Shown: positions 1-64,000 of the stretch, piece by piece
Layout: each line of letters opens with the position of its first letter
How positions within the stretch are numbered: the stretch's first letter is position 1
NCBI GenBank assembly: GCA_026398615.1
Contig: JAPLSN010000012.1
Location: forward strand, 62,001 to 126,000
DNA length: 64,000 nt
Source: Spirochaetota bacterium
GTDB taxonomy: Bacteria > Spirochaetota > Spirochaetia > Treponematales > UBA12059
Direction: 5' to 3'
The notes under the pieces: model-generated
Databases searched by the model: none
What the model saw: only the letters and a program-made list of their open reading frames with translations
Told to the model about the DNA's origin: nothing
Translations under genes and position numbers: made by a program

Positions 1-81
1 TTATGGCGATTTTTACCAGACCCGGGCTTGCGAAATACCCGCTGAAAGCGTAGATTTGACGTATATACGGAGGAACCAAAC

Positions 82-903
82 ATGAAGAAAACCCTTGTTG
101 CCATCGTAGCCATCGCCGTCCTGACGCTCGCGGCCGCCTGCACCAAGCCCGCCGGCGCGGTCGCGTCCGGCAAGGCCATGGCCGGCTTGCCCGACCTCAA
201 GGGCCGTACCGTCGTCGCGGTCACCGAGAACGCCTATACTCCCCTCAACTTCGTCGATCCCAAGACCGGGACCGCGATGGGCTGGGAGTACGACGCAGTC
301 AACGAGATCGGCAAGCGCCTCAACGCGAAGGTCGAGTGGAAGGTCACGAGCTGGGACGCGATGATCCAGGCCGTGCGCGACGGACAATTCGACGTCGGGA
401 TGGATGGCATCACCATCAACGACGAGCGCAAGGCCCAGATCGCCTTCTCCGATCCCTACATGGTCAGCCAGCAGTTCATGCTCGTCCGCGCCGACGAGAA
501 ACGGTTCGGCGACGAGAAGGCTTTCGCCGCGGACCCGAAGCTGCTCGTCGGGGCGCAAGCAGGCACCACCAATTTCTACGTCGCGGTCTACAGCGTGCTC
601 GACGGGGACGAGAAGAACAAGCGCATCAAGATCTTCGAGACCTTCGGGGCGACCGTCCAGGCGTTGCTCGCCGGAGACGTCGACATGGTCCTCATGGACG
701 CCGCGTCGAGCAAGGGCTACATCGGCGCCAACCCCGGCAAGCTGAAATCCGTCGGTGGCCCCCTTGGAACCGAGGAGTTCGGCTTCATCTTCAAGACGGG
801 CTCGGACCTCGTCGTGCCCTTCAACGCCGCGATCGCAACCATGAAGGCCGACGGCACACTGGAGCGCCTCACCACGAAGTGGTTCTTCGAGTACAAGCAG
901 TAA
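82..903 (+). CDS. Amino-acid ABC transporter substrate-binding lipoprotein (SBP family 3)
   Basis: Lipobox-like signal (LTLAAACTK), SBP_bac_3 pattern ([14 protein letters not shown]...[33 protein letters not shown]); followed by permease and ATPase. Confidence 0.93.
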
Positions 904-907
904 TCCC

Positions 908-1747
908 GTGCCACCCATGAACGCCAGTGCCCGACCGCCCTCCGGGGCGTCCACGCTCGCATCAAGAATCCCCTGGTGGCTCGCCGCCCTCGTCGGGTTC
1001 GGTGTCCTCGCGGTCGCGGGGGCGCTGGCGGACGACGGCTACCGCGTCATCTTCGGGGCGGTGGCCTCGGGTTTCGGCGTCACCCTGACGGTGGCGCTCG
1101 TCTCCTACGCTTTTTCGCTCGCCCTCGGACTTCTCTTGGGCATGCTGCGGGTCTCGACCTTCCGCCCGGCCATGGAAGCCGCCACCTTCTACGTGGAGCT
1201 CGTGCGCGGCCTGCCGATGCTCGTCATTCTCTACTACGTCGCCTTCGTGGGGGCGCCCGCGCTCGCGGGCATCCTCAACAGCCTCCTGGCGCCGTTCATC
1301 GCCCGGGGCGTCATCGAACCCTTCCAGGGGCGGAGCTTCGACTTCGCGACGCGCGCGGTCCTGGCACTGACCCTGGGCTACGCGGCCTTCATCTCGGAGA
1401 TCTTCCGCGCCGGCATCGAGAGCGTCGACAAGGGGCAGATCGAGGCGGCGCATGCCCTCGGGTTCTCGGGCGCCCAGACCATGGTCCGCGTGGTGCTGCC
1501 CCAGGCGGTGCGCAACGTGCTGCCGGCCCTGGCCAACGAGTTCGTCGCGATCATCAAGGACTCCGCGCTCGTCTCCGTCCTCGGCGTCCAGGACATCACC
1601 CAGCTGGGCAAGGTGTACGCCGCCTCCACCTTCAAGTTCTTCGAGACGTACAACGTCGTCGCCTTCCTGTACCTCTGCATGACCGTGAGCCTTTCGCTCC
1701 TCGTGCGGGTGCTCGAACGCCGCCTCAAGGGGGAGGTTGCCCGATGA
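908..1747 (+). CDS. Amino-acid ABC transporter permease (HisMQ/GlnP type)
   Basis: Multiple TM helices and EAA-like loop ([43 protein letters not shown]); start could be 917. Confidence 0.92.
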
Positions 1748-2490
1748 GCGCCTTCGTGGAGATACGCGACGCGGTGAAGACCTTCGGCGATCCGGCCCGC
1801 GGCGGCGTCCTGGCCCTCGACGGCGTGTCGCTCGACGTGGGCCGCGGCGACGTGGTCGTGATCATCGGTCCCTCGGGGTCCGGCAAGAGCACCCTGCTGC
1901 GATCGGTCAATTTGCTCGAGCGCCTCGACTCCGGGAGCATCCGCATCGGGGACGACCTGGTGACCGCGCGCGGCGCCGACCTGCGCAGGATCCGCGAGGA
2001 CGCAGGCATGGTGTTCCAGGCCTTCAATCTCTTCGCCCATCTCACCGTGCTCGAGAACGTCGCGCTCGCGCCCCACCTGGTGAGGCACGTGCCGAAGGCG
2101 GAAGCACGGCAACGCGCCGCCTCACTGCTCGAGCGCGTGGGACTGGCGGACAAGCTGGACCGCAGGCCGCGCCAGCTTTCCGGCGGCCAGCAGCAGCGGG
2201 CGGCCATAGCCCGCGCCCTGGCGATGGATCCCAAGGTCATGCTCTTCGACGAGCCCACCTCTGCGCTCGATCCCGAGATGATCAAGGAAGTGCTCGACGT
2301 CATGACCGCCCTGGCCGAAGAGGGCATGACGATGCTCGTCGTATCGCATGAGATGGGGTTTGCCCGGGCCGCGGCGGACCACGTCGTGTTCATGGACCAG
2401 GGTCGCATCGTCGAGCAGGGCAGTCCCGCCCGGGTCTTCGGCGAGCCGGTCGAGGAACGGACGCGCGACTTCCTCAGGCACATCCTGTAG
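1744..2490 (+). CDS. Amino-acid ABC transporter ATP-binding protein (GlnQ/HisP type)
   Basis: Walker [25 protein letters not shown] signature, Walker B; ATG at 1744 overlaps permease stop. The longer track ORF (976..) is an out-of-frame extension. Confidence 0.93.
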
Positions 2491-2552
2491 CCCGGCAGGC
2501 TGTTGAACACGCAAGGCCTTTCAACTGCGTTCGACGACGCAAGGAGACAGCA

Positions 2553-3410
2553 ATGACCGGAGCCCTTGTCCTCCAGACCGATTTCGGAACGTCGGATGGT
2601 GCTGTGTCGGCGATGTACGGCGTCGCCCTCAAGGTCAGCCCGTCCGTGAGGATTTTCGACCTGACGCACGACATACCCCAGTACAACCTGTGGGAAGCCT
2701 CGTACCGGCTCATCCAGACAATCCAGTACTGGCCCGCGGACACGGTCTTCGTGTCGGTGGTCGATCCCGGCGTCGGCTCCTCCCGGCGGAGCGTGGCCGT
2801 CCGCGCCCGGACCGGCCAGATCGTCGTCACCCCCGACAACGGCACCCTGACGCACGTCAAGCGCATGCTCGGCGTGGCCGAGGCGCGTGAACTCCGCGAA
2901 AGCGGCAACCGACTCGAGGGCTCGGAGCTCTCCTACACATTCCACGGCCGCGACGTGTACGCGTACACGGGCGCCCGGCTCGCCGCGGGCCAGATTGCGC
3001 TGGCCGACGTGGGCGAAGAAATCGATCCGGCTTCGATCGTGGAGCTGCCCCTGGTCGAGGCCGTGCGCGAAGGCGACGCCATCGAGGGCACCATCGACGT
3101 CCTCGACGTGCGCTTCGGCAGCCTGTGGTCGAACGTGCCGTTCCCGCTCTTCGCGGGGCTCGGCGTTGAGTACGGCCGCCGCGTCGAGGTCTCGATCCGC
3201 AACGATACGCGCGAGGTCTACCGCAACACCATGGTCTACGCGAAGTCCTTCGCGGACGTACACGCCGGCGAGCCTCTCGTGTACATCAACTCGGTGCTGA
3301 ACGTGGCGGTCGCCATCAACCAGGGTTCGTTCGCGCGCGCCTACAATATCGGAACAGGTCTGTCCTGGAAGCTCGCCATCAGGAAAGCGCCGAAGATCGT
3401 CTACGAGTAG
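2553..3410 (+). CDS. S-adenosyl-L-methionine hydrolase/hydroxide adenosyltransferase (SAM_adeno_trans) family protein
   Basis: [18 protein letters not shown]...DLTHDIP...[13 protein letters not shown]...VTPDNGTLT motifs. Confidence 0.88.
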
Positions 3411-3615
3411 CCGCCGCGGGTGGCCCTGCCCGCGCGGCGATCCCGACCGTGGTCAACCGGGGAACGAAGCCAATAAAATTGCCGCAGCGGCGCAGAGGGA
3501 TGGAGAATGGGGCGGAATTTGTCACAAATATCAAATACGTGCTCAATGCCTTGGATGCACGCAGCATACCAATTGGCGCGATTATTTTTCCTGTTTTCTT
3601 GAACCTGGCCTTTGA

Positions 3616-3852
3616 TTAACCGTATTGAATCGCATCGGAATCATCATATTGCAGGACGCTGAATGATGACATGCAATCCGCTGAAAAGCCTGCAAGACCC
3701 TCCATGAAGACTTCCCAGGTTTTTTCATGCGGAATCAGCAAAACTGCGGCACCGGGTTTTTGAATAAATACTTCCTTTCCAATGAATTGAAACTCTTTTG
3801 GGAGGCGAACGGCTTGAGATCGACCATTCCGGAAAAGCCTTGCAGTCTTCAT
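3616..3852 (-). CDS. VapB/AbrB-type antitoxin, no adjacent VapC seen
   Basis: [34 protein letters not shown] typical VapB/SpoVT-AbrB N-terminus. Confidence 0.75.
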
Positions 3853-4079
3853 GGCGCTATCTCTTCCCGGCAATATATGCCGTGATATATCTTGTCAGGT
3901 TTTGGATCTTCTTGCTGCCCGCTTTTCGGGCAACGGAAGACGGGGAACGAATTTCCTGATATTACTCCCATGTTTCCGCTATGCTTCTAGTTACTGCACC
4001 CCCAGGGGAACACAGTCGATAAGGATGATTTTCTACCGGGAAAGGGATAAAGCCGAATACTCGTGGCCAGAAAGCGGCG

Positions 4080-7000
4080 ATGATCCCGTTTCAGGGAATC
4101 GGCAACATTCTTCGGTTGCCTGAGAAAGGGGAAGGATCCAAGGCCTTGAGCATATTTCCCGGCTCGTTTCCATACGCGCTGCCTCTTTTCGCCATTGCCT
4201 GTCTCACCGGCGGGATCGCCGTATACGCCTTCCGCCGCTCAAGACAAGCGGGGGCGATCACTTTTGGATGGTTGGTGACCGCGATGGCAGCCTGGAGCGC
4301 ATGTTACGCTCTCGAACTCCTTGCTCCCACCCTGGCCGGTAAGGTTTTTGCAGGAAAACTGGAATACATCGGCATCGCATCGACGCCCGTTCTCTGGCTC
4401 CTGTTTGCATTGGAATATACCGGTCACAAGGACTGGTTGACTCCAAGCAAACGCATTGCGCTGTTTGCGCTTCCCGTGTTGACTTTTGGCTTGACCCTGA
4501 CCAACGAATTCCATCATTTGATCTACACGGGAACAGGGCTCGACCCACAGGGTTACCCGGCTTTGGTTGTCCTTGGCCACGGCATGTGGTTCTGGATAAA
4601 TGTCACATTTGCCTACTGTCTCGTACTTGCCGGGGTAACGCTATATCTTTTTGCCTATTTTCAAGCACAACGCCCCTTCCGGCAACAGATGACCGTCATG
4701 GTACTTGGTTCCATCGTGCCGTTGGCCGTAAACGCAATCAGGCTTTTCACTCCCATCCCCCTGCATGGCTTTGACCTGACGCCTTTCACTTTTGCCTTTT
4801 CAGGGGTTTTGTTGTCGATCGGCCTCTTTCGATTCAGCCTGATCGATCTGACCCCCATCGCCGCGCCGCTGGTAATGGAAAACCTGCATGATGCCGTGAT
4901 TGTGATCGACAATTCCAAACGGGTAGTGAATATGAATCCGACGGCACGTCGATGGCTGGGGGTGGGGAATGAAGCCATTGGACAAAGCGCACTCAATGTG
5001 CTAAGGACCTACGACATCGTACGTCAGTATTGGGATGCCATGGAAGCGCAAGTCCAATTGGAAATCGGCGAAGGCGAACAACGCCGCTGGCTTTACACAA
5101 TGATTTCCCCCTTGCGCGACTCGCACGGGAAAATACTGGGACGTGTCATTGTAGCCCGAGACAATACCCGCGAGCAGACCCTGTTGATTTCGGAAAAAAT
5201 CCGCTTCCGCCAGATGGAGCTGCTCAATTCCATCACACGCGCATCCCTTGAAGTGACCACCTTCCGCGAAATGCTGCAAACGCTGGCAAACCGGATGGGC
5301 GAATTCCTTGATTCGGATGGAATCTTCATCACATTGTGGGATGAATCAGAGCAAGAAACGATCCCTGGTGCGGCTTATGGTGAATTGCGGGAAATATACC
5401 CGACAATGAAATTCGATTCAAGGGAAGCCGCCTTGACAGAGTCCGTCCTGCAAGCCGGGCATTCCCTGGCTGTGGATGATGTGTTCAATACGCCCTACAT
5501 GAGCGCCAACATCGCAGCCCGATTTCCCGGCCGGTCATTCCTTGCCCTGCCGCTGATCGCACATGGACAGAAACTGGGAGCCGCATTGATCTCCTTCGAC
5601 CAGCCGCATCACTTCACTGAACAGGAAATCGCCATTGGCGAACAGGCCGCGGCCCAGATAGCACTGGCTTTGAATAAGGCCCAATTGCTTGACAATGTTT
5701 CCCGCCGGGTGGTGCAGATGGGATTGATCCAGGAAGTGAGCAAGCAAATGGCTGAAAGCCTGGATGAAACCGAGATATGCCAGAAAACCGTTGATGCCAT
5801 GGTGGATAACTTCGGCTATGACGAAACGGCAATCTCCCTGCTCGTGGAAGGGAACAAACTGGAATTGGTCGCCATCGGCGGCACAAAGGACATGGGGTTC
5901 AGCCCGGGCTTCCAACAGAATGTGGGACATGGCATCATGGGGCATGTGGCCGAAACACGCGAACAGTATTTCACCAAGGACATTACCCAGGATCCTTATT
6001 ACTATCATCCACGCAATCAGGGCATCGGCGCTGTCATGGCAGTCCCGATGCTGCACGAGGAAGTATTGATGGGCGTGCTCTACATCCAAAGCGCGCCGCC
6101 GCATACCATAACCCCGGATGACATGCAAATCTTGCAGACAATCGCCAGTCACCTCGTCACAGCCATTCAAAAAGCCCGTTTCCATGCGGATATAAACGAG
6201 CATCTGATGAGTATGACCGCACTGCAATCCGTTACACAAACCGTGAACTCCTCGCTGGAGCTCGATAATATATTCAAAACGGTGGTTCAGCTCTTGAAGG
6301 AATCCTATGGATATAGCTATGTCAGTATCTACCTGTTGGAGGATTCAATATTGCGGCTCGGAGCGCAGGCAGGCTACCCGGAAGAACTCGTCATTCATGA
6401 AATCCCGATCTCGGCCGGAATTGGGGGGCGCACCGTTCGCACCCGCCAAACCCAATTTGTCCGCAATGTAAGAAACGATCCGAGTTTCTTGACCGCATCC
6501 AGCAAAGTGGAAAGCGAGATCTGCATACCGTTGCTAAAAAATGATAATGTTCTGGGAGTTCTCAACATCGAATCGAATTCCAGCCGCCCCCTCACGGAAA
6601 AAGACATAGATTTACTCACGGCCTTCGCCAACCCTGTTGCCCTGGCAATTGACAATGCCCGCCTTCACGCTGAAATCACATCGCTCGCGCTTACCGATGG
6701 CATGACCGGACTCGTTAACCGCCGAGCCTTCGATCAGATCTTCGATCTCGAGATTGCCCGTGCTGTGCGCTACCCCCATCAGCTCGCGCTGATCATGATC
6801 GATATTGATTCCTTCAAAGTCTACAACGATACATACGGACACCCGGCCGGGGATGAACGCATCAAGGCAATTGCCCGAATCCTGCTCGCAAATGTGCGAG
6901 ACCCCGATATTGCTGCCCGATATGGGGGCGAGGAATTCGTCATTATCCTGCCCCACACGGCCAAGGCAGGCGCCATGATACTGGCGGAAAGACTGCGCGA

Positions 7001-7193
7001 ATCCGCAGAGGCGCTATCGCCAGTAAAATCAACCTCCAACGCACCCATTGCGGGGTATACCCTCAGTCTCGGCGTAGCCTCCTTCCCCGAAGACAGCATG
7101 ACTCCAGCAGGGCTTCTGTTTGCCGCCGACAACGCCGAATTGACTGCCAAAAGGCTTGGCAAGAACCGCATCTGCGCGGCAGGCAGCTACTGA
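4080..7193 (+). CDS. 7TM (HisK_7TM-like) + PAS + multiple GAF + GGDEF diguanylate cyclase
   Basis: N-terminal 7TM sensor, GAF repeats, C-terminal DGMTGLVNRRAFDQIF...RYGGEEFVIILP; actual start may be downstream of 4080. Confidence 0.88.
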   Translation: MIPFQGIGNILRLPEKGEGSKALSIFPGSFPYALPLFAIACLTGGIAVYAFRRSRQAGAITFGWLVTAMAAWSACYALELLAPTLAGKVFAGKLEYIGIASTPVLWLLFALEYTGHKDWLTPSKRIALFALPVLTFGLTLTNEFHHLIYTGTGLDPQGYPALVVLGHGMWFWINVTFAYCLVLAGVTLYLFAYFQAQRPFRQQMTVMVLGSIVPLAVNAIRLFTPIPLHGFDLTPFTFAFSGVLLSIGLFRFSLIDLTPIAAPLVMENLHDAVIVIDNSKRVVNMNPTARRWLGVGNEAIGQSALNVLRTYDIVRQYWDAMEAQVQLEIGEGEQRRWLYTMISPLRDSHGKILGRVIVARDNTREQTLLISEKIRFRQMELLNSITRASLEVTTFREMLQTLANRMGEFLDSDGIFITLWDESEQETIPGAAYGELREIYPTMKFDSREAALTESVLQAGHSLAVDDVFNTPYMSANIAARFPGRSFLALPLIAHGQKLGAALISFDQPHHFTEQEIAIGEQAAAQIALALNKAQLLDNVSRRVVQMGLIQEVSKQMAESLDETEICQKTVDAMVDNFGYDETAISLLVEGNKLELVAIGGTKDMGFSPGFQQNVGHGIMGHVAETREQYFTKDITQDPYYYHPRNQGIGAVMAVPMLHEEVLMGVLYIQSAPPHTITPDDMQILQTIASHLVTAIQKARFHADINEHLMSMTALQSVTQTVNSSLELDNIFKTVVQLLKESYGYSYVSIYLLEDSILRLGAQAGYPEELVIHEIPISAGIGGRTVRTRQTQFVRNVRNDPSFLTASSKVESEICIPLLKNDNVLGVLNIESNSSRPLTEKDIDLLTAFANPVALAIDNARLHAEITSLALTDGMTGLVNRRAFDQIFDLEIARAVRYPHQLALIMIDIDSFKVYNDTYGHPAGDERIKAIARILLANVRDPDIAARYGGEEFVIILPHTAKAGAMILAERLRESAEALSPVKSTSNAPIAGYTLSLGVASFPEDSMTPAGLLFAADNAELTAKRLGKNRICAAGSY

Positions 7194-7560
7194 TCCCTGC
7201 ATAATGATGTGTTCATAAGGCAAGCTCGGCCTGTTTCCAGAAAGCGGTCCCCAAGGTAGACCTCCTTCTTCGAATGCGCTTGCAGAGAATTGATTGCGGG
7301 ATCTGAAAGCTGCTGATAGTTGGCGGCACGGAAATTGGGCAGCTCCCGCATCTTCCAGTAACCCCAAAGGTACTCAACAGGATTCAGTTCTGGTGCGTAT
7401 GCCGGGAGAAAAGAAATCTCAATCCATCCCGGATGATCGGGACATTCCCATGCAGCAGCCGAAGGAGATGCCTTGGGAAGTCAACGGCCTGTTCCTGCTT
7501 GATAGTCCCGGCACAGAGTTTGAAATAGATGTTGTACCAGTTCACGCCAGCGATAGCAGC
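7193..7560 (-). pseudogene. IS630-type transposase C-terminal remnant (frameshifted)
   Basis: Reverse strand reads AYAPELNPVEYLWGYWKMRELPNFRAANYQQLSDPAINSL...; upstream in another frame NWYNIYFKLCAGTIKQEQAVDFPRHLLRLLHGNVPIIRDGL. Confidence 0.8.
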
Positions 7561-7579
7561 GGGCTGCTTCCATTCAATC

Positions 7580-8070
7580 TGCCTTGATCGACCTGCCCGC
7601 AGCCCGGCTGAAACAGGAGGACAGGATGTCGAAGATGAACCTGCCCATGTCGGCGAATAGGGTACGGTCGTGTCGGGGAAAGGGGCGTAGGACCTTGGGT
7701 ATGGTCCAGACGAACTGACGGTGGGGCAGGTTGAGAAGGATGTCCCCGCTGAGGTACTCGCCTGGAAGGAGGGTCCGATTCTGGGTGCAGGAGGGTCAAG
7801 GGAAGAACCTTTTACATGAGAAAGGGCGGAAGTAGTCGTAGCCGCAGTCAGGACAGCGGATGCGGGCGATGCCCCGGCTCCAGTCACCACAGGGGCGGAA
7901 CGCGGAGGCTGCGTGCGCGCGATGGGCGGGAGGCGGAACTGGCCGCAGAAAGAGGCGTAGCGCTCCTCGTAGAGTGCTTTGAGAGCCGGGAAGCGTCGCC
8001 GAAACAGCCTCCGGAGATAGTCTGGCTGCCGTGGACGGTAGTCCGGCCAGGCGTTCGGGACGACGGGTGT
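7580..8070 (-). pseudogene. IS91-type transposase N-terminal remnant (several frameshifts)
   Basis: Reverse strand, across frames: YRPRQPDYLRRLFRRRFPALKALYEERYASFCGQFR / ARIRCPDCGYDYFRPFSCK / LPHRQFVWTIPKVLRPFPRHDRTLFADMGRFIFDIL. Confidence 0.75.
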
Positions 8071-8129
8071 CGTGGCAATCGAATCCACAAGTCGAAGAAC
8101 GAAAGGGAACGCCATGACGCTTTGGGGGA

Positions 8130-8369
8130 ATGACCCCGATCCAAGGGCTCCATGCAGCGGTCATGGGGCATCTGCAGCTCACTGGGCAGGCGCGCATGTC
8201 CAGGGACAGGATGGACTTCACGAGCATCAGCGACACGGTGAACCTCGCCGCGCGGCTGGAGGGGGCGAACAGGATCCACGTAACAAGGACCCTGATCACC
8301 GAGACCGTGCACGGCAGGGTGAAGGACGTCGCCGTTCACGCGAGCAGGGATGACGCCGGCCGGCCTTGA
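8130..8369 (+). pseudogene. Fragment of class III adenylate/guanylate cyclase catalytic domain
   Basis: MSRDRMDFTSISDTVNLAARLEGANRIHVTRTLITETVHGRVKDV matches a cyclase C-terminal motif but lacks the rest of the domain. Confidence 0.65.
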
Positions 8370-8416
8370 CGGATCGGCGGACAAGCATTTGAATAAGTGC
8401 ATTGAGGAGAGGTGTG

Positions 8417-11101
8417 ATGAAAAAAGCATGGTTACTGTTCGCTTTTTATCTCCTGTCCTCCTGTGTCACACTGAGTCCCGGCCCCGAGACAGGCCTGTTC
8501 GATTTCGCCTTCCCCTGGGATGACGCTTCCCGCACGATCATCGACGTGAGCGCGTTGAATCACGCACCGGCAGGGCGGTACGGACGTGTCCGCGCCGGAG
8601 CCGACGGTCATCTCTTCTTGGGTGACGAACGCATACGGTTCCTGGGCGTCAACATCACGATCGGCGACTGTTATCCCGAAAGGTCCGAGGCGGAGGCGAT
8701 TGCCGGGAGGCTGGCCAAATTCGGGATCAACCTCGTGCGCATGCATCTCGTGGATTACCCTCACGGAGCGCCCTCGGTCATCGACTACACCCGGCGTGAC
8801 AGCAGGCACCTGGACGCGGGCAATTTCGACAGGCTCGAATACTTTGTGTCCGCCCTCAAGAGGAAGGGCATCTACGTCCTGCTTTCGCTGCTCGACATGC
8901 GCCGGTTTTCCTCCGGAGATGGACTGCCTGCTTCCATCGACAAGATGGACCCGAAGGACCAGCAGATCCCCGGCATGTTCGATTCCCGGATGCTGGAGCT
9001 GCAGAAGGAGTTCGCGAGGGATTTCCTCGGGCGGCACAGGTCCTCGTCCGGGGGCAGCTTTCTCGACGACCCAGCCGTGGCGTTCATCGAAGTGCTCAAC
9101 GAGCAGGGGCTCATCCACTCCTGGCGCAACGGGAGGATGGACGCTCTGCCCGCCGGGTTCAGGTCTGCGCTCGGCGTCATGTGGGACGATTTCCTCGAAG
9201 AGAGGTACACACGTTTCGCCGCGCTGAAGGACGCATGGAATGACATCTCGGAGCCCCTTTCGGCAAGGGACATCACCAACGGGGATTTCGCGTCGGGATC
9301 CCTGGCTCCGTGGTGGCTCTCCGTGCAAGCTCCGGCAGCGGCGACGAGCAGCGTCGTGTGGGGCGGATACGGGTCCAATGTGAATGCCGTGAATGTCCGT
9401 GTCACGGACACCAGTGACGTCGATTGGCGCGTGCAGCTGGGATGTTCAACGAGCGTCATTGCCGGGCATCCGTACACGATCCGCTTCAGCGCGAAAGCCT
9501 TCCCAGGCGCGAGGGTGTCGGTCCATGTCACCGAGAAGGGCGGCTCCTGGCAGGTCCTCTACCAGGAGGATGTCGCTCTCACCGAAGCCTGGCAGGATTT
9601 CGAGCTCACCTTCGTTTCGCCGGCGTCACACTCCGAGGCGGTCTTTTCGTTCGCGGGTTTCGCGGCGCGCCGTGGGGACTACGGAATCGCCAGGGTCTCG
9701 TTCCGGCAGGGAGGAACAAGGCCGGGCCTTCTGCCGGGCGAGGGCGGCTTTTCGGATATCGGCATTCTCCTCAGCGCGGACTCATGGCTCAGGACGGAGG
9801 CGGCAAGACGTGACTGGGTTTCATTCCTGCTCAAGAAGGAGCGCGAGTACTGGACAGCGATGAACGGCTTCCTGAAGGAGGAGCTGCACTGCCAGGCGCT
9901 CATCCTCGGCACGCAGGTCGGTTTTTCCGTCCCGAGCCTCATGAGCGAGTTCGACATCGTCGACTCGCACGCCTACTGGCATTACGCCCAGGCGGAGAGA
10001 AACTGGTGGGACTCACCATGGTGGGTCCGCAACGAAACCATGATGGGCGAGGCGAACGGAGGCACGATCGGCGAGCTTTCAGCCAAGAGGGTGGCTGGGA
10101 AACCCTTCATGGTCTCGGAATACAATCACCCCTTTCCGGGCTCTTTCGGGGCCGAAGCCTACCTGGTTCTCTCGACCTACGCGGCGCTCCAGGACTGGGA
10201 TGCCATCATCGCCTATCAGTACGGCGACGGAAAGGGCAATCCGCGGGACGGGATGATCGACGAGTTCTTCGAGATGGCAAACGATGTCGGAAAGTGGGCA
10301 AGCATGCCGCATGCCGCCCTGATCTTCCGCAGGGGCGACGTCAGCGCTGCGCGCCGCTTTGTGTCGGTGCCCGTGAGGGAGTCGGACGAAACGGCTGGCC
10401 TCCCCGGCGCAGCGGTGTTCAAGCTCATCGATGCCTCCGCGGCCGGCGTCCCGGGAAGAGCAGCTCTGGTGCACCGGATCGCCATCGTCGTCGATGGAGA
10501 CAGGCTGCCTCCGGATGCGCTCGATGCCGCAAGTGCCCGGGGCACCGATCCCCGCGAGATGAGATCGGACACCGGCGAGCTGCTCTGGAGCACGAGCGCG
10601 CGCGTCATGACCGTGAACGCGGAAAGGACCAAGGTCGTCGCCGGCCGCTGCATCGGACAGACATACGAGCTGGGCGGGATCACGATCCGACCCCGGGCCG
10701 CACTTCAGGGATGGGCCGTGATCTCCATGAGCCTCCTCGAGGGCGACACGCTGGCGCGGGGCGCCGCGAAAATCCTTCTGACCGCGTGCGGGTTCTCGTC
10801 GAACACCGGGATTGCCTACCGGCTCTATCCGTCCGGGGAGTCCGCTGGCTTTCCGCCTGCAGCGGGCGTCGATATCAACTATATCTCGCCGGGGGCTGCT
10901 CCGACGGTGACGGAGGGGATCGGCGCCGATATTCGCCTGCCATACGCGGCGTCGCGGGTCCGGGTCCATGCGCTTGATGCCACGGGAGCGCCGTCGGCGG
11001 CGGTCCCCGTCACCGCCGACCGCGGTGGCGCGGCCTTCGTCATTGATGCAACGTGGCGGACGGTCTGGTACCAGGTCGAGGTCATTCCTGCCGTCCCTTG
11101 A
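8417..11101 (+). CDS. Lipoprotein glycoside hydrolase-like (GH5/clan A type barrel) with carbohydrate-binding insert
   Basis: Lipobox LLSSCVTL; INLVRMHLVD...FIEVLNEQGL; internal CBM4_9-like segment. Confidence 0.7.
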   Translation: MKKAWLLFAFYLLSSCVTLSPGPETGLFDFAFPWDDASRTIIDVSALNHAPAGRYGRVRAGADGHLFLGDERIRFLGVNITIGDCYPERSEAEAIAGRLAKFGINLVRMHLVDYPHGAPSVIDYTRRDSRHLDAGNFDRLEYFVSALKRKGIYVLLSLLDMRRFSSGDGLPASIDKMDPKDQQIPGMFDSRMLELQKEFARDFLGRHRSSSGGSFLDDPAVAFIEVLNEQGLIHSWRNGRMDALPAGFRSALGVMWDDFLEERYTRFAALKDAWNDISEPLSARDITNGDFASGSLAPWWLSVQAPAAATSSVVWGGYGSNVNAVNVRVTDTSDVDWRVQLGCSTSVIAGHPYTIRFSAKAFPGARVSVHVTEKGGSWQVLYQEDVALTEAWQDFELTFVSPASHSEAVFSFAGFAARRGDYGIARVSFRQGGTRPGLLPGEGGFSDIGILLSADSWLRTEAARRDWVSFLLKKEREYWTAMNGFLKEELHCQALILGTQVGFSVPSLMSEFDIVDSHAYWHYAQAERNWWDSPWWVRNETMMGEANGGTIGELSAKRVAGKPFMVSEYNHPFPGSFGAEAYLVLSTYAALQDWDAIIAYQYGDGKGNPRDGMIDEFFEMANDVGKWASMPHAALIFRRGDVSAARRFVSVPVRESDETAGLPGAAVFKLIDASAAGVPGRAALVHRIAIVVDGDRLPPDALDAASARGTDPREMRSDTGELLWSTSARVMTVNAERTKVVAGRCIGQTYELGGITIRPRAALQGWAVISMSLLEGDTLARGAAKILLTACGFSSNTGIAYRLYPSGESAGFPPAAGVDINYISPGAAPTVTEGIGADIRLPYAASRVRVHALDATGAPSAAVPVTADRGGAAFVIDATWRTVWYQVEVIPAVP

Positions 11102-11317
11102 GGAGGACACGCAGCTCGACAACGGAGGGTGACGGCGACCTGGAAAGCCCGACCAAGGAGACGGACATGAAGGAGCGCTTCGCCTGCCGTCCGGTTCTTC
11201 ATGAGCTGCCTTGCCCCAAAGGGCCGGGGACCGCCTCAATAGGCGAATTGAAAATCCCGTCTCCCTGCCGTCGGAAGCCGCGTTAGCGCGGTCGGGCGGC
11301 CATAATTTTTCCTATCA

Positions 11318-11424
11318 CTCGGCTTCCGACGTCGTCGAATAGAGGTTCTCCGTGGGTTCGTCGGCGACGAGGAGGTCGGGATCGTTCGCGGGGGTCCGGG
11401 CTATCGCCGCCCGCTGCTGCTAGC
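11318..11424 (-). pseudogene. ABC transporter ATPase remnant
   Basis: Reverse strand reads [34 protein letters not shown] (signature/Walker B of LolD/MacB-type ATPase) with no N-terminal part. Confidence 0.7.
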
Positions 11425-11634
11425 CAGGTGCTTGCCGATTGTCCTGAGCATCGTACTGCCCAGATGCATGGCCAAAATTCCTGCTACGACCGTGATCGCC
11501 GCGATTCAGATGATCTTTCCAATGTTCCTCACTATTCATGAAGGCGAGGGGAAGAAAGTGCTTGTTTTTTGCCCCGGGCGAAGCGCGCGAAATACGGGAA
11601 TCAGGTCAATACCGGCTTTCTATCTGGTATCAAT

Positions 11635-11874
11635 ACACCAATTATGGACAGGACGGCGAAACCGGCGTGCTGCGACGCCTGCCCGAGCGTGAGGGGCGCA
11701 TGGCGCGTGAGGCCGATGTGGAACACGTCCCAGGGGCTGACGCCCAGGCCGGCGTGGATGGTGAAGAGATGCCGACCGCGTAGAGCAGGACCCGAAATAG
11801 AGCGAGGGCATTTTCCCGGCCAGCGACAGGAGCGTGCGCGCGGGATTCCCCGGTTCCGGACGGATCTCGCTCAT
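11635..11874 (-). pseudogene. YczE/YyaS/YitT-like membrane protein N-terminal remnant
   Basis: Reverse strand: ATG-SEIRPEPGNPARTLLSLAGKMPSLYFGS, frameshift, FTIHAGLGVSPWDVFHIGLTRHAPLTLGQASQHAGFAVLSIIGVLIPD then stop. Confidence 0.6.
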
Positions 11875-13136
11875 TCCCCCTGACTCCCCTCGTTTTCGGC
11901 TGGCGCGGGGTTTGCCACGCCCTGCAGGCTGGGGGTACCCGGAGCGGCGGAAATTCCCAGGGTGACGAACCAGTTGGCGACGGCGACGGCGGCCCCGGTC
12001 AGGAAGATCCACCGATACCCTTCGGCCCCGCGGACGAGCCAGGCCGCTCCGCCGAGCGCGGGAAGCAGCATCGACATTATGTGGTCGATGGAAACTCCGA
12101 GGGAAAGGGTCGGGGAGAGGTCTTCCGGCTCCGTGACGATGCGGCGGACGTAGACCGCACGGGCCAGGCCCACCGAGTCCCCGGCCGACTGGTCGATCAC
12201 GTAGCACGCGGCCACCACGACGAAAGCCGTTCCCGCCGGCAGGAGTCCGGGCGCGAAGGCGTAGACCACGCAGACGACGGCGGTCACGAGCGATTCCGCC
12301 GAGAGGACCGCGCGCTCGCCGAAACGGTCCGTCAGCCTTCCGGCGATCGGCCGCAAGGCGACCCCGATGCCCGAGATGACAAGGAAGATGGCGGTCATCG
12401 CGGCGACGGGCGCGCGGAAGAGATCGACGAGCATCCACGGTCCGAAGGTGACGAAAAGCTGCTTACGCGCCCCGACCAGGAGGGACAGGACGTAAAACCG
12501 CGCGTAAGCCCTTCGCACGACGAAGCGGACCGCGCCTTTCGCCCGGGGCGCCGGGGCCATCGAGAAAAGAACCGCCGCCGCGAGGAGGTAGGCGGCCGCG
12601 CCGATCGAAAAGAGCACGGCGTACGACGGTTTCGCGACGCGCAGGAGGACGAGCAGGCCGGACGAGCCCGCGAGGATGGCCGCGGTATTAACCGACTGGA
12701 TTCGCCCCAGGATCGATCCGACTTTCCCGTCGCGGGAAAAGCCCATGCCGATGGAGTTGATCAGCGGCATCCAGACGTGCTGGCCGGTGGACAGGGTGAA
12801 GGTCCACAGCATGAGCACGCCGAACCTGGCGGGGATAACGCCGAGCGCGAACATGCCGGCGGCCGCCGCCAGGTTGCCGATGGCGGCGATCCGGGCGTCC
12901 CCGAGGACGGCCAGGAAACCGATGAAGAAGGTGACGAGAAGTCCCGGCAGTTCGCGGGGCAGTTCCAGGAAGGTCCGTTTCGCGGCGTCGAGCGAAAAAA
13001 CCTCGCGCAGGTAATTGTTGAAGACCGATGAGTTCACGCACATCCCCACGCCCACGAGGGCGCAGGCGGCGAGGAAAAGGCGATAATCCCGGTTCGTCGC
13101 CGCGGACCTGCCCGTGGAGGCTGTGGCTGATTCCAT
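11871..13136 (-). CDS. Major facilitator superfamily transporter
   Basis: 421 aa, about 12 hydrophobic segments, MFS-like loops (RPIAGRLTDRFGERAVL). Confidence 0.85.
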   Translation of the reverse strand: MESATASTGRSAATNRDYRLFLAACALVGVGMCVNSSVFNNYLREVFSLDAAKRTFLELPRELPGLLVTFFIGFLAVLGDARIAAIGNLAAAAGMFALGVIPARFGVLMLWTFTLSTGQHVWMPLINSIGMGFSRDGKVGSILGRIQSVNTAAILAGSSGLLVLLRVAKPSYAVLFSIGAAAYLLAAAVLFSMAPAPRAKGAVRFVVRRAYARFYVLSLLVGARKQLFVTFGPWMLVDLFRAPVAAMTAIFLVISGIGVALRPIAGRLTDRFGERAVLSAESLVTAVVCVVYAFAPGLLPAGTAFVVVAACYVIDQSAGDSVGLARAVYVRRIVTEPEDLSPTLSLGVSIDHIMSMLLPALGGAAWLVRGAEGYRWIFLTGAAVAVANWFVTLGISAAPGTPSLQGVANPAPAENEGSQGE

Positions 13137-13503
13137 GGCCGGAGTATAGACGGATTCGACGCGGCGACGATAGCCCGTTTCACCCCTTTACACTGGGGCG
13201 GCATTTTCTTTATACTCCGGAAAGCGACGGGGTTTTTCACTAAACCGTTAAAAAACGTACGACTTTCAAGCGCGGTTGGATCGATGAAAAACCCCGAATC
13301 TACGCATCCGCATCTTTCGCCGCGCGTTCATCATCGTACGTGAGGACGCCGGAAGCGGCATGAATTCCGGGTCTGGCCGGGTCAGGCATGAAGCCGGGAG
13401 CCTGGAAGGCTTTCGGAAACGTGCTGGTTCCGGGGCGGCAAACGGGACGGCGGGGCGCGGCGACGCGGCTACCGTCGAATATCCCCTCGACAGGGGGGAA
13501 CAC

Positions 13504-15433
13504 ATGAGGAACAGCATGGCTTTCGACATCACGAAGATGCGCAACATCGGCATCAGCGCGCATATCGACTCCGGCAAGACAACCTTGTCGGAACGGATCC
13601 TGTTCTATTGCAACAAGATCCACGCCATCCACGAAGTCAAGGGCAAGGACGGCGCCGGCGCGACGATGGACTCGATGGATCTCGAGCGCGAGCGCGGCAT
13701 CACCATCCAGTCCGCGGCCACCAGCGTCCAGTGGATGGACACGACGATCAACCTCATCGACACGCCGGGGCACGTCGACTTCACCATCGAAGTCGAGCGT
13801 AGCTTGCGCGTGCTCGACGGAGCCATCCTGGTCCTCTGCGCGGTGGGCGGCGTCCAGTCGCAGTCCATCACGGTGGACCGGCAGCTCAAGCGCTACCACG
13901 TGCCCCGCCTGGCGTTCATCAACAAGTGCGACCGCACGGGCGCCAATCCCTTCCGCGTCCGCGCCCAGCTCATCGACAAGCTCGGCCTGAACCCCGTGTT
14001 CCTGACCCTGCCGATCGGCCTCGAAGACAAGCTGGAAGGCATCATCGACCTCATCGACATGAACGCAGTTTACTTCGACGGCCCGAGCGGCACCGACCTG
14101 CGGATCGCCGACATTCCCGCCCACCTGCGCGAGGAAGCCGACAAGTACCGCGAGGAGCTGCTCGACACCGCGTCGATGTTCTCCGACGAGCTGGCCGAAG
14201 CCTACCTCGACGGCAAGGTCAGCAACGAGCTCCTCATCGCGGCGATACGGAGAGGCTGCATCGCCGAGCAGGTCGTGCCGATCTTCGTGGGTTCCGTACG
14301 GCCAGCTCACCTACGTCCGGATCTACCAGGGCGCCCTCAAGAAGGGAGACGAGCTGTACAACACGCGCTCGCACCGCCGTTTCAAGGTCGGGCGCCTGGT
14401 CCGCATGCACGCGAACGCCATGGAAGACATCATCGAGGGAACCAACGGCGACATCGTGGCGCTGTTCGGCGTTGAGTGCGCGTCGGGCGACACCTTCTGC
14501 CACCCTGATCTCAACTACGCGATGACGTCCATGTTCGTCCCCGAGCCGGTCATCTCGCTGGCCATCGAGCCCAAGGACAACAAGGCCTCCGACCAGATGG
14601 GGAAGGCCCTCAACCGCTTCACCAAGGAAGACCCGACCTTCCGCACCTACATCGATCCCGAATCGAACCAGACCATCATCCAGGGCATGGGCGAACTCCA
14701 CCTGGAGGTCTACATCGAGCGGATGCGGCGGGAGTACAGGTGCGAGGTGGCGACCGGCATGCCGCAGGTGGCCTACCGCGAAGCCATCACCCAGCGGGCC
14801 GATTTCAACTACACGCACAAGAAGCAGACCGGCGGTTCCGGCCAGTACGGCCGCGTCGCGGGCTTCATCGAGCCCACGACGGGGATGAACTACGAGTTCG
14901 TCAATTCCATCAAGGGCGGGGCCATCCCCACCGAGTTCATCTCCTCGTGCGACAAGGGTTTCAGGGAATCGATCAGGAAGGGCTCCCTCATCGGCTTTCC
15001 CATCGTCAACACGAAGGTCACCATCAACGACGGCCAGAGCCATGCGGTAGATTCCTCGGACATCGCGTTCCATCTGGCGGCCATCGGCGCCTTCCGCGAA
15101 GCCTACGAAAAAGCCAGGCCGGCCATCCTGGAGCCGATCATGAAGGTCGAAGTCGAGGGACCGACCGAATTCCAGGGCAACATCTTCGCGAGCGTCAACC
15201 AGCGCCGCGGCGTGATCACGGCCAGCAACGACGAAGGCTTCTTCTGCCGCGTCGAGGCGGAAGTCCCCTTGGCCGAGATGTTCGGCTATTCGACCGTACT
15301 CCGGTCGCTGACGCAGGGCAAGGCCGAATTTTCCATGGAATTCCTCAAGTATGTCCGCGTTCCGACGCAGATTTCCGAACAGCTCCGCAAGGATTTCGAG
15401 GAAAAGCGCAGGAAGGAACAGCAAGCCAGGTAG
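13504..15433 (+). pseudogene. fusA: Elongation factor G with internal deletion and frame change at ~14296 (possible assembly error)
   Basis: N part 13504-~14296 ([22 protein letters not shown]...[27 protein letters not shown]); C part resumes in a different frame at 14297 ([25 protein letters not shown]...). Confidence 0.85.
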
Positions 15434-15456
15434 GCGGTCGCCTTTTCGCGACCGCC
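15433..15456 (+). terminator. Hairpin downstream of EF-G
   Basis: GGCGGTCGC-CTTTTC-GCGACCGCC. Confidence 0.5.
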
Positions 15457-15564
15457 GGGCACGGTTCCGGCGGTCGGGCATTTTGCGGTTGCCCGGCACC
15501 GCGAATGCATTATACTTGAAATGGGCACCGCGTTTTCCCTGATCATACCTACGAAGGAGTTCCA

Positions 15565-16269
15565 ATGTTGAAAGAGGAACTAATAAAGAAGAGTCCGGTT
15601 CGAATCCTGGAAAACGGGATCGAAGGCGGACTTAAAGCCGGCAATATCGGCGTCATCGCGAGCCGCAAGGGCATCGGCAAGACCAGCGTCCTTGTCCAGA
15701 TCGCGCTGGACAAGCTCCTGCAGGGCAGGAAGGTGATCCACGTATCCTTTACGACCCACACCAGCTACGTGATATCATGGTATGAGAACATCTTCGCCGA
15801 AGTGGCCAAACGGAAAGGCCTCGAGCAATACGGCGACGTCCACGACGAGCTCGTCAAGAACCGCGTCATCATGAATTTCAACCAGGAAGGCGTCAATACC
15901 GAGCAGATCCTCCGGTCCCTGCGCGCCATGATCGTCGACGGCGGCTTCCGGGCCGACAGCGTGATCGTCGACGGCTTCGATTTCACCCGCGCCACTCCCG
16001 ACCATATCTCCAGGATCCACGCGTTCGCGAAGGAAATGGACCTGGAAGTCTGGTATTCCTGCACCCTGATCGGCGAAGAGCCCCTGTTCGACAGGAACAA
16101 CGTCCCAGTCATCCTGCGGGAGTACCTCGCGGATATCGGCGTGCTTATCGTCCTGGAGCCGAAGACCGAATATATCCATTTCACCGTCGTCAAGGATCAT
16201 GAACGCATGAATCCCGCAGAGCTCCATATCAAGCTCGACGCCAAGACCCTGCTCATCGCCGAGGCTTGA
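15565..16269 (+). CDS. RecA/KaiC-like P-loop ATPase domain protein
   Basis: Walker A-like SRKGIGKTS; FRADSVIVDGFDF Walker B-like; DnaB/KaiC-like fold pattern. Confidence 0.55.
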   Translation: MLKEELIKKSPVRILENGIEGGLKAGNIGVIASRKGIGKTSVLVQIALDKLLQGRKVIHVSFTTHTSYVISWYENIFAEVAKRKGLEQYGDVHDELVKNRVIMNFNQEGVNTEQILRSLRAMIVDGGFRADSVIVDGFDFTRATPDHISRIHAFAKEMDLEVWYSCTLIGEEPLFDRNNVPVILREYLADIGVLIVLEPKTEYIHFTVVKDHERMNPAELHIKLDAKTLLIAEA

Positions 16270-16475
16270 CGGGCCTGCGGCGGCTTGAAACCCGCCGACT
16301 GGCCCGGCGCTGCACGCGGTTCCATCGCTTCAGGGGGAACCGCGTTGCCATTTTCGGGGCCTTGGCCCGTATTCATGCGCGCGTCGTTGAAAACCCGGAC
16401 ATTTTTCGATACAGTTGAATGATGTTTTCCGTTTTCCGTGCAGTCACGGAATTCCAGCTCTTTAAAGAGGTGTTT

Positions 16476-18245
16476 ATGCGGAACATACTGAAGCGGGGCC
16501 TTATCGTCCTCACGATCGCATCGATCCTGGCGACCGGTGCCTGGGCCGCGGACGACGCGGGCGCCATGATCCCGGCCGATTCCTACGTCGCCGTCGTCGT
16601 GAAGTCGCCCAAGAAGATGCTCTCGTCCGTCGACGCTTTCCTGAAGGCGGCCAAGCTCGATTCCTACTTCCCCGAGGGCACGACCTCGCTCGCCGAATCC
16701 CTCCTCAAGGCGGATAACGAAGAGTACTCCGCCGTTCTCAAGGAAATCGATCTGACCAAGCCCCTCGTCGTCGCGATCGTGCCCGGCCCGGACAAGACCA
16801 TGGGCTTGCAGGCATGGATCCCGGTCCTGCGCGGCAAGGCTTCCGTCGACGCCATGCTCCCCGATTCCTCCGACGACGTCAAATACGCCATCGTCGGGAC
16901 CTATGCCGTTCTCGTGAAGGGCGTCGACGCGCCCAAGGCCCTTCCCGCCAAAAGGGCCGACGCTCCCTGGCTGGCTCTCCAGCCTGACGACGCCCTGGCC
17001 TTCTGGGTCAACTGGGAAAAGGGACGTGCCGATTTCGGCGACGGCTTCTTCCTGAAGCTCGGCAGCATCGGCTCTTCGTACTCCGAGGAAAAACGCTGGT
17101 ACGACGAGAAAGGCTGGTTCCCCGCCACCGGTTCCGACGAAAAAGCGGAGGACGAAGCCCTCTCGGCGCTCAAAGCCCTCGCAGCGGAAATCCGCTCCTT
17201 CGGCGGCATGGCCCGCGCGGACGCCGATGGCGTCTCCTGGCAGTTCGCCTGCGCGACCACCCAGAAGGGAACCCTTCACGACGTGACGTCCGCCTTCTCG
17301 ACCCTCAAGCCCGGCATTCCCTTTTCGAAGTACGCCGAAGGAGGCAAGCTCGTCTCCGTCGTGTGGAACTATCCGCCCGAAGTGGCCAAGATCGTCCAGA
17401 AACTGTACGCCCAGGCGTTCGCTTCCCTCGGTGAAAGTTTCATCGCCTACTTCAACAAGGTCGGCGAGATGAACGCCTTCATCGGCTCCAACGCGGCCAT
17501 GTCCTTCGATTTCTCCATCGATCCCAAATTCATGGCCGAAGCCGGCAACGCCCAGACGGCCCCGGCGCAGCGCGCCCTGCTCGACAAGTACCTCAGGATC
17601 AACCTCGCCTCCGTCTTCGAGCTCAAGGATACCCAGGGGTACCGGAAACAGCTGGCTCCCTGGATGAAAGAGCTCCTCTCCGGCGAGCTCATGACGGGGC
17701 TCATGGCCCAGGTCGGCATGACCTTCAAGCCCGCACTCGAAGTTTCCACCGTGGACGGCTACCCGGTGGATTCCATCCGGCTCAACCTGGGCATGGACCC
17801 AAGCCGCCTGGAATCGATGGACAAGGACGGCCGCGACACGGTCGTCATGATCCTCGACTTCTTCAATGAAAAGCTGGGCATCCGCTACGCGTACCGGGAC
17901 GGTCGCGCATACGGCGGTTTCATGACCGCCAAGGAAGCCGCCGCCTATGCCGGCAAGGACGTCGCGGTCAAGCGCATGGATTCGGCCAGGAGCTATGTTG
18001 CCTTCGCGAAGACCTTGCCCTCTGACGCACGCCTGCTGGCATCGATCTCCTTCGGGCGGATCGCCTCCATCATGACGGCCGTCGCGCCGCAGTTCGTGTC
18101 GGGCATCGACGTGAACGCCCTCGGGGATGCCTATTTCTTCGGCGGCGTTTCCCGCGACGCGTTCTCGGCCGGCATGTGGCTCTCCGCGTCCGACATCGGC
18201 ACGGCATCGGGACTCGTCATGACCCTCATCGGCGGGGGGAAGTAA
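16476..18245 (+). CDS. Exported protein of unknown function
   Basis: Signal peptide MRNILKRGLIVLTIASILATGAWA; long intact ORF. Confidence 0.6.
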   Translation: MRNILKRGLIVLTIASILATGAWAADDAGAMIPADSYVAVVVKSPKKMLSSVDAFLKAAKLDSYFPEGTTSLAESLLKADNEEYSAVLKEIDLTKPLVVAIVPGPDKTMGLQAWIPVLRGKASVDAMLPDSSDDVKYAIVGTYAVLVKGVDAPKALPAKRADAPWLALQPDDALAFWVNWEKGRADFGDGFFLKLGSIGSSYSEEKRWYDEKGWFPATGSDEKAEDEALSALKALAAEIRSFGGMARADADGVSWQFACATTQKGTLHDVTSAFSTLKPGIPFSKYAEGGKLVSVVWNYPPEVAKIVQKLYAQAFASLGESFIAYFNKVGEMNAFIGSNAAMSFDFSIDPKFMAEAGNAQTAPAQRALLDKYLRINLASVFELKDTQGYRKQLAPWMKELLSGELMTGLMAQVGMTFKPALEVSTVDGYPVDSIRLNLGMDPSRLESMDKDGRDTVVMILDFFNEKLGIRYAYRDGRAYGGFMTAKEAAAYAGKDVAVKRMDSARSYVAFAKTLPSDARLLASISFGRIASIMTAVAPQFVSGIDVNALGDAYFFGGVSRDAFSAGMWLSASDIGTASGLVMTLIGGGK

Positions 18246-18447
18246 GGCTTTTATCGCGGTACTCCCGCGACGCGCTCTTGCGGATCATCCCGAAGGGGCA
18301 GTCAAGAAACCACGGGGAGAATGATTCAAGTCTCCCCTCTTTCCTCCCCTCCGTGTCTTCGCGGTGAACCCTCCCGCGATTCTTGTCGGAAATGCGGGTT
18401 GATGGCGTTCAATGCCCCCTTGCCTGGACGAGGCTCTTGCGGGCACT

Positions 18448-20599
<2,152 letters not shown>

Positions 20600-20706
20600 C
20601 CGGCTGCCCGGAAACCCCGGGATTTTTCCGCAGGCACGGGGCGGATACGGTTTATTTGGACCGGAAGCGCTTTACCGCGGCAGCCTGCCGAGGGTAGAGT
20701 CACGGC

Positions 20707-21630
20707 ATGTCGGAATCCAGGGCGTCCGCCTACACGGCGGGAGTGGTTACCGCCCTCGCATGGGGGCTTTCCTTCCTCAGCATCAAGGTATCGGTGGCGG
20801 TCCTTCCGCCCATGACCCTCGGCCTGGCCCGTTTCGTCATCGCATCGGCGCTCCTGCTGGCGATCGTAGCCGTGATGGGGTCCGATGCCGCAGGGCGCAG
20901 GGGGCTCTCCCGCCTGCGCTTCGAGGCGCGGGATTTCCCCTCGCTCGCGGGGGCGGGCCTCGTCGGGGTGACGATCTACTTCCTGTGCGAGAACAACGGC
21001 GTGCTCCTGCTCTCGGCGTCCGAATCGAGCATCATCATCGGGACGATCCCGGTCATCACCATGCTCTCCGAGCGGCTCTTCCTCGGGACCCGCCTGGCGA
21101 AGCTCCAGTACTTCGGATCGGCGCTGTCGGCCGGCGGCGTCATCCTCATCGTCGCGGAATCCCTCCACCTGAGCGCCGCGCCGATCGGCTACCTTTTCAT
21201 GCTCGGCGCGGCCCTGTCCTGGGTCGGTTATTCCTTCATCACCCGCCCGGCACTCGCCAGGTACGGCCGCATCGAGACGACCTTCTGGCAGAGCGTATTC
21301 GGAGCGGCGGGATTCCTGCCCTTCGTGATTTTCGAGCGCACGGACTGGTCGCGCGTCGACGGTGTAATAGTCCTCAACGTCCTGTTCCTGGGCATCGTCT
21401 GTTCCGCGCTCGGCTACCTCCTGTACGTCCACAACCTGAAAATTCTCGGCGCGGGCGTGGCGAGCGTGTTCATCAACCTCATTCCGGTCGTTTCGGTCGT
21501 GTCATCGTTCTTCATCCTGGGGGAGCGGATGTCGGGATTCCAGGTCGCGGGAGCCGTCGTCGTCATCGCTGGGGTCTGGCTGGCCACGACGGGCGGAAAG
21601 CGACCCGTCATCGAGGACCCTCGGGCATAG
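20707..21630 (+). CDS. DMT superfamily (EamA) transporter
   Basis: Two EamA repeats, about 10 TM segments, FLGIVCSALGYLLYVHNLKILGAGVASVFINLIPV. Confidence 0.88.
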   Translation: MSESRASAYTAGVVTALAWGLSFLSIKVSVAVLPPMTLGLARFVIASALLLAIVAVMGSDAAGRRGLSRLRFEARDFPSLAGAGLVGVTIYFLCENNGVLLLSASESSIIIGTIPVITMLSERLFLGTRLAKLQYFGSALSAGGVILIVAESLHLSAAPIGYLFMLGAALSWVGYSFITRPALARYGRIETTFWQSVFGAAGFLPFVIFERTDWSRVDGVIVLNVLFLGIVCSALGYLLYVHNLKILGAGVASVFINLIPVVSVVSSFFILGERMSGFQVAGAVVVIAGVWLATTGGKRPVIEDPRA

Positions 21631-21680
21631 CGCCGCCGGAAAGCGGAGCATCGCCGCCGGCGGCATGACGCGCGAACGAC

Positions 21681-23336
21681 TCAATATCCCTGCGACACGG
21701 CCCGGTTGGAGTCCTTCTGGCAGAGTTCGTTGTAGACGGGGCTGCGGAGCTTGAGCCTGTCCTTGGTCTCCTGGGAGAAGGGGATGTAGCGCCAGAAGAT
21801 GCTCCGGATGTCCCGGTCGAGCTTCTGGATGCCCTGGCTTTCCTTGAAGATCCAGGCGACGTAGTCGGACACGAAGGCTTCCTTGACATCGCCCTTGAAT
21901 TTCTTGGACAGGCAGTTCTGGTAGTAGTTCCCGGTCAAGCCTTCTTCCATCCAGAGGTAGGAAGACTTTTCCTTGGCGGTGGTCCACCTGAGGTCCGCGA
22001 TGGCGTACACGATGGCCATCTGCAGGTTTTTCGGGTAAAGCGGCACGGCGATGCGCCCGCGGCTCGTGGCCCGGTTGTGGATGTCGAAGGGTTCCCAGCA
22101 GAAACCGGCGTCGCCGTAGCAGGGCACGATGATGACGTAGGGCACGATGCGGTTCATCGTCGTCTTGTAGGGCCGGTAGTAGGCTTCGATGTCGACGGTT
22201 TCCAGCCAGGCCATCCACTTGGCAAGGTTTTCCCTCGTCGCGACGTCCTGGAGCCCGCCGTGGAAGTATTCCTTGGCCAGGATGGGGAAGTGGTTCCCCT
22301 GCCGGCCGACGCAGATCTTGGCCATGTTCTTGACCGTCCCGAACTCCTGCTGGAAGGCGGCCAGGTCCACGCGGGTGTCCGCGCCCATGGCGTCCAGCTT
22401 TTCCTTCATCGACACGAGTTCGTCCGAAGCATTCTGGCAGTCCCGCAGGGTCTGCTGGAGTTCCTTGTCCGCCGCCAGCATGCGCTTGAGGATGTCGGAG
22501 AGCTCGCTCATGAATTTCTTCTGCCCGTCCGCGTAGAGCGTGTCCACGCCCTGGAACTCCGGTATGGGCGAATGCGAGCAGATGGCTTCGACCCGTTCCC
22601 TGAGGAGGGTTTCGAGGCTCCTCCTTTCCCCGGCCTTGGCGCGCATGACGCCTTCCGCGTTCTCCCGCTTGCCCTGGGACTTGGCGAGGATGGCGGAGAA
22701 ACGGGAGCGGTCGTCGCGCTTTTCGTATTTCACGTCGTCCGAAGTGCTCGGCCCGATACGGCCGAGGGCGACTTCGCGGAGCCACTCGTCGAGATAGAAG
22801 AAGGGTTCGTCGGTGGTCTTTTTGAAGACGACGCGGTGGAGGATGTCCCTGATCTCGGACGTGAAGAGGTTGGGATGGAGGACGCCGAAGCGGAGCATGA
22901 GCTGCTTGGCCTGGGACATCTGGGGGGAGATGAGCTTCTGGGCGACCTTCGACGCGAGGTTCCAGTACGCAGCCGTCAGGTTCTGGCGGTACATCGTCCG
23001 GTCCTGGGGGTCGGTAGCCTGGATGAATTTCGTGAGGACAGTGTGAACGCGCTGGGCTTCGTCGCCCTCTCCCGCGAGAGTCTTCTTGTAGAATTCGGGA
23101 TCGGCGAACCAGGACGCCGGCTTTTCCTCCTCCATCCGGGCGGGGACCTCGATATTCTTTTTCGTGAGGTCCGTGACCGCTCCGGGGCCGGTTTCGTCCG
23201 CCGCAGCGCTGGCTTCGTCCCTGAAAAGCGACGAGAAATCGGGCCGACCGTCCGAAGGCCTTGACGTTTCCTTGGGCGTGTATTCCTCGAGCCCTTCGAG
23301 GAGACCCGCAATCTCGGGATCGAGCTGGTCCGACAT
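21681..23336 (-). CDS. Conserved hypothetical protein (551 aa)
   Basis: Long intact ORF with coding-like composition; no recognised domain. Confidence 0.55.
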   Translation of the reverse strand: MSDQLDPEIAGLLEGLEEYTPKETSRPSDGRPDFSSLFRDEASAAADETGPGAVTDLTKKNIEVPARMEEEKPASWFADPEFYKKTLAGEGDEAQRVHTVLTKFIQATDPQDRTMYRQNLTAAYWNLASKVAQKLISPQMSQAKQLMLRFGVLHPNLFTSEIRDILHRVVFKKTTDEPFFYLDEWLREVALGRIGPSTSDDVKYEKRDDRSRFSAILAKSQGKRENAEGVMRAKAGERRSLETLLRERVEAICSHSPIPEFQGVDTLYADGQKKFMSELSDILKRMLAADKELQQTLRDCQNASDELVSMKEKLDAMGADTRVDLAAFQQEFGTVKNMAKICVGRQGNHFPILAKEYFHGGLQDVATRENLAKWMAWLETVDIEAYYRPYKTTMNRIVPYVIIVPCYGDAGFCWEPFDIHNRATSRGRIAVPLYPKNLQMAIVYAIADLRWTTAKEKSSYLWMEEGLTGNYYQNCLSKKFKGDVKEAFVSDYVAWIFKESQGIQKLDRDIRSIFWRYIPFSQETKDRLKLRSPVYNELCQKDSNRAVSQGY

Positions 23337-23439
23337 GATCGTTCCCTCCGCTACGGCCGCGCCGTGATTCGGCTGCTCGTTCGATTGTACCGCGCGCGGA
23401 GCGGGGAAGCAAGGCGCGAACCGAGGCTTGGAAAAACCA

Positions 23440-23465
23440 GCGGACGCCCTTTCGAGGGCGTCCGC
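23440..23465 (-). terminator. Strong hairpin with TTCG loop
   Basis: GCGGACGCCCT-TTCG-AGGGCGTCCGC; on the minus strand followed by TGGTTTTTCC. Confidence 0.45.
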
Positions 23466-23638
23466 GTGCGGCCTTCGCGGCCTCGTCCAATTGATTTACT
23501 GATCCTTACTAAAGTAAGGAAACATGAATCATCCATTTTTCGTTCCCGCGAGGGGTAATTATTGACGATTCATGTTTCCTTTCCATTAAAATGATTAGGT
23601 AAGAAGGGTTTTTTGCCTGTCGGGTCGCGCTCAGGCGC

Positions 23639-23833
23639 TCAGGCGCTCAGGGGCATGATGTAACCGGTGCGGATGCAGGTGTCGAAGAGTTCGCGGCTCA
23701 TGAACTCCTCCTGGACATCTTCCCAGTCTTCGTGGCGATGCACGATTCGGACGTAAAAACCATCCTCGATCTCGTCCATGAGTTCGAGCGTCGACGGAGT
23801 TTCGACGCCGCTCCTGATCGTGAAATGTTTCAT
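23639..23833 (-). CDS. Small hypothetical protein (64 aa)
   Basis: Intact ORF with AGGAGGAAGCG Shine-Dalgarno-like sequence upstream on minus strand. Confidence 0.45.
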   Translation of the reverse strand: MKHFTIRSGVETPSTLELMDEIEDGFYVRIVHRHEDWEDVQEEFMSRELFDTCIRTGYIMPLSA

Positions 23834-24033
23834 CGCTTCCTCCTCGCGGGATACGATCCATCGGGACGCGTTTCCCGCCTGTTCCTATTTTCGGAAGCAA
23901 ACCGGGGGCATTTTAGCGCGGAATGAGAAAAACAGCGCGGACGAACCGGCGGGAGCGCCTTCCGGGTTGACCCCGGATCCCGCGAAGCGCCATGAAGCGC
24001 CGTTCCCACCGGGGTTCAATCATGGGGGAAACC

Positions 24034-24555
24034 TCAGGACGGTTCGTTGTAGTCCGAAACCGCTTCGCGCGCGAGCCGTTCGTAGGTGGACGCGCTGGAA
24101 CGCACGCGTTCGAGGTCCCCGTCGGAAAGCGACCGTATCGCCCTGGCGGGGATTCCGACGATGAGCGATCGCGGAGGGAATTCCTTCCCCTGCGTGACGA
24201 GTGCTCCCGCGCCGACGACGCACCCGTCGCCGATCTTCGCCCCGTCCAGCACGATGGCGCCCATGCCGATCATGCAGCCGTTGCCGATGACGCAGCCGTG
24301 GAGGACGGCGCGGTGGCCGATCGTGACATCGTCGCCCACCAGGCAGGGGAAGCCCGGGTCCTCGTGGATGACGGCGCCGTCCTGGACGTTGCTCCGCCTG
24401 CCGATGCGCACCTGGTCGACGTCGGCGCGCAGCACCGCGCCGAACCAGACGCTCGAGCCTTCCGCCAGCGTCACGTCGCCGGCCACCTCAGCGTTCCACG
24501 CCACGAAGACGCCGTCGGCCAGCTCGGGTTTCCTGTTTCCTATCGAATGGACCAT
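24034..24555 (-). CDS. Gamma-carbonic anhydrase/hexapeptide family protein
   Basis: Left-handed beta-helix hexapeptide repeats (VWFGAVLRADVDQVRIGRRSNVQDGAVIH...VGDDVTIGHRAVLHGC). Confidence 0.9.
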   Translation of the reverse strand: MVHSIGNRKPELADGVFVAWNAEVAGDVTLAEGSSVWFGAVLRADVDQVRIGRRSNVQDGAVIHEDPGFPCLVGDDVTIGHRAVLHGCVIGNGCMIGMGAIVLDGAKIGDGCVVGAGALVTQGKEFPPRSLIVGIPARAIRSLSDGDLERVRSSASTYERLAREAVSDYNEPS

Positions 24556-24708
24556 GTCGGACCTCCGGTGCGTGGAGCATATCATGTAGCGCGGTTTTCA
24601 GGCGATGCGGATCGAGGCGGGGGATTGAAACGCGCCTTGTTTTCGAACATCATCTCACTGTCGCGTTCCGGCATGCCGCGGGCGCGTTCCACGATGGAGG
24701 GACGAAAC

Positions 24709-26511
24709 ATGAGGCGGAAGTCCGGCACCGTATCGACGATCCTGCGCGCCGTCGCTGTGGCGGCGGTCGTCCTGGCGTTCGCGTCCTGCGGGCAGAAACC
24801 GTCGGGACAGGCTCCCGGCCCGGGCGTCCAGGCTCCGGGTACCGGCCAACCGGCGGCTTCCCGGTCATCGGCGGATCCAGGCACCACGCCGGGCGATTCT
24901 TCCTCCGGCGGCGCCACGGCCGCCCCCGGATCTCCCGCCCTGCCGCAAACCGGATCCTCCGGACCGGCCTCTCCGACGCCCGCGGCATCGCCGCCGCCCG
25001 CCGCTCCCGTCAATCCGCAAACCGGACCGGCGGCTCCGTCCGCGACGGCGCCCACCGTCGATTACGCCGTGATGAAAAACGTCACGGTGCCGGATCCGAA
25101 GATACTGCTGCCTTCGGGCGTATACCTGAAAGGGCAGACCGTCCAGCTGGGCTGCGACCTCAAGGAAGCGCTCATCCGGTATACGCTCGATGGTTCCAGT
25201 CCCGGGCCAGGCGTCGGTTTCGCGTACTCGGGACCCGTCAAACTCGATGCGACCGCAGCGTTCCGCACCGTCGCCTACATTCCCGGAGGCAAGTCGTCGG
25301 CCATCGTCTCGGCCGAATTCTCCGTCGGCGAAGTCCACGTCGGGGGCAGGACCTCCGGCGCGGGCGCGGAAAACGGAACCAGGGCCGCACCCTTCGGCGC
25401 CGTATCCCGGGGCCTGTCCGAAGCCTTGGCCAAGGGCGCGGACACGGTGAAGGTGGCGGCGGGAACTTATACCGAAAAGATCGACATCACGGGCAACGTG
25501 ACCATCCGCGGCGGTTATTCGTCCGATTTTTCCGAGCGGAATCCCGCCGCGAACGTTTCGATCCTGGCCGCTCCGGAAACTGCCGGGGCCACGCAGATAG
25601 CGCCGGGCTACGCGATCCGGTTTTCGGGCGCCCTCGTCGGCCAGAAGACCCTGCTGGAAGGCATGACGATCCGAGGCGGCGACGCGGCCTTCGCGACCGC
25701 CGTGCTGACGGCGGAACAGGCTGCCCCGCTGATCCGCGATTGCATGCTTGCAGGCGGCTTCGGCAGTTATTCCTACGGCCTTCGCGCCCTTTCCAAGTCC
25801 TCGCCGCGGCTGGAGCGCTGCCGAATCGACGGCGGCGAGGGGGGATCGAGCTTCGGCGTCTCCGCGGATTCCTCCGTGGTCATCTGCATTTCCTCGACCA
25901 TCGCGGCGGGCACGGGCACCGTCGTTTCCTATGGCTTTTCCCTGACGGGCTCCCGGGCACAGGTTTCGGGCTGCGCGGTGGACGGCGGGAAAGCCAACGC
26001 TTCATACGGCGTGGCGTTGTATTCTGCCGCCGGGGTCGCGCTCAATGGCTGCACGCTATCGGGAGGCGCCGGGAAGACCGCGTACGCCGTGTTCATCGCA
26101 TCGTCGGATCCCGAGATCAGGAACTGCATCATCTTCGCCCGCGGGTCGGCGAAGTCCTACGGCGTCTACGAGAACTACGGGGATTCCGACCCGAAGGCGC
26201 TCGAAGCCAACTGTTTCTTCGACTCGGCGACCGGGATCTACTTCGACGAGGATACGAAGAAGACTTTCGCCGGCGTGGACGCGAACGGGCAATTGGTCGC
26301 CGCGGAAGGGACGCTCATGACGACGCCGCGCGGCCTGCGCAACATCGTCGAACGCCCGGCCCTCCAGGCGGCGCCCGATTTTCGGCCTTCGGGCGGTCTG
26401 CCCGCGTCGGTCACGCAAGGCGGCGTCGCGAGTCCCGCGGGCTTCGACCTCGACCGGGACGGAAAGAAGCGCAGCGCCCCATACTCGATCGGAGCCTACG
26501 AAATCGACTGA
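24709..26511 (+). CDS. Lipoprotein with chitobiase-C-like and parallel beta-helix (DUF1565-like) repeats
   Basis: Lipobox LAFASCGQ; YTLDGSSPG; VKVAAGTYTEKIDITGNVTIRGGYS. Confidence 0.7.
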   Translation: MRRKSGTVSTILRAVAVAAVVLAFASCGQKPSGQAPGPGVQAPGTGQPAASRSSADPGTTPGDSSSGGATAAPGSPALPQTGSSGPASPTPAASPPPAAPVNPQTGPAAPSATAPTVDYAVMKNVTVPDPKILLPSGVYLKGQTVQLGCDLKEALIRYTLDGSSPGPGVGFAYSGPVKLDATAAFRTVAYIPGGKSSAIVSAEFSVGEVHVGGRTSGAGAENGTRAAPFGAVSRGLSEALAKGADTVKVAAGTYTEKIDITGNVTIRGGYSSDFSERNPAANVSILAAPETAGATQIAPGYAIRFSGALVGQKTLLEGMTIRGGDAAFATAVLTAEQAAPLIRDCMLAGGFGSYSYGLRALSKSSPRLERCRIDGGEGGSSFGVSADSSVVICISSTIAAGTGTVVSYGFSLTGSRAQVSGCAVDGGKANASYGVALYSAAGVALNGCTLSGGAGKTAYAVFIASSDPEIRNCIIFARGSAKSYGVYENYGDSDPKALEANCFFDSATGIYFDEDTKKTFAGVDANGQLVAAEGTLMTTPRGLRNIVERPALQAAPDFRPSGGLPASVTQGGVASPAGFDLDRDGKKRSAPYSIGAYEID

Positions 26512-26635
26512 AATCGGCGCTCGCCCGGTCAGGCCGCAGCTGCGGGGCGTGAAGGTCCTTTCCTGCGGATACCGGGCCGTCCAGCCGGGCGGGAAGGGGC
26601 AGCTCCGCCGTTACAGACGGTGGAGGTACCCCGAC

Positions 26636-27700
26636 ATGATCCACTGCTTCAAGACTGTTTCCCTGGCGGCGCGGCGTGCGGCGGGATTCGCCGGCATGGC
26701 GGCCTTCCTGTGGGCTTCGGCGTGCGCGTGTGCGCCCGAGATCGTCGAAAATGCCTTTACCCCCGGCGACCTGACGCCCCCGACGCTCGTTTCGTGGTCG
26801 GTCGATTCATCCCGATCCCTGTCCTTCGTGTTCGACGAGGATGTTTCCGCCGATGCGGATGACTTCAACGTGGACGGGGGCCTCGCGCCGGACCTGGTGA
26901 CGGCCGCCGGCCGCATCGTCACCGTGGGGCTGGATGGCGACCAGCAACTCGGAACACATTACGCGGCAGCAGGCCTGGTCGCCGATGCCGCGGGGAACAC
27001 CAGCCGCTTTGTCGTGCCGTTTTCAGGCTACAATTCCCGCGTTCCCGTCCTCGTCATCAACGAGATACTCTGCGAAGGTTCGTCCACCCATCCGGATGTC
27101 CTCGAATTGCGGGCGAAGAGCGCGGGCAACATCGCGGGCGTCGTGTTTATTGTTGGGGCGGCGGGAGCCGAGACCCTGCGCTACGATTTTCCCGCCGCTG
27201 AAGTGGCCCCGGGCGATTTCATCGTGCTGCACCTGAAGCCGTCGGGAACGGCAGACGAAGTCGACGAAACGGGCGGCACCGCCGTCTCGGGCGGTGCGGA
27301 CGCCACTCCGGGCGGCAGGGATTTCTGGTTCAGGGAAGCGGGCGGCGGCTTGCCGAACGCGAACGGGGTCCTCGTCCTCCACGCCGCCATGCCCGGCAGG
27401 ATCATCGACGCGGTCGCATATTCCGAGCGGACGAGCCAGTCGGACTCCAAGTACGGGGGGTTTGGCACGCAAGCATTCAGGACCGCGGTGGAAACGGTCG
27501 TCGAAGTCGGGGCGTGGTTGAAACGGGAATCGAACGCGCGGCCGGAGGACTGCGTCCCGAGCGGGAGCACGACGAGCACGAGGACGATCTGCCGTTCTTC
27601 CGGGTCCGATGACGGCGATCAGGCGGAGGACTGGCATATCGCGCCGTCCCGCGGCGCCACGATCGGGGCGACCAACACCGACGAGGTCTACACGCCCTGA
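26636..27700 (+). CDS. Lamin-tail-domain (LTD)-like secreted lipoprotein
   Basis: Signal sequence with Cys; VINEILCEGSSTHPDVLELRAKSAGNIAGVVF...GDFIVLHL. Confidence 0.6.
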   Translation: MIHCFKTVSLAARRAAGFAGMAAFLWASACACAPEIVENAFTPGDLTPPTLVSWSVDSSRSLSFVFDEDVSADADDFNVDGGLAPDLVTAAGRIVTVGLDGDQQLGTHYAAAGLVADAAGNTSRFVVPFSGYNSRVPVLVINEILCEGSSTHPDVLELRAKSAGNIAGVVFIVGAAGAETLRYDFPAAEVAPGDFIVLHLKPSGTADEVDETGGTAVSGGADATPGGRDFWFREAGGGLPNANGVLVLHAAMPGRIIDAVAYSERTSQSDSKYGGFGTQAFRTAVETVVEVGAWLKRESNARPEDCVPSGSTTSTRTICRSSGSDDGDQAEDWHIAPSRGATIGATNTDEVYTP

Positions 27701-27732
27701 TCCGACGGGCGGCGGCGGTAGCGCCGCTCCCG

Positions 27733-28548
27733 CTATTCGGCGATGCCGAAGGACGCGGCGGCCTTCCCACCGTCGCCGTAGATCTTGAAGAGGTCGCCTG
27801 AAGTCCAGCGAGGCGGGTTTTTCGGGTTTCCCTGCCAGGACGCCATGTAAAGGGGCGAGTTGATGATCTTGCCATTGGCGTCCCTGGAGACACCCGGGTT
27901 GCCCAGGTTCATGAACTCGATCGTCACGCCCTTGAAGATGTTGGCGTGGATGTAGTGCGCGGTGCCGTCCCCGTCGATCTTGAGGATGACGCCCGCGTGC
28001 GTGAGCGGATCGTTGCCGAATGTGCCGTCCCCGTTCCGGTCCCAGGTGTCGTCCCAGAATACGACGTCCCCCGCCTCGGGGGTCCTGGCATCCCGGAGCG
28101 CGCCCCTGTCCTCGAGGCTTGCGTAGAGCCTGGCGACGCCGTTCCCGTCGTACTTGCCGAAGTCCACGGTGATGTCGACGCCGGCGCCCCAGAAGAGGGC
28201 CGACACCGTGCCGATGCAGTCCATGTCGAAGCTCTTCCCGGCCACGAGGACGCCTTTCTGGCCGTACTTGACGCCGATCACCCCGGTCGCCGTCGCAAGG
28301 AGCCGTTCCCTGAACCGGGCGAGGGCTTTGGCATCGGCGGTTCCCGCATCCTGCGAGAGCTTGACCGCCCCGGTGTCCGCGCCGGCGGACGGAACCGCCA
28401 TGGAACCCGGCGCTTCGACAGGCACGGCCGGTTTGTCGGCCCGCGCGGCGGATCCGGTGGCGCAGGCCGACAGGACCGCGATGAGGAACGAGGCGGGGGC
28501 GACGACGGCCGCGCGACGCGTCATCCGTACGGCGAATGACTGTTTCAT
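27733..28548 (-). CDS. Lipoprotein, NlpC/P60-like or CHAP-like amidase
   Basis: Lipobox VLSACATG; FDMDCIGTVSALFW...AGDVVFWDD...THAGVIL. Confidence 0.6.
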   Translation of the reverse strand: MKQSFAVRMTRRAAVVAPASFLIAVLSACATGSAARADKPAVPVEAPGSMAVPSAGADTGAVKLSQDAGTADAKALARFRERLLATATGVIGVKYGQKGVLVAGKSFDMDCIGTVSALFWGAGVDITVDFGKYDGNGVARLYASLEDRGALRDARTPEAGDVVFWDDTWDRNGDGTFGNDPLTHAGVILKIDGDGTAHYIHANIFKGVTIEFMNLGNPGVSRDANGKIINSPLYMASWQGNPKNPPRWTSGDLFKIYGDGGKAAASFGIAE

Positions 28549-28795
28549 GATCACCAGTATAAGATCTTCCGCGGGCGCCGACCATGAAAAATCGGCCAAA
28601 CCCGGGCAGCCCGGGGTGACGCTGTCGTGGGGGTTCACCGATACCCGATGTACCCGCGTTGTACCTCCCGTCGCCGAGCCTCCCCGTGGGTCGGCCCCGC
28701 GATCTGTCTTGATGGCAGGGTATGTCCCTTCCGGACGGCAGGTTCGCGCTCCTGCGAGGTTGACGGATGGACGCACGGACACAATAATCGGCCTC

Positions 28796-30253
28796 ATGAG
28801 CATAATCCCGGAAATTCTCGCGTCCTTCGCCGTCGCGCTGTTCCTTGTCTTCTCCGTCGCGGTCATGCGCACCCTCGCCGTTCCCCGCGCGCATCCGCCC
28901 GGGAAGCCCGATCCCGCGCTCGCCCGGCGGTTTTCCGGGACCGAGGAGGCTCTTGCCGCCCTCGTCCGCTGCCCGACAGTGTCGCGTTTCGGGGACGACG
29001 GGTACGACGCGGCCGCGTCCGATTCTTTCCGCGAGGAACTGGCCCGCCGCTTTCCCCTGGTCCACGAGCGGCTCCTCAGGCGGGACGTCGGTGAGCGCGC
29101 GATGCTCTTCGAGTGGCCCGGTTCCACGAGCGCCGATCCGGTGCTCCTCATGTCGCACTACGACGTCGTGCCCACGGGCGAGGCGCCATGGACGCACGAG
29201 CCCTTCTCCGGCGACCTGGCCGGGGAGTACGTCTGGGGGCGTGGAAGCCAGGACACCAAGGTCACCCTCGTCGGCGCGCTCGCGGCGGCCGAATCCCTCC
29301 TCGCCGGGGGCTTCGCGCCCGGCCGCACGGTATTCTTCGGTTTCGGAGGGGACGAGGAAGTCGGGGGCGTCCGCGGCGCGGCCTCGATCGCGGAATACCT
29401 GGAGAAGCGGAACGTCCGCCTGGCCTTCCTCCTCGACGAGGGGGGCGTGATCGCCGACGGCATCCTTTCTTTCGCGGACCGGCCGCTTGCCCTCGTCGGC
29501 ATTTCCGAAAAAGGTTATGTCGATTTCACTATCGAAGTCCCCGGTTCCGGAGGTTACGCGTCCATGCCGCCGAAACGGACCGCCGCCGGCGACCTCGCGC
29601 GCGCGATGATCGCCGTGGAGCGCAAGCGCCCGCGGGCTCGGCTGACCTATACGGTCCGCTCGATGCTGGCCGCCCTCGCGCCCTACGCGCCCTTTCCCCT
29701 CCGCCTCGCCTTGCGGAACCTCTGGCTGAGCGCCCCGCTCGTCAAGGCGGTCTTCGGGGCCTCGGGCCTGACCAACGCGCTCATCCGCACGACGGCCGCC
29801 GTGACCATGCTCTCCGCGTCCGACAAGGAAAACGTGCTCCCGGACAGGGTCAGGGCCAACGTGAACGTAAGGGTCCTCCCCGGCGACACGGTCAGCCTGG
29901 TCATGACGCGGCTCGCCCGGATTGCGGCTCCTTTCGGCGCCAGGGTGAAGCTCACGCGGGACGGGCATGCCAACGATCCCCTGCCGGAATCGCCTGTGAT
30001 GGGCGAAGGCTGGGACGCGATCGCCTCCGCCCTGGCCGTCACCCACCCTGAAGCCGCGATCATCCCCTTCCTGTTCAGCGCCGGCACCGACACGAAGCAC
30101 TACCGCGGGATCGCGGACGCCATGTACCGCATCTCGCCGATCGTGCAGACTTCCGACGACATCTCGCGCGTACACGGGACGGACGAGCGGATCTCGATGG
30201 AAAACGTCAGGCGCTGCGCCGCGTTCTACCGCGAACTCGAATCCCGTCTCTGA
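28796..30253 (+). CDS. M20/M28-type zinc metallopeptidase (carboxypeptidase S-like)
   Basis: VLLMSHYDVVPTG...WGRGSQDTKVTLVGALAAAESLL...GGDEEVGG. Confidence 0.9.
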   Translation: MSIIPEILASFAVALFLVFSVAVMRTLAVPRAHPPGKPDPALARRFSGTEEALAALVRCPTVSRFGDDGYDAAASDSFREELARRFPLVHERLLRRDVGERAMLFEWPGSTSADPVLLMSHYDVVPTGEAPWTHEPFSGDLAGEYVWGRGSQDTKVTLVGALAAAESLLAGGFAPGRTVFFGFGGDEEVGGVRGAASIAEYLEKRNVRLAFLLDEGGVIADGILSFADRPLALVGISEKGYVDFTIEVPGSGGYASMPPKRTAAGDLARAMIAVERKRPRARLTYTVRSMLAALAPYAPFPLRLALRNLWLSAPLVKAVFGASGLTNALIRTTAAVTMLSASDKENVLPDRVRANVNVRVLPGDTVSLVMTRLARIAAPFGARVKLTRDGHANDPLPESPVMGEGWDAIASALAVTHPEAAIIPFLFSAGTDTKHYRGIADAMYRISPIVQTSDDISRVHGTDERISMENVRRCAAFYRELESRL

Positions 30254-30255
30254 CA

Positions 30256-30308
30256 CCTCGTAACCCCGTTTGCGGGGTCGACGTAACCCCGTTTGCGGGG
30301 TTACGAGG
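30256..30308. terminator. Tandem/nested hairpins, probable terminator
   Basis: CCTCGTAACCCCG...CGGGGTTACGAGG enclosing two copies of ACCCCGTTTGCGGGGT. Confidence 0.5.
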
Positions 30309-30331
30309 ATTCTGCTACACTCAGCGCGACC

Positions 30332-33331
30332 ATGACGGATCGGGATAACATGAAATCCGGCGAACGCCGGACAGCCGCCATACTCTTCTCGGACATGAAG
30401 GGCTTCACCTCCCTCTCGGAGCGCATGGATCCCGAGGAGATCGACGTCCTCATGTCGAAGGTCTTCGGCGCTTTCGAGGAAATCATACGCGCCCACGGCG
30501 GCAACGTCGAAAAGTACATCGGCGACGCGCTCGTGGCCGTGTTCGGCGTTCCCGAGATACACGAGGACGATTCCTCGCGGGCGGTGCACTCCGCGCTCGA
30601 GTTCCTCAAGCGCGCCCGCGAGCTGACCGAATCCGTGGCCCCGGGGCGGGGGCTTTCCTTCAGGACCGGCATCCACGTGGGGCTGATCGCCACGGGACGG
30701 CGCGGCGAGTACGACGTCGTCACCGGCTACGCCATGAACGTCGCCCAGCGCCTCGAGGCGGCCGCGGACCCGGACTCGATCCTCGTCTCCGAAGCCGTCA
30801 GGGACGAGTGCGCGTCCTACTTCGTCTTCTCGGAACCTGTCGAGCTCAGCCTCAAGGGCAAGCTCGAGACCGTCACGGCGTACCGCGTCAATGGAATGGC
30901 CATCGGCGAACTCTCGGACGCGGGCCCGTTCATCGGCAGGCGCGAACAGCTCGACGAACTCCTGCGGGCCTACCTCCGCTGCGAGCCATCCGGCGGCACA
31001 GGGGCATGCATCGTCGGAGAGGCCGGGATCGGCAAGACGGCCCTCGCCCGCGCCTTCGTGGAGAAGGTGAAACGCTTCCCCGACTTCACGTCGCCGATCC
31101 TCGTCGCGAGGGCCCAGGAATACAGGGCCGGCGGCTACGCGGTCATCGTCGACCTGCTGCTCGACCGCTTCGGCCTCGTCCCGGAGTCGGGCATCGCCGA
31201 GGTCGAGCGGGCCTTCGCGGCGGTTCCCGGGCTGCCGGCCGACTCGGGCGGGAAGTTCGAACGCCTACTCCGTTCGCGCGAGGCGGACGCACCCGACGAG
31301 GACGCGGTGTTCATGCTCTACGCCGTCTTCACCTCCGTCATCGAACAATGCGGCGGCTCCGTCTTTCCCTCGGTCATCGTCATCGACAACGCGCACGCCA
31401 TCGACCGGACCTCGAGGGACTTTTTCCTCTATTTCCAGCGCAGCGCCGAGGCCAGGCCATTCTTCCTGCTCGCGTCCCGGGAGCATGCGCCGTCGCTCCG
31501 GGAAGCCTTCCCGCAGTGCAAGCCGCTCCGCCTCGGCCCGCTCGGCGCCGCAGATTCCCGCGAGCTCGCGTCAGCGGTCTGGCCCGACGCTCCGGAACGC
31601 GCGATGGAACTCATCCTCGCCTCGGGCATGGGGAACCCGCTCTTCATCCGCGAGTACGCCGAGTACGCGCGCAAGCACCGCGACGCATCGAGCCTGCCGC
31701 CCACCGTGCAGAACATCTTTATGACCCGCATCGAGCGTTACGCGCCGCCGGTGCGCGACTTCATGCGCAAGCTCTCCGTGTTCGCCCACAGCTTCACCGC
31801 GGACGACGCCCGCGCGATCCAGATCGGGACCGATTCCGACACGACCCTGGTGGACGGCGCCCTCGCCGCGCTTCTGGCCGAGGGAGTCCTCGCGAAACAG
31901 GGGGAGCGCTTCCGCTTTTCGCTCGACGTCTTCAAGAAGGCGCTCTACTCGTCGCTCCTCAACCACAACAAGCGGATCCTGCACAGCATCGCGGCAGACC
32001 TCAACTCAGCCAAGGAAAAGCCGAACGTGACGAGGCTGGTGTACCACCTCACGCGCGCCGAGCGCTGGGAGGAGGCCTTCGCCGTGGTCATCGCCGATCC
32101 GTACAGGAACTACAACTACGAACTGCTGCGGCACCTCGACCCAATCTACAGGAAACTCTCGAAGACCGACCCCGACGCGGCGGTGAGGATCCTCATCACG
32201 AAGAGCGCGCTCCTGTTCAACTCGGGCAAGATCGACGACGCCGATGAGGAACTCAAGCGCATCATGCGATTCGCGGTCGCCCGCAAGAACGACAACTGCA
32301 TGGGGTTCGCCTACCACCAGATCTGCGCGCACAACGCCATGTCGTACGCCTTCCAGAAGGCGCAGTTCACCGGCGAAAAAGCCCTCTACTACTACGCTCG
32401 TGCGCACATCCACCCGAGCTCGATCCAGAACGTCCTCAGGATACTGGCCATCACCGAGCTGCAGCGGAACCGCTTCGACGAGGCGCGCAGGATCGTGGAC
32501 CGCATGGAATCCATCCCCGACCGCGATCCCTTCGAGTACGCCTTCAGCCGCGGCGAGTACCGGCTCCTCTCGGGCGACTATCATGGCGCCGTGGAGACCG
32601 TGGACGGCATACTCGGGGAGATCGAAAGGGAAGCGCACCCGGCGAAGTTCTTCGCGCTCGACGTGAAACTGAAGGCGCTCTGGCAATTGTGCGATTTCGG
32701 CGGTGTGGTCGCCGTCGCGTCCTCGATGACGGCCCTTGGATCGCTGAGCGAAGGCTTGCGGGTCCAGGCATACGCCATGCTGGGCGCGGCGCTGATGATC
32801 AGGGGTGATCGTGTCGCATCGGCGGAATCCTTCTCCAAGGCCGAATTCTTCCTGGAACAGGTCCGGAACGACTTCGACCGCGTCGACGCCTTGCGCACCC
32901 TGGCGCTCTGCAGGCTCTACGCGGGCGAGGAGCGCAAGGCCGAATCGTCGGCGTCGGAAGGGCTCGTCCTCGGGCTCAGGCATTCCTGCTACTACCCGGC
33001 CTTCACGATCGTCATGATCCTCGCGGTGATCCGATACGGCCGCGGCGAGTTCGACGAAGCCCGGTTCTTCCTCCGGGAAGCATCCTGTTTCTTCTCCACC
33101 GGCCTGCTCCTGCCCGCCAAGGCCGTGATCCCGTACTACCATTACGCATCCCTGCTCTTCGACGAAAAGGATGCGGGCGCCAACTCGGAAATCGCGTCGA
33201 GGCTCCTCGACGAGGAAATAGAGAAGTTGGGCGATCCGGCCCTGGTCTCCGCTTTCCTGTCGACCCGGCCGTATACCGCCCTGTTGGCTGGCCTGGCCCG
33301 GACGAAGCATGAGGAGGATCACGATGCCTGA
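30332..33331 (+). CDS. Class III nucleotide cyclase domain fused to AAA/STAND ATPase
   Basis: AAILFSDMKGFTSLSERMDPEEID...KYIGDALVAVFGVP; P-loop VGEAGIGKTAL; long helical-repeat C-terminus. Confidence 0.88.
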   Translation: MTDRDNMKSGERRTAAILFSDMKGFTSLSERMDPEEIDVLMSKVFGAFEEIIRAHGGNVEKYIGDALVAVFGVPEIHEDDSSRAVHSALEFLKRARELTESVAPGRGLSFRTGIHVGLIATGRRGEYDVVTGYAMNVAQRLEAAADPDSILVSEAVRDECASYFVFSEPVELSLKGKLETVTAYRVNGMAIGELSDAGPFIGRREQLDELLRAYLRCEPSGGTGACIVGEAGIGKTALARAFVEKVKRFPDFTSPILVARAQEYRAGGYAVIVDLLLDRFGLVPESGIAEVERAFAAVPGLPADSGGKFERLLRSREADAPDEDAVFMLYAVFTSVIEQCGGSVFPSVIVIDNAHAIDRTSRDFFLYFQRSAEARPFFLLASREHAPSLREAFPQCKPLRLGPLGAADSRELASAVWPDAPERAMELILASGMGNPLFIREYAEYARKHRDASSLPPTVQNIFMTRIERYAPPVRDFMRKLSVFAHSFTADDARAIQIGTDSDTTLVDGALAALLAEGVLAKQGERFRFSLDVFKKALYSSLLNHNKRILHSIAADLNSAKEKPNVTRLVYHLTRAERWEEAFAVVIADPYRNYNYELLRHLDPIYRKLSKTDPDAAVRILITKSALLFNSGKIDDADEELKRIMRFAVARKNDNCMGFAYHQICAHNAMSYAFQKAQFTGEKALYYYARAHIHPSSIQNVLRILAITELQRNRFDEARRIVDRMESIPDRDPFEYAFSRGEYRLLSGDYHGAVETVDGILGEIEREAHPAKFFALDVKLKALWQLCDFGGVVAVASSMTALGSLSEGLRVQAYAMLGAALMIRGDRVASAESFSKAEFFLEQVRNDFDRVDALRTLALCRLYAGEERKAESSASEGLVLGLRHSCYYPAFTIVMILAVIRYGRGEFDEARFFLREASCFFSTGLLLPAKAVIPYYHYASLLFDEKDAGANSEIASRLLDEEIEKLGDPALVSAFLSTRPYTALLAGLARTKHEEDHDA

Positions 33332-34118
33332 CGCCGACGGAAAGCGGATGTTCGACGACCTGAGCCTCGTCCTGGACTGGATCGAATGCGGCAGGAAGCG
33401 TCCGGCCAGGCTCCGCGCGCCCGAAACGCCGGCCGCAATGCCTGAAAGCGAGCCGCCGGCCGCGGAAATCCCGGCTGCCGGACCTTCGCCGGCGGACAGT
33501 CTCGAAGCCGTGGCCTTCGAAGTCGGGCGTTGCGCGAAATGCAGGCTCGCGGCCACGCGGAAAAGGACGGTCCCCGGCGAAGGTTCCGCGAATCCCTTCG
33601 TCATGGTGATCGGGGAAGGCCCGGGCGCCGAGGAGGACGAGCGCGGCCTGCCCTTCGTCGGCACGGCAGGCAAGCTCCTCGACCGGATGCTCGGGGCGGT
33701 CGGCCTGTCCCGGGCCGGGAACGCGTTCATCTGCAACGTCGTAAAATGCCGCCCGCCCATGAACCGCGACCCGGCTCCCGACGAACAGGCGGCCTGCATG
33801 CCCTTCCTGCGAAGGCAGATCGCCGTGCTCCGTCCGCGCTACATTCTCTCGATCGGCCGCGTGCCGACCCAGGCCCTGCTTGCCGCGAAGGAAGGAATCA
33901 CGAGACTCCGGGGCCGTTTCTTCGAGTTCGAAGGCGTCCCGCTCCTGCCCACCTACCATCCGAGCGCCTTGCTCCGCGACGAAGCGCTGAAGCGTCCCGC
34001 CTGGGAGGATCTCAAGCTCCTGCGCGAACGCATGCTCCGTGACGGTCTCAGGCTTCCCTCGTCGGACAAGTCCGACGTGTCGGACAAGTCCGACGTGCCG
34101 GACAAGTCCGGCGCCTGA
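33324..34118 (+). CDS. Uracil-DNA glycosylase family 4
   Basis: CAKCRLAATRKRTVPGEGSANPFVMVIGEGPGAEEDERGLPFVGTAGKLLDRML...FICNVVKCRPP. Confidence 0.92.
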   Translation: MPDADGKRMFDDLSLVLDWIECGRKRPARLRAPETPAAMPESEPPAAEIPAAGPSPADSLEAVAFEVGRCAKCRLAATRKRTVPGEGSANPFVMVIGEGPGAEEDERGLPFVGTAGKLLDRMLGAVGLSRAGNAFICNVVKCRPPMNRDPAPDEQAACMPFLRRQIAVLRPRYILSIGRVPTQALLAAKEGITRLRGRFFEFEGVPLLPTYHPSALLRDEALKRPAWEDLKLLRERMLRDGLRLPSSDKSDVSDKSDVPDKSGA

Positions 34119-34140
34119 GCCGGGAACGGAACGAACCCGC

Positions 34141-36096
34141 ATGAGCGCCTATGCCCAGGTGGCGTTCGACATTCCCGTCGACCGCGTCTTCACCTACCGC
34201 GTCGACCCGGGGACGGAGGTTCGCGTCGGGGTGCGCGTGGAAGCCCCCTTCGGCCGACGCGAGCTGACCGGCTTCGTGACGGGCCTGGCCGATTCGACCG
34301 ACGTGCCGGAAGCGGGCGTCAAGACCATCCGTCGCGTCGTGGACGCAGAGCCGCTCTTCGACGAGGGTACGATATCCTTGGCCAGGTGGGTCGCCGGGAT
34401 GTATTTCTGCGCTTTCGGGGAAGCGCTCTCGGCCATGCTGCCCACCGGCCGCCGCGAGATCGAGGCGCCTGCACTGCCGCTGGACGACGAACCCCCGGGC
34501 AGCACTCCCCTCGAGCTGTCGGACGAACAGCGGAAGGCCATGGAGCGCGTCCTGTCGGCGCCGGACGGCACGCGATACCTGTTCGGCATGACTGGATCCG
34601 GCAAGACCGAAGTCTTTCTCCAGGTGGCCGAAGCCACTCTGGCCGAGGGGCGCGGCGTCATCTACCTGGTGCCCGAGATAGCCCTGACCCGCCAGGTCAC
34701 GGAGGCCGTGACACGGCGCTTCGGGAGCAGGTGCGCCATCATCCATTCGCGCCTCACCCCGTCACAGAAGCTTTCGGAATGGCGGCGCATCCTCCGCGGA
34801 GAGGCCGACGTCGTGGTCGGCGCGCGCAGCGCGATCTTCGCCCCCGTGCGGAACCTGGGCCTCGTCGTTCTCGACGAGGAGCACGAGGGAACCTACAAGG
34901 CCGGTTCGTCCCCGCGCTACCATGCGAGGCAGGTGGCCATGCGCCGTTGCACGGAAGCGAAGGCTCGGCTTCTCATGGGATCGGCGACGCCCTCGGCGGA
35001 GTCCTTCCTGCTCATGCGCGATGGCCGCATCGAACGCCTCGACCTGACGAAGCGCCTTGCCGGCGGCAAGCTCCCGGAGATCGAGGTCGTCGACATGAAG
35101 CAGGAAGGCGGCGCCATCTCCCGAAGGCTGGCCGAAGCCATGCGTGCGGCTAAGGACGCCGGGGGGCAGACCGTCCTTTTCCTGAACCGCCGGGGTTTTT
35201 CCTTCTTTTTCCGCTGCGGAAGCTGCGGGGCCGAGCTCACGTGCCGGCACTGCTCCGTTCCCCTGACCTTCCACAAGGAGCGGGGACGGGTCGTCTGCCA
35301 TTATTGCGGCTATTCCGCGCCGCCCCCCTCGGCCTGCCCGGAATGCGGATCGCTCGATGTCGGATGGGCCGGCTTCGGCACCGAGCGGGTGGAGGAGGAC
35401 GTCGCGAGGCTTTTCCCCGACATGACGGTGGCCAGGCTGGACGCCGATTCGGCGGCGAAAAGGGGCGCCCTCGAGACGATCCTGGACGATTTCCGGGCCG
35501 GGCGCGTCGATGTGCTGCTCGGAACGCAGATGGTCGCCAAGGGGCTCAACTTTCCGGGAGTCAAGCTCGTCGGCGTGGTGCTCGCCGATACGAGCCTCAA
35601 CCTGCCGGATTTCCGGGCGGCGGAACGGACTTTTTCCCTCGTGACCCAGGTGGCGGGCCGGGCCGGACGCTTTACGCCCGACGGACGGGTGATCGTGCAG
35701 ACCTTCAGGCCCCGCAGCCCGGTGGTCCGCTTCGCCGCCGCCCACGATATCGAGGGCTTTTACGCCTCCGAGCTGGCAGCGAGGGAGGAACTCGGCTTTC
35801 CGCCCTTCGCCCGACTGGTCCGGATCGTGTTCCGTTCCAAGGACGGCGCCAGGGCGGTGGAAGCGTCGAAAGCCTTCGCAGAGGCGGCCGCCGCGTTCGC
35901 GCCCGCGGGAACCGAGGTCCTCGGGCCGGCGGAATGCCCGATCGGGATGGTGGCGGGCAACACCCGAATGCAGGTAGTGCTCAGGTCCGTCGACCCCAAC
36001 GGCGCCAGGACCGCCGTCAGGGACGCCATCGCTCGCTTCCTCGTTCCAGCGAACGTCCATGTCGAGATCGATCCCGATCCCGTGAGCCTTATGTAG
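34141..36096 (+). CDS. priA: Primosomal protein N' (PriA helicase)
   Basis: GMTGSGKTEVFLQV, VLDEEHEGTYK, zinc-binding cysteines CGSCGAELTCRHC, LLGTQMVAKGLNFPGVKLVGVV. Confidence 0.96.
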   Translation: MSAYAQVAFDIPVDRVFTYRVDPGTEVRVGVRVEAPFGRRELTGFVTGLADSTDVPEAGVKTIRRVVDAEPLFDEGTISLARWVAGMYFCAFGEALSAMLPTGRREIEAPALPLDDEPPGSTPLELSDEQRKAMERVLSAPDGTRYLFGMTGSGKTEVFLQVAEATLAEGRGVIYLVPEIALTRQVTEAVTRRFGSRCAIIHSRLTPSQKLSEWRRILRGEADVVVGARSAIFAPVRNLGLVVLDEEHEGTYKAGSSPRYHARQVAMRRCTEAKARLLMGSATPSAESFLLMRDGRIERLDLTKRLAGGKLPEIEVVDMKQEGGAISRRLAEAMRAAKDAGGQTVLFLNRRGFSFFFRCGSCGAELTCRHCSVPLTFHKERGRVVCHYCGYSAPPPSACPECGSLDVGWAGFGTERVEEDVARLFPDMTVARLDADSAAKRGALETILDDFRAGRVDVLLGTQMVAKGLNFPGVKLVGVVLADTSLNLPDFRAAERTFSLVTQVAGRAGRFTPDGRVIVQTFRPRSPVVRFAAAHDIEGFYASELAAREELGFPPFARLVRIVFRSKDGARAVEASKAFAEAAAAFAPAGTEVLGPAECPIGMVAGNTRMQVVLRSVDPNGARTAVRDAIARFLVPANVHVEIDPDPVSLM

Positions 36097-36163
36097 CGAG
36101 GGAGAATCCTCGCTACGTAAGGCTGGGCCTTATGTAGCGAGGGAGAATCCTCGCCGCATCAGG
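36087..36163. repeat. Tandem pair of palindromic units at priA 3' end
   Basis: CCTTATGTAGCGAGGGAGAATCCTCGCTACGTAAGG followed by CCTTATGTAGCGAGGGAGAATCCTCGCCGCATCAGG; the priA stop codon lies in unit 1. Confidence 0.8.
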
Positions 36164-36295
36164 CTGAAACCACGGGCGGGCGCCGATGCCCTCCGTATTG
36201 CCTCTTGCATATCCATGGCACTGCGATACAATAGCAATGTCACCGTTCAGCGCGCTTGAGCGCGCCAGGGTAAACATAGCCATTGGAGGATTTTG

Positions 36296-36853
36296 ATGAA
36301 AAAGTTCCTGATCGTTCTCATCGCCGTCGCGCTTGCCGCGACGCTCTTCGTTTCCTGCGAATCCCTCGCCCGGGGCGCCCTCGAAGGCGCGGTAGGGGCG
36401 GCTGCCGGCGGCGTTCCCGCGGCCGGTTCGGCCGCGGCGGCCAGCTCGTCAGTGGCGGCCGTGGACTTCCAGTCCGCCGACATCCTGTGCGGCGACGGCG
36501 TCGGATCCATGTTCGATTCCCCCTGGGGCGTCGCCCGCGTCCTGACTCCCGCGTCGACGGCCAGCAAAAACCAGGCCGAGGTGCTCTGGGTCAACAATGG
36601 CGCCAAGGAATGGGTCAACTACGTCATCACGAGCCGCAAGGCCACCAAGGCCGACATGGTTGTCGGTGCACCAGTCTTCGTGAATACCTATATCGGGGAG
36701 AGCACCAAGAGCGATGCCGACACCTACCGGAAGGGCAGCTGGTGGCTCCGCACCGTGACCAGCGCCGACAACCTCTTCAAGGGCCTCGTAGAAGCCAACG
36801 GCGACTTCTTCACCGTGGACTTCTGCCGCGTTCCGATCGATCCCGTCAAGTAA
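36296..36853 (+). CDS. Lipoprotein of unknown function
   Basis: Signal MKKFLIVLIAVALAATLFVSCES. Confidence 0.6.
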   Translation: MKKFLIVLIAVALAATLFVSCESLARGALEGAVGAAAGGVPAAGSAAAASSSVAAVDFQSADILCGDGVGSMFDSPWGVARVLTPASTASKNQAEVLWVNNGAKEWVNYVITSRKATKADMVVGAPVFVNTYIGESTKSDADTYRKGSWWLRTVTSADNLFKGLVEANGDFFTVDFCRVPIDPVK

Positions 36854-36873
36854 GCACGACCAGGACCTTGCCG

Positions 36874-36910
36874 GAAAGCCGCTCCCGTCCGTCGACGGAG
36901 GGCGGCTTTC
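36874..36910 (+). terminator. Hairpin terminator
   Basis: GAAAGCCGC...GCGGCTTTC stem after lipoprotein gene. Confidence 0.55.
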
Positions 36911-37009
36911 GTCGTTCCGTGCCGCCCGGCTTGCTGTTCCGCCCTCCCTGTTGTAGTATCATTCTCCGCGGTCCGGCGCCGCGACCCCTACTGTGCATTC
37001 GGAGGCCCC

Positions 37010-37681
37010 ATGCTCCCGCGAACCGTCTTGATCCTGTCGTTCCTCTTGTTTACAGCCGCCGCCGTCTTAGGGCAGGCGGGCCACGCGGACGCCCTCGAGC
37101 TCTACCGCAGCGGCCGCGAGCTCCAGCTGGCCGGAAGGAACCAGGAAGCCGAAACCGCCTACCGGAACGCCATCGCGGTCTGCGACCAGGAACTGGCGCA
37201 GGACCCGGCAGGCATGGAATCCTTCGTCGTGAAATCCTGGTGCCTCTTCCGCCTTCGGCGTTACCAGGATGTGATCGACGTCGGCACCAGGGCCACCGCC
37301 GTCAGGTTCGACGCGCGCGTCGTCGAAACCATGGGCGAAGCCTGGTTCTACCTCGGGAAGTACGACGCGGCGCTGAAATCCCTCCAGAAGTACATCGAAA
37401 ACTCCGGCGAGTTTGCCGACCGGGTGTCCACAGCCTATTTTTTCATGGGCGAGATCTACCAAGTCCACAAGCGATACGAGCACGCCGACATTTCGTACAG
37501 CTTGGCGGTGAACCGGGAGCCCACCATCGCGCTGTGGTGGATCAGGTACGGCGTCGCGATGGAATCGCTCGGGCAATGGCAGCGCGCAAACGACTACTAC
37601 GGCCGCGCCCTCAAGCTCGCGCCCTCGTCCGTGGACGCGCTCTCCGGCCAGCAGCGCGCCAAGGCGAAACTGGGCGGTTGA
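37010..37681 (+). CDS. Exported TPR-repeat protein
   Basis: Signal-like N-terminus; TPR-like repeats (ALKSLQKYIEN..., ADISYSLAVNREPT). Confidence 0.7.
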   Translation: MLPRTVLILSFLLFTAAAVLGQAGHADALELYRSGRELQLAGRNQEAETAYRNAIAVCDQELAQDPAGMESFVVKSWCLFRLRRYQDVIDVGTRATAVRFDARVVETMGEAWFYLGKYDAALKSLQKYIENSGEFADRVSTAYFFMGEIYQVHKRYEHADISYSLAVNREPTIALWWIRYGVAMESLGQWQRANDYYGRALKLAPSSVDALSGQQRAKAKLGG

Positions 37682-37732
37682 CGGCGTTTTCATTTGCCCG
37701 TGCGCCCGTCAGCGATTAGAATACGTTGGATC

Positions 37733-38122
37733 ATGGGCGTGCTCTTCAACGTCGAGTTCCTTCCCCTCCGCGAAAACGCCTTCGACGAAAGCGATGTTTC
37801 CAGCTACGCGGTCAAGCTGTCGGTGCGCGGCTCCATCAGCATGGAGAATTCCCCGGAGATCGACATGCTCATCAAGACCCTGTGCGACGGAAGGGTCCGC
37901 AAATTCATCCTCAACCTCGAGCACCTTTCCTACATCGATTCCACCGGCATCGGGTCCATCATCAGGGCGAAGAAGAACCTCGCTTCCCTATCGGGCGACA
38001 TCGTGCTTCTCAACGTCCCGCCCAAGATCAAGGAAGCGTTCGATCTCGTCAACCTCAATGATTTCATGACCTCCTGCTATTCTGAACGGAAAGCCCTGGA
38101 GCACCTGGCTGACCAGGCTTGA
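37733..38122 (+). CDS. STAS-domain anti-sigma factor antagonist
   Basis: KFILNLEHLSYIDSTGIGSIIRAKKNL...LLNVPPKIKEAFDLVNLNDFM. Confidence 0.85.
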   Translation: MGVLFNVEFLPLRENAFDESDVSSYAVKLSVRGSISMENSPEIDMLIKTLCDGRVRKFILNLEHLSYIDSTGIGSIIRAKKNLASLSGDIVLLNVPPKIKEAFDLVNLNDFMTSCYSERKALEHLADQA

Positions 38123-38495
38123 TTTCCCGCGGGAGTACCGGCTGGCATCGGTGGAATGGGATCGGCGCGACCGGGATGATGTGCGGCGACGGGGCGGGTC
38201 CACGGGACGGGACGGACGGGGCCGGGTTCTTTCTCCGATACGCCGCGCCGTTCCGGTCGAGACCCGTCGGCAGTCGCCGCAGTTTCCAGGCTGGGCCCGG
38301 CGTTTCTCCCTTTTCCCTCGTCACTCGAAGATCGTTTGCTTCAGCCATCCTTGCCCTTTCCATTCCTTCCTTACCTTCCTTCCTTCTTCTCCTGTTCCTT
38401 CGTGTCCTTCGCTCCCTTAGTGATCTTCGTGGTTCCACCTCCGTGCCTCCTCTTCTCTGTGGCAAATTCTTCCACTGACCGTCTATACTGCTCTC

Positions 38496-39521
38496 ATGGA
38501 ATCCATGTTGGCCCGTTTGACGGGCGCGAACCACGCGAAAGCTTTCGCAGGTCGGGATGCGGTTCTGGCGGCCGCATGCACGGAAAACAGCCGGGGCATC
38601 CGGACCCGGGAGGAATATCGAGCTTGGCTGCGCGAACGGACCGTGATCGTGACGATGCTGGCAGGCGCGGGAACCCGCTGGGTGCGCTCTCTCAAGGAAG
38701 CGGTCGCACGCGGGGAGGATACCGGCTTCGATCCCCGGAAACCGCGCGGCCTCTTTCCCGTCAGGAACCTGCTCGGGCGGGGGCCGAACCGGATCCCGAT
38801 CGCGGCGTACTCGCTGGACGCGGGGATGGAACTCGGCGACCGGCTCGTGATCGTGCGGGGATATGAGGAAGAAATCCGCTCTTCCGTGCTCGACCCGCTC
38901 GGGTACGACCCGGGGAGCGTCCGTTTCGCCACCCAGGAAGTCGTGAACGGGAAACCGCTCGGCCACGGAGACGCCGCCCGCCAGACGGAAAACCGTTGGT
39001 CGGCGTACGAGTACGTCGTGGTGAATTTCGGCGGCGACGCGTCGAACCCGCGGACCATGTTCGACACCCTGGCGGTCTTCGACGCCCTCGTGTCCTCGGG
39101 CGAGCCGGTAGCCATGATGATGCCCGCCGCCCTCTTCGACGCGCCAGCTTACCCGATCGAGCTGGACACCCGCGGCCGGCCGACCGCTTTCGGGCACGCC
39201 AAGCTCCACGGGGGCGGTGCCGCCTCCGGCCCGGGCTACGCGAACGTGGGCGTGCGGATGTACCGGGCCGCCGCCCTGCTTGCGGTCGTCGAACGCATCG
39301 CCTCGGCCTGGTACGAACCCGGCGTCGGCTACTCGATCCCGGAAAACGATCCCGCCGGGCGCGAGTTCGCGCTCGACAACGTGGACGCCGAGCTGGCCGC
39401 GTCGGGCCTGGCGCGGATACTCCCGATCGCCCTGCCCGAAGAGCTCACTCCCGTGAAATCCCTCGAAGACCTGCCCCGGTTCGGGGCGGCCATAGAAAAG
39501 GTGCGGGCCGATCCTCACTGA
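38496..39521 (+). CDS. Nucleotidyltransferase-like (GT-A/sugar-phosphate NTase-like) protein
   Basis: MLAGAGTRWVRSL glycine-rich loop near N-terminus; no family identified. Confidence 0.45.
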   Translation: MESMLARLTGANHAKAFAGRDAVLAAACTENSRGIRTREEYRAWLRERTVIVTMLAGAGTRWVRSLKEAVARGEDTGFDPRKPRGLFPVRNLLGRGPNRIPIAAYSLDAGMELGDRLVIVRGYEEEIRSSVLDPLGYDPGSVRFATQEVVNGKPLGHGDAARQTENRWSAYEYVVVNFGGDASNPRTMFDTLAVFDALVSSGEPVAMMMPAALFDAPAYPIELDTRGRPTAFGHAKLHGGGAASGPGYANVGVRMYRAAALLAVVERIASAWYEPGVGYSIPENDPAGREFALDNVDAELAASGLARILPIALPEELTPVKSLEDLPRFGAAIEKVRADPH

Positions 39522-39612
39522 AGGGGATTTCGGAGGCCTTCGTCGACCCCGCGCGGGAACCCGCGAAAACCCGCGAAAATCCAGAACGCCGTATGGCCGC
39601 GGCGAGGAGTAC

Positions 39613-41094
39613 ATGATGGCGAGATCGGTGGACAGGTCCAGGGTCATATTCGGGAACGAGATCGCGAAACCGGTCGTTCGAACCGCCGAGCGGAAGAAGC
39701 GCGCATGGCTGAAGCGTTTCGGCGACGACGCCAATGCCGATTACCCGCTCGCCGCGACGCTCAACCCCGTGCTCGGGAAGCGCTTCGGGCTGCGGAATGT
39801 CATTTCCGGCGATCCCTCCGTGGAAGGCCACGAGCCGATCAACGCGGAACGAGGGCTCGTCATCGGGTGCATCCGGATGGGCTACGGCCACTATCGCCCC
39901 GCCCTCGCGATCGCGAGCGCGGCCAAGGCGCGCGGCCTCATCCCCTACTGGTTCGACTTTCTCTCCTTCGGCGAGACGACCGGGGCCAAGGTCATACGCT
40001 CGCTGGGTGAGCTCCATTCGCTCGGGAGCCGCCTGTCGCGGAAATTCCCGCTCTTCGACAAGCTCTACTGGGAACCGCTCAATTCGCAAGGGTTCAAGAA
40101 GCTCTCGTTCAACTCCGGCGACCAGAAGGTTTCCGAACTCATGACGCCCATCTTCCGCAACCTGGACAAGTCCATGCCTTTCGTCGGCACCCATCCGTGG
40201 AATTCGCAGGCGGCCGTCCACGCCGGGATGAAGAGCGTCGTCAACATGATCGTCGACAACTGGCCCATGGCCCTGCACCTGGCCGAAGGGTCCATCCACA
40301 CGGTCCAGGGACCGGCGAGCTGGATGGGATACCGCATGCTGCGGGAATTCGCGGGCGCGAAGACCGCCTTGCGCATGATGCCCCCGGGCAGCCTCAAGCT
40401 CACGGGTCATATCGTGGACCACGAGCTCGTCGCCAACATCACGCCGGATTGCGAGCGCCGCGTAGCCCGGGTGAACGGCGGGAAGGCGCGCAGGCTCCTC
40501 CTCTCCGTCGGCGGAGCGGGTGCCCAGGGCGAAATCCTCGCCGGGATCATCAAGGGGCTCCTGCAGGAGATCGAATCCGGGAAGATCGTCCTCTTCATCA
40601 ACGTCGGCGACCACCTGAAGGCATGGGAAAAGCTGGTGCGCGACGTCCCCGCCCTCGAATGGGCGGTGAAGCATTTCGGCGACTGGAACACCACGTCGGA
40701 GTTCTGCGAAAAAGGCCTGTCGGGCGACGTTTCCGGCGTCCACGCATTCTACGACGCCGACGTGTTCGCCGCCGTCTACACGACCAACCTGCTCATGCGC
40801 TGTTCGGATGTACTGGTCACCAAGCCGGGCGAGCTGTCCTTCTACCCGATACCCAAGCTCTTCATCCGGCGCATCGGGGGGTACGAGGCCTGGGGCGCCA
40901 TCAGGAGCGCCGAACTCGGCGACGGCAGCATCGAGTGCGGCACGGAACCCCTCGTTTCCCAGGCTCTCGAACTGCTCTTCCGCGAGGACGAACTCATTCC
41001 CATGATGTGCGACGCGATCGCCAGGCAGTCGTCCATCGGCGTCTACGACGGTGCGTACCGCGTGGTCGGCCTGGCCACCGGCAAGGAGCGTTGA
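39613..41094 (+). CDS. Putative glycosyltransferase-like protein (GT-B/MGDG synthase-like)
   Basis: RGLVIGCIRMGYGHYRPALAIASAA, LLMRCSDVLVTKPGELSFYPIPKLFI pattern. Confidence 0.45.
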   Translation: MMARSVDRSRVIFGNEIAKPVVRTAERKKRAWLKRFGDDANADYPLAATLNPVLGKRFGLRNVISGDPSVEGHEPINAERGLVIGCIRMGYGHYRPALAIASAAKARGLIPYWFDFLSFGETTGAKVIRSLGELHSLGSRLSRKFPLFDKLYWEPLNSQGFKKLSFNSGDQKVSELMTPIFRNLDKSMPFVGTHPWNSQAAVHAGMKSVVNMIVDNWPMALHLAEGSIHTVQGPASWMGYRMLREFAGAKTALRMMPPGSLKLTGHIVDHELVANITPDCERRVARVNGGKARRLLLSVGGAGAQGEILAGIIKGLLQEIESGKIVLFINVGDHLKAWEKLVRDVPALEWAVKHFGDWNTTSEFCEKGLSGDVSGVHAFYDADVFAAVYTTNLLMRCSDVLVTKPGELSFYPIPKLFIRRIGGYEAWGAIRSAELGDGSIECGTEPLVSQALELLFREDELIPMMCDAIARQSSIGVYDGAYRVVGLATGKER

Positions 41095-41110
41095 GTCCCG
41101 GGGGATCGGT

Positions 41111-43270
41111 TTACTTTCGGACGAGAAGGACGAGGGTGAGGTCGTCGGTGATGGGGTTTCCTGCCACGAAGGTCTTGAAATCGCTGTAGATGTCGTCGAG
41201 TGTTTCGCGCGCGGCAGTTCCGGTTGACGACCCGAACGAGGCCAGCAGGCGCTCCATGCCGTAGCGTCCGCCGCGGCCGTGGGTTTCGATGATGCAGTCG
41301 GTATAGACGAGCAGCGCGTCGCCCGGCTCCATGGCGAAGCGCATGGCCTTCAATCTCGTTTCAAGCCCCTCGCGGCCCAAGGGCGGACCCTTGAAATCCC
41401 CGATGTCCGCCGGCGTCACGATGGCCGGCGCGTTCGAGCCCCGTTTCCTGAGGATGATGTCCGTATGGGCCGCGTTCAGGTATTCGATGTCGGCGTTCCG
41501 GAGCCGGATCAGGGCGGCGGTCAGGTAGTTGTCCACCGAGGTGAGTTCCTTCACGAGTTCGGAATTGACGGCGGTGAGGATGTCGCCGAGACTGCCCTTC
41601 GATCCTGCGGCGAAGCTGCGGTAAAAAATCGAACGCGTCAGGACGGTGATGAGTCCGGAAGCGATGCCGTGACCGGAAACGTCGCCGACCAGGAGACCGT
41701 CCAGCCTGTCCCCCGAGACGTAGAAATCGTAGAGATCGCCCGATACTCCCGACGCGGGGCGGAATTCGAAGGCGATATCCCAGCCCTTCACGGCGGGCGG
41801 CTTCTGCGGGAAGAAGCCGCGCTGCACCGATACGGCCATGTTCATGTCCCGCTCCGCGGCGGCCATGGCGTCGATCAGCCTGCGGTTGCCCGCGGAGAAA
41901 TCGTTGTTGAGGCGTTTCTGGTTCTCCGTGGCCTGGGTGAGCTCGTGCGTACGCTCATCGACCTTCCTCCCGAGGGACGCGTTGAGGTTCTCGGCTTCGC
42001 CCCACATTCCCATGAAGTCGAAGGCCAGGATGCCGGCCGTGCCGATGACGAGCACGAGATAGGCATACTTGGCATACGTGGGAATCCCGCCGCCGTTCAC
42101 GATGAGGGAGTCCGTGACGAGGGTGGCGGCGAGTACGGCGACCGCAAACAGCAGCTGGCCGGCGGGATTCTGGACCGTCGCCTGCCAGAAGGATCCGGCG
42201 ACCCGGAACGGGAAGAAACCTTTCGCCTCGTTCAGCCGCGACGTGAAGGTCCTGGACATCGGTGCGAGGAACACGGAAAACACCAGGTGGAAGGCAGCCG
42301 GCACCGACACCGCCAGGAACGCGTACAGGAGGATTTCCTGCCTGAGGAAGAGCGCGGGCAATGTCAGGATCGCCGCGGCGACGAGGTAGCCCCGGGCAAA
42401 GCGGGAAACTCTCCCGCTGATGGTAAACTCGAAGAACCAGGTGATGATCGGGACGACGAGGAAGAGCGACGCGTACTCGACGATCATGACGAATCCCGTG
42501 TGCTGGACGAGGGAGACGATCGTGTGGGTGCGGGAGAGCAGGTACAGCGAGAGCATCAACGTGCCCTCGCCGTAGTAAAGGTACGATTTGACGCGGGGCC
42601 TGAGGAACCAGAGTATCCCGTGGTAAAGGGCGAAGAAGAAGTAGATGCCGATGAGCATGAGGTCGACGTATTCCGAATTGCGCGTCGACAGCAGTTCGTA
42701 GCGGCCGATGAGGTAGGGTCCGTTGAGGCCTAGCCCCGTGCGGTCGTCGGTGGGATCGCCGACGATGCGTATGCCGAGAATGTTGCGGCCGGCCTTGAGA
42801 TAGCGCTTGTCGATCGCCACGAGCTCGCCGCGGATGGACCGTTCGCGCGTGATGTTGCCCTTGCTGTCGAGGAACAGTTCGGAGCGGATCAGGCGGCCGT
42901 TGAGGTAGACTTCCCAGTTGTTCCCGACGTGCGCGAAGTACACCGCCGGATCGGAGGCGTTCAGGAGTATGAGATCGGCCTCGAAGGGGATGAGCAGGGT
43001 CACCTGCAACGGTTTTTTCCTGAACGGGTCGGCCGGGCTCCACGGCGGCAATCCGGGCAGGCCCATTTCCCTCACGAGCAGGGTGCGCTTTCCCATCGTC
43101 GGGTTCAGGGTGGTCCAGCCGGGTTCCCCGGCCTCGGGCAGATGGTCGAGATGGCCCTCTGCAAAACCTTCGTACGCCCAGATATTGCTCATCGTCAGAT
43201 CGATCTGATCCGCGAAGCTGCGGGCGGCGCATGCGATGAGGGCTGCCAGGAGGAAGGAGCTACGCTTCAT
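41111..43270 (-). CDS. Membrane 7TM sensor with SpoIIE/PP2C-type phosphatase domain
   Basis: Signal, 7TM region, FRPASGVSGDLYDFYVSGDRLDGLLVGDVSGHGIASGLI. Confidence 0.88.
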   Translation of the reverse strand: MKRSSFLLAALIACAARSFADQIDLTMSNIWAYEGFAEGHLDHLPEAGEPGWTTLNPTMGKRTLLVREMGLPGLPPWSPADPFRKKPLQVTLLIPFEADLILLNASDPAVYFAHVGNNWEVYLNGRLIRSELFLDSKGNITRERSIRGELVAIDKRYLKAGRNILGIRIVGDPTDDRTGLGLNGPYLIGRYELLSTRNSEYVDLMLIGIYFFFALYHGILWFLRPRVKSYLYYGEGTLMLSLYLLSRTHTIVSLVQHTGFVMIVEYASLFLVVPIITWFFEFTISGRVSRFARGYLVAAAILTLPALFLRQEILLYAFLAVSVPAAFHLVFSVFLAPMSRTFTSRLNEAKGFFPFRVAGSFWQATVQNPAGQLLFAVAVLAATLVTDSLIVNGGGIPTYAKYAYLVLVIGTAGILAFDFMGMWGEAENLNASLGRKVDERTHELTQATENQKRLNNDFSAGNRRLIDAMAAAERDMNMAVSVQRGFFPQKPPAVKGWDIAFEFRPASGVSGDLYDFYVSGDRLDGLLVGDVSGHGIASGLITVLTRSIFYRSFAAGSKGSLGDILTAVNSELVKELTSVDNYLTAALIRLRNADIEYLNAAHTDIILRKRGSNAPAIVTPADIGDFKGPPLGREGLETRLKAMRFAMEPGDALLVYTDCIIETHGRGGRYGMERLLASFGSSTGTAARETLDDIYSDFKTFVAGNPITDDLTLVLLVRK

Positions 43271-43404
43271 GATCGTACCTATCGTATGCGGAAAGCCGCG
43301 CGAGGTCAATTGCATAGTGCCGGACGCCAACCGTCGTTCCCCCGTCCCGGTATTCGCAAGTATTGACATTTTCCCTCGTTTGACGTAAATTCTCCTCGAG
43401 ACGG

Positions 43405-43477
43405 CGCAGGGTAGAGCAGTTGGCAGCTCGTCGGGCTCATAACCCGGAGGTCGTAGGTTCGAGTCCTACCCCTGCTA
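43405..43477 (+). tRNA. Initiator tRNA-Met (CAT)
   Basis: Cloverleaf fits: acceptor CGCAGGG/CCCTGCT with unpaired 1:72 (C1 x U72), GGG/CCC anticodon stem TCGGGCTCATAACCCGG, T-arm GTAGGTTCGAGTCCTAC. Confidence 0.95.
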
Positions 43478-43478
43478 G

Positions 43479-43520
43479 AATAGGACACCGGCTACCGAAA
43501 GGTAGTCGGTGTCCTATTTT
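43479..43520 (+). terminator. Strong hairpin immediately after tRNA
   Basis: AATAGGACACCGGCTACC-GAAA-GGTAGTCGGTGTCCTATTTT. Confidence 0.85.
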
Positions 43521-43526
43521 AAAGGA

Positions 43527-43547
43527 AGCAGGGGTAGGACTCGAACC
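43527..43547 (-). repeat. Inverted 21-nt copy of tRNA 3' end
   Basis: AGCAGGGGTAGGACTCGAACC is the exact reverse complement of 43456-43476. Confidence 0.9.
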
Positions 43548-43659
43548 CGGGCGATCGCCAGCGAGGGTGAGCGCGCAGGACGACATGGTTCAGAGGGTGA
43601 AATCGCCGACTACGTGGTCCATACTGTCAACAGCATGAGGGGAACGGCCCCATGTCTCT

Positions 43660-43870
43660 GTGCAGGTCGGCAACCCCGGCAGCGTGGATTCCATCGACGG
43701 CTCGCGCGACGGCGGCCGGCCTCGTCGATCGCGTGCGGAAAGGGTTCTTCGCCAAGGACCAGACCGTCCTGTTCTGGCACGCCGGCGGACAGCCGGCCCT
43801 GTTCGCTGACCGCTACGGCGACGGGTGGCAAACGCAGCGGTCGGGCTTGCGCCGGGGAGACCCGGACTGA
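43660..43870 (+). pseudogene. C-terminal remnant of D-cysteine desulfhydrase/ACC deaminase-like PLP enzyme
   Basis: STARATAAGLVDRVRKGFFAKDQTVLFWHAGGQPALFADRYGD resembles the family C-terminus (DPVYTGKAMAGLIDLxRKGxF..VLFxHTGG.PALF). Confidence 0.6.
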
Positions 43871-43885
43871 GGGAAAGGAGCGATC

Positions 43886-44383
43886 ATGGAACTTCGAACC
43901 GCCGACTTCGCGCGTATACTCGGGAGCCTCGTGACGGAAGCCTATGTCGGCCCGCCCGATCCCCGCACGACCTGGTTCGTCGACAACGAGGCCGACTGCG
44001 GCATCCTCGGCACGTTGTCCGCCCTGGACGCCGCCGGGGCGAGCGCGCCGCTGGCCGGGTCGCCGGACATGAGCGTCGCTCGGCACGCCTGGCACCTGCG
44101 CTTTTCGCTCAACCTGGCCAACCGCGCCCTGCGCGGCGCGGACGTCCATGCCAGCGCCGACTGGAAAGCCAGCTGGAAGGTGACGACCGTGGACGAGGCC
44201 GCGTGGCGCGAACTGCTGGCGGGCCTTCGCAACGAGTACGACCTCTTTCTGGAGGCGATCCGCGCCGACCTGCCCTGGTCCGACGAGATGAACCTGACAG
44301 GCGTTCTCGGGCAGCTGGCGCACGGTGCCTGGCACCTGGGTGCCATCCGGCAGGGGCTCGGCCTGGTGGCCGGGCCGGACTGA
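43886..44383 (+). CDS. DinB-like superfamily protein
   Basis: Helical; HLRFSLNLANRAL...LGQLAHGAWHLGAIRQ spacing of conserved His. Confidence 0.6.
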   Translation: MELRTADFARILGSLVTEAYVGPPDPRTTWFVDNEADCGILGTLSALDAAGASAPLAGSPDMSVARHAWHLRFSLNLANRALRGADVHASADWKASWKVTTVDEAAWRELLAGLRNEYDLFLEAIRADLPWSDEMNLTGVLGQLAHGAWHLGAIRQGLGLVAGPD

Positions 44384-44446
44384 GGTGGTCCGGGGGCTGC
44401 CCGGATAACGCCTGCCGGGAGGGATAGCGCTTCCGGCAGGCGTTAC

Positions 44447-44687
44447 GTCCCGGCATTCCGCGTCCCGTCAGTCTCCGCCGCCGCCGGAAAGCCGCCGCAC
44501 GAAGCCAGGCCGTTGGCCACCGCGGTGATGACGTCTCGCTGCTCCTTGTCGTGCGACCGGCGCTCCGGGACGGCCCGCTCGCCGCGGAGGGCGCCCAGCA
44601 GGTTGCCCGCGATGGAGCCCCCCCCCCGAGCAGGCAGCCGCGGAACCCGTCGACGTCCGGGGGATTCCCGTCGTCTCGATTCGCCAT
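44447..44687 (-). pseudogene. Small ORF interrupted by a 10-G homopolymer
   Basis: MANRDDGNPPDVDGFRGCLLGG then G10; with 8 or 11 G the frame reads SIAGNLLGALRGERAVPERRSHDKEQRDVITAVANGLASCGGF... Confidence 0.45.
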
Positions 44688-44771
44688 GACGACCTCCATG
44701 AAATCGACTTCACGCGACAGCAGCCCGGACGGCCCGGCGTCGCGCAATGACGGGGATCGTCGTTCATCCGA

Positions 44772-44996
44772 TCACCCCAGGGAAAGCTCCTTGCACCAGA
44801 GGCAGTGGACCGGGTCCTGGCCCGCGAAGGTCACCACCGCGTCCGGCCCGAAACGCCGCCTGGCCTGCCATCGCGCCCTGACGTCCGACGCCGCGCGCGG
44901 TTCGTCGTCGCGGACGGCCATGCCCAGGTGGTGCGATCGGTCATCCGGCCTGGCCACCGCGTACGTCCTGACCACCCACGTTTCCTCTCGCTCCAT
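44772..44996 (-). CDS. Small hypothetical protein (74 aa)
   Basis: Intact ORF only. Confidence 0.35.
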   Translation of the reverse strand: MEREETWVVRTYAVARPDDRSHHLGMAVRDDEPRAASDVRARWQARRRFGPDAVVTFAGQDPVHCLWCKELSLG

Positions 44997-45108
44997 GCTC
45001 GCGCTCCTCCGTGATGAATCCCGCCACGCCCTTGCCGGCTTTCGCCCCGATCGCCTGGTAGCCCCCGCCCGACCGCGTAACGTCCGTTCCGCGGTTACGG
45101 AACGATCG

Positions 45109-46299
45109 TCACATCTCCAGGTGCCAGGCTTTTTCGGGGAGATAGATCTCCTGCAGTTTCCAGCCCTTCTCGACGGCTTCCGACAGCGAGCCGACGTGGT
45201 CGTAGTCCACCGGGATGTACGTTCCCGGCGACAATTCCGTCCCGTCCTCGGAAGTCCATGCCTCGATCGTCCAGAACGCGAAACCGGCGGGAACGGCGCC
45301 CGGCTCGCGGACCAGGCAGACCGCGTGGCCGGTGCCGGTAGCCGACGGGGCGAAGCAGCCGATGTACGGGTTCCAGCCCCAGTAGCGCAGGAGTCCCGCG
45401 GTGTACAGGGCGAAATCCTCGCAGTCGCCGCCGGCGGCGGCCAGGAACTCGTCGGGGCTGAGCGCCAGATCGTTCGACTCGTACGTGAAATTGCGGAACG
45501 TCCGGTCCTGGAAGACCGCGAGCTCGTCGTACGACAGCTTGCCGGAGCCGTTCAGGTCGGCGGCCAGGTAGCGCCGGACCAGGCCCGGGTCGTCAAGCCC
45601 CGTAGCGGCGGCGAAGCGCGGAGTGCGGATGGCCGAAACGGCCTCGGCCTTGATCGGGCTCCTGAACCCGAGGGCGGGCACTTCGTACATCTTGACGTTG
45701 AACAGGCGCGACGTCCGCAGCAGGTAGCCGCCGATCGTGGTTTCCTCGAACAGCGGCTTCGGGGGCTGGATCGGCTGTGGCGCGGGCGCGGCCCGGCTCG
45801 CGGTCGACCGGGACGTATCGTGCGTCAGGAAGAATTCCGGGAGCCCCGTGTTGCCGAGAAAGGCGAAGAGCATGGACAGCAGGACCGCGTAGCCAATGAT
45901 CGAACCGACGATGTCGCCGAAGGTCCTCCGCACCACGGCAGGTGGCTTAGGAAGCGGCGACGGCGGCGAAGCCCAGGCAGGGGAAGCGGCGACGGGACGC
46001 AGCGCCGGGGGCGAAGCCTTCACTGCAGCGACTGCGAGAGCCCGTTCCACGAAGCGGACATTGGATAGGGAACCGGCCGGAAATGGAGCCTGCCCTGCGG
46101 AAGCCGCGACGAGTTCCGCGGCGAGAACGCGGTCGGCGCGGAAGGTCCGGTCTTCGCCCCTGAGGTGGCAGTGCGCGCGCACGTAGGTCACGCCGTCCCC
46201 GGAACTGCCCAGTCGGAGCACGTCGATGGTGCGCTCGGTCGTCCTGCCGGATTCGGACGCGTAGCGGATCCAGTATTGCCTGCCGGTTTCCCATAGCAT
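45109..46299 (-). CDS. WYL-like N-terminal domain + TM + transglutaminase-like domain protein
   Basis: IRYASESGRTTERTIDVLRLGSSGDGVTYVRAHCHLRGEDRTFRADRVL (WYL-like); GGDCEDFALYTAGLLRYWGWNPYIGCF (transglutaminase-like Cys). Confidence 0.6.
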   Translation of the reverse strand: MLWETGRQYWIRYASESGRTTERTIDVLRLGSSGDGVTYVRAHCHLRGEDRTFRADRVLAAELVAASAGQAPFPAGSLSNVRFVERALAVAAVKASPPALRPVAASPAWASPPSPLPKPPAVVRRTFGDIVGSIIGYAVLLSMLFAFLGNTGLPEFFLTHDTSRSTASRAAPAPQPIQPPKPLFEETTIGGYLLRTSRLFNVKMYEVPALGFRSPIKAEAVSAIRTPRFAAATGLDDPGLVRRYLAADLNGSGKLSYDELAVFQDRTFRNFTYESNDLALSPDEFLAAAGGDCEDFALYTAGLLRYWGWNPYIGCFAPSATGTGHAVCLVREPGAVPAGFAFWTIEAWTSEDGTELSPGTYIPVDYDHVGSLSEAVEKGWKLQEIYLPEKAWHLEM

Positions 46300-46323
46300 C
46301 GCCGTTTCCTCCCCACTTTCATA

Positions 46324-46486
46324 ATGCAGGAACCGTGCCTAACTGGTAGTGGAAAAACATGACGCTTTTCAACCACCGGTTAGGCAATTACTCGGAACCC
46401 TGGCGGGTTTTTCGCAATTGCGGAAATCAAGGAAGTGTTGAAATAGGAACAATTGCCTATTTCAACACCCGGCATGGTTCCTGCAT
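46324..46486. repeat. TIR-bounded multi-palindrome element upstream of the BREX regulator
   Basis: 16-bp ends ATGCAGGAACCGTGCC / GGCATGGTTCCTGCAT; internal hairpins 46336-46386, 46409-46426 and 46435-46468. Confidence 0.8.
46401..46416 (+). promoter_or_regulatory. Candidate sigma54 promoter (GG-N10-GC)
   Basis: TGGCGGGTTTTTCGCA versus TGGCACGNNNNTTGCA; exact GG-N10-GC spacing with three mismatches. Confidence 0.3.
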
Positions 46487-46526
46487 CCATATCCTTGACT
46501 TGCCAGCGGCAATCGGGAGGGGTACG

Positions 46527-48116
46527 ATGCCCGACATGAATGCGATACGATCATTGATTTCCTTCGTCGGCATGCGCGATCCCTACCCGGAGAACGACGA
46601 GGAACCGGGGCCCCTCCTGTCCCTGCTCATCGCCCGGCCTTTCGACGAAGCCTGGCTCCTCTGCACGGGCGGGACTTTTCTCGAACGCGCCCGCGACCTC
46701 GAACGCGAAGCCCGTGACGAAGGCGTCCGGGCCCGCTTCCTTCCCATCGACTTCCCCGTGCGCGATGTCATCGACTATGCGGAAATCTGGAGCATCCTCG
46801 AACGCTCGCTTGCGAGCATCAAGGATCGCGCCGGATCGCTGCCGCGGGATTGGGCCTTCCTCCTCGATTCGGGGACACCCCAGATGAAGACTTCCCTCTT
46901 CCTGGCCGCCCGCTCGGGGCTTTTTCCCGCCGCGCTCGTCCAGGGAATACCGCCACGTTTCGCGGGCGGGACGTACAAGGCCCGCGACGTCCACCTCGAA
47001 GGTCTGCCGGAGATACGGCTGCCGTGCGCGGACGCCCAAACAGAAGGGAAACCGACAACGGAGGCGGCCTCGCGGAAACCGGGTTCGCGCCCGGCAGGTG
47101 CGGCATCCATCCCCGACGAACCGGTGGCCGCGTCGCCGGCATTTTCCGAAGCCCTCAGGAAAGCCCTCTCGGCTTCCCGTTACGACGATCCTGTCCTTAT
47201 TCTCGGAGAGACCGGGACTGGCAAGACCATGATCGCGCGCCGTATCCATGGCGAGAGTGCCCGGAAAGGCGGTCCCTTTGTCGAAGTGAACTGCTCCGCG
47301 ATATCCGGGAGCCTTGCGGAAAGCGAACTGTTCGGACATGTCCGTGGTGCATTCTCGGGGGCGGACAAAGCCCGATCCGGAAAGCTCAGGGCAGCCCAGG
47401 GGGGAACCCTCTTCCTCGATGAGATCGGCGATCTCTCCCTCGACGTCCAAGCCAAGCTGCTCAAGGCTCTCGAAGACAAGACCGTCACGCCAGTCGGATC
47501 GGATGAGCCGCTGAGCGCTGATGCCCGTCTCATCGCAGCAACGAATCGTGATCTTCCTGTCCTCATGAAGGCGGGCTGTTTCCGCCGCGACCTCTATGAG
47601 CGCCTCAAGGTTGTTGTCATCGGTTTGCCCCCGCTCAGGCAGCGTCGGGAGGACATCCGTCCTCTTCTGGATCATTTCCTCGCAGCCTGGAACAACCAGT
47701 ATGGAGAACGGCGCTTCCTGACCGAGGACGCCATCACCCTTCTCCAGGCCTACTCTTGGCCAGGCAATGTAAGAGAACTCCAGAATGCCCTGAGGAGCGC
47801 CGCCTGTTCGGCTACGAGCGAGGCTCTCGGACCTGAATCTCTTCCCGAGGAAATCCGCTTGTCATCCCGAGAAGGAAGGGGAACGTCATTGGCAACGGAT
47901 ACCGTCAGGAATGTCGATATCCCTGATGAAGGCCTCAACCTCAAAGCACGCCTACTCCAGATGGAGTGGGAGTACGTGGCCAAGGCTCTCCGCAAGTCAG
48001 AGGGCAATCGCGAGTCGGCAGCCCAACTCCTCGGCATGACGGGACATGCTTTCCGGAAAGCACTCCGCGAGCGCCTCGCGGCTTTCGCCGATGAAGGCTG
48101 GGAAGATGGAATGTAA
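46527..48116 (+). CDS. RtcR-like sigma54-dependent activator with N-terminal CARF-like domain
   Basis: N-terminus [15 protein letters not shown]...[34 protein letters not shown] (CARF/RtcR-like); AAA+ [46 protein letters not shown]; Fis-type HTH at C-terminus. Confidence 0.85.
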
Positions 48117-48169
48117 AACAAATGATAGCACTACAAAGGTTGATTCCACACAGGGAGCCATTCGTATGT

Positions 48170-48198
48170 TTGACACGTGCGTGCTTCCCCATTACCAT
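48170..48198 (+). promoter_or_regulatory. Candidate sigma70 promoter for brxA
   Basis: TTGACA - 17 nt - TACCAT just upstream of brxA ATG (48212). Confidence 0.4.
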
Positions 48199-48211
48199 TC
48201 TGCGACGCACC

Positions 48212-48811
48212 ATGAATGAACCATACCGGCTTTCCTTCACCTTCGGTGGACTCCTCTTCCCCGAGTCGGTGATTATCGCCCAACGCTACCAGGCGCTTCC
48301 CGATTGGGACGCATTGAAGGCCGAGGCCAAGCACGGGGAGCTTCTCAGGAAGACCCGCTCTTCAAGCCGCTACCGGTACTTCCGCGAGATACGCGATCGA
48401 TTCAGCCAGGCGTGGCCCTTCGAGCTCGAGCTCATCGCGGCGGAAGGAAATGGTGCCCGCCATGCCGCCTTTGCCATCTGCTGTCGTTATTACCTATTGC
48501 TAGGAGATTTCGTCCATGAGGTGGTTCGCGACAAGCTCGCCATGCGTGAGGACCACCTTGGGCTGAGTGACTACTATCACTTCCTCGAAGAGAAGGCGCC
48601 GTTTCATCCAGAATTGTCGACGCTCTCCGAGATAACCCTGACCAAGCTCAGACAAGTGACTTTCAGGATGCTCACGGAAGGCATGCTGCTGGAAAATGGC
48701 AGGGAACACCGCATCAAGAATCCATCCGTCCCAGAGTCCCTCGTCCGCAAATACCGAGAGCAGGGCGATACCATGGCCCTGGAACATCTGCTCTATCGGC
48801 AGCTCGGCTGA
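48212..48811 (+). CDS. brxA: BREX protein BrxA (DUF1819 family)
   Basis: MNEPYRLSFTFGGLLFPESVIIAQRY...FAICCRYYLLLGDFVHEVVRDKL...LTKLRQVTFRMLTEGMLLE; gene order. Confidence 0.9.
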   Translation: MNEPYRLSFTFGGLLFPESVIIAQRYQALPDWDALKAEAKHGELLRKTRSSSRYRYFREIRDRFSQAWPFELELIAAEGNGARHAAFAICCRYYLLLGDFVHEVVRDKLAMREDHLGLSDYYHFLEEKAPFHPELSTLSEITLTKLRQVTFRMLTEGMLLENGREHRIKNPSVPESLVRKYREQGDTMALEHLLYRQLG

Positions 48812-48838
48812 TCACGATCGGATATCAGGAAGCGAAGC

Positions 48839-49453
48839 ATGAAACATTACGAAGAGACCTTCGAGACACTCTTCCAGATCGTCTCGAGTCCCAAGTTCCT
48901 CTCGATGGAAGGCCTCGGCAAGGAAGTTCCATACTTCATCCATGCCTACGACATAGAGGACCAGGCGATCGTTTTCAGGAAGATTGAAGACTTGATAAAG
49001 CGGCTCCAACTTGAGGGCATACCCGTCGCCCCCCTTGGGCTCTACGACTTTGTCATCGAGCATTTCAAGAAGTCGGGTGACCTCGATGACCTGTTCGAAC
49101 TCGAGCCCACGGTGAGCAAGGCGACCCTGCTCGACGAGATGATGAAGATGCTCTCGCCGGAAGAGATAGTCGTTCCGGAGATCGTCAGACGCATCGAAGA
49201 CACGAGCGCCAAGGTGGCGATCATCTGGCAGGTCGGCGAAGTCTATCCCTATATCCGGGCGCATGAGATCCTCACCAACCTTCAGTCGCGGCTGTCGGAC
49301 CGTCCGGTCATCGTCTTCTTTCCCGGTGAGTTCATCACCTCCTGGCAGGAGGGCTTCAAGCTCAAGCTTTTCGGGAAGCTCGAGGCACGCTATTACCGCG
49401 CGTTCAAGCTCGAAGAGTACATAATCAGGGGGAACCTCCATGCCGGCGCTTAA
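48839..49453 (+). CDS. brxB: BREX protein BrxB (DUF1788 family)
   Basis: IIWQVGEVYPYIRAHEILTNLQSRLSDRPVIVFFPGEFI...YYRAFKL; gene order. Confidence 0.92.
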   Translation: MKHYEETFETLFQIVSSPKFLSMEGLGKEVPYFIHAYDIEDQAIVFRKIEDLIKRLQLEGIPVAPLGLYDFVIEHFKKSGDLDDLFELEPTVSKATLLDEMMKMLSPEEIVVPEIVRRIEDTSAKVAIIWQVGEVYPYIRAHEILTNLQSRLSDRPVIVFFPGEFITSWQEGFKLKLFGKLEARYYRAFKLEEYIIRGNLHAGA

Positions 49454-52400
49454 GGACATACTCGCGAAGGACATCGCGCGGGACATCGACGGAGTCATCA
49501 AGGCCAACGACGAGCGCCACCTTTTCCAGGAAGTCGAAGAGTACGTCATCACCCGCGAGATCGAGCGGGAGCTCAAGCGCCTCGTCGAAGGCTACAAGGA
49601 AGCGATCTCGTCGCGCTCCGCCTATCCCTACAACGGTGTCTGGATCTCCGGCTACTTCGGTTCGGGTAAGTCACACCTTCTCAAAATCCTTTCCCTGGTC
49701 ATGTCGGGAAGAACCGTCGACGGGGTCAAGCTGCGGGACGTATTCCTCAAGAAGATCGACGATGCCCTATTCCGGGCGGACTTCGAAAAGATCCTCGCAC
49801 AGCCGACGACGAGTATTCTTTTCAATATCGAGCAATATGCCGAAGCCGCCAAGGCCAAGAGCGAGAACGCCGTCCTCTATGCCTTCGAGCGCATGTTCAA
49901 CAGGATGCGCGGTTACTATGCCGACTCCGGGTCCATTGCCGCTTTCGAGCGGGATCTCGATGAGGAAGGGCAGCTGGAAGCCTGGAAACGCGCATACTCA
50001 GGCAAGACCGGCAGGGAATGGGACGATCAGCGCCCGAAAGCCTTGCTTCTTGGAAGGAAAACCTTCACAGATTCACTCGCAACTTTTCGCGGTACCGGGA
50101 CAGATGAAGCAGTCAAGATCATCGAGCAGTACGAGAAGAGCTACTCCATCACCGTGGACGGGTTCTGTCAGGAAGTCGCGAAATGGCTGAATCGCCAGGA
50201 AGACAAGCGGCATCGCATCAATTTCTTCGTGGACGAGGTGGGCCAATTCATCGCCGACGACACGAAGCTCATGCTCTCCCTCCAGACCATCGTGGAGACA
50301 ATCGGTGTAGTCACGGGTGGCCGGGCATGGGTCTTCGTGACGAGCCAGGAAGCCATAGACAAGCTTGTCGGCGAGGTATCGAAGCGGCAGAGCATGGACT
50401 TTTCGAAGATCATGGGTCGTTTCAAGTTCCGCGTATCGCTGAGCTCGGCCGATGTCCGCGAGGTCATCCAGAAGAGGCTCCTCGAAAAGAACGAGTCGGG
50501 TACCGAAATCCTGCGGGATTACTACCACCGCGAGAAAGATTCGCTTCGCACGGTATTCGCCTTCGGAGAGGGCGCCAAGGCCGCGCACTTCAAGGACGAG
50601 GAAGCCTTCGTCTATTCGTATCCCTTCCCCGCATATCAATATGATCTGCTTCAGGATGCTCTTCGAGGACTAGCTGAACACAATGCTTTCATTGGAGCGC
50701 ACGTATCGCGCGGTGAGCGCTCCATGCTCGAGATCTTCCAGGACGTCGGCAAGGCTCATATGAAGAAGGAGCTTTTTGGTTTTGCTCCATTCGATGCAAT
50801 GTATGAGGGTATCAGACAGACGATGTATACAGGTCTTGTTGCGGCAATCAACCAGGCTGAACATAATATTCCCGATGAGCTTTCTATCCGCGTACTCAAG
50901 GCCCTCCTTCTCGTGAAGTACGTCAGGGAGTTCAAGGCTACGGTGGAGAACCTCAAGGTCCTCCTCGCCGATTCCATCGACACCGATCTCGCCGCCCTCG
51001 GCACGAAGATCCAGGAAGCATTCGCCCGGCTCGAGCGCGAGACCTATGTGCGGCGCAACGGCGAGCTCTACGAGTATCTCACCGACGACGAAAAGGACGT
51101 GGAAGAGGAAATCCGCCACGTGAGCGCGGAGGCCCAGGATTGTCGCAAATTTGTCGAAGGCATTGTCTTCGGCGAGATACTCAAGGGCAACCGAATCCGT
51201 TACGGCGCCAATGACGAGGATTACAGCTTCCAGAAGGTGATGGATGACGAGACGCCCAAGGGGCAAGGTGACCTCGTCATCCGAATCGCCACCCCGTGGC
51301 ACCCTGACGCGGAAAACCGGAATGCCCTCCTGGCCAGGTCCATGGCGCGCAAGGAACTTATCGTCCTCTTCCCGACCGATCCCCGCTTCATGGATGACCT
51401 TGAGCTCCACCTCAAGACCGATGCCTGGCTCAGGCGAACCGATGCGAAAGAAACGAAGTATGCCCGCATCTACGCCGACAAGCAGGCCCAGAACAACGAT
51501 CGCAAACGACGCCTGGGCGACCAGGTCAAGGATCTCGTGAAGCGCGCCGACTTCGCTGTCATGGATCAGGAGATCGGCGTTTCAGGGGGATCGCCCCTCG
51601 AGCGCATGGAACGTGCCTTCCGGGACCTCGTAAGCCGTTCCTACCCAAGCCTCCGGATGCTCAAGGTTCACTACACTCAAGAATCCCTCAAGAACATCCT
51701 CTACCCAAGCGATGACCTCTTCGCTTCAGGGGGCGCGGCCAAGACCGAGCCCGAATCCGAGATGGCATCGTGGATCGCACGGAAGCACCGCGACTCGGAA
51801 TCGATCACCTTGGCCGGGATCAAGGAAGAGTTCGGGAAAGGCCAGTTCGGTTGGTACGAATGGGCTGTCCTTGCCATCGTCGCATATCTCTTCATGAGGC
51901 AGGAGATCGAGCTTATCCGCAGCTCTGAAGTTCTCGGGAAGGACGAGGTTTTCGCCCTGCTCAACCAGAATCGCGGCCATGACGCGGTGACCATTCGTCC
52001 CGCGCCTATCGTCACTCAGGACGACATACGAAAGCTCAAGGAATTCCACAGCTCCCTCTTCCACGTGGACAATCCGGGCGCGACTGGCAAGGAAGCGGCC
52101 ATCGAGTTCAAAAAGGCCCTCGTTGAGTTCAAGAACGGCTTCAGGGAAAGCCTCCAAGGCGCATCGGACTTCCCCTTCCTGTCCAAGGCCGAAGAGACGA
52201 TCAAAAGCCTTGAATCCATCCTGAAGAACGAATGGCCCTGGTTCCTCGAGGAGCGCAAGAACTATGAGAAGGACCTTGCCCTCCTGGTCGAAGACCTCGT
52301 CCAGCCAATCCAGACCTTCCTCAAGGGTCCCAACGCGGAGACCTGGCGCCGGATAGACGACTGGCTCCGCTTCAACCGCGAAAACCTCGCAGAGATCGCC

Positions 52401-52916
52401 ATGCCCGATGCCGTCCAGGGCATCGAGACCTGCCGGGCGAGCCTCGATCTCTATAAGACGAGCGAAACGAAGCGCGCGAAGGATCTCTGGCAGTCCCTTC
52501 TCGAGAAGGAGAAGAGCCTCATCGCGGAGGAACGAGCCAAGGCGGAAGAAAAGGTCGAGATAGAGCGCGCGAAACTCAGGCAAGTCGAAGGTTGGGGCAA
52601 CCTGCCCGAGCCTAATCGCACCGAGCTTGAAAAAGGTTTCTCAGAGCTGAAAGCCAAGCTCGCTTCAACGAAGGGCCTGGCGGCGCTTCGCGATGCGGGT
52701 ACGACCCTGGCACCCAAGCTCTTCGAGTCTGGGCGCAAGCGAGTCCATGAGATACTTCACCCTACGGAGAAGATCGTCTATGCCGGAACCGAGGAAAAGC
52801 GCGTGCCATTCCCCAAGCAGGAACTCCGCACCGAGGGCGATGTGGACTCGTACGCGAGGGCTCTCGCGGAGCAGTGGAAGAAGGTGATACGAGAGGGGAA
52901 GAGAATAGGAATTTAG
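49440..52916 (+). CDS. brxC: BREX ATPase BrxC
   Basis: 1158 aa; NGVWISGYFGSGKSHLLKIL Walker A; INFFVDEVGQFI; BrxC-type architecture and order. Confidence 0.93.
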   Translation: MPALKDILAKDIARDIDGVIKANDERHLFQEVEEYVITREIERELKRLVEGYKEAISSRSAYPYNGVWISGYFGSGKSHLLKILSLVMSGRTVDGVKLRDVFLKKIDDALFRADFEKILAQPTTSILFNIEQYAEAAKAKSENAVLYAFERMFNRMRGYYADSGSIAAFERDLDEEGQLEAWKRAYSGKTGREWDDQRPKALLLGRKTFTDSLATFRGTGTDEAVKIIEQYEKSYSITVDGFCQEVAKWLNRQEDKRHRINFFVDEVGQFIADDTKLMLSLQTIVETIGVVTGGRAWVFVTSQEAIDKLVGEVSKRQSMDFSKIMGRFKFRVSLSSADVREVIQKRLLEKNESGTEILRDYYHREKDSLRTVFAFGEGAKAAHFKDEEAFVYSYPFPAYQYDLLQDALRGLAEHNAFIGAHVSRGERSMLEIFQDVGKAHMKKELFGFAPFDAMYEGIRQTMYTGLVAAINQAEHNIPDELSIRVLKALLLVKYVREFKATVENLKVLLADSIDTDLAALGTKIQEAFARLERETYVRRNGELYEYLTDDEKDVEEEIRHVSAEAQDCRKFVEGIVFGEILKGNRIRYGANDEDYSFQKVMDDETPKGQGDLVIRIATPWHPDAENRNALLARSMARKELIVLFPTDPRFMDDLELHLKTDAWLRRTDAKETKYARIYADKQAQNNDRKRRLGDQVKDLVKRADFAVMDQEIGVSGGSPLERMERAFRDLVSRSYPSLRMLKVHYTQESLKNILYPSDDLFASGGAAKTEPESEMASWIARKHRDSESITLAGIKEEFGKGQFGWYEWAVLAIVAYLFMRQEIELIRSSEVLGKDEVFALLNQNRGHDAVTIRPAPIVTQDDIRKLKEFHSSLFHVDNPGATGKEAAIEFKKALVEFKNGFRESLQGASDFPFLSKAEETIKSLESILKNEWPWFLEERKNYEKDLALLVEDLVQPIQTFLKGPNAETWRRIDDWLRFNRENLAEIAMPDAVQGIETCRASLDLYKTSETKRAKDLWQSLLEKEKSLIAEERAKAEEKVEIERAKLRQVEGWGNLPEPNRTELEKGFSELKAKLASTKGLAALRDAGTTLAPKLFESGRKRVHEILHPTEKIVYAGTEEKRVPFPKQELRTEGDVDSYARALAEQWKKVIREGKRIGI

Positions 52917-52921
52917 GATAT

Positions 52922-52956
52922 GGCTCACGCGGAGGCGCAGAGACGCGGAGAAGGGG
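52922..52956 (+). repeat. CTCACGCRGAGGCGCAGAG-type repeat copy
   Basis: ggctcacgcggaggcgcagagacgcggagaagggg. Confidence 0.85.
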
Positions 52957-53008
52957 AATGAAGAGGACAGGCAGGTATTGACGACCTGCGTAGGCTGATG
53001 TAGTTTAT

Positions 53009-53021
53009 GTAATACAATGTA
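53009..53021. promoter_or_regulatory. Palindromic operator candidate for RelBE-like module
   Basis: AATACA-A-TGTATT immediately before SD AAGGAGG and ATG 53038. Confidence 0.4.
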
Positions 53022-53037
53022 TTCAAGGAGGGTTGGC

Positions 53038-53256
53038 ATGCCATCTCCTATTTCGATTCGCCTGACCGAGGCTCTGGAGCTGGAGCTGGAGGAGACGAGC
53101 AAGCGGCTCCATCGGCCCAAGAGCTTTATCATCAAGTCCGCGCTGGAACAGTACTTCGCCGAGTTCGCGGATTACCAGGTCGCGCTGGACCGGCTCCACG
53201 ACAAGGACGACCCGATCATGAGCGCGGCGGAGTTCCGGGCGGGCTATGGCGGCTAG
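53038..53256 (+). CDS. RelB/RHH-like antitoxin
   Basis: MPSPISIRLTEALELELEETSKRLHRPKSFIIKSALEQYFAE; overlaps RelE-like ORF. Confidence 0.8.
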   Translation: MPSPISIRLTEALELELEETSKRLHRPKSFIIKSALEQYFAEFADYQVALDRLHDKDDPIMSAAEFRAGYGG

Positions 53257-53500
53257 CGTCAGCTACAAGGCTTCAGTGCGGAAGGATCTCAAGCAGCTGG
53301 ATCGATCGGTGGTGCTGCGCATCCTCGACGCGATCGAATCCGACCTTGCGGCGAATCCCGGCAAGAACAAGGCGCTCAAGGGACAGTTCGAAGGCCTGTA
53401 TTCGTACCGGGTGGGTGATTGGCGGGTGATCTACTCCCTCATCGGGGAGGCGATCCTGGTGCTCCGGATCGCCCACAGGAAGGAAATATACCGGGAGTAA
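53246..53500 (+). CDS. RelE/ParE-family toxin
   Basis: VRKDLKQLDRSVVLRILDAIESDLAANP...LKGQFEGLYSYRVGDWRVIYSL...VLRIAHRKEIYR. Confidence 0.88.
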   Translation: MAASVSYKASVRKDLKQLDRSVVLRILDAIESDLAANPGKNKALKGQFEGLYSYRVGDWRVIYSLIGEAILVLRIAHRKEIYRE

Positions 53501-53514
53501 GTGTGATGAAATAT

Positions 53515-53638
53515 CTCACGCAGAGGCGCAGAGGCGCGGAGAAGATGGAGGAGGAGAAAGGAGATGGTACTTGGGAATGATCTTTGCTCTTCTACTTTCC
53601 TCTCTGCGTTCTCTGCGCCTCTGCGTGTGATAATCTTA
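53515..53638. repeat. Paired inverted repeat unit 1
   Basis: ctcacgcagaggcgcagaggcgcggagaag ... tcctctctgcgttctctgcgcctctgcgtgtgataatctta. Confidence 0.85.
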
Positions 53639-53643
53639 TGAGT

Positions 53644-53668
53644 CGTTCACGCGGAGGCGCGGAGAATA
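53644..53668 (+). repeat. Repeat half-copy fused to 5' end of the GxxExxY gene
   Basis: cgttcacgcggaggcgcggagaata directly before ATG at 53670. Confidence 0.8.
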
Positions 53669-53669
53669 C

Positions 53670-54059
53670 ATGGAGCTGAACAAGATTACCGAGATCATCG
53701 TTGATACAGGATTCTCGATCCATTCGACGCTTGGGCCAGGGCTCCTCGAAAGTGCCTACGAGTCGATTTTTGCCTTTGAACTGGCTCAGCGAGGTCTTGG
53801 CGTCGAGCGGCAGGTTCCTATTCCGGTTCTGTGGAAGGGCATGCTCATCGATGAAGGATTTCGAGCAGACCTCATAGTTGAAAAGAGGGTGATCGTCGAG
53901 CTGAAGTCAGTGGAACGAATCGCGGCGCTTCATAAGAAGCAGGTGCTTACCTATCTCCGGATTTCGGGCTTGAAGGTTGGGCTGCTCATCAATTTTGGGT
54001 CGGCATATTTCAAGGATGGGATTTCACGGATCGTCAATGGGCTGGAAGAGGGAATGTAG
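53670..54059 (+). CDS. GxxExxY protein
   Basis: GPGLLESAYESIFAFELAQRGLGVERQVPIPVLWKGMLIDEGFRADLIVEKRVIVELKSVE. Confidence 0.92.
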   Translation: MELNKITEIIVDTGFSIHSTLGPGLLESAYESIFAFELAQRGLGVERQVPIPVLWKGMLIDEGFRADLIVEKRVIVELKSVERIAALHKKQVLTYLRISGLKVGLLINFGSAYFKDGISRIVNGLEEGM

Positions 54060-54063
54060 GAAT

Positions 54064-54202
54064 TGCTCACGCAGAGGTGCAGAGGCGCGGAGAAGAGGGA
54101 GAGAGTGAAGATGATGAGGATGAGGATGAGGACTAGGGAATTGTCTTTGCTTTTTATTTTTCCTCTCTGCGTTCTCTGCGGCTCTGCGTGAGAAAATTCT
54201 TG
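54064..54202. repeat. Paired inverted repeat unit 2
   Basis: ctcacgcagaggtgcagaggcgcggagaagagg ... tcctctctgcgttctctgcggctctgcgtgagaaaattctt. Confidence 0.85.
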
Positions 54203-54218
54203 GGATTGGGAGAATTGA

Positions 54219-55913
54219 ATGGACCTGAATAGTTTAAAGAAATTCGCCCAGGGGATGCGCCGGGACCTCGTCTCACAGATGGATGCTCGGATCGAGTATG
54301 TCCTCAAGTCGGACGACGAGTACCTCCGCGCCCGCCAATCCGAGAAAAAGAGGATCGTCGAGCTCGAGAAGACGAAGGGGCGGTCGGAACTGGCCGAGGA
54401 AGCTGCCTACCTCTGGTTCAATCGGCTTGCCGCTTTCCGCTACATGGACTCCCGCGGATATACAAGTCCCAGGCTAGTTTCCCCTCGAAGCGGTGAGTCC
54501 CAGCCCGAGCTTCTCGCGGAAATCAAGCATGGGAGGACTCCCGCTGAGCTTTTTTCCCGAGCGCCGCAGTTCGACGCGATCCTCTCGGGCCGGATCAAGG
54601 CCGCCCAACCTGACCGCGAGGTCTACAAGGAAGCCCTCCTGGGCACTTGCAATGCTTGGGCTACGCGCATGCCCTGGCTCTTTGCAAAGGTAGACGACTG
54701 GGCAAGTCTCCTCCTTCCCCAGGATCTTCTATCGGAGGATTCGCTCATCGCCCGCATGGTCTCAGGTCTTTCCGACGCGGACTGCGCGGAGGGCGTTGAG
54801 ATCATCGGCTGGCTCTACCAGTTCTACATCTCCGAGAAAAAGGACGAGGTCTTCGCCCTCCTCAAGAAGAACGTGAAGATATCAAAAGAGAACATTCCCG
54901 CCGCGACACAGCTCTTCACGCCTCACTGGATCGTACGCTTTATGGTGGAGAACTCCCTCGGGCGACTCTGGCTCCTCAACCGCCCGGAGTCCCGTCTAAA
55001 GGAGCGGATGAAGTACTTCGTGGAGTCCGACCCCGAGCCCGACTACCTCAAGGTGAAGGATCCGACCGAGCTCAAGTGCCTCGATCCCTGCTGCGGTTCG
55101 GGGCATATCCTGGCCTACTTCTTCGAGCTGCTCTACGCGATCTACGAGGAGGAGGGCTATGCGCCTGTGGAGATCCCCTCCCTCATCATCGAGAAGAACA
55201 TCTACGGCATCGACATCGACGAACGGGCGGCCGAGCTCGCGGCCTTCACGCTGGCCATGGTGGCGAGGGAGAAGGACAAGCGCTTCTTCGAGCGAGACAT
55301 CCAGCCCAATGTGATCGCCATGCGCGATGCGAGCGTGAACCTCAAGAAGCTGGGCGTGCGCCTATCGCCGGACCTCCAGGAAAGCTTGGAGCTCCTCAAG
55401 GAGGGGCGGAACTATGGTTCGCTCATTCCCGTACCGGCAGGGGCGGCTGGGGAGATCCACGAGGTCGAGGCGGGGATTGATGCCCACCGCTTCGATGACC
55501 TTTTCGGGGCGGCGGAGCTCGAGGAGCTGAAGGTGGCCTTCCGCATCCTCGAGTACCTCGAGCCGCGCTATCAAGTGGTGGTGACGAATCCGCCATACAT
55601 GGGCGGGAAGGGCATGAACGAGGGTCTCAAGGCCTATGTGGGCAAGCGCTACCCCGATTCCAAGTCAGATCTCTTCGCGGTCTTCATGGAGCGATGTCTC
55701 GAAGGTCTCGTGAAGCGCGGATACATGGGCATGATCAACCAGCAAAGCTGGATGTTCCTCTCGAGCTTCGAGGATCTACGCAAGAAGCTCCTCGAGGAGG
55801 ACACCATCGTGGTTATGGCCCATCTGGGAGCTCATGCTTTTGAGACGATTGGCGGCGAAGTTGTCCAGACCACGAGCTTTGTACTGAAGAAGGCAAGGCC
55901 GCCAATCGAATGA
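54219..55913 (+). CDS. pglX: BREX methyltransferase PglX, N-terminal (catalytic) half
   Basis: LKCLDPCCGSGHILAYFFELL (SAM motif I), VVTNPPYMGGKGMN (motif IV NPPY), IGGEVVQTTSFVLKK where full-length PglX would continue. Confidence 0.92.
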   Translation: MDLNSLKKFAQGMRRDLVSQMDARIEYVLKSDDEYLRARQSEKKRIVELEKTKGRSELAEEAAYLWFNRLAAFRYMDSRGYTSPRLVSPRSGESQPELLAEIKHGRTPAELFSRAPQFDAILSGRIKAAQPDREVYKEALLGTCNAWATRMPWLFAKVDDWASLLLPQDLLSEDSLIARMVSGLSDADCAEGVEIIGWLYQFYISEKKDEVFALLKKNVKISKENIPAATQLFTPHWIVRFMVENSLGRLWLLNRPESRLKERMKYFVESDPEPDYLKVKDPTELKCLDPCCGSGHILAYFFELLYAIYEEEGYAPVEIPSLIIEKNIYGIDIDERAAELAAFTLAMVAREKDKRFFERDIQPNVIAMRDASVNLKKLGVRLSPDLQESLELLKEGRNYGSLIPVPAGAAGEIHEVEAGIDAHRFDDLFGAAELEELKVAFRILEYLEPRYQVVVTNPPYMGGKGMNEGLKAYVGKRYPDSKSDLFAVFMERCLEGLVKRGYMGMINQQSWMFLSSFEDLRKKLLEEDTIVVMAHLGAHAFETIGGEVVQTTSFVLKKARPPIE

Positions 55914-55915
55914 AT

Positions 55916-55932
55916 GTTCCCAAAATGGGAAC
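55916..55932. promoter_or_regulatory. Palindromic operator candidate upstream of higBA
   Basis: GTTCCCA-AAA-TGGGAAC; half-site GTGGGAAC repeated inside promoter spacer. Confidence 0.55.
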
Positions 55933-55939
55933 AATTATA

Positions 55940-55968
55940 TTGACAAATTAGTGGGAACACAGTATATA
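55940..55968 (+). promoter_or_regulatory. Strong sigma70-like promoter for higBA
   Basis: TTGACA - 17 nt - TATATA. Confidence 0.7.
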
Positions 55969-55981
55969 TAAGGAAGATCCG

Positions 55982-56290
55982 ATGAACGTTGTTGCGCTCA
56001 GGACTCTCGTCCGGTTCTGGGGGAAGCACCCCAGGGCAAAACAGGCGCTGGAGGACTGGTACCACGAGGCGCTTCATGCTCGATGGGTCACTCCCGAGGA
56101 TGTCAAGCGACACTACCCCGGCGCAAGCATCCTCCGGAACAATCGGGTTCAGTTCGATATTCGGGGCAATGAGTTCAGGCTTGTCTGCGCCATACGCTAT
56201 GACAAGGGCCACATGTGGGTCAAATTCATCGGGACCCACGCTGAGTATGACAGGATCGATGCGGAGACATATGATGGAAATCCAGTTTAA
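55982..56290 (+). CDS. higB: HigB-type mRNA interferase toxin
   Basis: MNVVALRTLVRFWGKHPRAKQALEDWYHEA...GNEFRLVCAIRYDKGHMWVKFIGTHAEYDRID. Confidence 0.9.
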   Translation: MNVVALRTLVRFWGKHPRAKQALEDWYHEALHARWVTPEDVKRHYPGASILRNNRVQFDIRGNEFRLVCAIRYDKGHMWVKFIGTHAEYDRIDAETYDGNPV

Positions 56291-57503
56291 GGTGCTCAAG
56301 ACCGAAGCCGACTACGACCGCGCCCTGGCTGACCTCGAGCGTGTCTTTGACGCTCCCGCGGGTAGCCCTGAAGCCGATCAACTCGACGTCCTCGTGCTCC
56401 TCATCAAGAGTTACGAGAATGAGCATTACCCGATCGATGTGCCGGAACCACGAGAAGCCATCAGGTTCCGCATGGAGCAGGCCGGGCTGAGCCAAAAGGA
56501 TTTGATCCCGTATATCGGTTCGCGGTCCAAGGTGTCCGAGGTGCTCTCCGGCAAACGCGAGCTGACCCTTGCCATGATACGATCCCTCAACAAGCATCTT
56601 GGGATCCCTGCCGAGGTCCTGATCCGCGAGGCGCCAGCGGCGCTGCCGAAAGCTCTTGCCGACCTTGACTTCGCCCAGTTCCCCATCAAGGAGATGGAGA
56701 AGAATGGCGCCTTCTCCGGCTTCGACCTGGGCATGTCGAAGATAGGCGAGAAAGCCGAGGAGGCCATCCGATGGCTCGTGGGCCAGATCGGTGGATTCCA
56801 GGCGGTGCCTCAGGTGGCGCTGCGCAAGACCGATGGGATGCGCCTTAACTCCAAGCTGGACACTTATGCCCTTCTTGGCTGGAGCCTTCAAGCCTTGAAG
56901 GAGGCGGCCGATCACCCGTCGTCCGGAAGGTTCAAGAGCGAGGCCCTTACTGACAAGTTCATTGAAACCCTTGTGGGCTTGAGTGTTCTTGACGACGGTC
57001 CCAGGCATGCCAAGGAATACCTGGCCAAGGCTGGTATTACGCTGCTCGCCCTGCCTCACCTTACGCATACCTATCTGGACGGGGCGGTGTTCCTGAGGGA
57101 GAGGGAAGGTCCTCTCATCGTGCTCACCCTCCGCTACGACCGGGTCGACAATTTCTGGTTCGTGCTCCTCCATGAGCTCGGGCATCTCAAGCTCGGCCAT
57201 CTTTCCGGGGGAAGGACCTGGATCGCCGACGATCTCGACCTACCTAATGCCGATTCCATTCAGGAGAGGGAAGCCGACGACTTCGCTTCACGAGTCCTCT
57301 TGCCGCAGGAGTTCGATCTCGGTTCGCATGTGCGGCTTTCGTCGAAGGATGTCATTTCCTATGCCAGCGATCATGGCGTGCATCCCGCCATCGTTGCCGG
57401 GCGTATTCAGCATGCAAGGAAGGAATTTCGTACCTTCGCTAAGTTGCTTGGACGGGGAGAGGTGAGGAAGTGGTTAGTGGTGAAGGATAATGAAGCAAGC
57501 TAA
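56271..57503 (+). CDS. HigA-type XRE antitoxin fused to ImmA/IrrE-like metallopeptidase domain
   Basis: HTH (GLSQKDLIPYIGSRSKVSEVLSGKRELTLAMIRSLNKHLGIPAEVLI) plus WFVLLHELGHLKLGH (HExxH). Confidence 0.88.
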   Translation: MMEIQFKVLKTEADYDRALADLERVFDAPAGSPEADQLDVLVLLIKSYENEHYPIDVPEPREAIRFRMEQAGLSQKDLIPYIGSRSKVSEVLSGKRELTLAMIRSLNKHLGIPAEVLIREAPAALPKALADLDFAQFPIKEMEKNGAFSGFDLGMSKIGEKAEEAIRWLVGQIGGFQAVPQVALRKTDGMRLNSKLDTYALLGWSLQALKEAADHPSSGRFKSEALTDKFIETLVGLSVLDDGPRHAKEYLAKAGITLLALPHLTHTYLDGAVFLREREGPLIVLTLRYDRVDNFWFVLLHELGHLKLGHLSGGRTWIADDLDLPNADSIQEREADDFASRVLLPQEFDLGSHVRLSSKDVISYASDHGVHPAIVAGRIQHARKEFRTFAKLLGRGEVRKWLVVKDNEAS

Positions 57504-57510
57504 AAAATGG

Positions 57511-57540
57511 CTCACGCAGAGGCGCAGAGACGCAGAGAAT
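57511..57540 (+). repeat. Repeat half-copy
   Basis: ctcacgcagaggcgcagagacgcagagaat. Confidence 0.85.
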
Positions 57541-57780
57541 ACAAGGAGATGAGATGAGAAGGGCAATGAGTACATTCAGTCCTTTATCTGATTCCATTAG
57601 TCTCATTGGGCAAAAGTGCTTGACAAAGAGGCATATTGACCCTAGATTTTCAGGGTATTCTATTTTTGTGCATAGCGCCCCTGACGATACCCATACCGAT
57701 TCATCATGGTATGGACGACTCGGGGGCTTTTTGTTTTCTCATAGCTCAGTATCTCCACAGGAGATACATCATAGAAAAGG

Positions 57781-57901
57781 CTCACGCGGAGACGCAGAGA
57801 CGCGGAGAAGAGGGAAAAAGATAATGGAAAATTATGATTACGCTTTCCTATTCTCCTATTCCTCTCTGCGTTCTCTGCGGCTCTGCGTGAGATAATCTTA
57901 G
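57781..57901. repeat. Paired inverted repeat unit 3
   Basis: ctcacgcggagacgcagagacgcggagaagagg ... cctctctgcgttctctgcggctctgcgtgagataatctta. Confidence 0.85.
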
Positions 57902-57906
57902 GAATG

Positions 57907-57940
57907 GCTCACGCGGAGACGCGGAGGCGTGGAGAAGAGG
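57907..57940 (+). repeat. Repeat half-copy upstream of DUF2188-like gene
   Basis: ctcacgcggagacgcggaggcgtggagaagagg. Confidence 0.85.
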
Positions 57941-57949
57941 AGGAAGAGC

Positions 57950-58183
57950 ATGCCTAGGAAAGAACGCATTCATGTCACCCAAAGGCCCGATGGGCAGTGG
58001 CAGGGAAAGAAAGAGGGGGCCGAGCGGGCCTCCGTCGTCAGTTCGACACAGAGGGAAGCGGTTCAAGGATCGACCGACCTCGCCAAGAAGAATGGGCAGG
58101 CTCAGGTACTTATCCATGGAAGGGATGGGAAGATCCGGGACGAGCATACGTATGGGAGCGATCCGTATCCGCCCAAGGGATAA
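57950..58183 (+). CDS. DUF2188-like small protein
   Basis: IHVTQRPDGQWQGKKEGAERASVVSSTQREAVQGSTDLAKKNGQAQVLIHGRDGKIRDEHTYGSDPYPPKG. Confidence 0.8.
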   Translation: MPRKERIHVTQRPDGQWQGKKEGAERASVVSSTQREAVQGSTDLAKKNGQAQVLIHGRDGKIRDEHTYGSDPYPPKG

Positions 58184-58192
58184 GCATTCAAA

Positions 58193-58909
58193 ATGACTAA
58201 TCAAGCAAAAGTCATTCAACTCAACTGTGAAAGTCAAACCGGATGGCCTTATCCGCTGCTAAATGAGATACAAAAGCATCCTAATTCGTATGCTTTGTTG
58301 GAGAAATATAGATCTGCAAAAATTGGAGATCATCTAATATCGCTAGCCACAAAAATCACAATTATTGGATTAGTTATCCAAAGGCTGAATGAATCTCTGC
58401 GACTGATGAATCTTGAACTAGGAAATAGATCCGAGTATTTATTTGAATGTGCTAGCAACGGGTATGCATTTTCCTCTCAAGATAGGATGCTTCCATACCT
58501 ATTAGTTTTGGATGCTGAAACTTTTATCTTTGAGGCCCGCTCCAGCTTTGACATGCTTGTCAAACTCGCCGATTTGTTGCATTCCACATACGCGGTTTTT
58601 TCAACTTCGATTACCAAGGCCAATATTGCACAACTTCTAGCTGAGTCAGGCAGATCCGTAGAGTGGATCGCACTCTTGAAAGCTATAAGGGATATTGGAA
58701 TTCATGAGAGGGCTCCTTGGATTGGAATTTCTACTAATGGAAATGGCCGGAATCCTGCCCTAATTCTTGTTTTCGATGATACACACAATGTTCCTGCCTC
58801 CGGTGCTTGCTTTGCAATTGATACCCTAATAGCCATCAGCAAAGGAATTAATGAGCTATTCGCTTTTGTTATGCACAAATCAATAATCAGTATCGCCGGA
58901 GGGGCATAA
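58193..58909 (+). CDS. Unknown protein encoded between the two pglX halves (AT-rich)
   Basis: Intact 238-aa ORF, SD-like spacing to next ORF, composition distinct from flanks. Confidence 0.65.
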   Translation: MTNQAKVIQLNCESQTGWPYPLLNEIQKHPNSYALLEKYRSAKIGDHLISLATKITIIGLVIQRLNESLRLMNLELGNRSEYLFECASNGYAFSSQDRMLPYLLVLDAETFIFEARSSFDMLVKLADLLHSTYAVFSTSITKANIAQLLAESGRSVEWIALLKAIRDIGIHERAPWIGISTNGNGRNPALILVFDDTHNVPASGACFAIDTLIAISKGINELFAFVMHKSIISIAGGA

Positions 58910-58912
58910 GAC

Positions 58913-60715
58913 ATGGGTGCATTCATTCGCCTTGTTGATTATGATAATGCCGAAAGGAAGATTAGTGAGTTCAACGTTATCAATAATGCATATCGAATTA
59001 ATCAGTCCAATTTTATGAAAGTGCCAGGAAGCCCTATAGCATATTGGGTTACAGAGTCTTTTTATCGCGCCTTTGATTCGAAAGAAAAGGTTGGTGACCT
59101 TACAATCTCTGATGGACAGACCAAAACAGGTGATAACGCTCTCTATCTTCGTTTAATTTGGGAGGTTGATAGAAGCAAGATTGGCCCATCAAAAAAATGG
59201 GTGCTTCACCCGAAGGGAGGGACATACAGAAAATGGTATGGGAATGTAGACGCTCTTATTGATTGGTCATTAGGCGCAAGAAACCACTACCGTTCAGATC
59301 ATGTTGCTCGAATATTACCAGAGTACCTCTGGTGGAAAATAGGCGTGTGTTGGACCATGATAACAATGGGTAAGAAGAGCTTTAGGTATGTAAAATCAGA
59401 TGAGATTTTTAATTTAGCAGCGCCGACACTTTTTTTTCGAAATGATACAGATGCTCCTGGCATTATTGCATTTCTGAATTCAAAAGTTGCTGATCATATG
59501 GTAACAGTACTTAATCCAACAATAAATATGAATGTTGGCGAAATACAATCACTGCCCTTGATGGCTGGTATACCAGCTAGAATAAATACATGTGCAAAGA
59601 GGGCCATAAGTATTGAGAGAGCTGACTGGGACATGATTGAGACTTCTCATGATTTCTTGCGTTCTCCTCTTCTTACAGAATATTCTGATTCGCAAAACGA
59701 AATAACTATGGATTGTAATCTATCAGTTTTGAATTGGCCATCAGTTTACGATATGAGGAGAACGATAGATTTGACCATCCAGGTTAATTCGTATAAGGCA
59801 AATTGGAGAAGGCTCTTTTTAGAGCTACATGAAATCGAAGAGTCTTCAAATCAGGTCTTCATTCATTTATACAAACTTGGTGCCGAACTAAATAATAGTG
59901 TTTCCTATAATGAAATCACTATTCTTCAAGATCAGCTAATTGCATCAGATCTCAACGAAGGCAGAGTAGAGTTCGATGAAGTCGTTCTCGCCCAACAGTT
60001 TCTCTCCTACGGTGTCGGCTGCCTCATGGGGCGCTATTCCGTAGAGCAGGATGGACTCATCCTCGCTGATGCTGGCGCTACGATCGAGGATTTCAAGTCG
60101 AAGATCCCGAACGCCCGCTTCCTACCGGACGCAGATGGCATACTCCCTCTCACCGATGAGGATGACTTTTCCGACGACCTCCCAACTGCTTTCAAGTCGT
60201 GGCTTCGATTCATCTCGGGTTCTCACTATGATGATAATCTCCGCTGGATGGAGGATCGTCTCGGCAAAGACCTCCGGAGCTTTTTCGATCGGGATTTCTA
60301 CAAGGATCATATAAGGCGCTACAAGTCACGGCCCATCTACTGGATGGTTTCCTCACCCTCGGGTGCTTTCCGGGCTCTCCTCTACCTGCATCGCTATACC
60401 AAGGATACGGTTGGCAAGATTCTCAATGACTATGTCCGGCCGTACCGAACAAAGATTGATCAGAAGATACGTGGGCTTGAATCCATTATTGATTCCTCGG
60501 GTTCGAGTGCTGGGGAGAAGACCAAGGCCAAGAAAAGGCTTGCTCAGCTTGAGAAGTATAGGATTGAGATTGAGGCTTGGGAGAAGGAGAGCCTGTACCC
60601 GCAGGCGCTGAAGCGGGTCGAGTTGGATCTGGATGATGGGGTCAAGGTGAATTATCGGAAGCTGGAGGGGATACTGGAGCCGGTGAAGCAACTTGAGGCG
60701 AAGGAGGAGGAGTGA
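58913..60715 (+). CDS. pglX: BREX PglX, C-terminal (target recognition) half
   Basis: INQSNFMKVPGSPIAYWVTESFYRAF; LAQQFLSYGVGCLMGRYSVEQDGLILADAG; WMVSSPSGAFRALLYLHRYTKDTVGKILNDYVRPY; SD GGAGGGG before ATG. Confidence 0.9.
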   Translation: MGAFIRLVDYDNAERKISEFNVINNAYRINQSNFMKVPGSPIAYWVTESFYRAFDSKEKVGDLTISDGQTKTGDNALYLRLIWEVDRSKIGPSKKWVLHPKGGTYRKWYGNVDALIDWSLGARNHYRSDHVARILPEYLWWKIGVCWTMITMGKKSFRYVKSDEIFNLAAPTLFFRNDTDAPGIIAFLNSKVADHMVTVLNPTINMNVGEIQSLPLMAGIPARINTCAKRAISIERADWDMIETSHDFLRSPLLTEYSDSQNEITMDCNLSVLNWPSVYDMRRTIDLTIQVNSYKANWRRLFLELHEIEESSNQVFIHLYKLGAELNNSVSYNEITILQDQLIASDLNEGRVEFDEVVLAQQFLSYGVGCLMGRYSVEQDGLILADAGATIEDFKSKIPNARFLPDADGILPLTDEDDFSDDLPTAFKSWLRFISGSHYDDNLRWMEDRLGKDLRSFFDRDFYKDHIRRYKSRPIYWMVSSPSGAFRALLYLHRYTKDTVGKILNDYVRPYRTKIDQKIRGLESIIDSSGSSAGEKTKAKKRLAQLEKYRIEIEAWEKESLYPQALKRVELDLDDGVKVNYRKLEGILEPVKQLEAKEEE

Positions 60716-61050
60716 TGAGCGGCAGTACTCCATCGATTCTTGTCGATATCCCTGGTATGGCGGAGGCTGCGGCCTTCATCAGAAGCCGCTATTTGGTGGA
60801 TTCGATTTACATCTTCGGATCATTTGCCCGAGGCGAGGCCAGGGTAGACAGCGATATCGATATCTGCGTGACCCTCCTGCGCGCAGAAAAAAGGATATTG
60901 GACATCATGGTCGATCTTCACGCTGGCTTGTCAGCGATCCTGGAAAGGTCCATCGATGTGGTCGTCTATGACAAGAAGGTTTTCGACGAGCGCAGGGAGG
61001 CCGGCGCCTCCTTCGAGAAGACCATAGCCGCCGAAGGAATAGCCGTATGA
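60712..61050 (+). CDS. MNT-type nucleotidyltransferase (MntA-like antitoxin)
   Basis: DSIYIFGSFARGEARVDSDIDICV (GSxxRGxxxxxSDIDL motif). Confidence 0.9.
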   Translation: MMSGSTPSILVDIPGMAEAAAFIRSRYLVDSIYIFGSFARGEARVDSDIDICVTLLRAEKRILDIMVDLHAGLSAILERSIDVVVYDKKVFDERREAGASFEKTIAAEGIAV

Positions 61051-61433
61051 CGCGAAAAGACCTGGTCAACGAATGGCTTCTTGTGGCAACCGATGATCTC
61101 GATGCGGCGGAACATCTTTTCTCCGGCATGACCCGGGTACCGCTCGAAATAATCTGTTTCCACTGCCAGCAGGCCGGAGAAAAAGCCCTGAAAGCCCTGC
61201 TTCAGCATCTTGGGCGAGATGTTCCGCGAACACACGACCTCGTCGAACTGCGCAGGTTGCTGGGAACCGATCTTTCCGATGATGTCGAACTGGACAGATG
61301 CTGCGCCTTGCTATCCGCCTATGGCGTCACGACACGATACCCCGGGAGACCTGAACTGAGCATTACTGATGCGGAAGTGGCCTTTGCAGCGGCAAAACGT
61401 ATTCTTTCGTCGATTCGGCCATTGACCGAATAG
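61047..61433 (+). CDS. HEPN-domain protein (HepT-like)
   Basis: EWLLVATDDLDAAEHLFSGM...CFHCQQAGEKALKALL...RTHDLVEL; overlaps the MNT gene. Confidence 0.9.
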   Translation: MTRKDLVNEWLLVATDDLDAAEHLFSGMTRVPLEIICFHCQQAGEKALKALLQHLGRDVPRTHDLVELRRLLGTDLSDDVELDRCCALLSAYGVTTRYPGRPELSITDAEVAFAAAKRILSSIRPLTE

Positions 61434-61595
61434 GCGCTTGATCCCTGCTTCCATAACCGAAATGGCACATGGAAAATGAATTGGGGAAACTGAATGCGCA
61501 ATGATCGACGCGTTCTCAAATCGAAATCGAAGAGGATAACGCCTTGAACTTAAGTTTGAGCAGAACGATTTGCATTGATCGTGCTGGTCGTCCAG

Positions 61596-61651
61596 GTTCC
61601 CCAGCAAGTTCCCCAAGAAGTTCCCCAACAGGTTCCCCAAGAAGTTCCCAG
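61596..61651. repeat. 12-nt tandem iterons (GTTCCCCARSAR), about 4.5 copies
   Basis: gttccccagcaa gttccccaagaa gttccccaacag gttccccaagaa gttcccag. Confidence 0.9.
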
Positions 61652-61698
61652 AAAATCGCAGGCATCATGGCGAAGGAACCTGATGGCAACCGGGAGTT

Positions 61699-62295
61699 TT
61701 GGGATTGAAGGCACCTGCTCTTGACCGCTGCGAACGCTGCGGCAAAGCCATCGACTCTCCGGAAAGGTCCGTCTTCTTGGCCCGGCACGAAGGCGAACTA
61801 GGCGAACTCCTCTGCCTCGACTGCTTCAACCGTGAGATGGGGCCTTCCGTCGGCGTCGACATCCTTCCCTCGCAGTACCCTCCCCTTGAGCTTGCCGATG
61901 CCGAGGGGAAGGCTCATCGCTTTGAATTCGCTGTCAGGGTTTACCCCGACGGCATCTCCATCGAGTCGTGGGAGCCCGAATCGGATCCCGGTTATCGCTT
62001 CCAGGTCCTTGGTGATCCTGAGGATTGCGCAGGACTCTACAAGGAGCTCGTCAAACGGATGAGGAAGGCACTCAAGCGGAAGCACATTGAAGTCGGCTCC
62101 TATGGCGAGTCGATCAAAGGCACCAAGGTCCGAGGTTGGATCGACTGGGACCCCGAGGAAGGCGAGGCCGGACGAATGCCCCTCCTCATCATCGACGGCA
62201 AGCCCTACAAGTGGGAGCAGTTCGGCAGGATGCTTTCGTCCTTCGAGGGCTTCCAGTTCAAGCTCGATATCAAAGACCGATCTGAAGATCTGTGA
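61699..62295 (+). CDS. Unknown protein with N-terminal CxxC...CxxC zinc-ribbon-like motif
   Basis: LDRCERCGKAIDSPERSVFLARHEGELGELLCLDCFNREM; intact 198-aa ORF. Confidence 0.6.
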   Translation: MGLKAPALDRCERCGKAIDSPERSVFLARHEGELGELLCLDCFNREMGPSVGVDILPSQYPPLELADAEGKAHRFEFAVRVYPDGISIESWEPESDPGYRFQVLGDPEDCAGLYKELVKRMRKALKRKHIEVGSYGESIKGTKVRGWIDWDPEEGEAGRMPLLIIDGKPYKWEQFGRMLSSFEGFQFKLDIKDRSEDL

Positions 62296-62332
62296 ATGGG
62301 ATGCTCGAACAACTCAAGGCGAAGGAGGAGGA

Positions 62333-63412
62333 ATGAAACCAGCAGGTAAAGAGCGACCCGGAATCCCGGGTACCTTGCACAGGTTCCTCCAGCGCTTCGA
62401 TCAGGTACCTGCCGAAAGTGCCTGGTACCTTGCCGACATAGGAGAGGCTCGCGGCCTCCAGGAACTCAATACTCGGCAGAACCCTCAGATACTGAAAAGC
62501 CTCAAGCAGTTCGCGATCATAGAAAGCGCGGTATCCTCCAATCGTATCGAAGGTGTTGAAATGGACCGGGAGCGGATCATGCCGCTCCTTGTCGGTGGCT
62601 CGCAGGTGAGGGACCGGAACGAAGAGGAAATCCAGGGCTACAAGAAGGCCCTCGACCTCATCTTCGGCGCTCCGGCATCGCTCCCTGTAGCGGAGACAAC
62701 CTTCAAGGCTCTCCATGCTCTGGTACGCGGAGAGATCTGGGATGCCGGACAGTACAAAGACCGCGACAGCGATATCGTCGAAAAGTATCCCGATGGGCGG
62801 GAGCGAATACGGTTCCACACGGTTTCTGCAGCCCAAACACCACAGGCCATGGGACGTTTCGTGGCGGATTTCGATCAATGCCTTAAAGAGAGGACTGTCC
62901 ATCCGCTCATCGCAATTGCCGCTTTCAACCTGGATTTCCTGTGCATCCATCCCTTCAGGGATGGCAACGGTCGAGTCTCCCGGCTTCTCCTTGTCCTCAT
63001 GCTTCTTTCAGCCGGCTACGAGGTTGGACGCTACATCAGCCTGGAGCGCCTCATCGAGGAAAACAAGGAACGCTACTACGAGACGCTCGAGCTCTCTTCG
63101 ACGGGCTGGCATGAGGGCACGCATGATCCCTGGCCCCTGATCAACCATCTCCTGTTCATTCTCAAGTCCGCCTACAAGGAATTCGAGTCACGAGCCTCAG
63201 GGATCCAGCCTCCGCGAGGTGAAAAGCACGAGCGCATCCTTGAAGGCTTCGAGTCCCTACCCGAAACCTTCTCCATGGCCGATCTCGCCGCGAAATGTCC
63301 CGGCATCAGTCTGGAGACCGTCCGGAAGGCAGTGAAGGACTTGAAGGGTGAGGGGAAGATCACGGTGCTGAAGGCCGGTCGGGATGCGCTGTGGCGCAAG
63401 GTTGGGAAGTAG
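62333..63412 (+). CDS. Fic family protein
   Basis: IESAVSSNRIEGVEMD (inhibitory-helix-like S/TxxxE(G/N)), HPFRDGNGRVSRLL (HPFxxGNGR). Confidence 0.95.
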   Translation: MKPAGKERPGIPGTLHRFLQRFDQVPAESAWYLADIGEARGLQELNTRQNPQILKSLKQFAIIESAVSSNRIEGVEMDRERIMPLLVGGSQVRDRNEEEIQGYKKALDLIFGAPASLPVAETTFKALHALVRGEIWDAGQYKDRDSDIVEKYPDGRERIRFHTVSAAQTPQAMGRFVADFDQCLKERTVHPLIAIAAFNLDFLCIHPFRDGNGRVSRLLLVLMLLSAGYEVGRYISLERLIEENKERYYETLELSSTGWHEGTHDPWPLINHLLFILKSAYKEFESRASGIQPPRGEKHERILEGFESLPETFSMADLAAKCPGISLETVRKAVKDLKGEGKITVLKAGRDALWRKVGK

Positions 63413-63530
63413 GTACTGGTATTCCAATTAGGTATTTAATTGGGTATCATTGTCGATTGGGGTGGAGGAATGGAAAGCACGGCAAGACATATTGCATACA
63501 CCCACCCGCAAGTGTTAGCATTATGTCCTG

Positions 63531-64000
63531 ATGGCCAACAAGAAGGCTGAAGAACTGTTTCGCCAGAACGGCGGACAGCTCAGGATGAGCCAGGCTCTTG
63601 AAGGCGGAACCTCTCGTTCCGTGCTTTATTCCATGCGGGATAAGGGAATAATCGTTCAAGTTTCACGTGGGGTCTATCGTCTGGCGGAGCTGCCAGAGCA
63701 CCAGGAGCCAGACCTCTGCATCGTGAGCCTGCGCTATCCCAAGGCTGTCATCTGCCTGATTTCAGCCCTCTCCTTTCATGACCTGACAACCCAGATACCC
63801 CATGAGATCTACATAGCCCTTCCCCGTGGCAGCCGGGCGCCGACCCTTACCTCACCCCCGGTTCGCCACTTCTTTTTCTCAGGCCAGGCCTATGAGGCTG
63901 GCATCGAAGACCATGAGCTGGACGGGGTTCGCATTCATGTATACGACCGGGAAAAGACCCTTGCCGATTGCTTTCGTTTCCGCAACAAGGTGGGCATGGA
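63531..64000 (+). CDS. AbiEi-like type IV antitoxin/transcriptional regulator, truncated by window end
   Basis: LRMSQALEGGTSRSVLYSMRDKGIIVQVSRGVYRLAELP...YPKAVICLISALSFHDLTTQIPHEIYIALPRG...VYDREKTLADCFRFRNKVG. Confidence 0.88.
   Translation, partial: MANKKAEELFRQNGGQLRMSQALEGGTSRSVLYSMRDKGIIVQVSRGVYRLAELPEHQEPDLCIVSLRYPKAVICLISALSFHDLTTQIPHEIYIALPRGSRAPTLTSPPVRHFFFSGQAYEAGIEDHELDGVRIHVYDREKTLADCFRFRNKVGM

Follow-up and report, generated by a model that had tools for sequence, protein, structure and literature searches.

A type 1 BREX locus of a spirochete in which PglX is divided between two genes around defense cargo and probably acts as a two-subunit enzyme

In BREX systems, which are widespread and whose mechanism is unsettled, the phage-defense enzyme PglX is normally one protein. 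In type 1 BREX it is the product of one gene (PglX, or BrxX), and the E. coli enzyme comprises a methyltransferase (MTase) domain at residues 211-650 and a target recognition domain (TRD) at 651-837 (PMC11842806); a 2025 review regards the TRD as integral to the BREX MTase. In type I restriction, by comparison, the catalytic and specificity parts are separate subunits (HsdM and HsdS), the latter being the more variable. Additional effectors embedded within core BREX loci are also on record (Rakesh and Krishnan 2026, PMC12839542; PADLOC HEC/PDC candidates), and in the PD-Lambda-2 system a HigB-like component A is followed by an HTH-peptidase B, with a component C that is needed for defense in E. 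coli (Vassallo et al. 2022, PMC9519451). The words "split" and "fission" are absent from the 2026 survey (PMC12839542), and we found no published description of a split PglX in the literature.

The window (the whole stretch of DNA analyzed, 64,000 nucleotides) and the continuation of its contig carry the complete type 1 BREX set at one locus: brxA, brxB, brxC, a split pglX, pglZ, and brxL (Table 1). The last two genes are also found in two spirochetes of other families, G135 and G033. The CARF-AAA-HTH (RtcR-like) gene is possibly a BREX regulator, judging by its position, and the MNT/HEPN pair adds accessory genes ahead of PglZ. PglX itself is not a single chain but two ORFs 3 kb apart. The adenine-MTase motifs (motif I, DPCCGSG, at residues 289-295 of PglX-N, and NPPY at 457-460), the TRD, and the C-terminal domain are all present, spread over the two proteins. 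By its gene content, the locus is a type 1 BREX variant with PglX in two chains.

Table 1. Features of the BREX locus, in window positions
Feature	Position	Strand	Match or remark
RtcR-like CARF-AAA-HTH sigma-54 regulator, 5' of brxA	46359..48116	+	PADLOC RtcR_PspF2--CARF_AAA_HTH E=5.5e-115
BrxA	48122..48811	+	Pfam BrxA 1e-36
BrxB	48839..49453	+	Pfam BrxB 1.8e-30
BrxC	49440..52916	+	PADLOC BrxC-PglY, 1123 bits, full length
PglX-N: N-terminal and MTase part	54219..55913	+	564 aa; PADLOC PDLC02525 2.3e-199
Operator palindrome TTCCCAAAATGGGAA of higBA	55917-55931	+	kept in G135 and G033
higBA promoter TTGACA-17-TATATA	55940-55968	+	kept in G135 and G033
HigB-type toxin (PD-Lambda-2_A-like)	55982..56290	+	Pfam HigB_toxin 1.8e-28; PADLOC PD-Lambda-2_A 5e-34
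HigA HTH fused to ImmA/IrrE peptidase (PD-Lambda-2_B-like)	about 56280..57503	+	PADLOC PD-Lambda-2_B 2.9e-126, full length
DUF2188 protein (PDC-S16)	57929..58183	+	Pfam DUF2188 2.9e-22
Low-GC block over U238 and the TRD/spacer part of PglX-C	58180..59960	+	GC 39% versus 61% in the window
U238, 238-aa orphan cargo gene	58193..58909	+	no family match
PglX-C: MTase-domain end, TRD, spacer, C-terminal domain	58913..60715	+	600 aa; PADLOC PDLC02521 3.3e-153, PDLC02516 9.7e-144
MNT nucleotidyltransferase	60712-61050	+	Pfam NTP_transf_2 8e-14
HEPN, paired with MNT	61047-61433	+	Pfam HEPN 3.8e-25
PglZ	window-equivalent about 65044-67581		past window end; end at 129581 on contig C38
BrxL	window-equivalent about 67597-69705		past window end; end at 131705 on contig C38

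A sequence-only reading of the window had described pglX as split into a catalytic and a target-recognition ORF, both intact, and the two ORFs lie where it placed them. The place of the cut needs refining: by the domain limits of E. coli BrxX, it lies within the MTase domain, about 35 residues short of the MTase/TRD boundary, and the C half therefore includes the last stretch of the MTase domain in addition to the TRD. When aligned with 27 full-length PglX proteins, the halves are exactly complementary: the junction runs from reference residue 572 to 573 with nothing lost, nine of the nine conserved columns nearby are retained, and a start codon is positioned at the junction. The NCBIfam and PADLOC models span both halves without overlap. 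In PADLOC PDLC02521 (1174 positions), the N half occupies 1-590 (E=3e-196) and the C half 597-1172 (E=3e-153), and in NCBIfam BREX_1_MTaseX (1210 positions) they occupy 42-617 and 641-1208; on E. coli BrxX, the N half aligns no further than residue 609 and the C half from residue 618. The halves resemble the type 1 enzymes of E. coli (9EWZ and 8ZEK) and Salmonella (8C45) in sequence and predicted fold, as well as in catalytic motifs and operon context. In its AF2 model (pLDDT 78), PglX-C alone resembles the C-terminal part of solved BrxX, matching BrxX/PglX structures at about 1e-29.

These observations bear on whether the two proteins act together at all. PglX-N could methylate alone or with another specificity protein, leaving PglX-C as a separate DNA-binding factor, and the separate genes and the presence of motif I and NPPY in PglX-N would suit such an arrangement. 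We nevertheless consider it improbable, as the C half holds the final part of the MTase domain, the halves occupy successive, non-overlapping stretches of the NCBIfam and PADLOC models, and PglX-C is found in every split locus on a sufficiently long contig.

We favor a two-subunit PglX, a catalytic and a specificity protein, acting within a complete type 1 BREX and enclosing a recurrent site for defense cargo, and regard this as the probable explanation. PglX-N would supply the N-terminal domain and catalysis, and PglX-C the remainder of the MTase domain, along with the TRD, the spacer, and the C-terminal domain. Most likely, the halves would assemble into one active, BrxX-like enzyme for recognizing and methylating the BREX site, an arrangement like that of HsdM with HsdS. 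The likeness to type I restriction does not extend to the details of PglX-C, which has one TRD region and a BREX C-terminal domain, and whose nearest structure is BrxX, with the type I S subunit 1YF2 reaching only E=0.2. A two-TRD HsdS-like subunit together with HsdR was not found, HsdR being absent from the locus. Went et al. were unable to express the C-terminal domain of Salmonella PglX alone (PMC11341690), and PglX-C may therefore need its partner for folding.

The same split occurs in G135 and G033, which have an N half of identical extent (564 aa), a separate C half, and the HigB/HigA-ImmA pair, whose operator and promoter are likewise shared. We saw this layout with higBA in only three spirochete genomes, of which at least one is a MAG. 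Divergence of PglX-N to 76% has left the junction fixed in these lineages, and between the window and G135 PglX-N has a dN of 0.10 and a dS of 2.8 (dN/dS about 0.04), indicating strong purifying selection. In PglX-C, identity has fallen to 32-42% over the target-recognition part while the last 250 aa have remained at 60-82%. As a point against the two-subunit reading, the spirochete halves keep only 259 of 334 columns conserved in full-length PglX, versus 319-330 in a second split class discussed below, although the reference set is mostly proteobacterial. An assembly artifact is unlikely as the cause of the split because three genomes coincide to the residue and the second class occurs in isolates.

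The sequence-only reading had left three options: a working two-subunit PglX, an insertion that silenced BREX, and a reversible cassette. Insertion of a toxin-antitoxin (TA)-bearing element, with the halves as its remnants, would account for the roughly 3 kb of foreign genes that divide pglX and for the low-GC block and hairpin repeats in the region. It is very unlikely, however, given that both frames are intact, that the split is common to three families, that PglX-N is under strong purifying selection and the C-terminal part of PglX-C is conserved, that a start codon sits at a junction missing zero residues, and that the operon is complete.

A reversible cassette, in which inversion or excision at 10-bp inverted repeats toggles or rejoins PglX, had been suggested by an exact repeat of this kind at both junctions. 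The repeat does exist, and shuffling the 50-bp flanks produced one in 0.11% of trials. It is missing, however, from G135 and G033 despite the same split, and the idea is therefore unsupported. Conserved inverted repeats with a recombinase, as in invertible or phase-variable cassettes, were not found: no recombinase was recognized among those gap genes that match a family (U238 matches none). Further, rejoining would have to delete a stop and preserve the frame, and the junction is fixed across the diverged lineages. We regard this as the least probable of the readings. At the level of sequence, the exact complementarity, the conservation of the layout, the selection on PglX-N, and the presence of all other BREX genes are established, and it is on these grounds that the two-subunit PglX is preferred.

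The genes between the halves (HigB, HigA-ImmA, DUF2188, and the 238-aa gene) are as first described. In the two-subunit explanation, they would comprise a HigB/HigA-ImmA cassette that regulates itself through an operator and promoter of its own, followed by variable cargo. The pair has the gene order of PD-Lambda-2; here DUF2188 and a variable gene come next instead of C. PD-Lambda-2_C had no match among the gap genes, nor in the genome, in a search run without a positive control. We therefore file the pair, by its profile matches, as PD-Lambda-2-like A/B only, and it may serve as an abortive or addiction backup. A generic promoter/terminator scan gave counts no higher than in shuffled sequence, and the operator and promoter are therefore called from cross-genome conservation only.

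Conceivably, the higBA promoter also drives PglX-C, such that the amount of specificity subunit depends on the antitoxin-repressor and the toxin guards BREX integrity. This would extend the two-subunit explanation rather than oppose it, and is consistent with a conserved operator and promoter directly 3' of the PglX-N stop and with intervening genes that are all on the same strand. We consider it doubtful, however. The same operator and promoter also lie 5' of a higBA adjoining a type I RM operon in another genome (G004), and the promoter is therefore part of the TA cassette itself; moreover, hairpin repeats, and possibly a second promoter, lie in the 426-bp gap after HigA. Rfam searches of 53-61 kb returned only eukaryotic miRNA-type models under cut-offs, driven by the hairpin repeats.

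The cargo that follows is variable. The DUF2188 protein has a 79% counterpart in G135 and a stub in G033. For U238, profile searches gave no family, and neither 149 relatives nor plasmids nor viral contigs yielded a homologue; its AF2 model (pLDDT 36) is unusable, and an R-x4-H motif is a weak hint of a HEPN-type RNase. Kinship with the 409-aa gene that takes its place in G135 was rejected (E=0.12). The low-GC block, whose change points carry a log-likelihood gain of 45, was probably exchanged by recombination; a comparable GC dip crosses the TRD in G033, and the TRD block may be swapped between strains as a module. A bolder reading is a modular BREX with a fixed catalytic subunit and a recombining specificity/cargo block, in which the TA is transcriptionally coupled to the specificity subunit and its toxin is freed upon BREX loss or inhibition; this we think rather unlikely.

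The split first noted as a single case is real but not unique. In a second class, found in pseudomonads and others, PglX is cut at the hinge, some 26 residues farther along, and the cargo includes defense reverse transcriptase, SIR2-HerA, Shedu, HEC-02, and Schlafen genes; it occurs in isolates, with C halves intact. Culturable strains with a split PglX include Halopseudomonas oceani DSM 100277, Pseudomonas oleovorans DSM 1045, and P. benzenivorans DSM 8628. Split PglX with defense cargo is thus recurrent, and the spirochete and second classes arose independently; on a 69-row tree built from a biased sample, the split state requires at least six changes. In the loci of Rakesh and Krishnan, too, extra effectors lie within BREX, but here the cargo is inside pglX itself and the gene is halved, making its interior a nesting site for defense genes. 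Such repeated natural splitting indicates that the DNA-recognizing part of BREX can apparently be a separate subunit, and the split proteins offer ready-made constructs for separating methylation, site recognition, and restriction.

Split loci can be misread in annotation. With its cut-off of 500 bits, the NCBI PglX model identifies the N half (640) and narrowly misses the C half (494.7), so that the locus would appear as a truncated pglX. Two PADLOC models, PDLC02525 (607 positions) and PDLC02516 (593 positions), each cover one half almost exactly and are listed plainly as PglX, which suggests that split proteins are already in databases, unremarked. One genome (G532) was rejected as a cargo-split case and counted as not cargo-split; it resembles a decayed pglX. 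In four plasmid records, pglX is either a single gene or, for Hymenobacter, a row of three adjacent ORFs that are probably frameshifts.

A type 1 BREX locus lies in the window, a section of contig C38 in a 3.38-Mb genome that belongs with the spirochaetes (Spirochaetaceae bacterium UBA6076 is a relative in the same order), and the locus continues just past the window end. Its methyltransferase, PglX, is encoded as two ORFs, PglX-N and PglX-C, with other genes between them. The sequence-only reading had described this split and had offered three explanations: a working two-subunit PglX, an insertion that silenced BREX, or a reversible cassette. The split itself is confirmed. The coordinates and end sequences of both ORFs were read correctly, and the halves are exactly complementary against full-length PglX: in a 40-sequence alignment PglX-N ends and PglX-C begins on adjacent reference residues (572 and 573), and none of the nine conserved columns at the junction is lost. 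The halves also adjoin one another on the full-length model in two library profiles, and in an alignment with E. coli BrxX the N half extends up to residue 609 and the C half from 618. By the published borders of E. coli BrxX (MTase domain 211–650, TRD 651–837, hinge loops 638–675; PMC11842806), the cut falls inside the MTase domain, ~35 residues before its end. Judged from sequence, PglX-C starts with the last piece of that domain, and mutual binding of PglX-N and PglX-C would therefore be expected.

Features of the BREX locus in window coordinates, in gene order, followed by noncoding and compositional features
Feature	Position	Placement
CARF-RtcR sigma-54 activator	46359-48116	directly upstream of brxA
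brxA, brxB, brxC		after the regulator, in this order
RHH/ParE and GxxExxY genes		two small insertions between brxC and PglX-N
PglX-N	54219-55913	564 aa
HigB, HigA-ImmA, DUF2188		in this order after PglX-N
U238 (238-aa orphan)	58193-58909	between DUF2188 and PglX-C
PglX-C	58913-60715	600 aa
MNT/HEPN, then Fic-like (presumed), then AbiEi/AbiEii	60712-64000 and on along contig C38	between PglX-C and PglZ
PglZ and BrxL		just beyond the window end
CTCACGCAGAGGCGCAGAG repeat hairpins	52917-52971, 53508-53664, 54059-54227, 57504-57558, 57774-57955	around the GxxExxY gene and between HigA and DUF2188
TTGACA-17-TAGATT match, then GC-rich hairpin and T run	57620-57735	between HigA and DUF2188
Low-GC block	58180-59960	U238 and TRD part of PglX-C

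Among 149 genomes drawn as relatives, PglX-N has a match in four, the window's own genome counted. Two spirochaetes from other families of the order, G135 and G033, have the same layout: an N half of exactly 564 residues ending in PPKE, with HigB, HigA, and a separate PglX-C downstream. In a further genome, G047, the C region directly follows the N region, with frame breaks. PglX-N is the most conserved of the genes compared (dN 0.10 between the window and G135, against a saturated dS of 2.8), and PglZ and BrxL are present in both G135 and G033. An insertion that broke pglX and silenced BREX is not supported by the shared layout, the low dN, or the retention of PglZ and BrxL, a pattern that would not be expected of a decaying, dead gene. 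A cassette that moves reversibly is not supported either. A two-subunit PglX is favored over both, on the basis of the exact junction, the conservation of the split in G135 and G033, and the AlphaFold model of PglX-C alone (pLDDT 78), whose fold matches solved BrxX/PglX structures with an E value of about 1e-29. The two halves together should form one BrxX-like enzyme.

The cargo adjoining PglX-C is U238 in the window and a 409-residue gene in G135, and there is none in G033; DUF2188 is intact in the window and G135 and an 18-codon stub in G033. Across the first 300 alignment columns the C halves of the window and G135 are 32–42% identical, against 60–82% in the last 250. The low-GC block (39%, versus 61% for the window) ends close to where the conserved C-terminal part begins, and G033 has a comparable dip over its own TRD. 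Because of this base composition, we read the specificity block as one replaced by recombination.

HigB and HigA are full-length matches to components A and B of PADLOC PD-Lambda-2. Component C of that system, necessary for defense in E. coli (PMC9519451), was not found here in searches of the gap genes and the genome; the pair is thus PD-Lambda-2-like A/B rather than a full system. Between the PglX-N stop and HigB, all three split loci (window, G135, and G033) carry a TTCCC-N5-GGGAA palindrome, with a single change in one arm in G033, and a TTGACA-17-nt promoter. In G004, a genome of the window's family, a homologous higBA preceded by this operator and promoter is located ahead of a type I RM operon (L130, G004:C104, 6634–8122). 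Thus, the operator/promoter unit belongs with the TA cassette, and the TA pair is found beside different kinds of modification system. It is probably a self-regulated module that would add abortive defense or stabilize the locus. The higBA promoter is directed toward PglX-C, which might couple the TA to BREX, but a 426-bp gap containing hairpin repeats intervenes. The second promoter match, between HigA and DUF2188, together with the GC-rich hairpin and T run that follow it, might represent a small RNA or an attenuator upstream of the PglX-C portion of the operon. The repeat CTCACGCAGAGGCGCAGAG and its complement occur in six copies, forming hairpins of ~120–140 bp.

Split PglX is commoner than the single case visible to the sequence-only reading. 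Of the 80 PglX loci nearest to the query in GTDB species genomes, a sample that favors its close relatives, pglX is full-length in about 61; both halves occur as separate genes with others between, on one contig, in nine; five more have a short N gene, then other genes, and then the contig end; and five are not judgeable as split or whole. Most of these genomes have standalone C-half frames. Ten of 298 Pseudomonadaceae genomes bear pglX, four of them with a short N frame; two of these four, new relative to the 80 loci, have HEC-02-like and RT-UG5-like genes (by sequence similarity to typed genes) between PglX-N and PglX-C. In this second class, seen in pseudomonads and others, the cut lies ~26 residues later than in the spirochaetes, at the hinge, and the typed cargo includes HEC-02 ATPases, RT-UG5-nitrilase, SIR2 with HerA, Shedu SduA, a Schlafen AlbA_2 protein, and PDC-S02 (DUF1016-like) nucleases. 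The split state changes at least six times on a 69-row PglX-N tree, counting gains or losses rather than independent splits, and a single clade of all split rows was rejected by the AU test with long-branch rows removed (p 0.0002). On a Sulfurimonas contig (L035, 608–3999), a long-branch PglX-N of 530 residues ends at the loop where the spirochaete N halves also end; two similar ORFs that by eye look ORF6N-type follow, and the contig stops before any C half. In Pacificibacter maritimus (L076, 4293–13525), a pair of HEC-02-like genes separates two full pglX genes, an arrangement that may be an intermediate toward split PglX with cargo. One candidate route to the split form would start from such an array and lose its inner halves.

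Effectors embedded in BREX loci are covered by a survey from 2026, in which the words split and fission are absent (PMC12839542); embedded defenses are also the subject of a preprint by Payne et al. (2024), as cited in PMC12629846. The literature compared consists of open-access papers, and priority for split PglX is not certain. PADLOC holds half-length PglX models of 607 and 593 positions, which suggests that split proteins are already in databases without comment.

Elsewhere in the locus, the CARF-RtcR homologue at the equivalent place in G033 is in pieces only. A CARF ligand may be the inducer of this BREX. The gene between MNT/HEPN and AbiEi/AbiEii is one that we take, from its sequence, to be Fic-like. 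In G025, homologues of MNT, HEPN, AbiEii, and PglZ are arranged similarly in a partial BREX locus (L131), where a short HigA-like fragment follows PglX-C. In G135, the interval between PglX-C and PglZ (L007, 5894–10349) holds a DrmD-like SNF2 helicase and, by eye, an HSP70-like protein.
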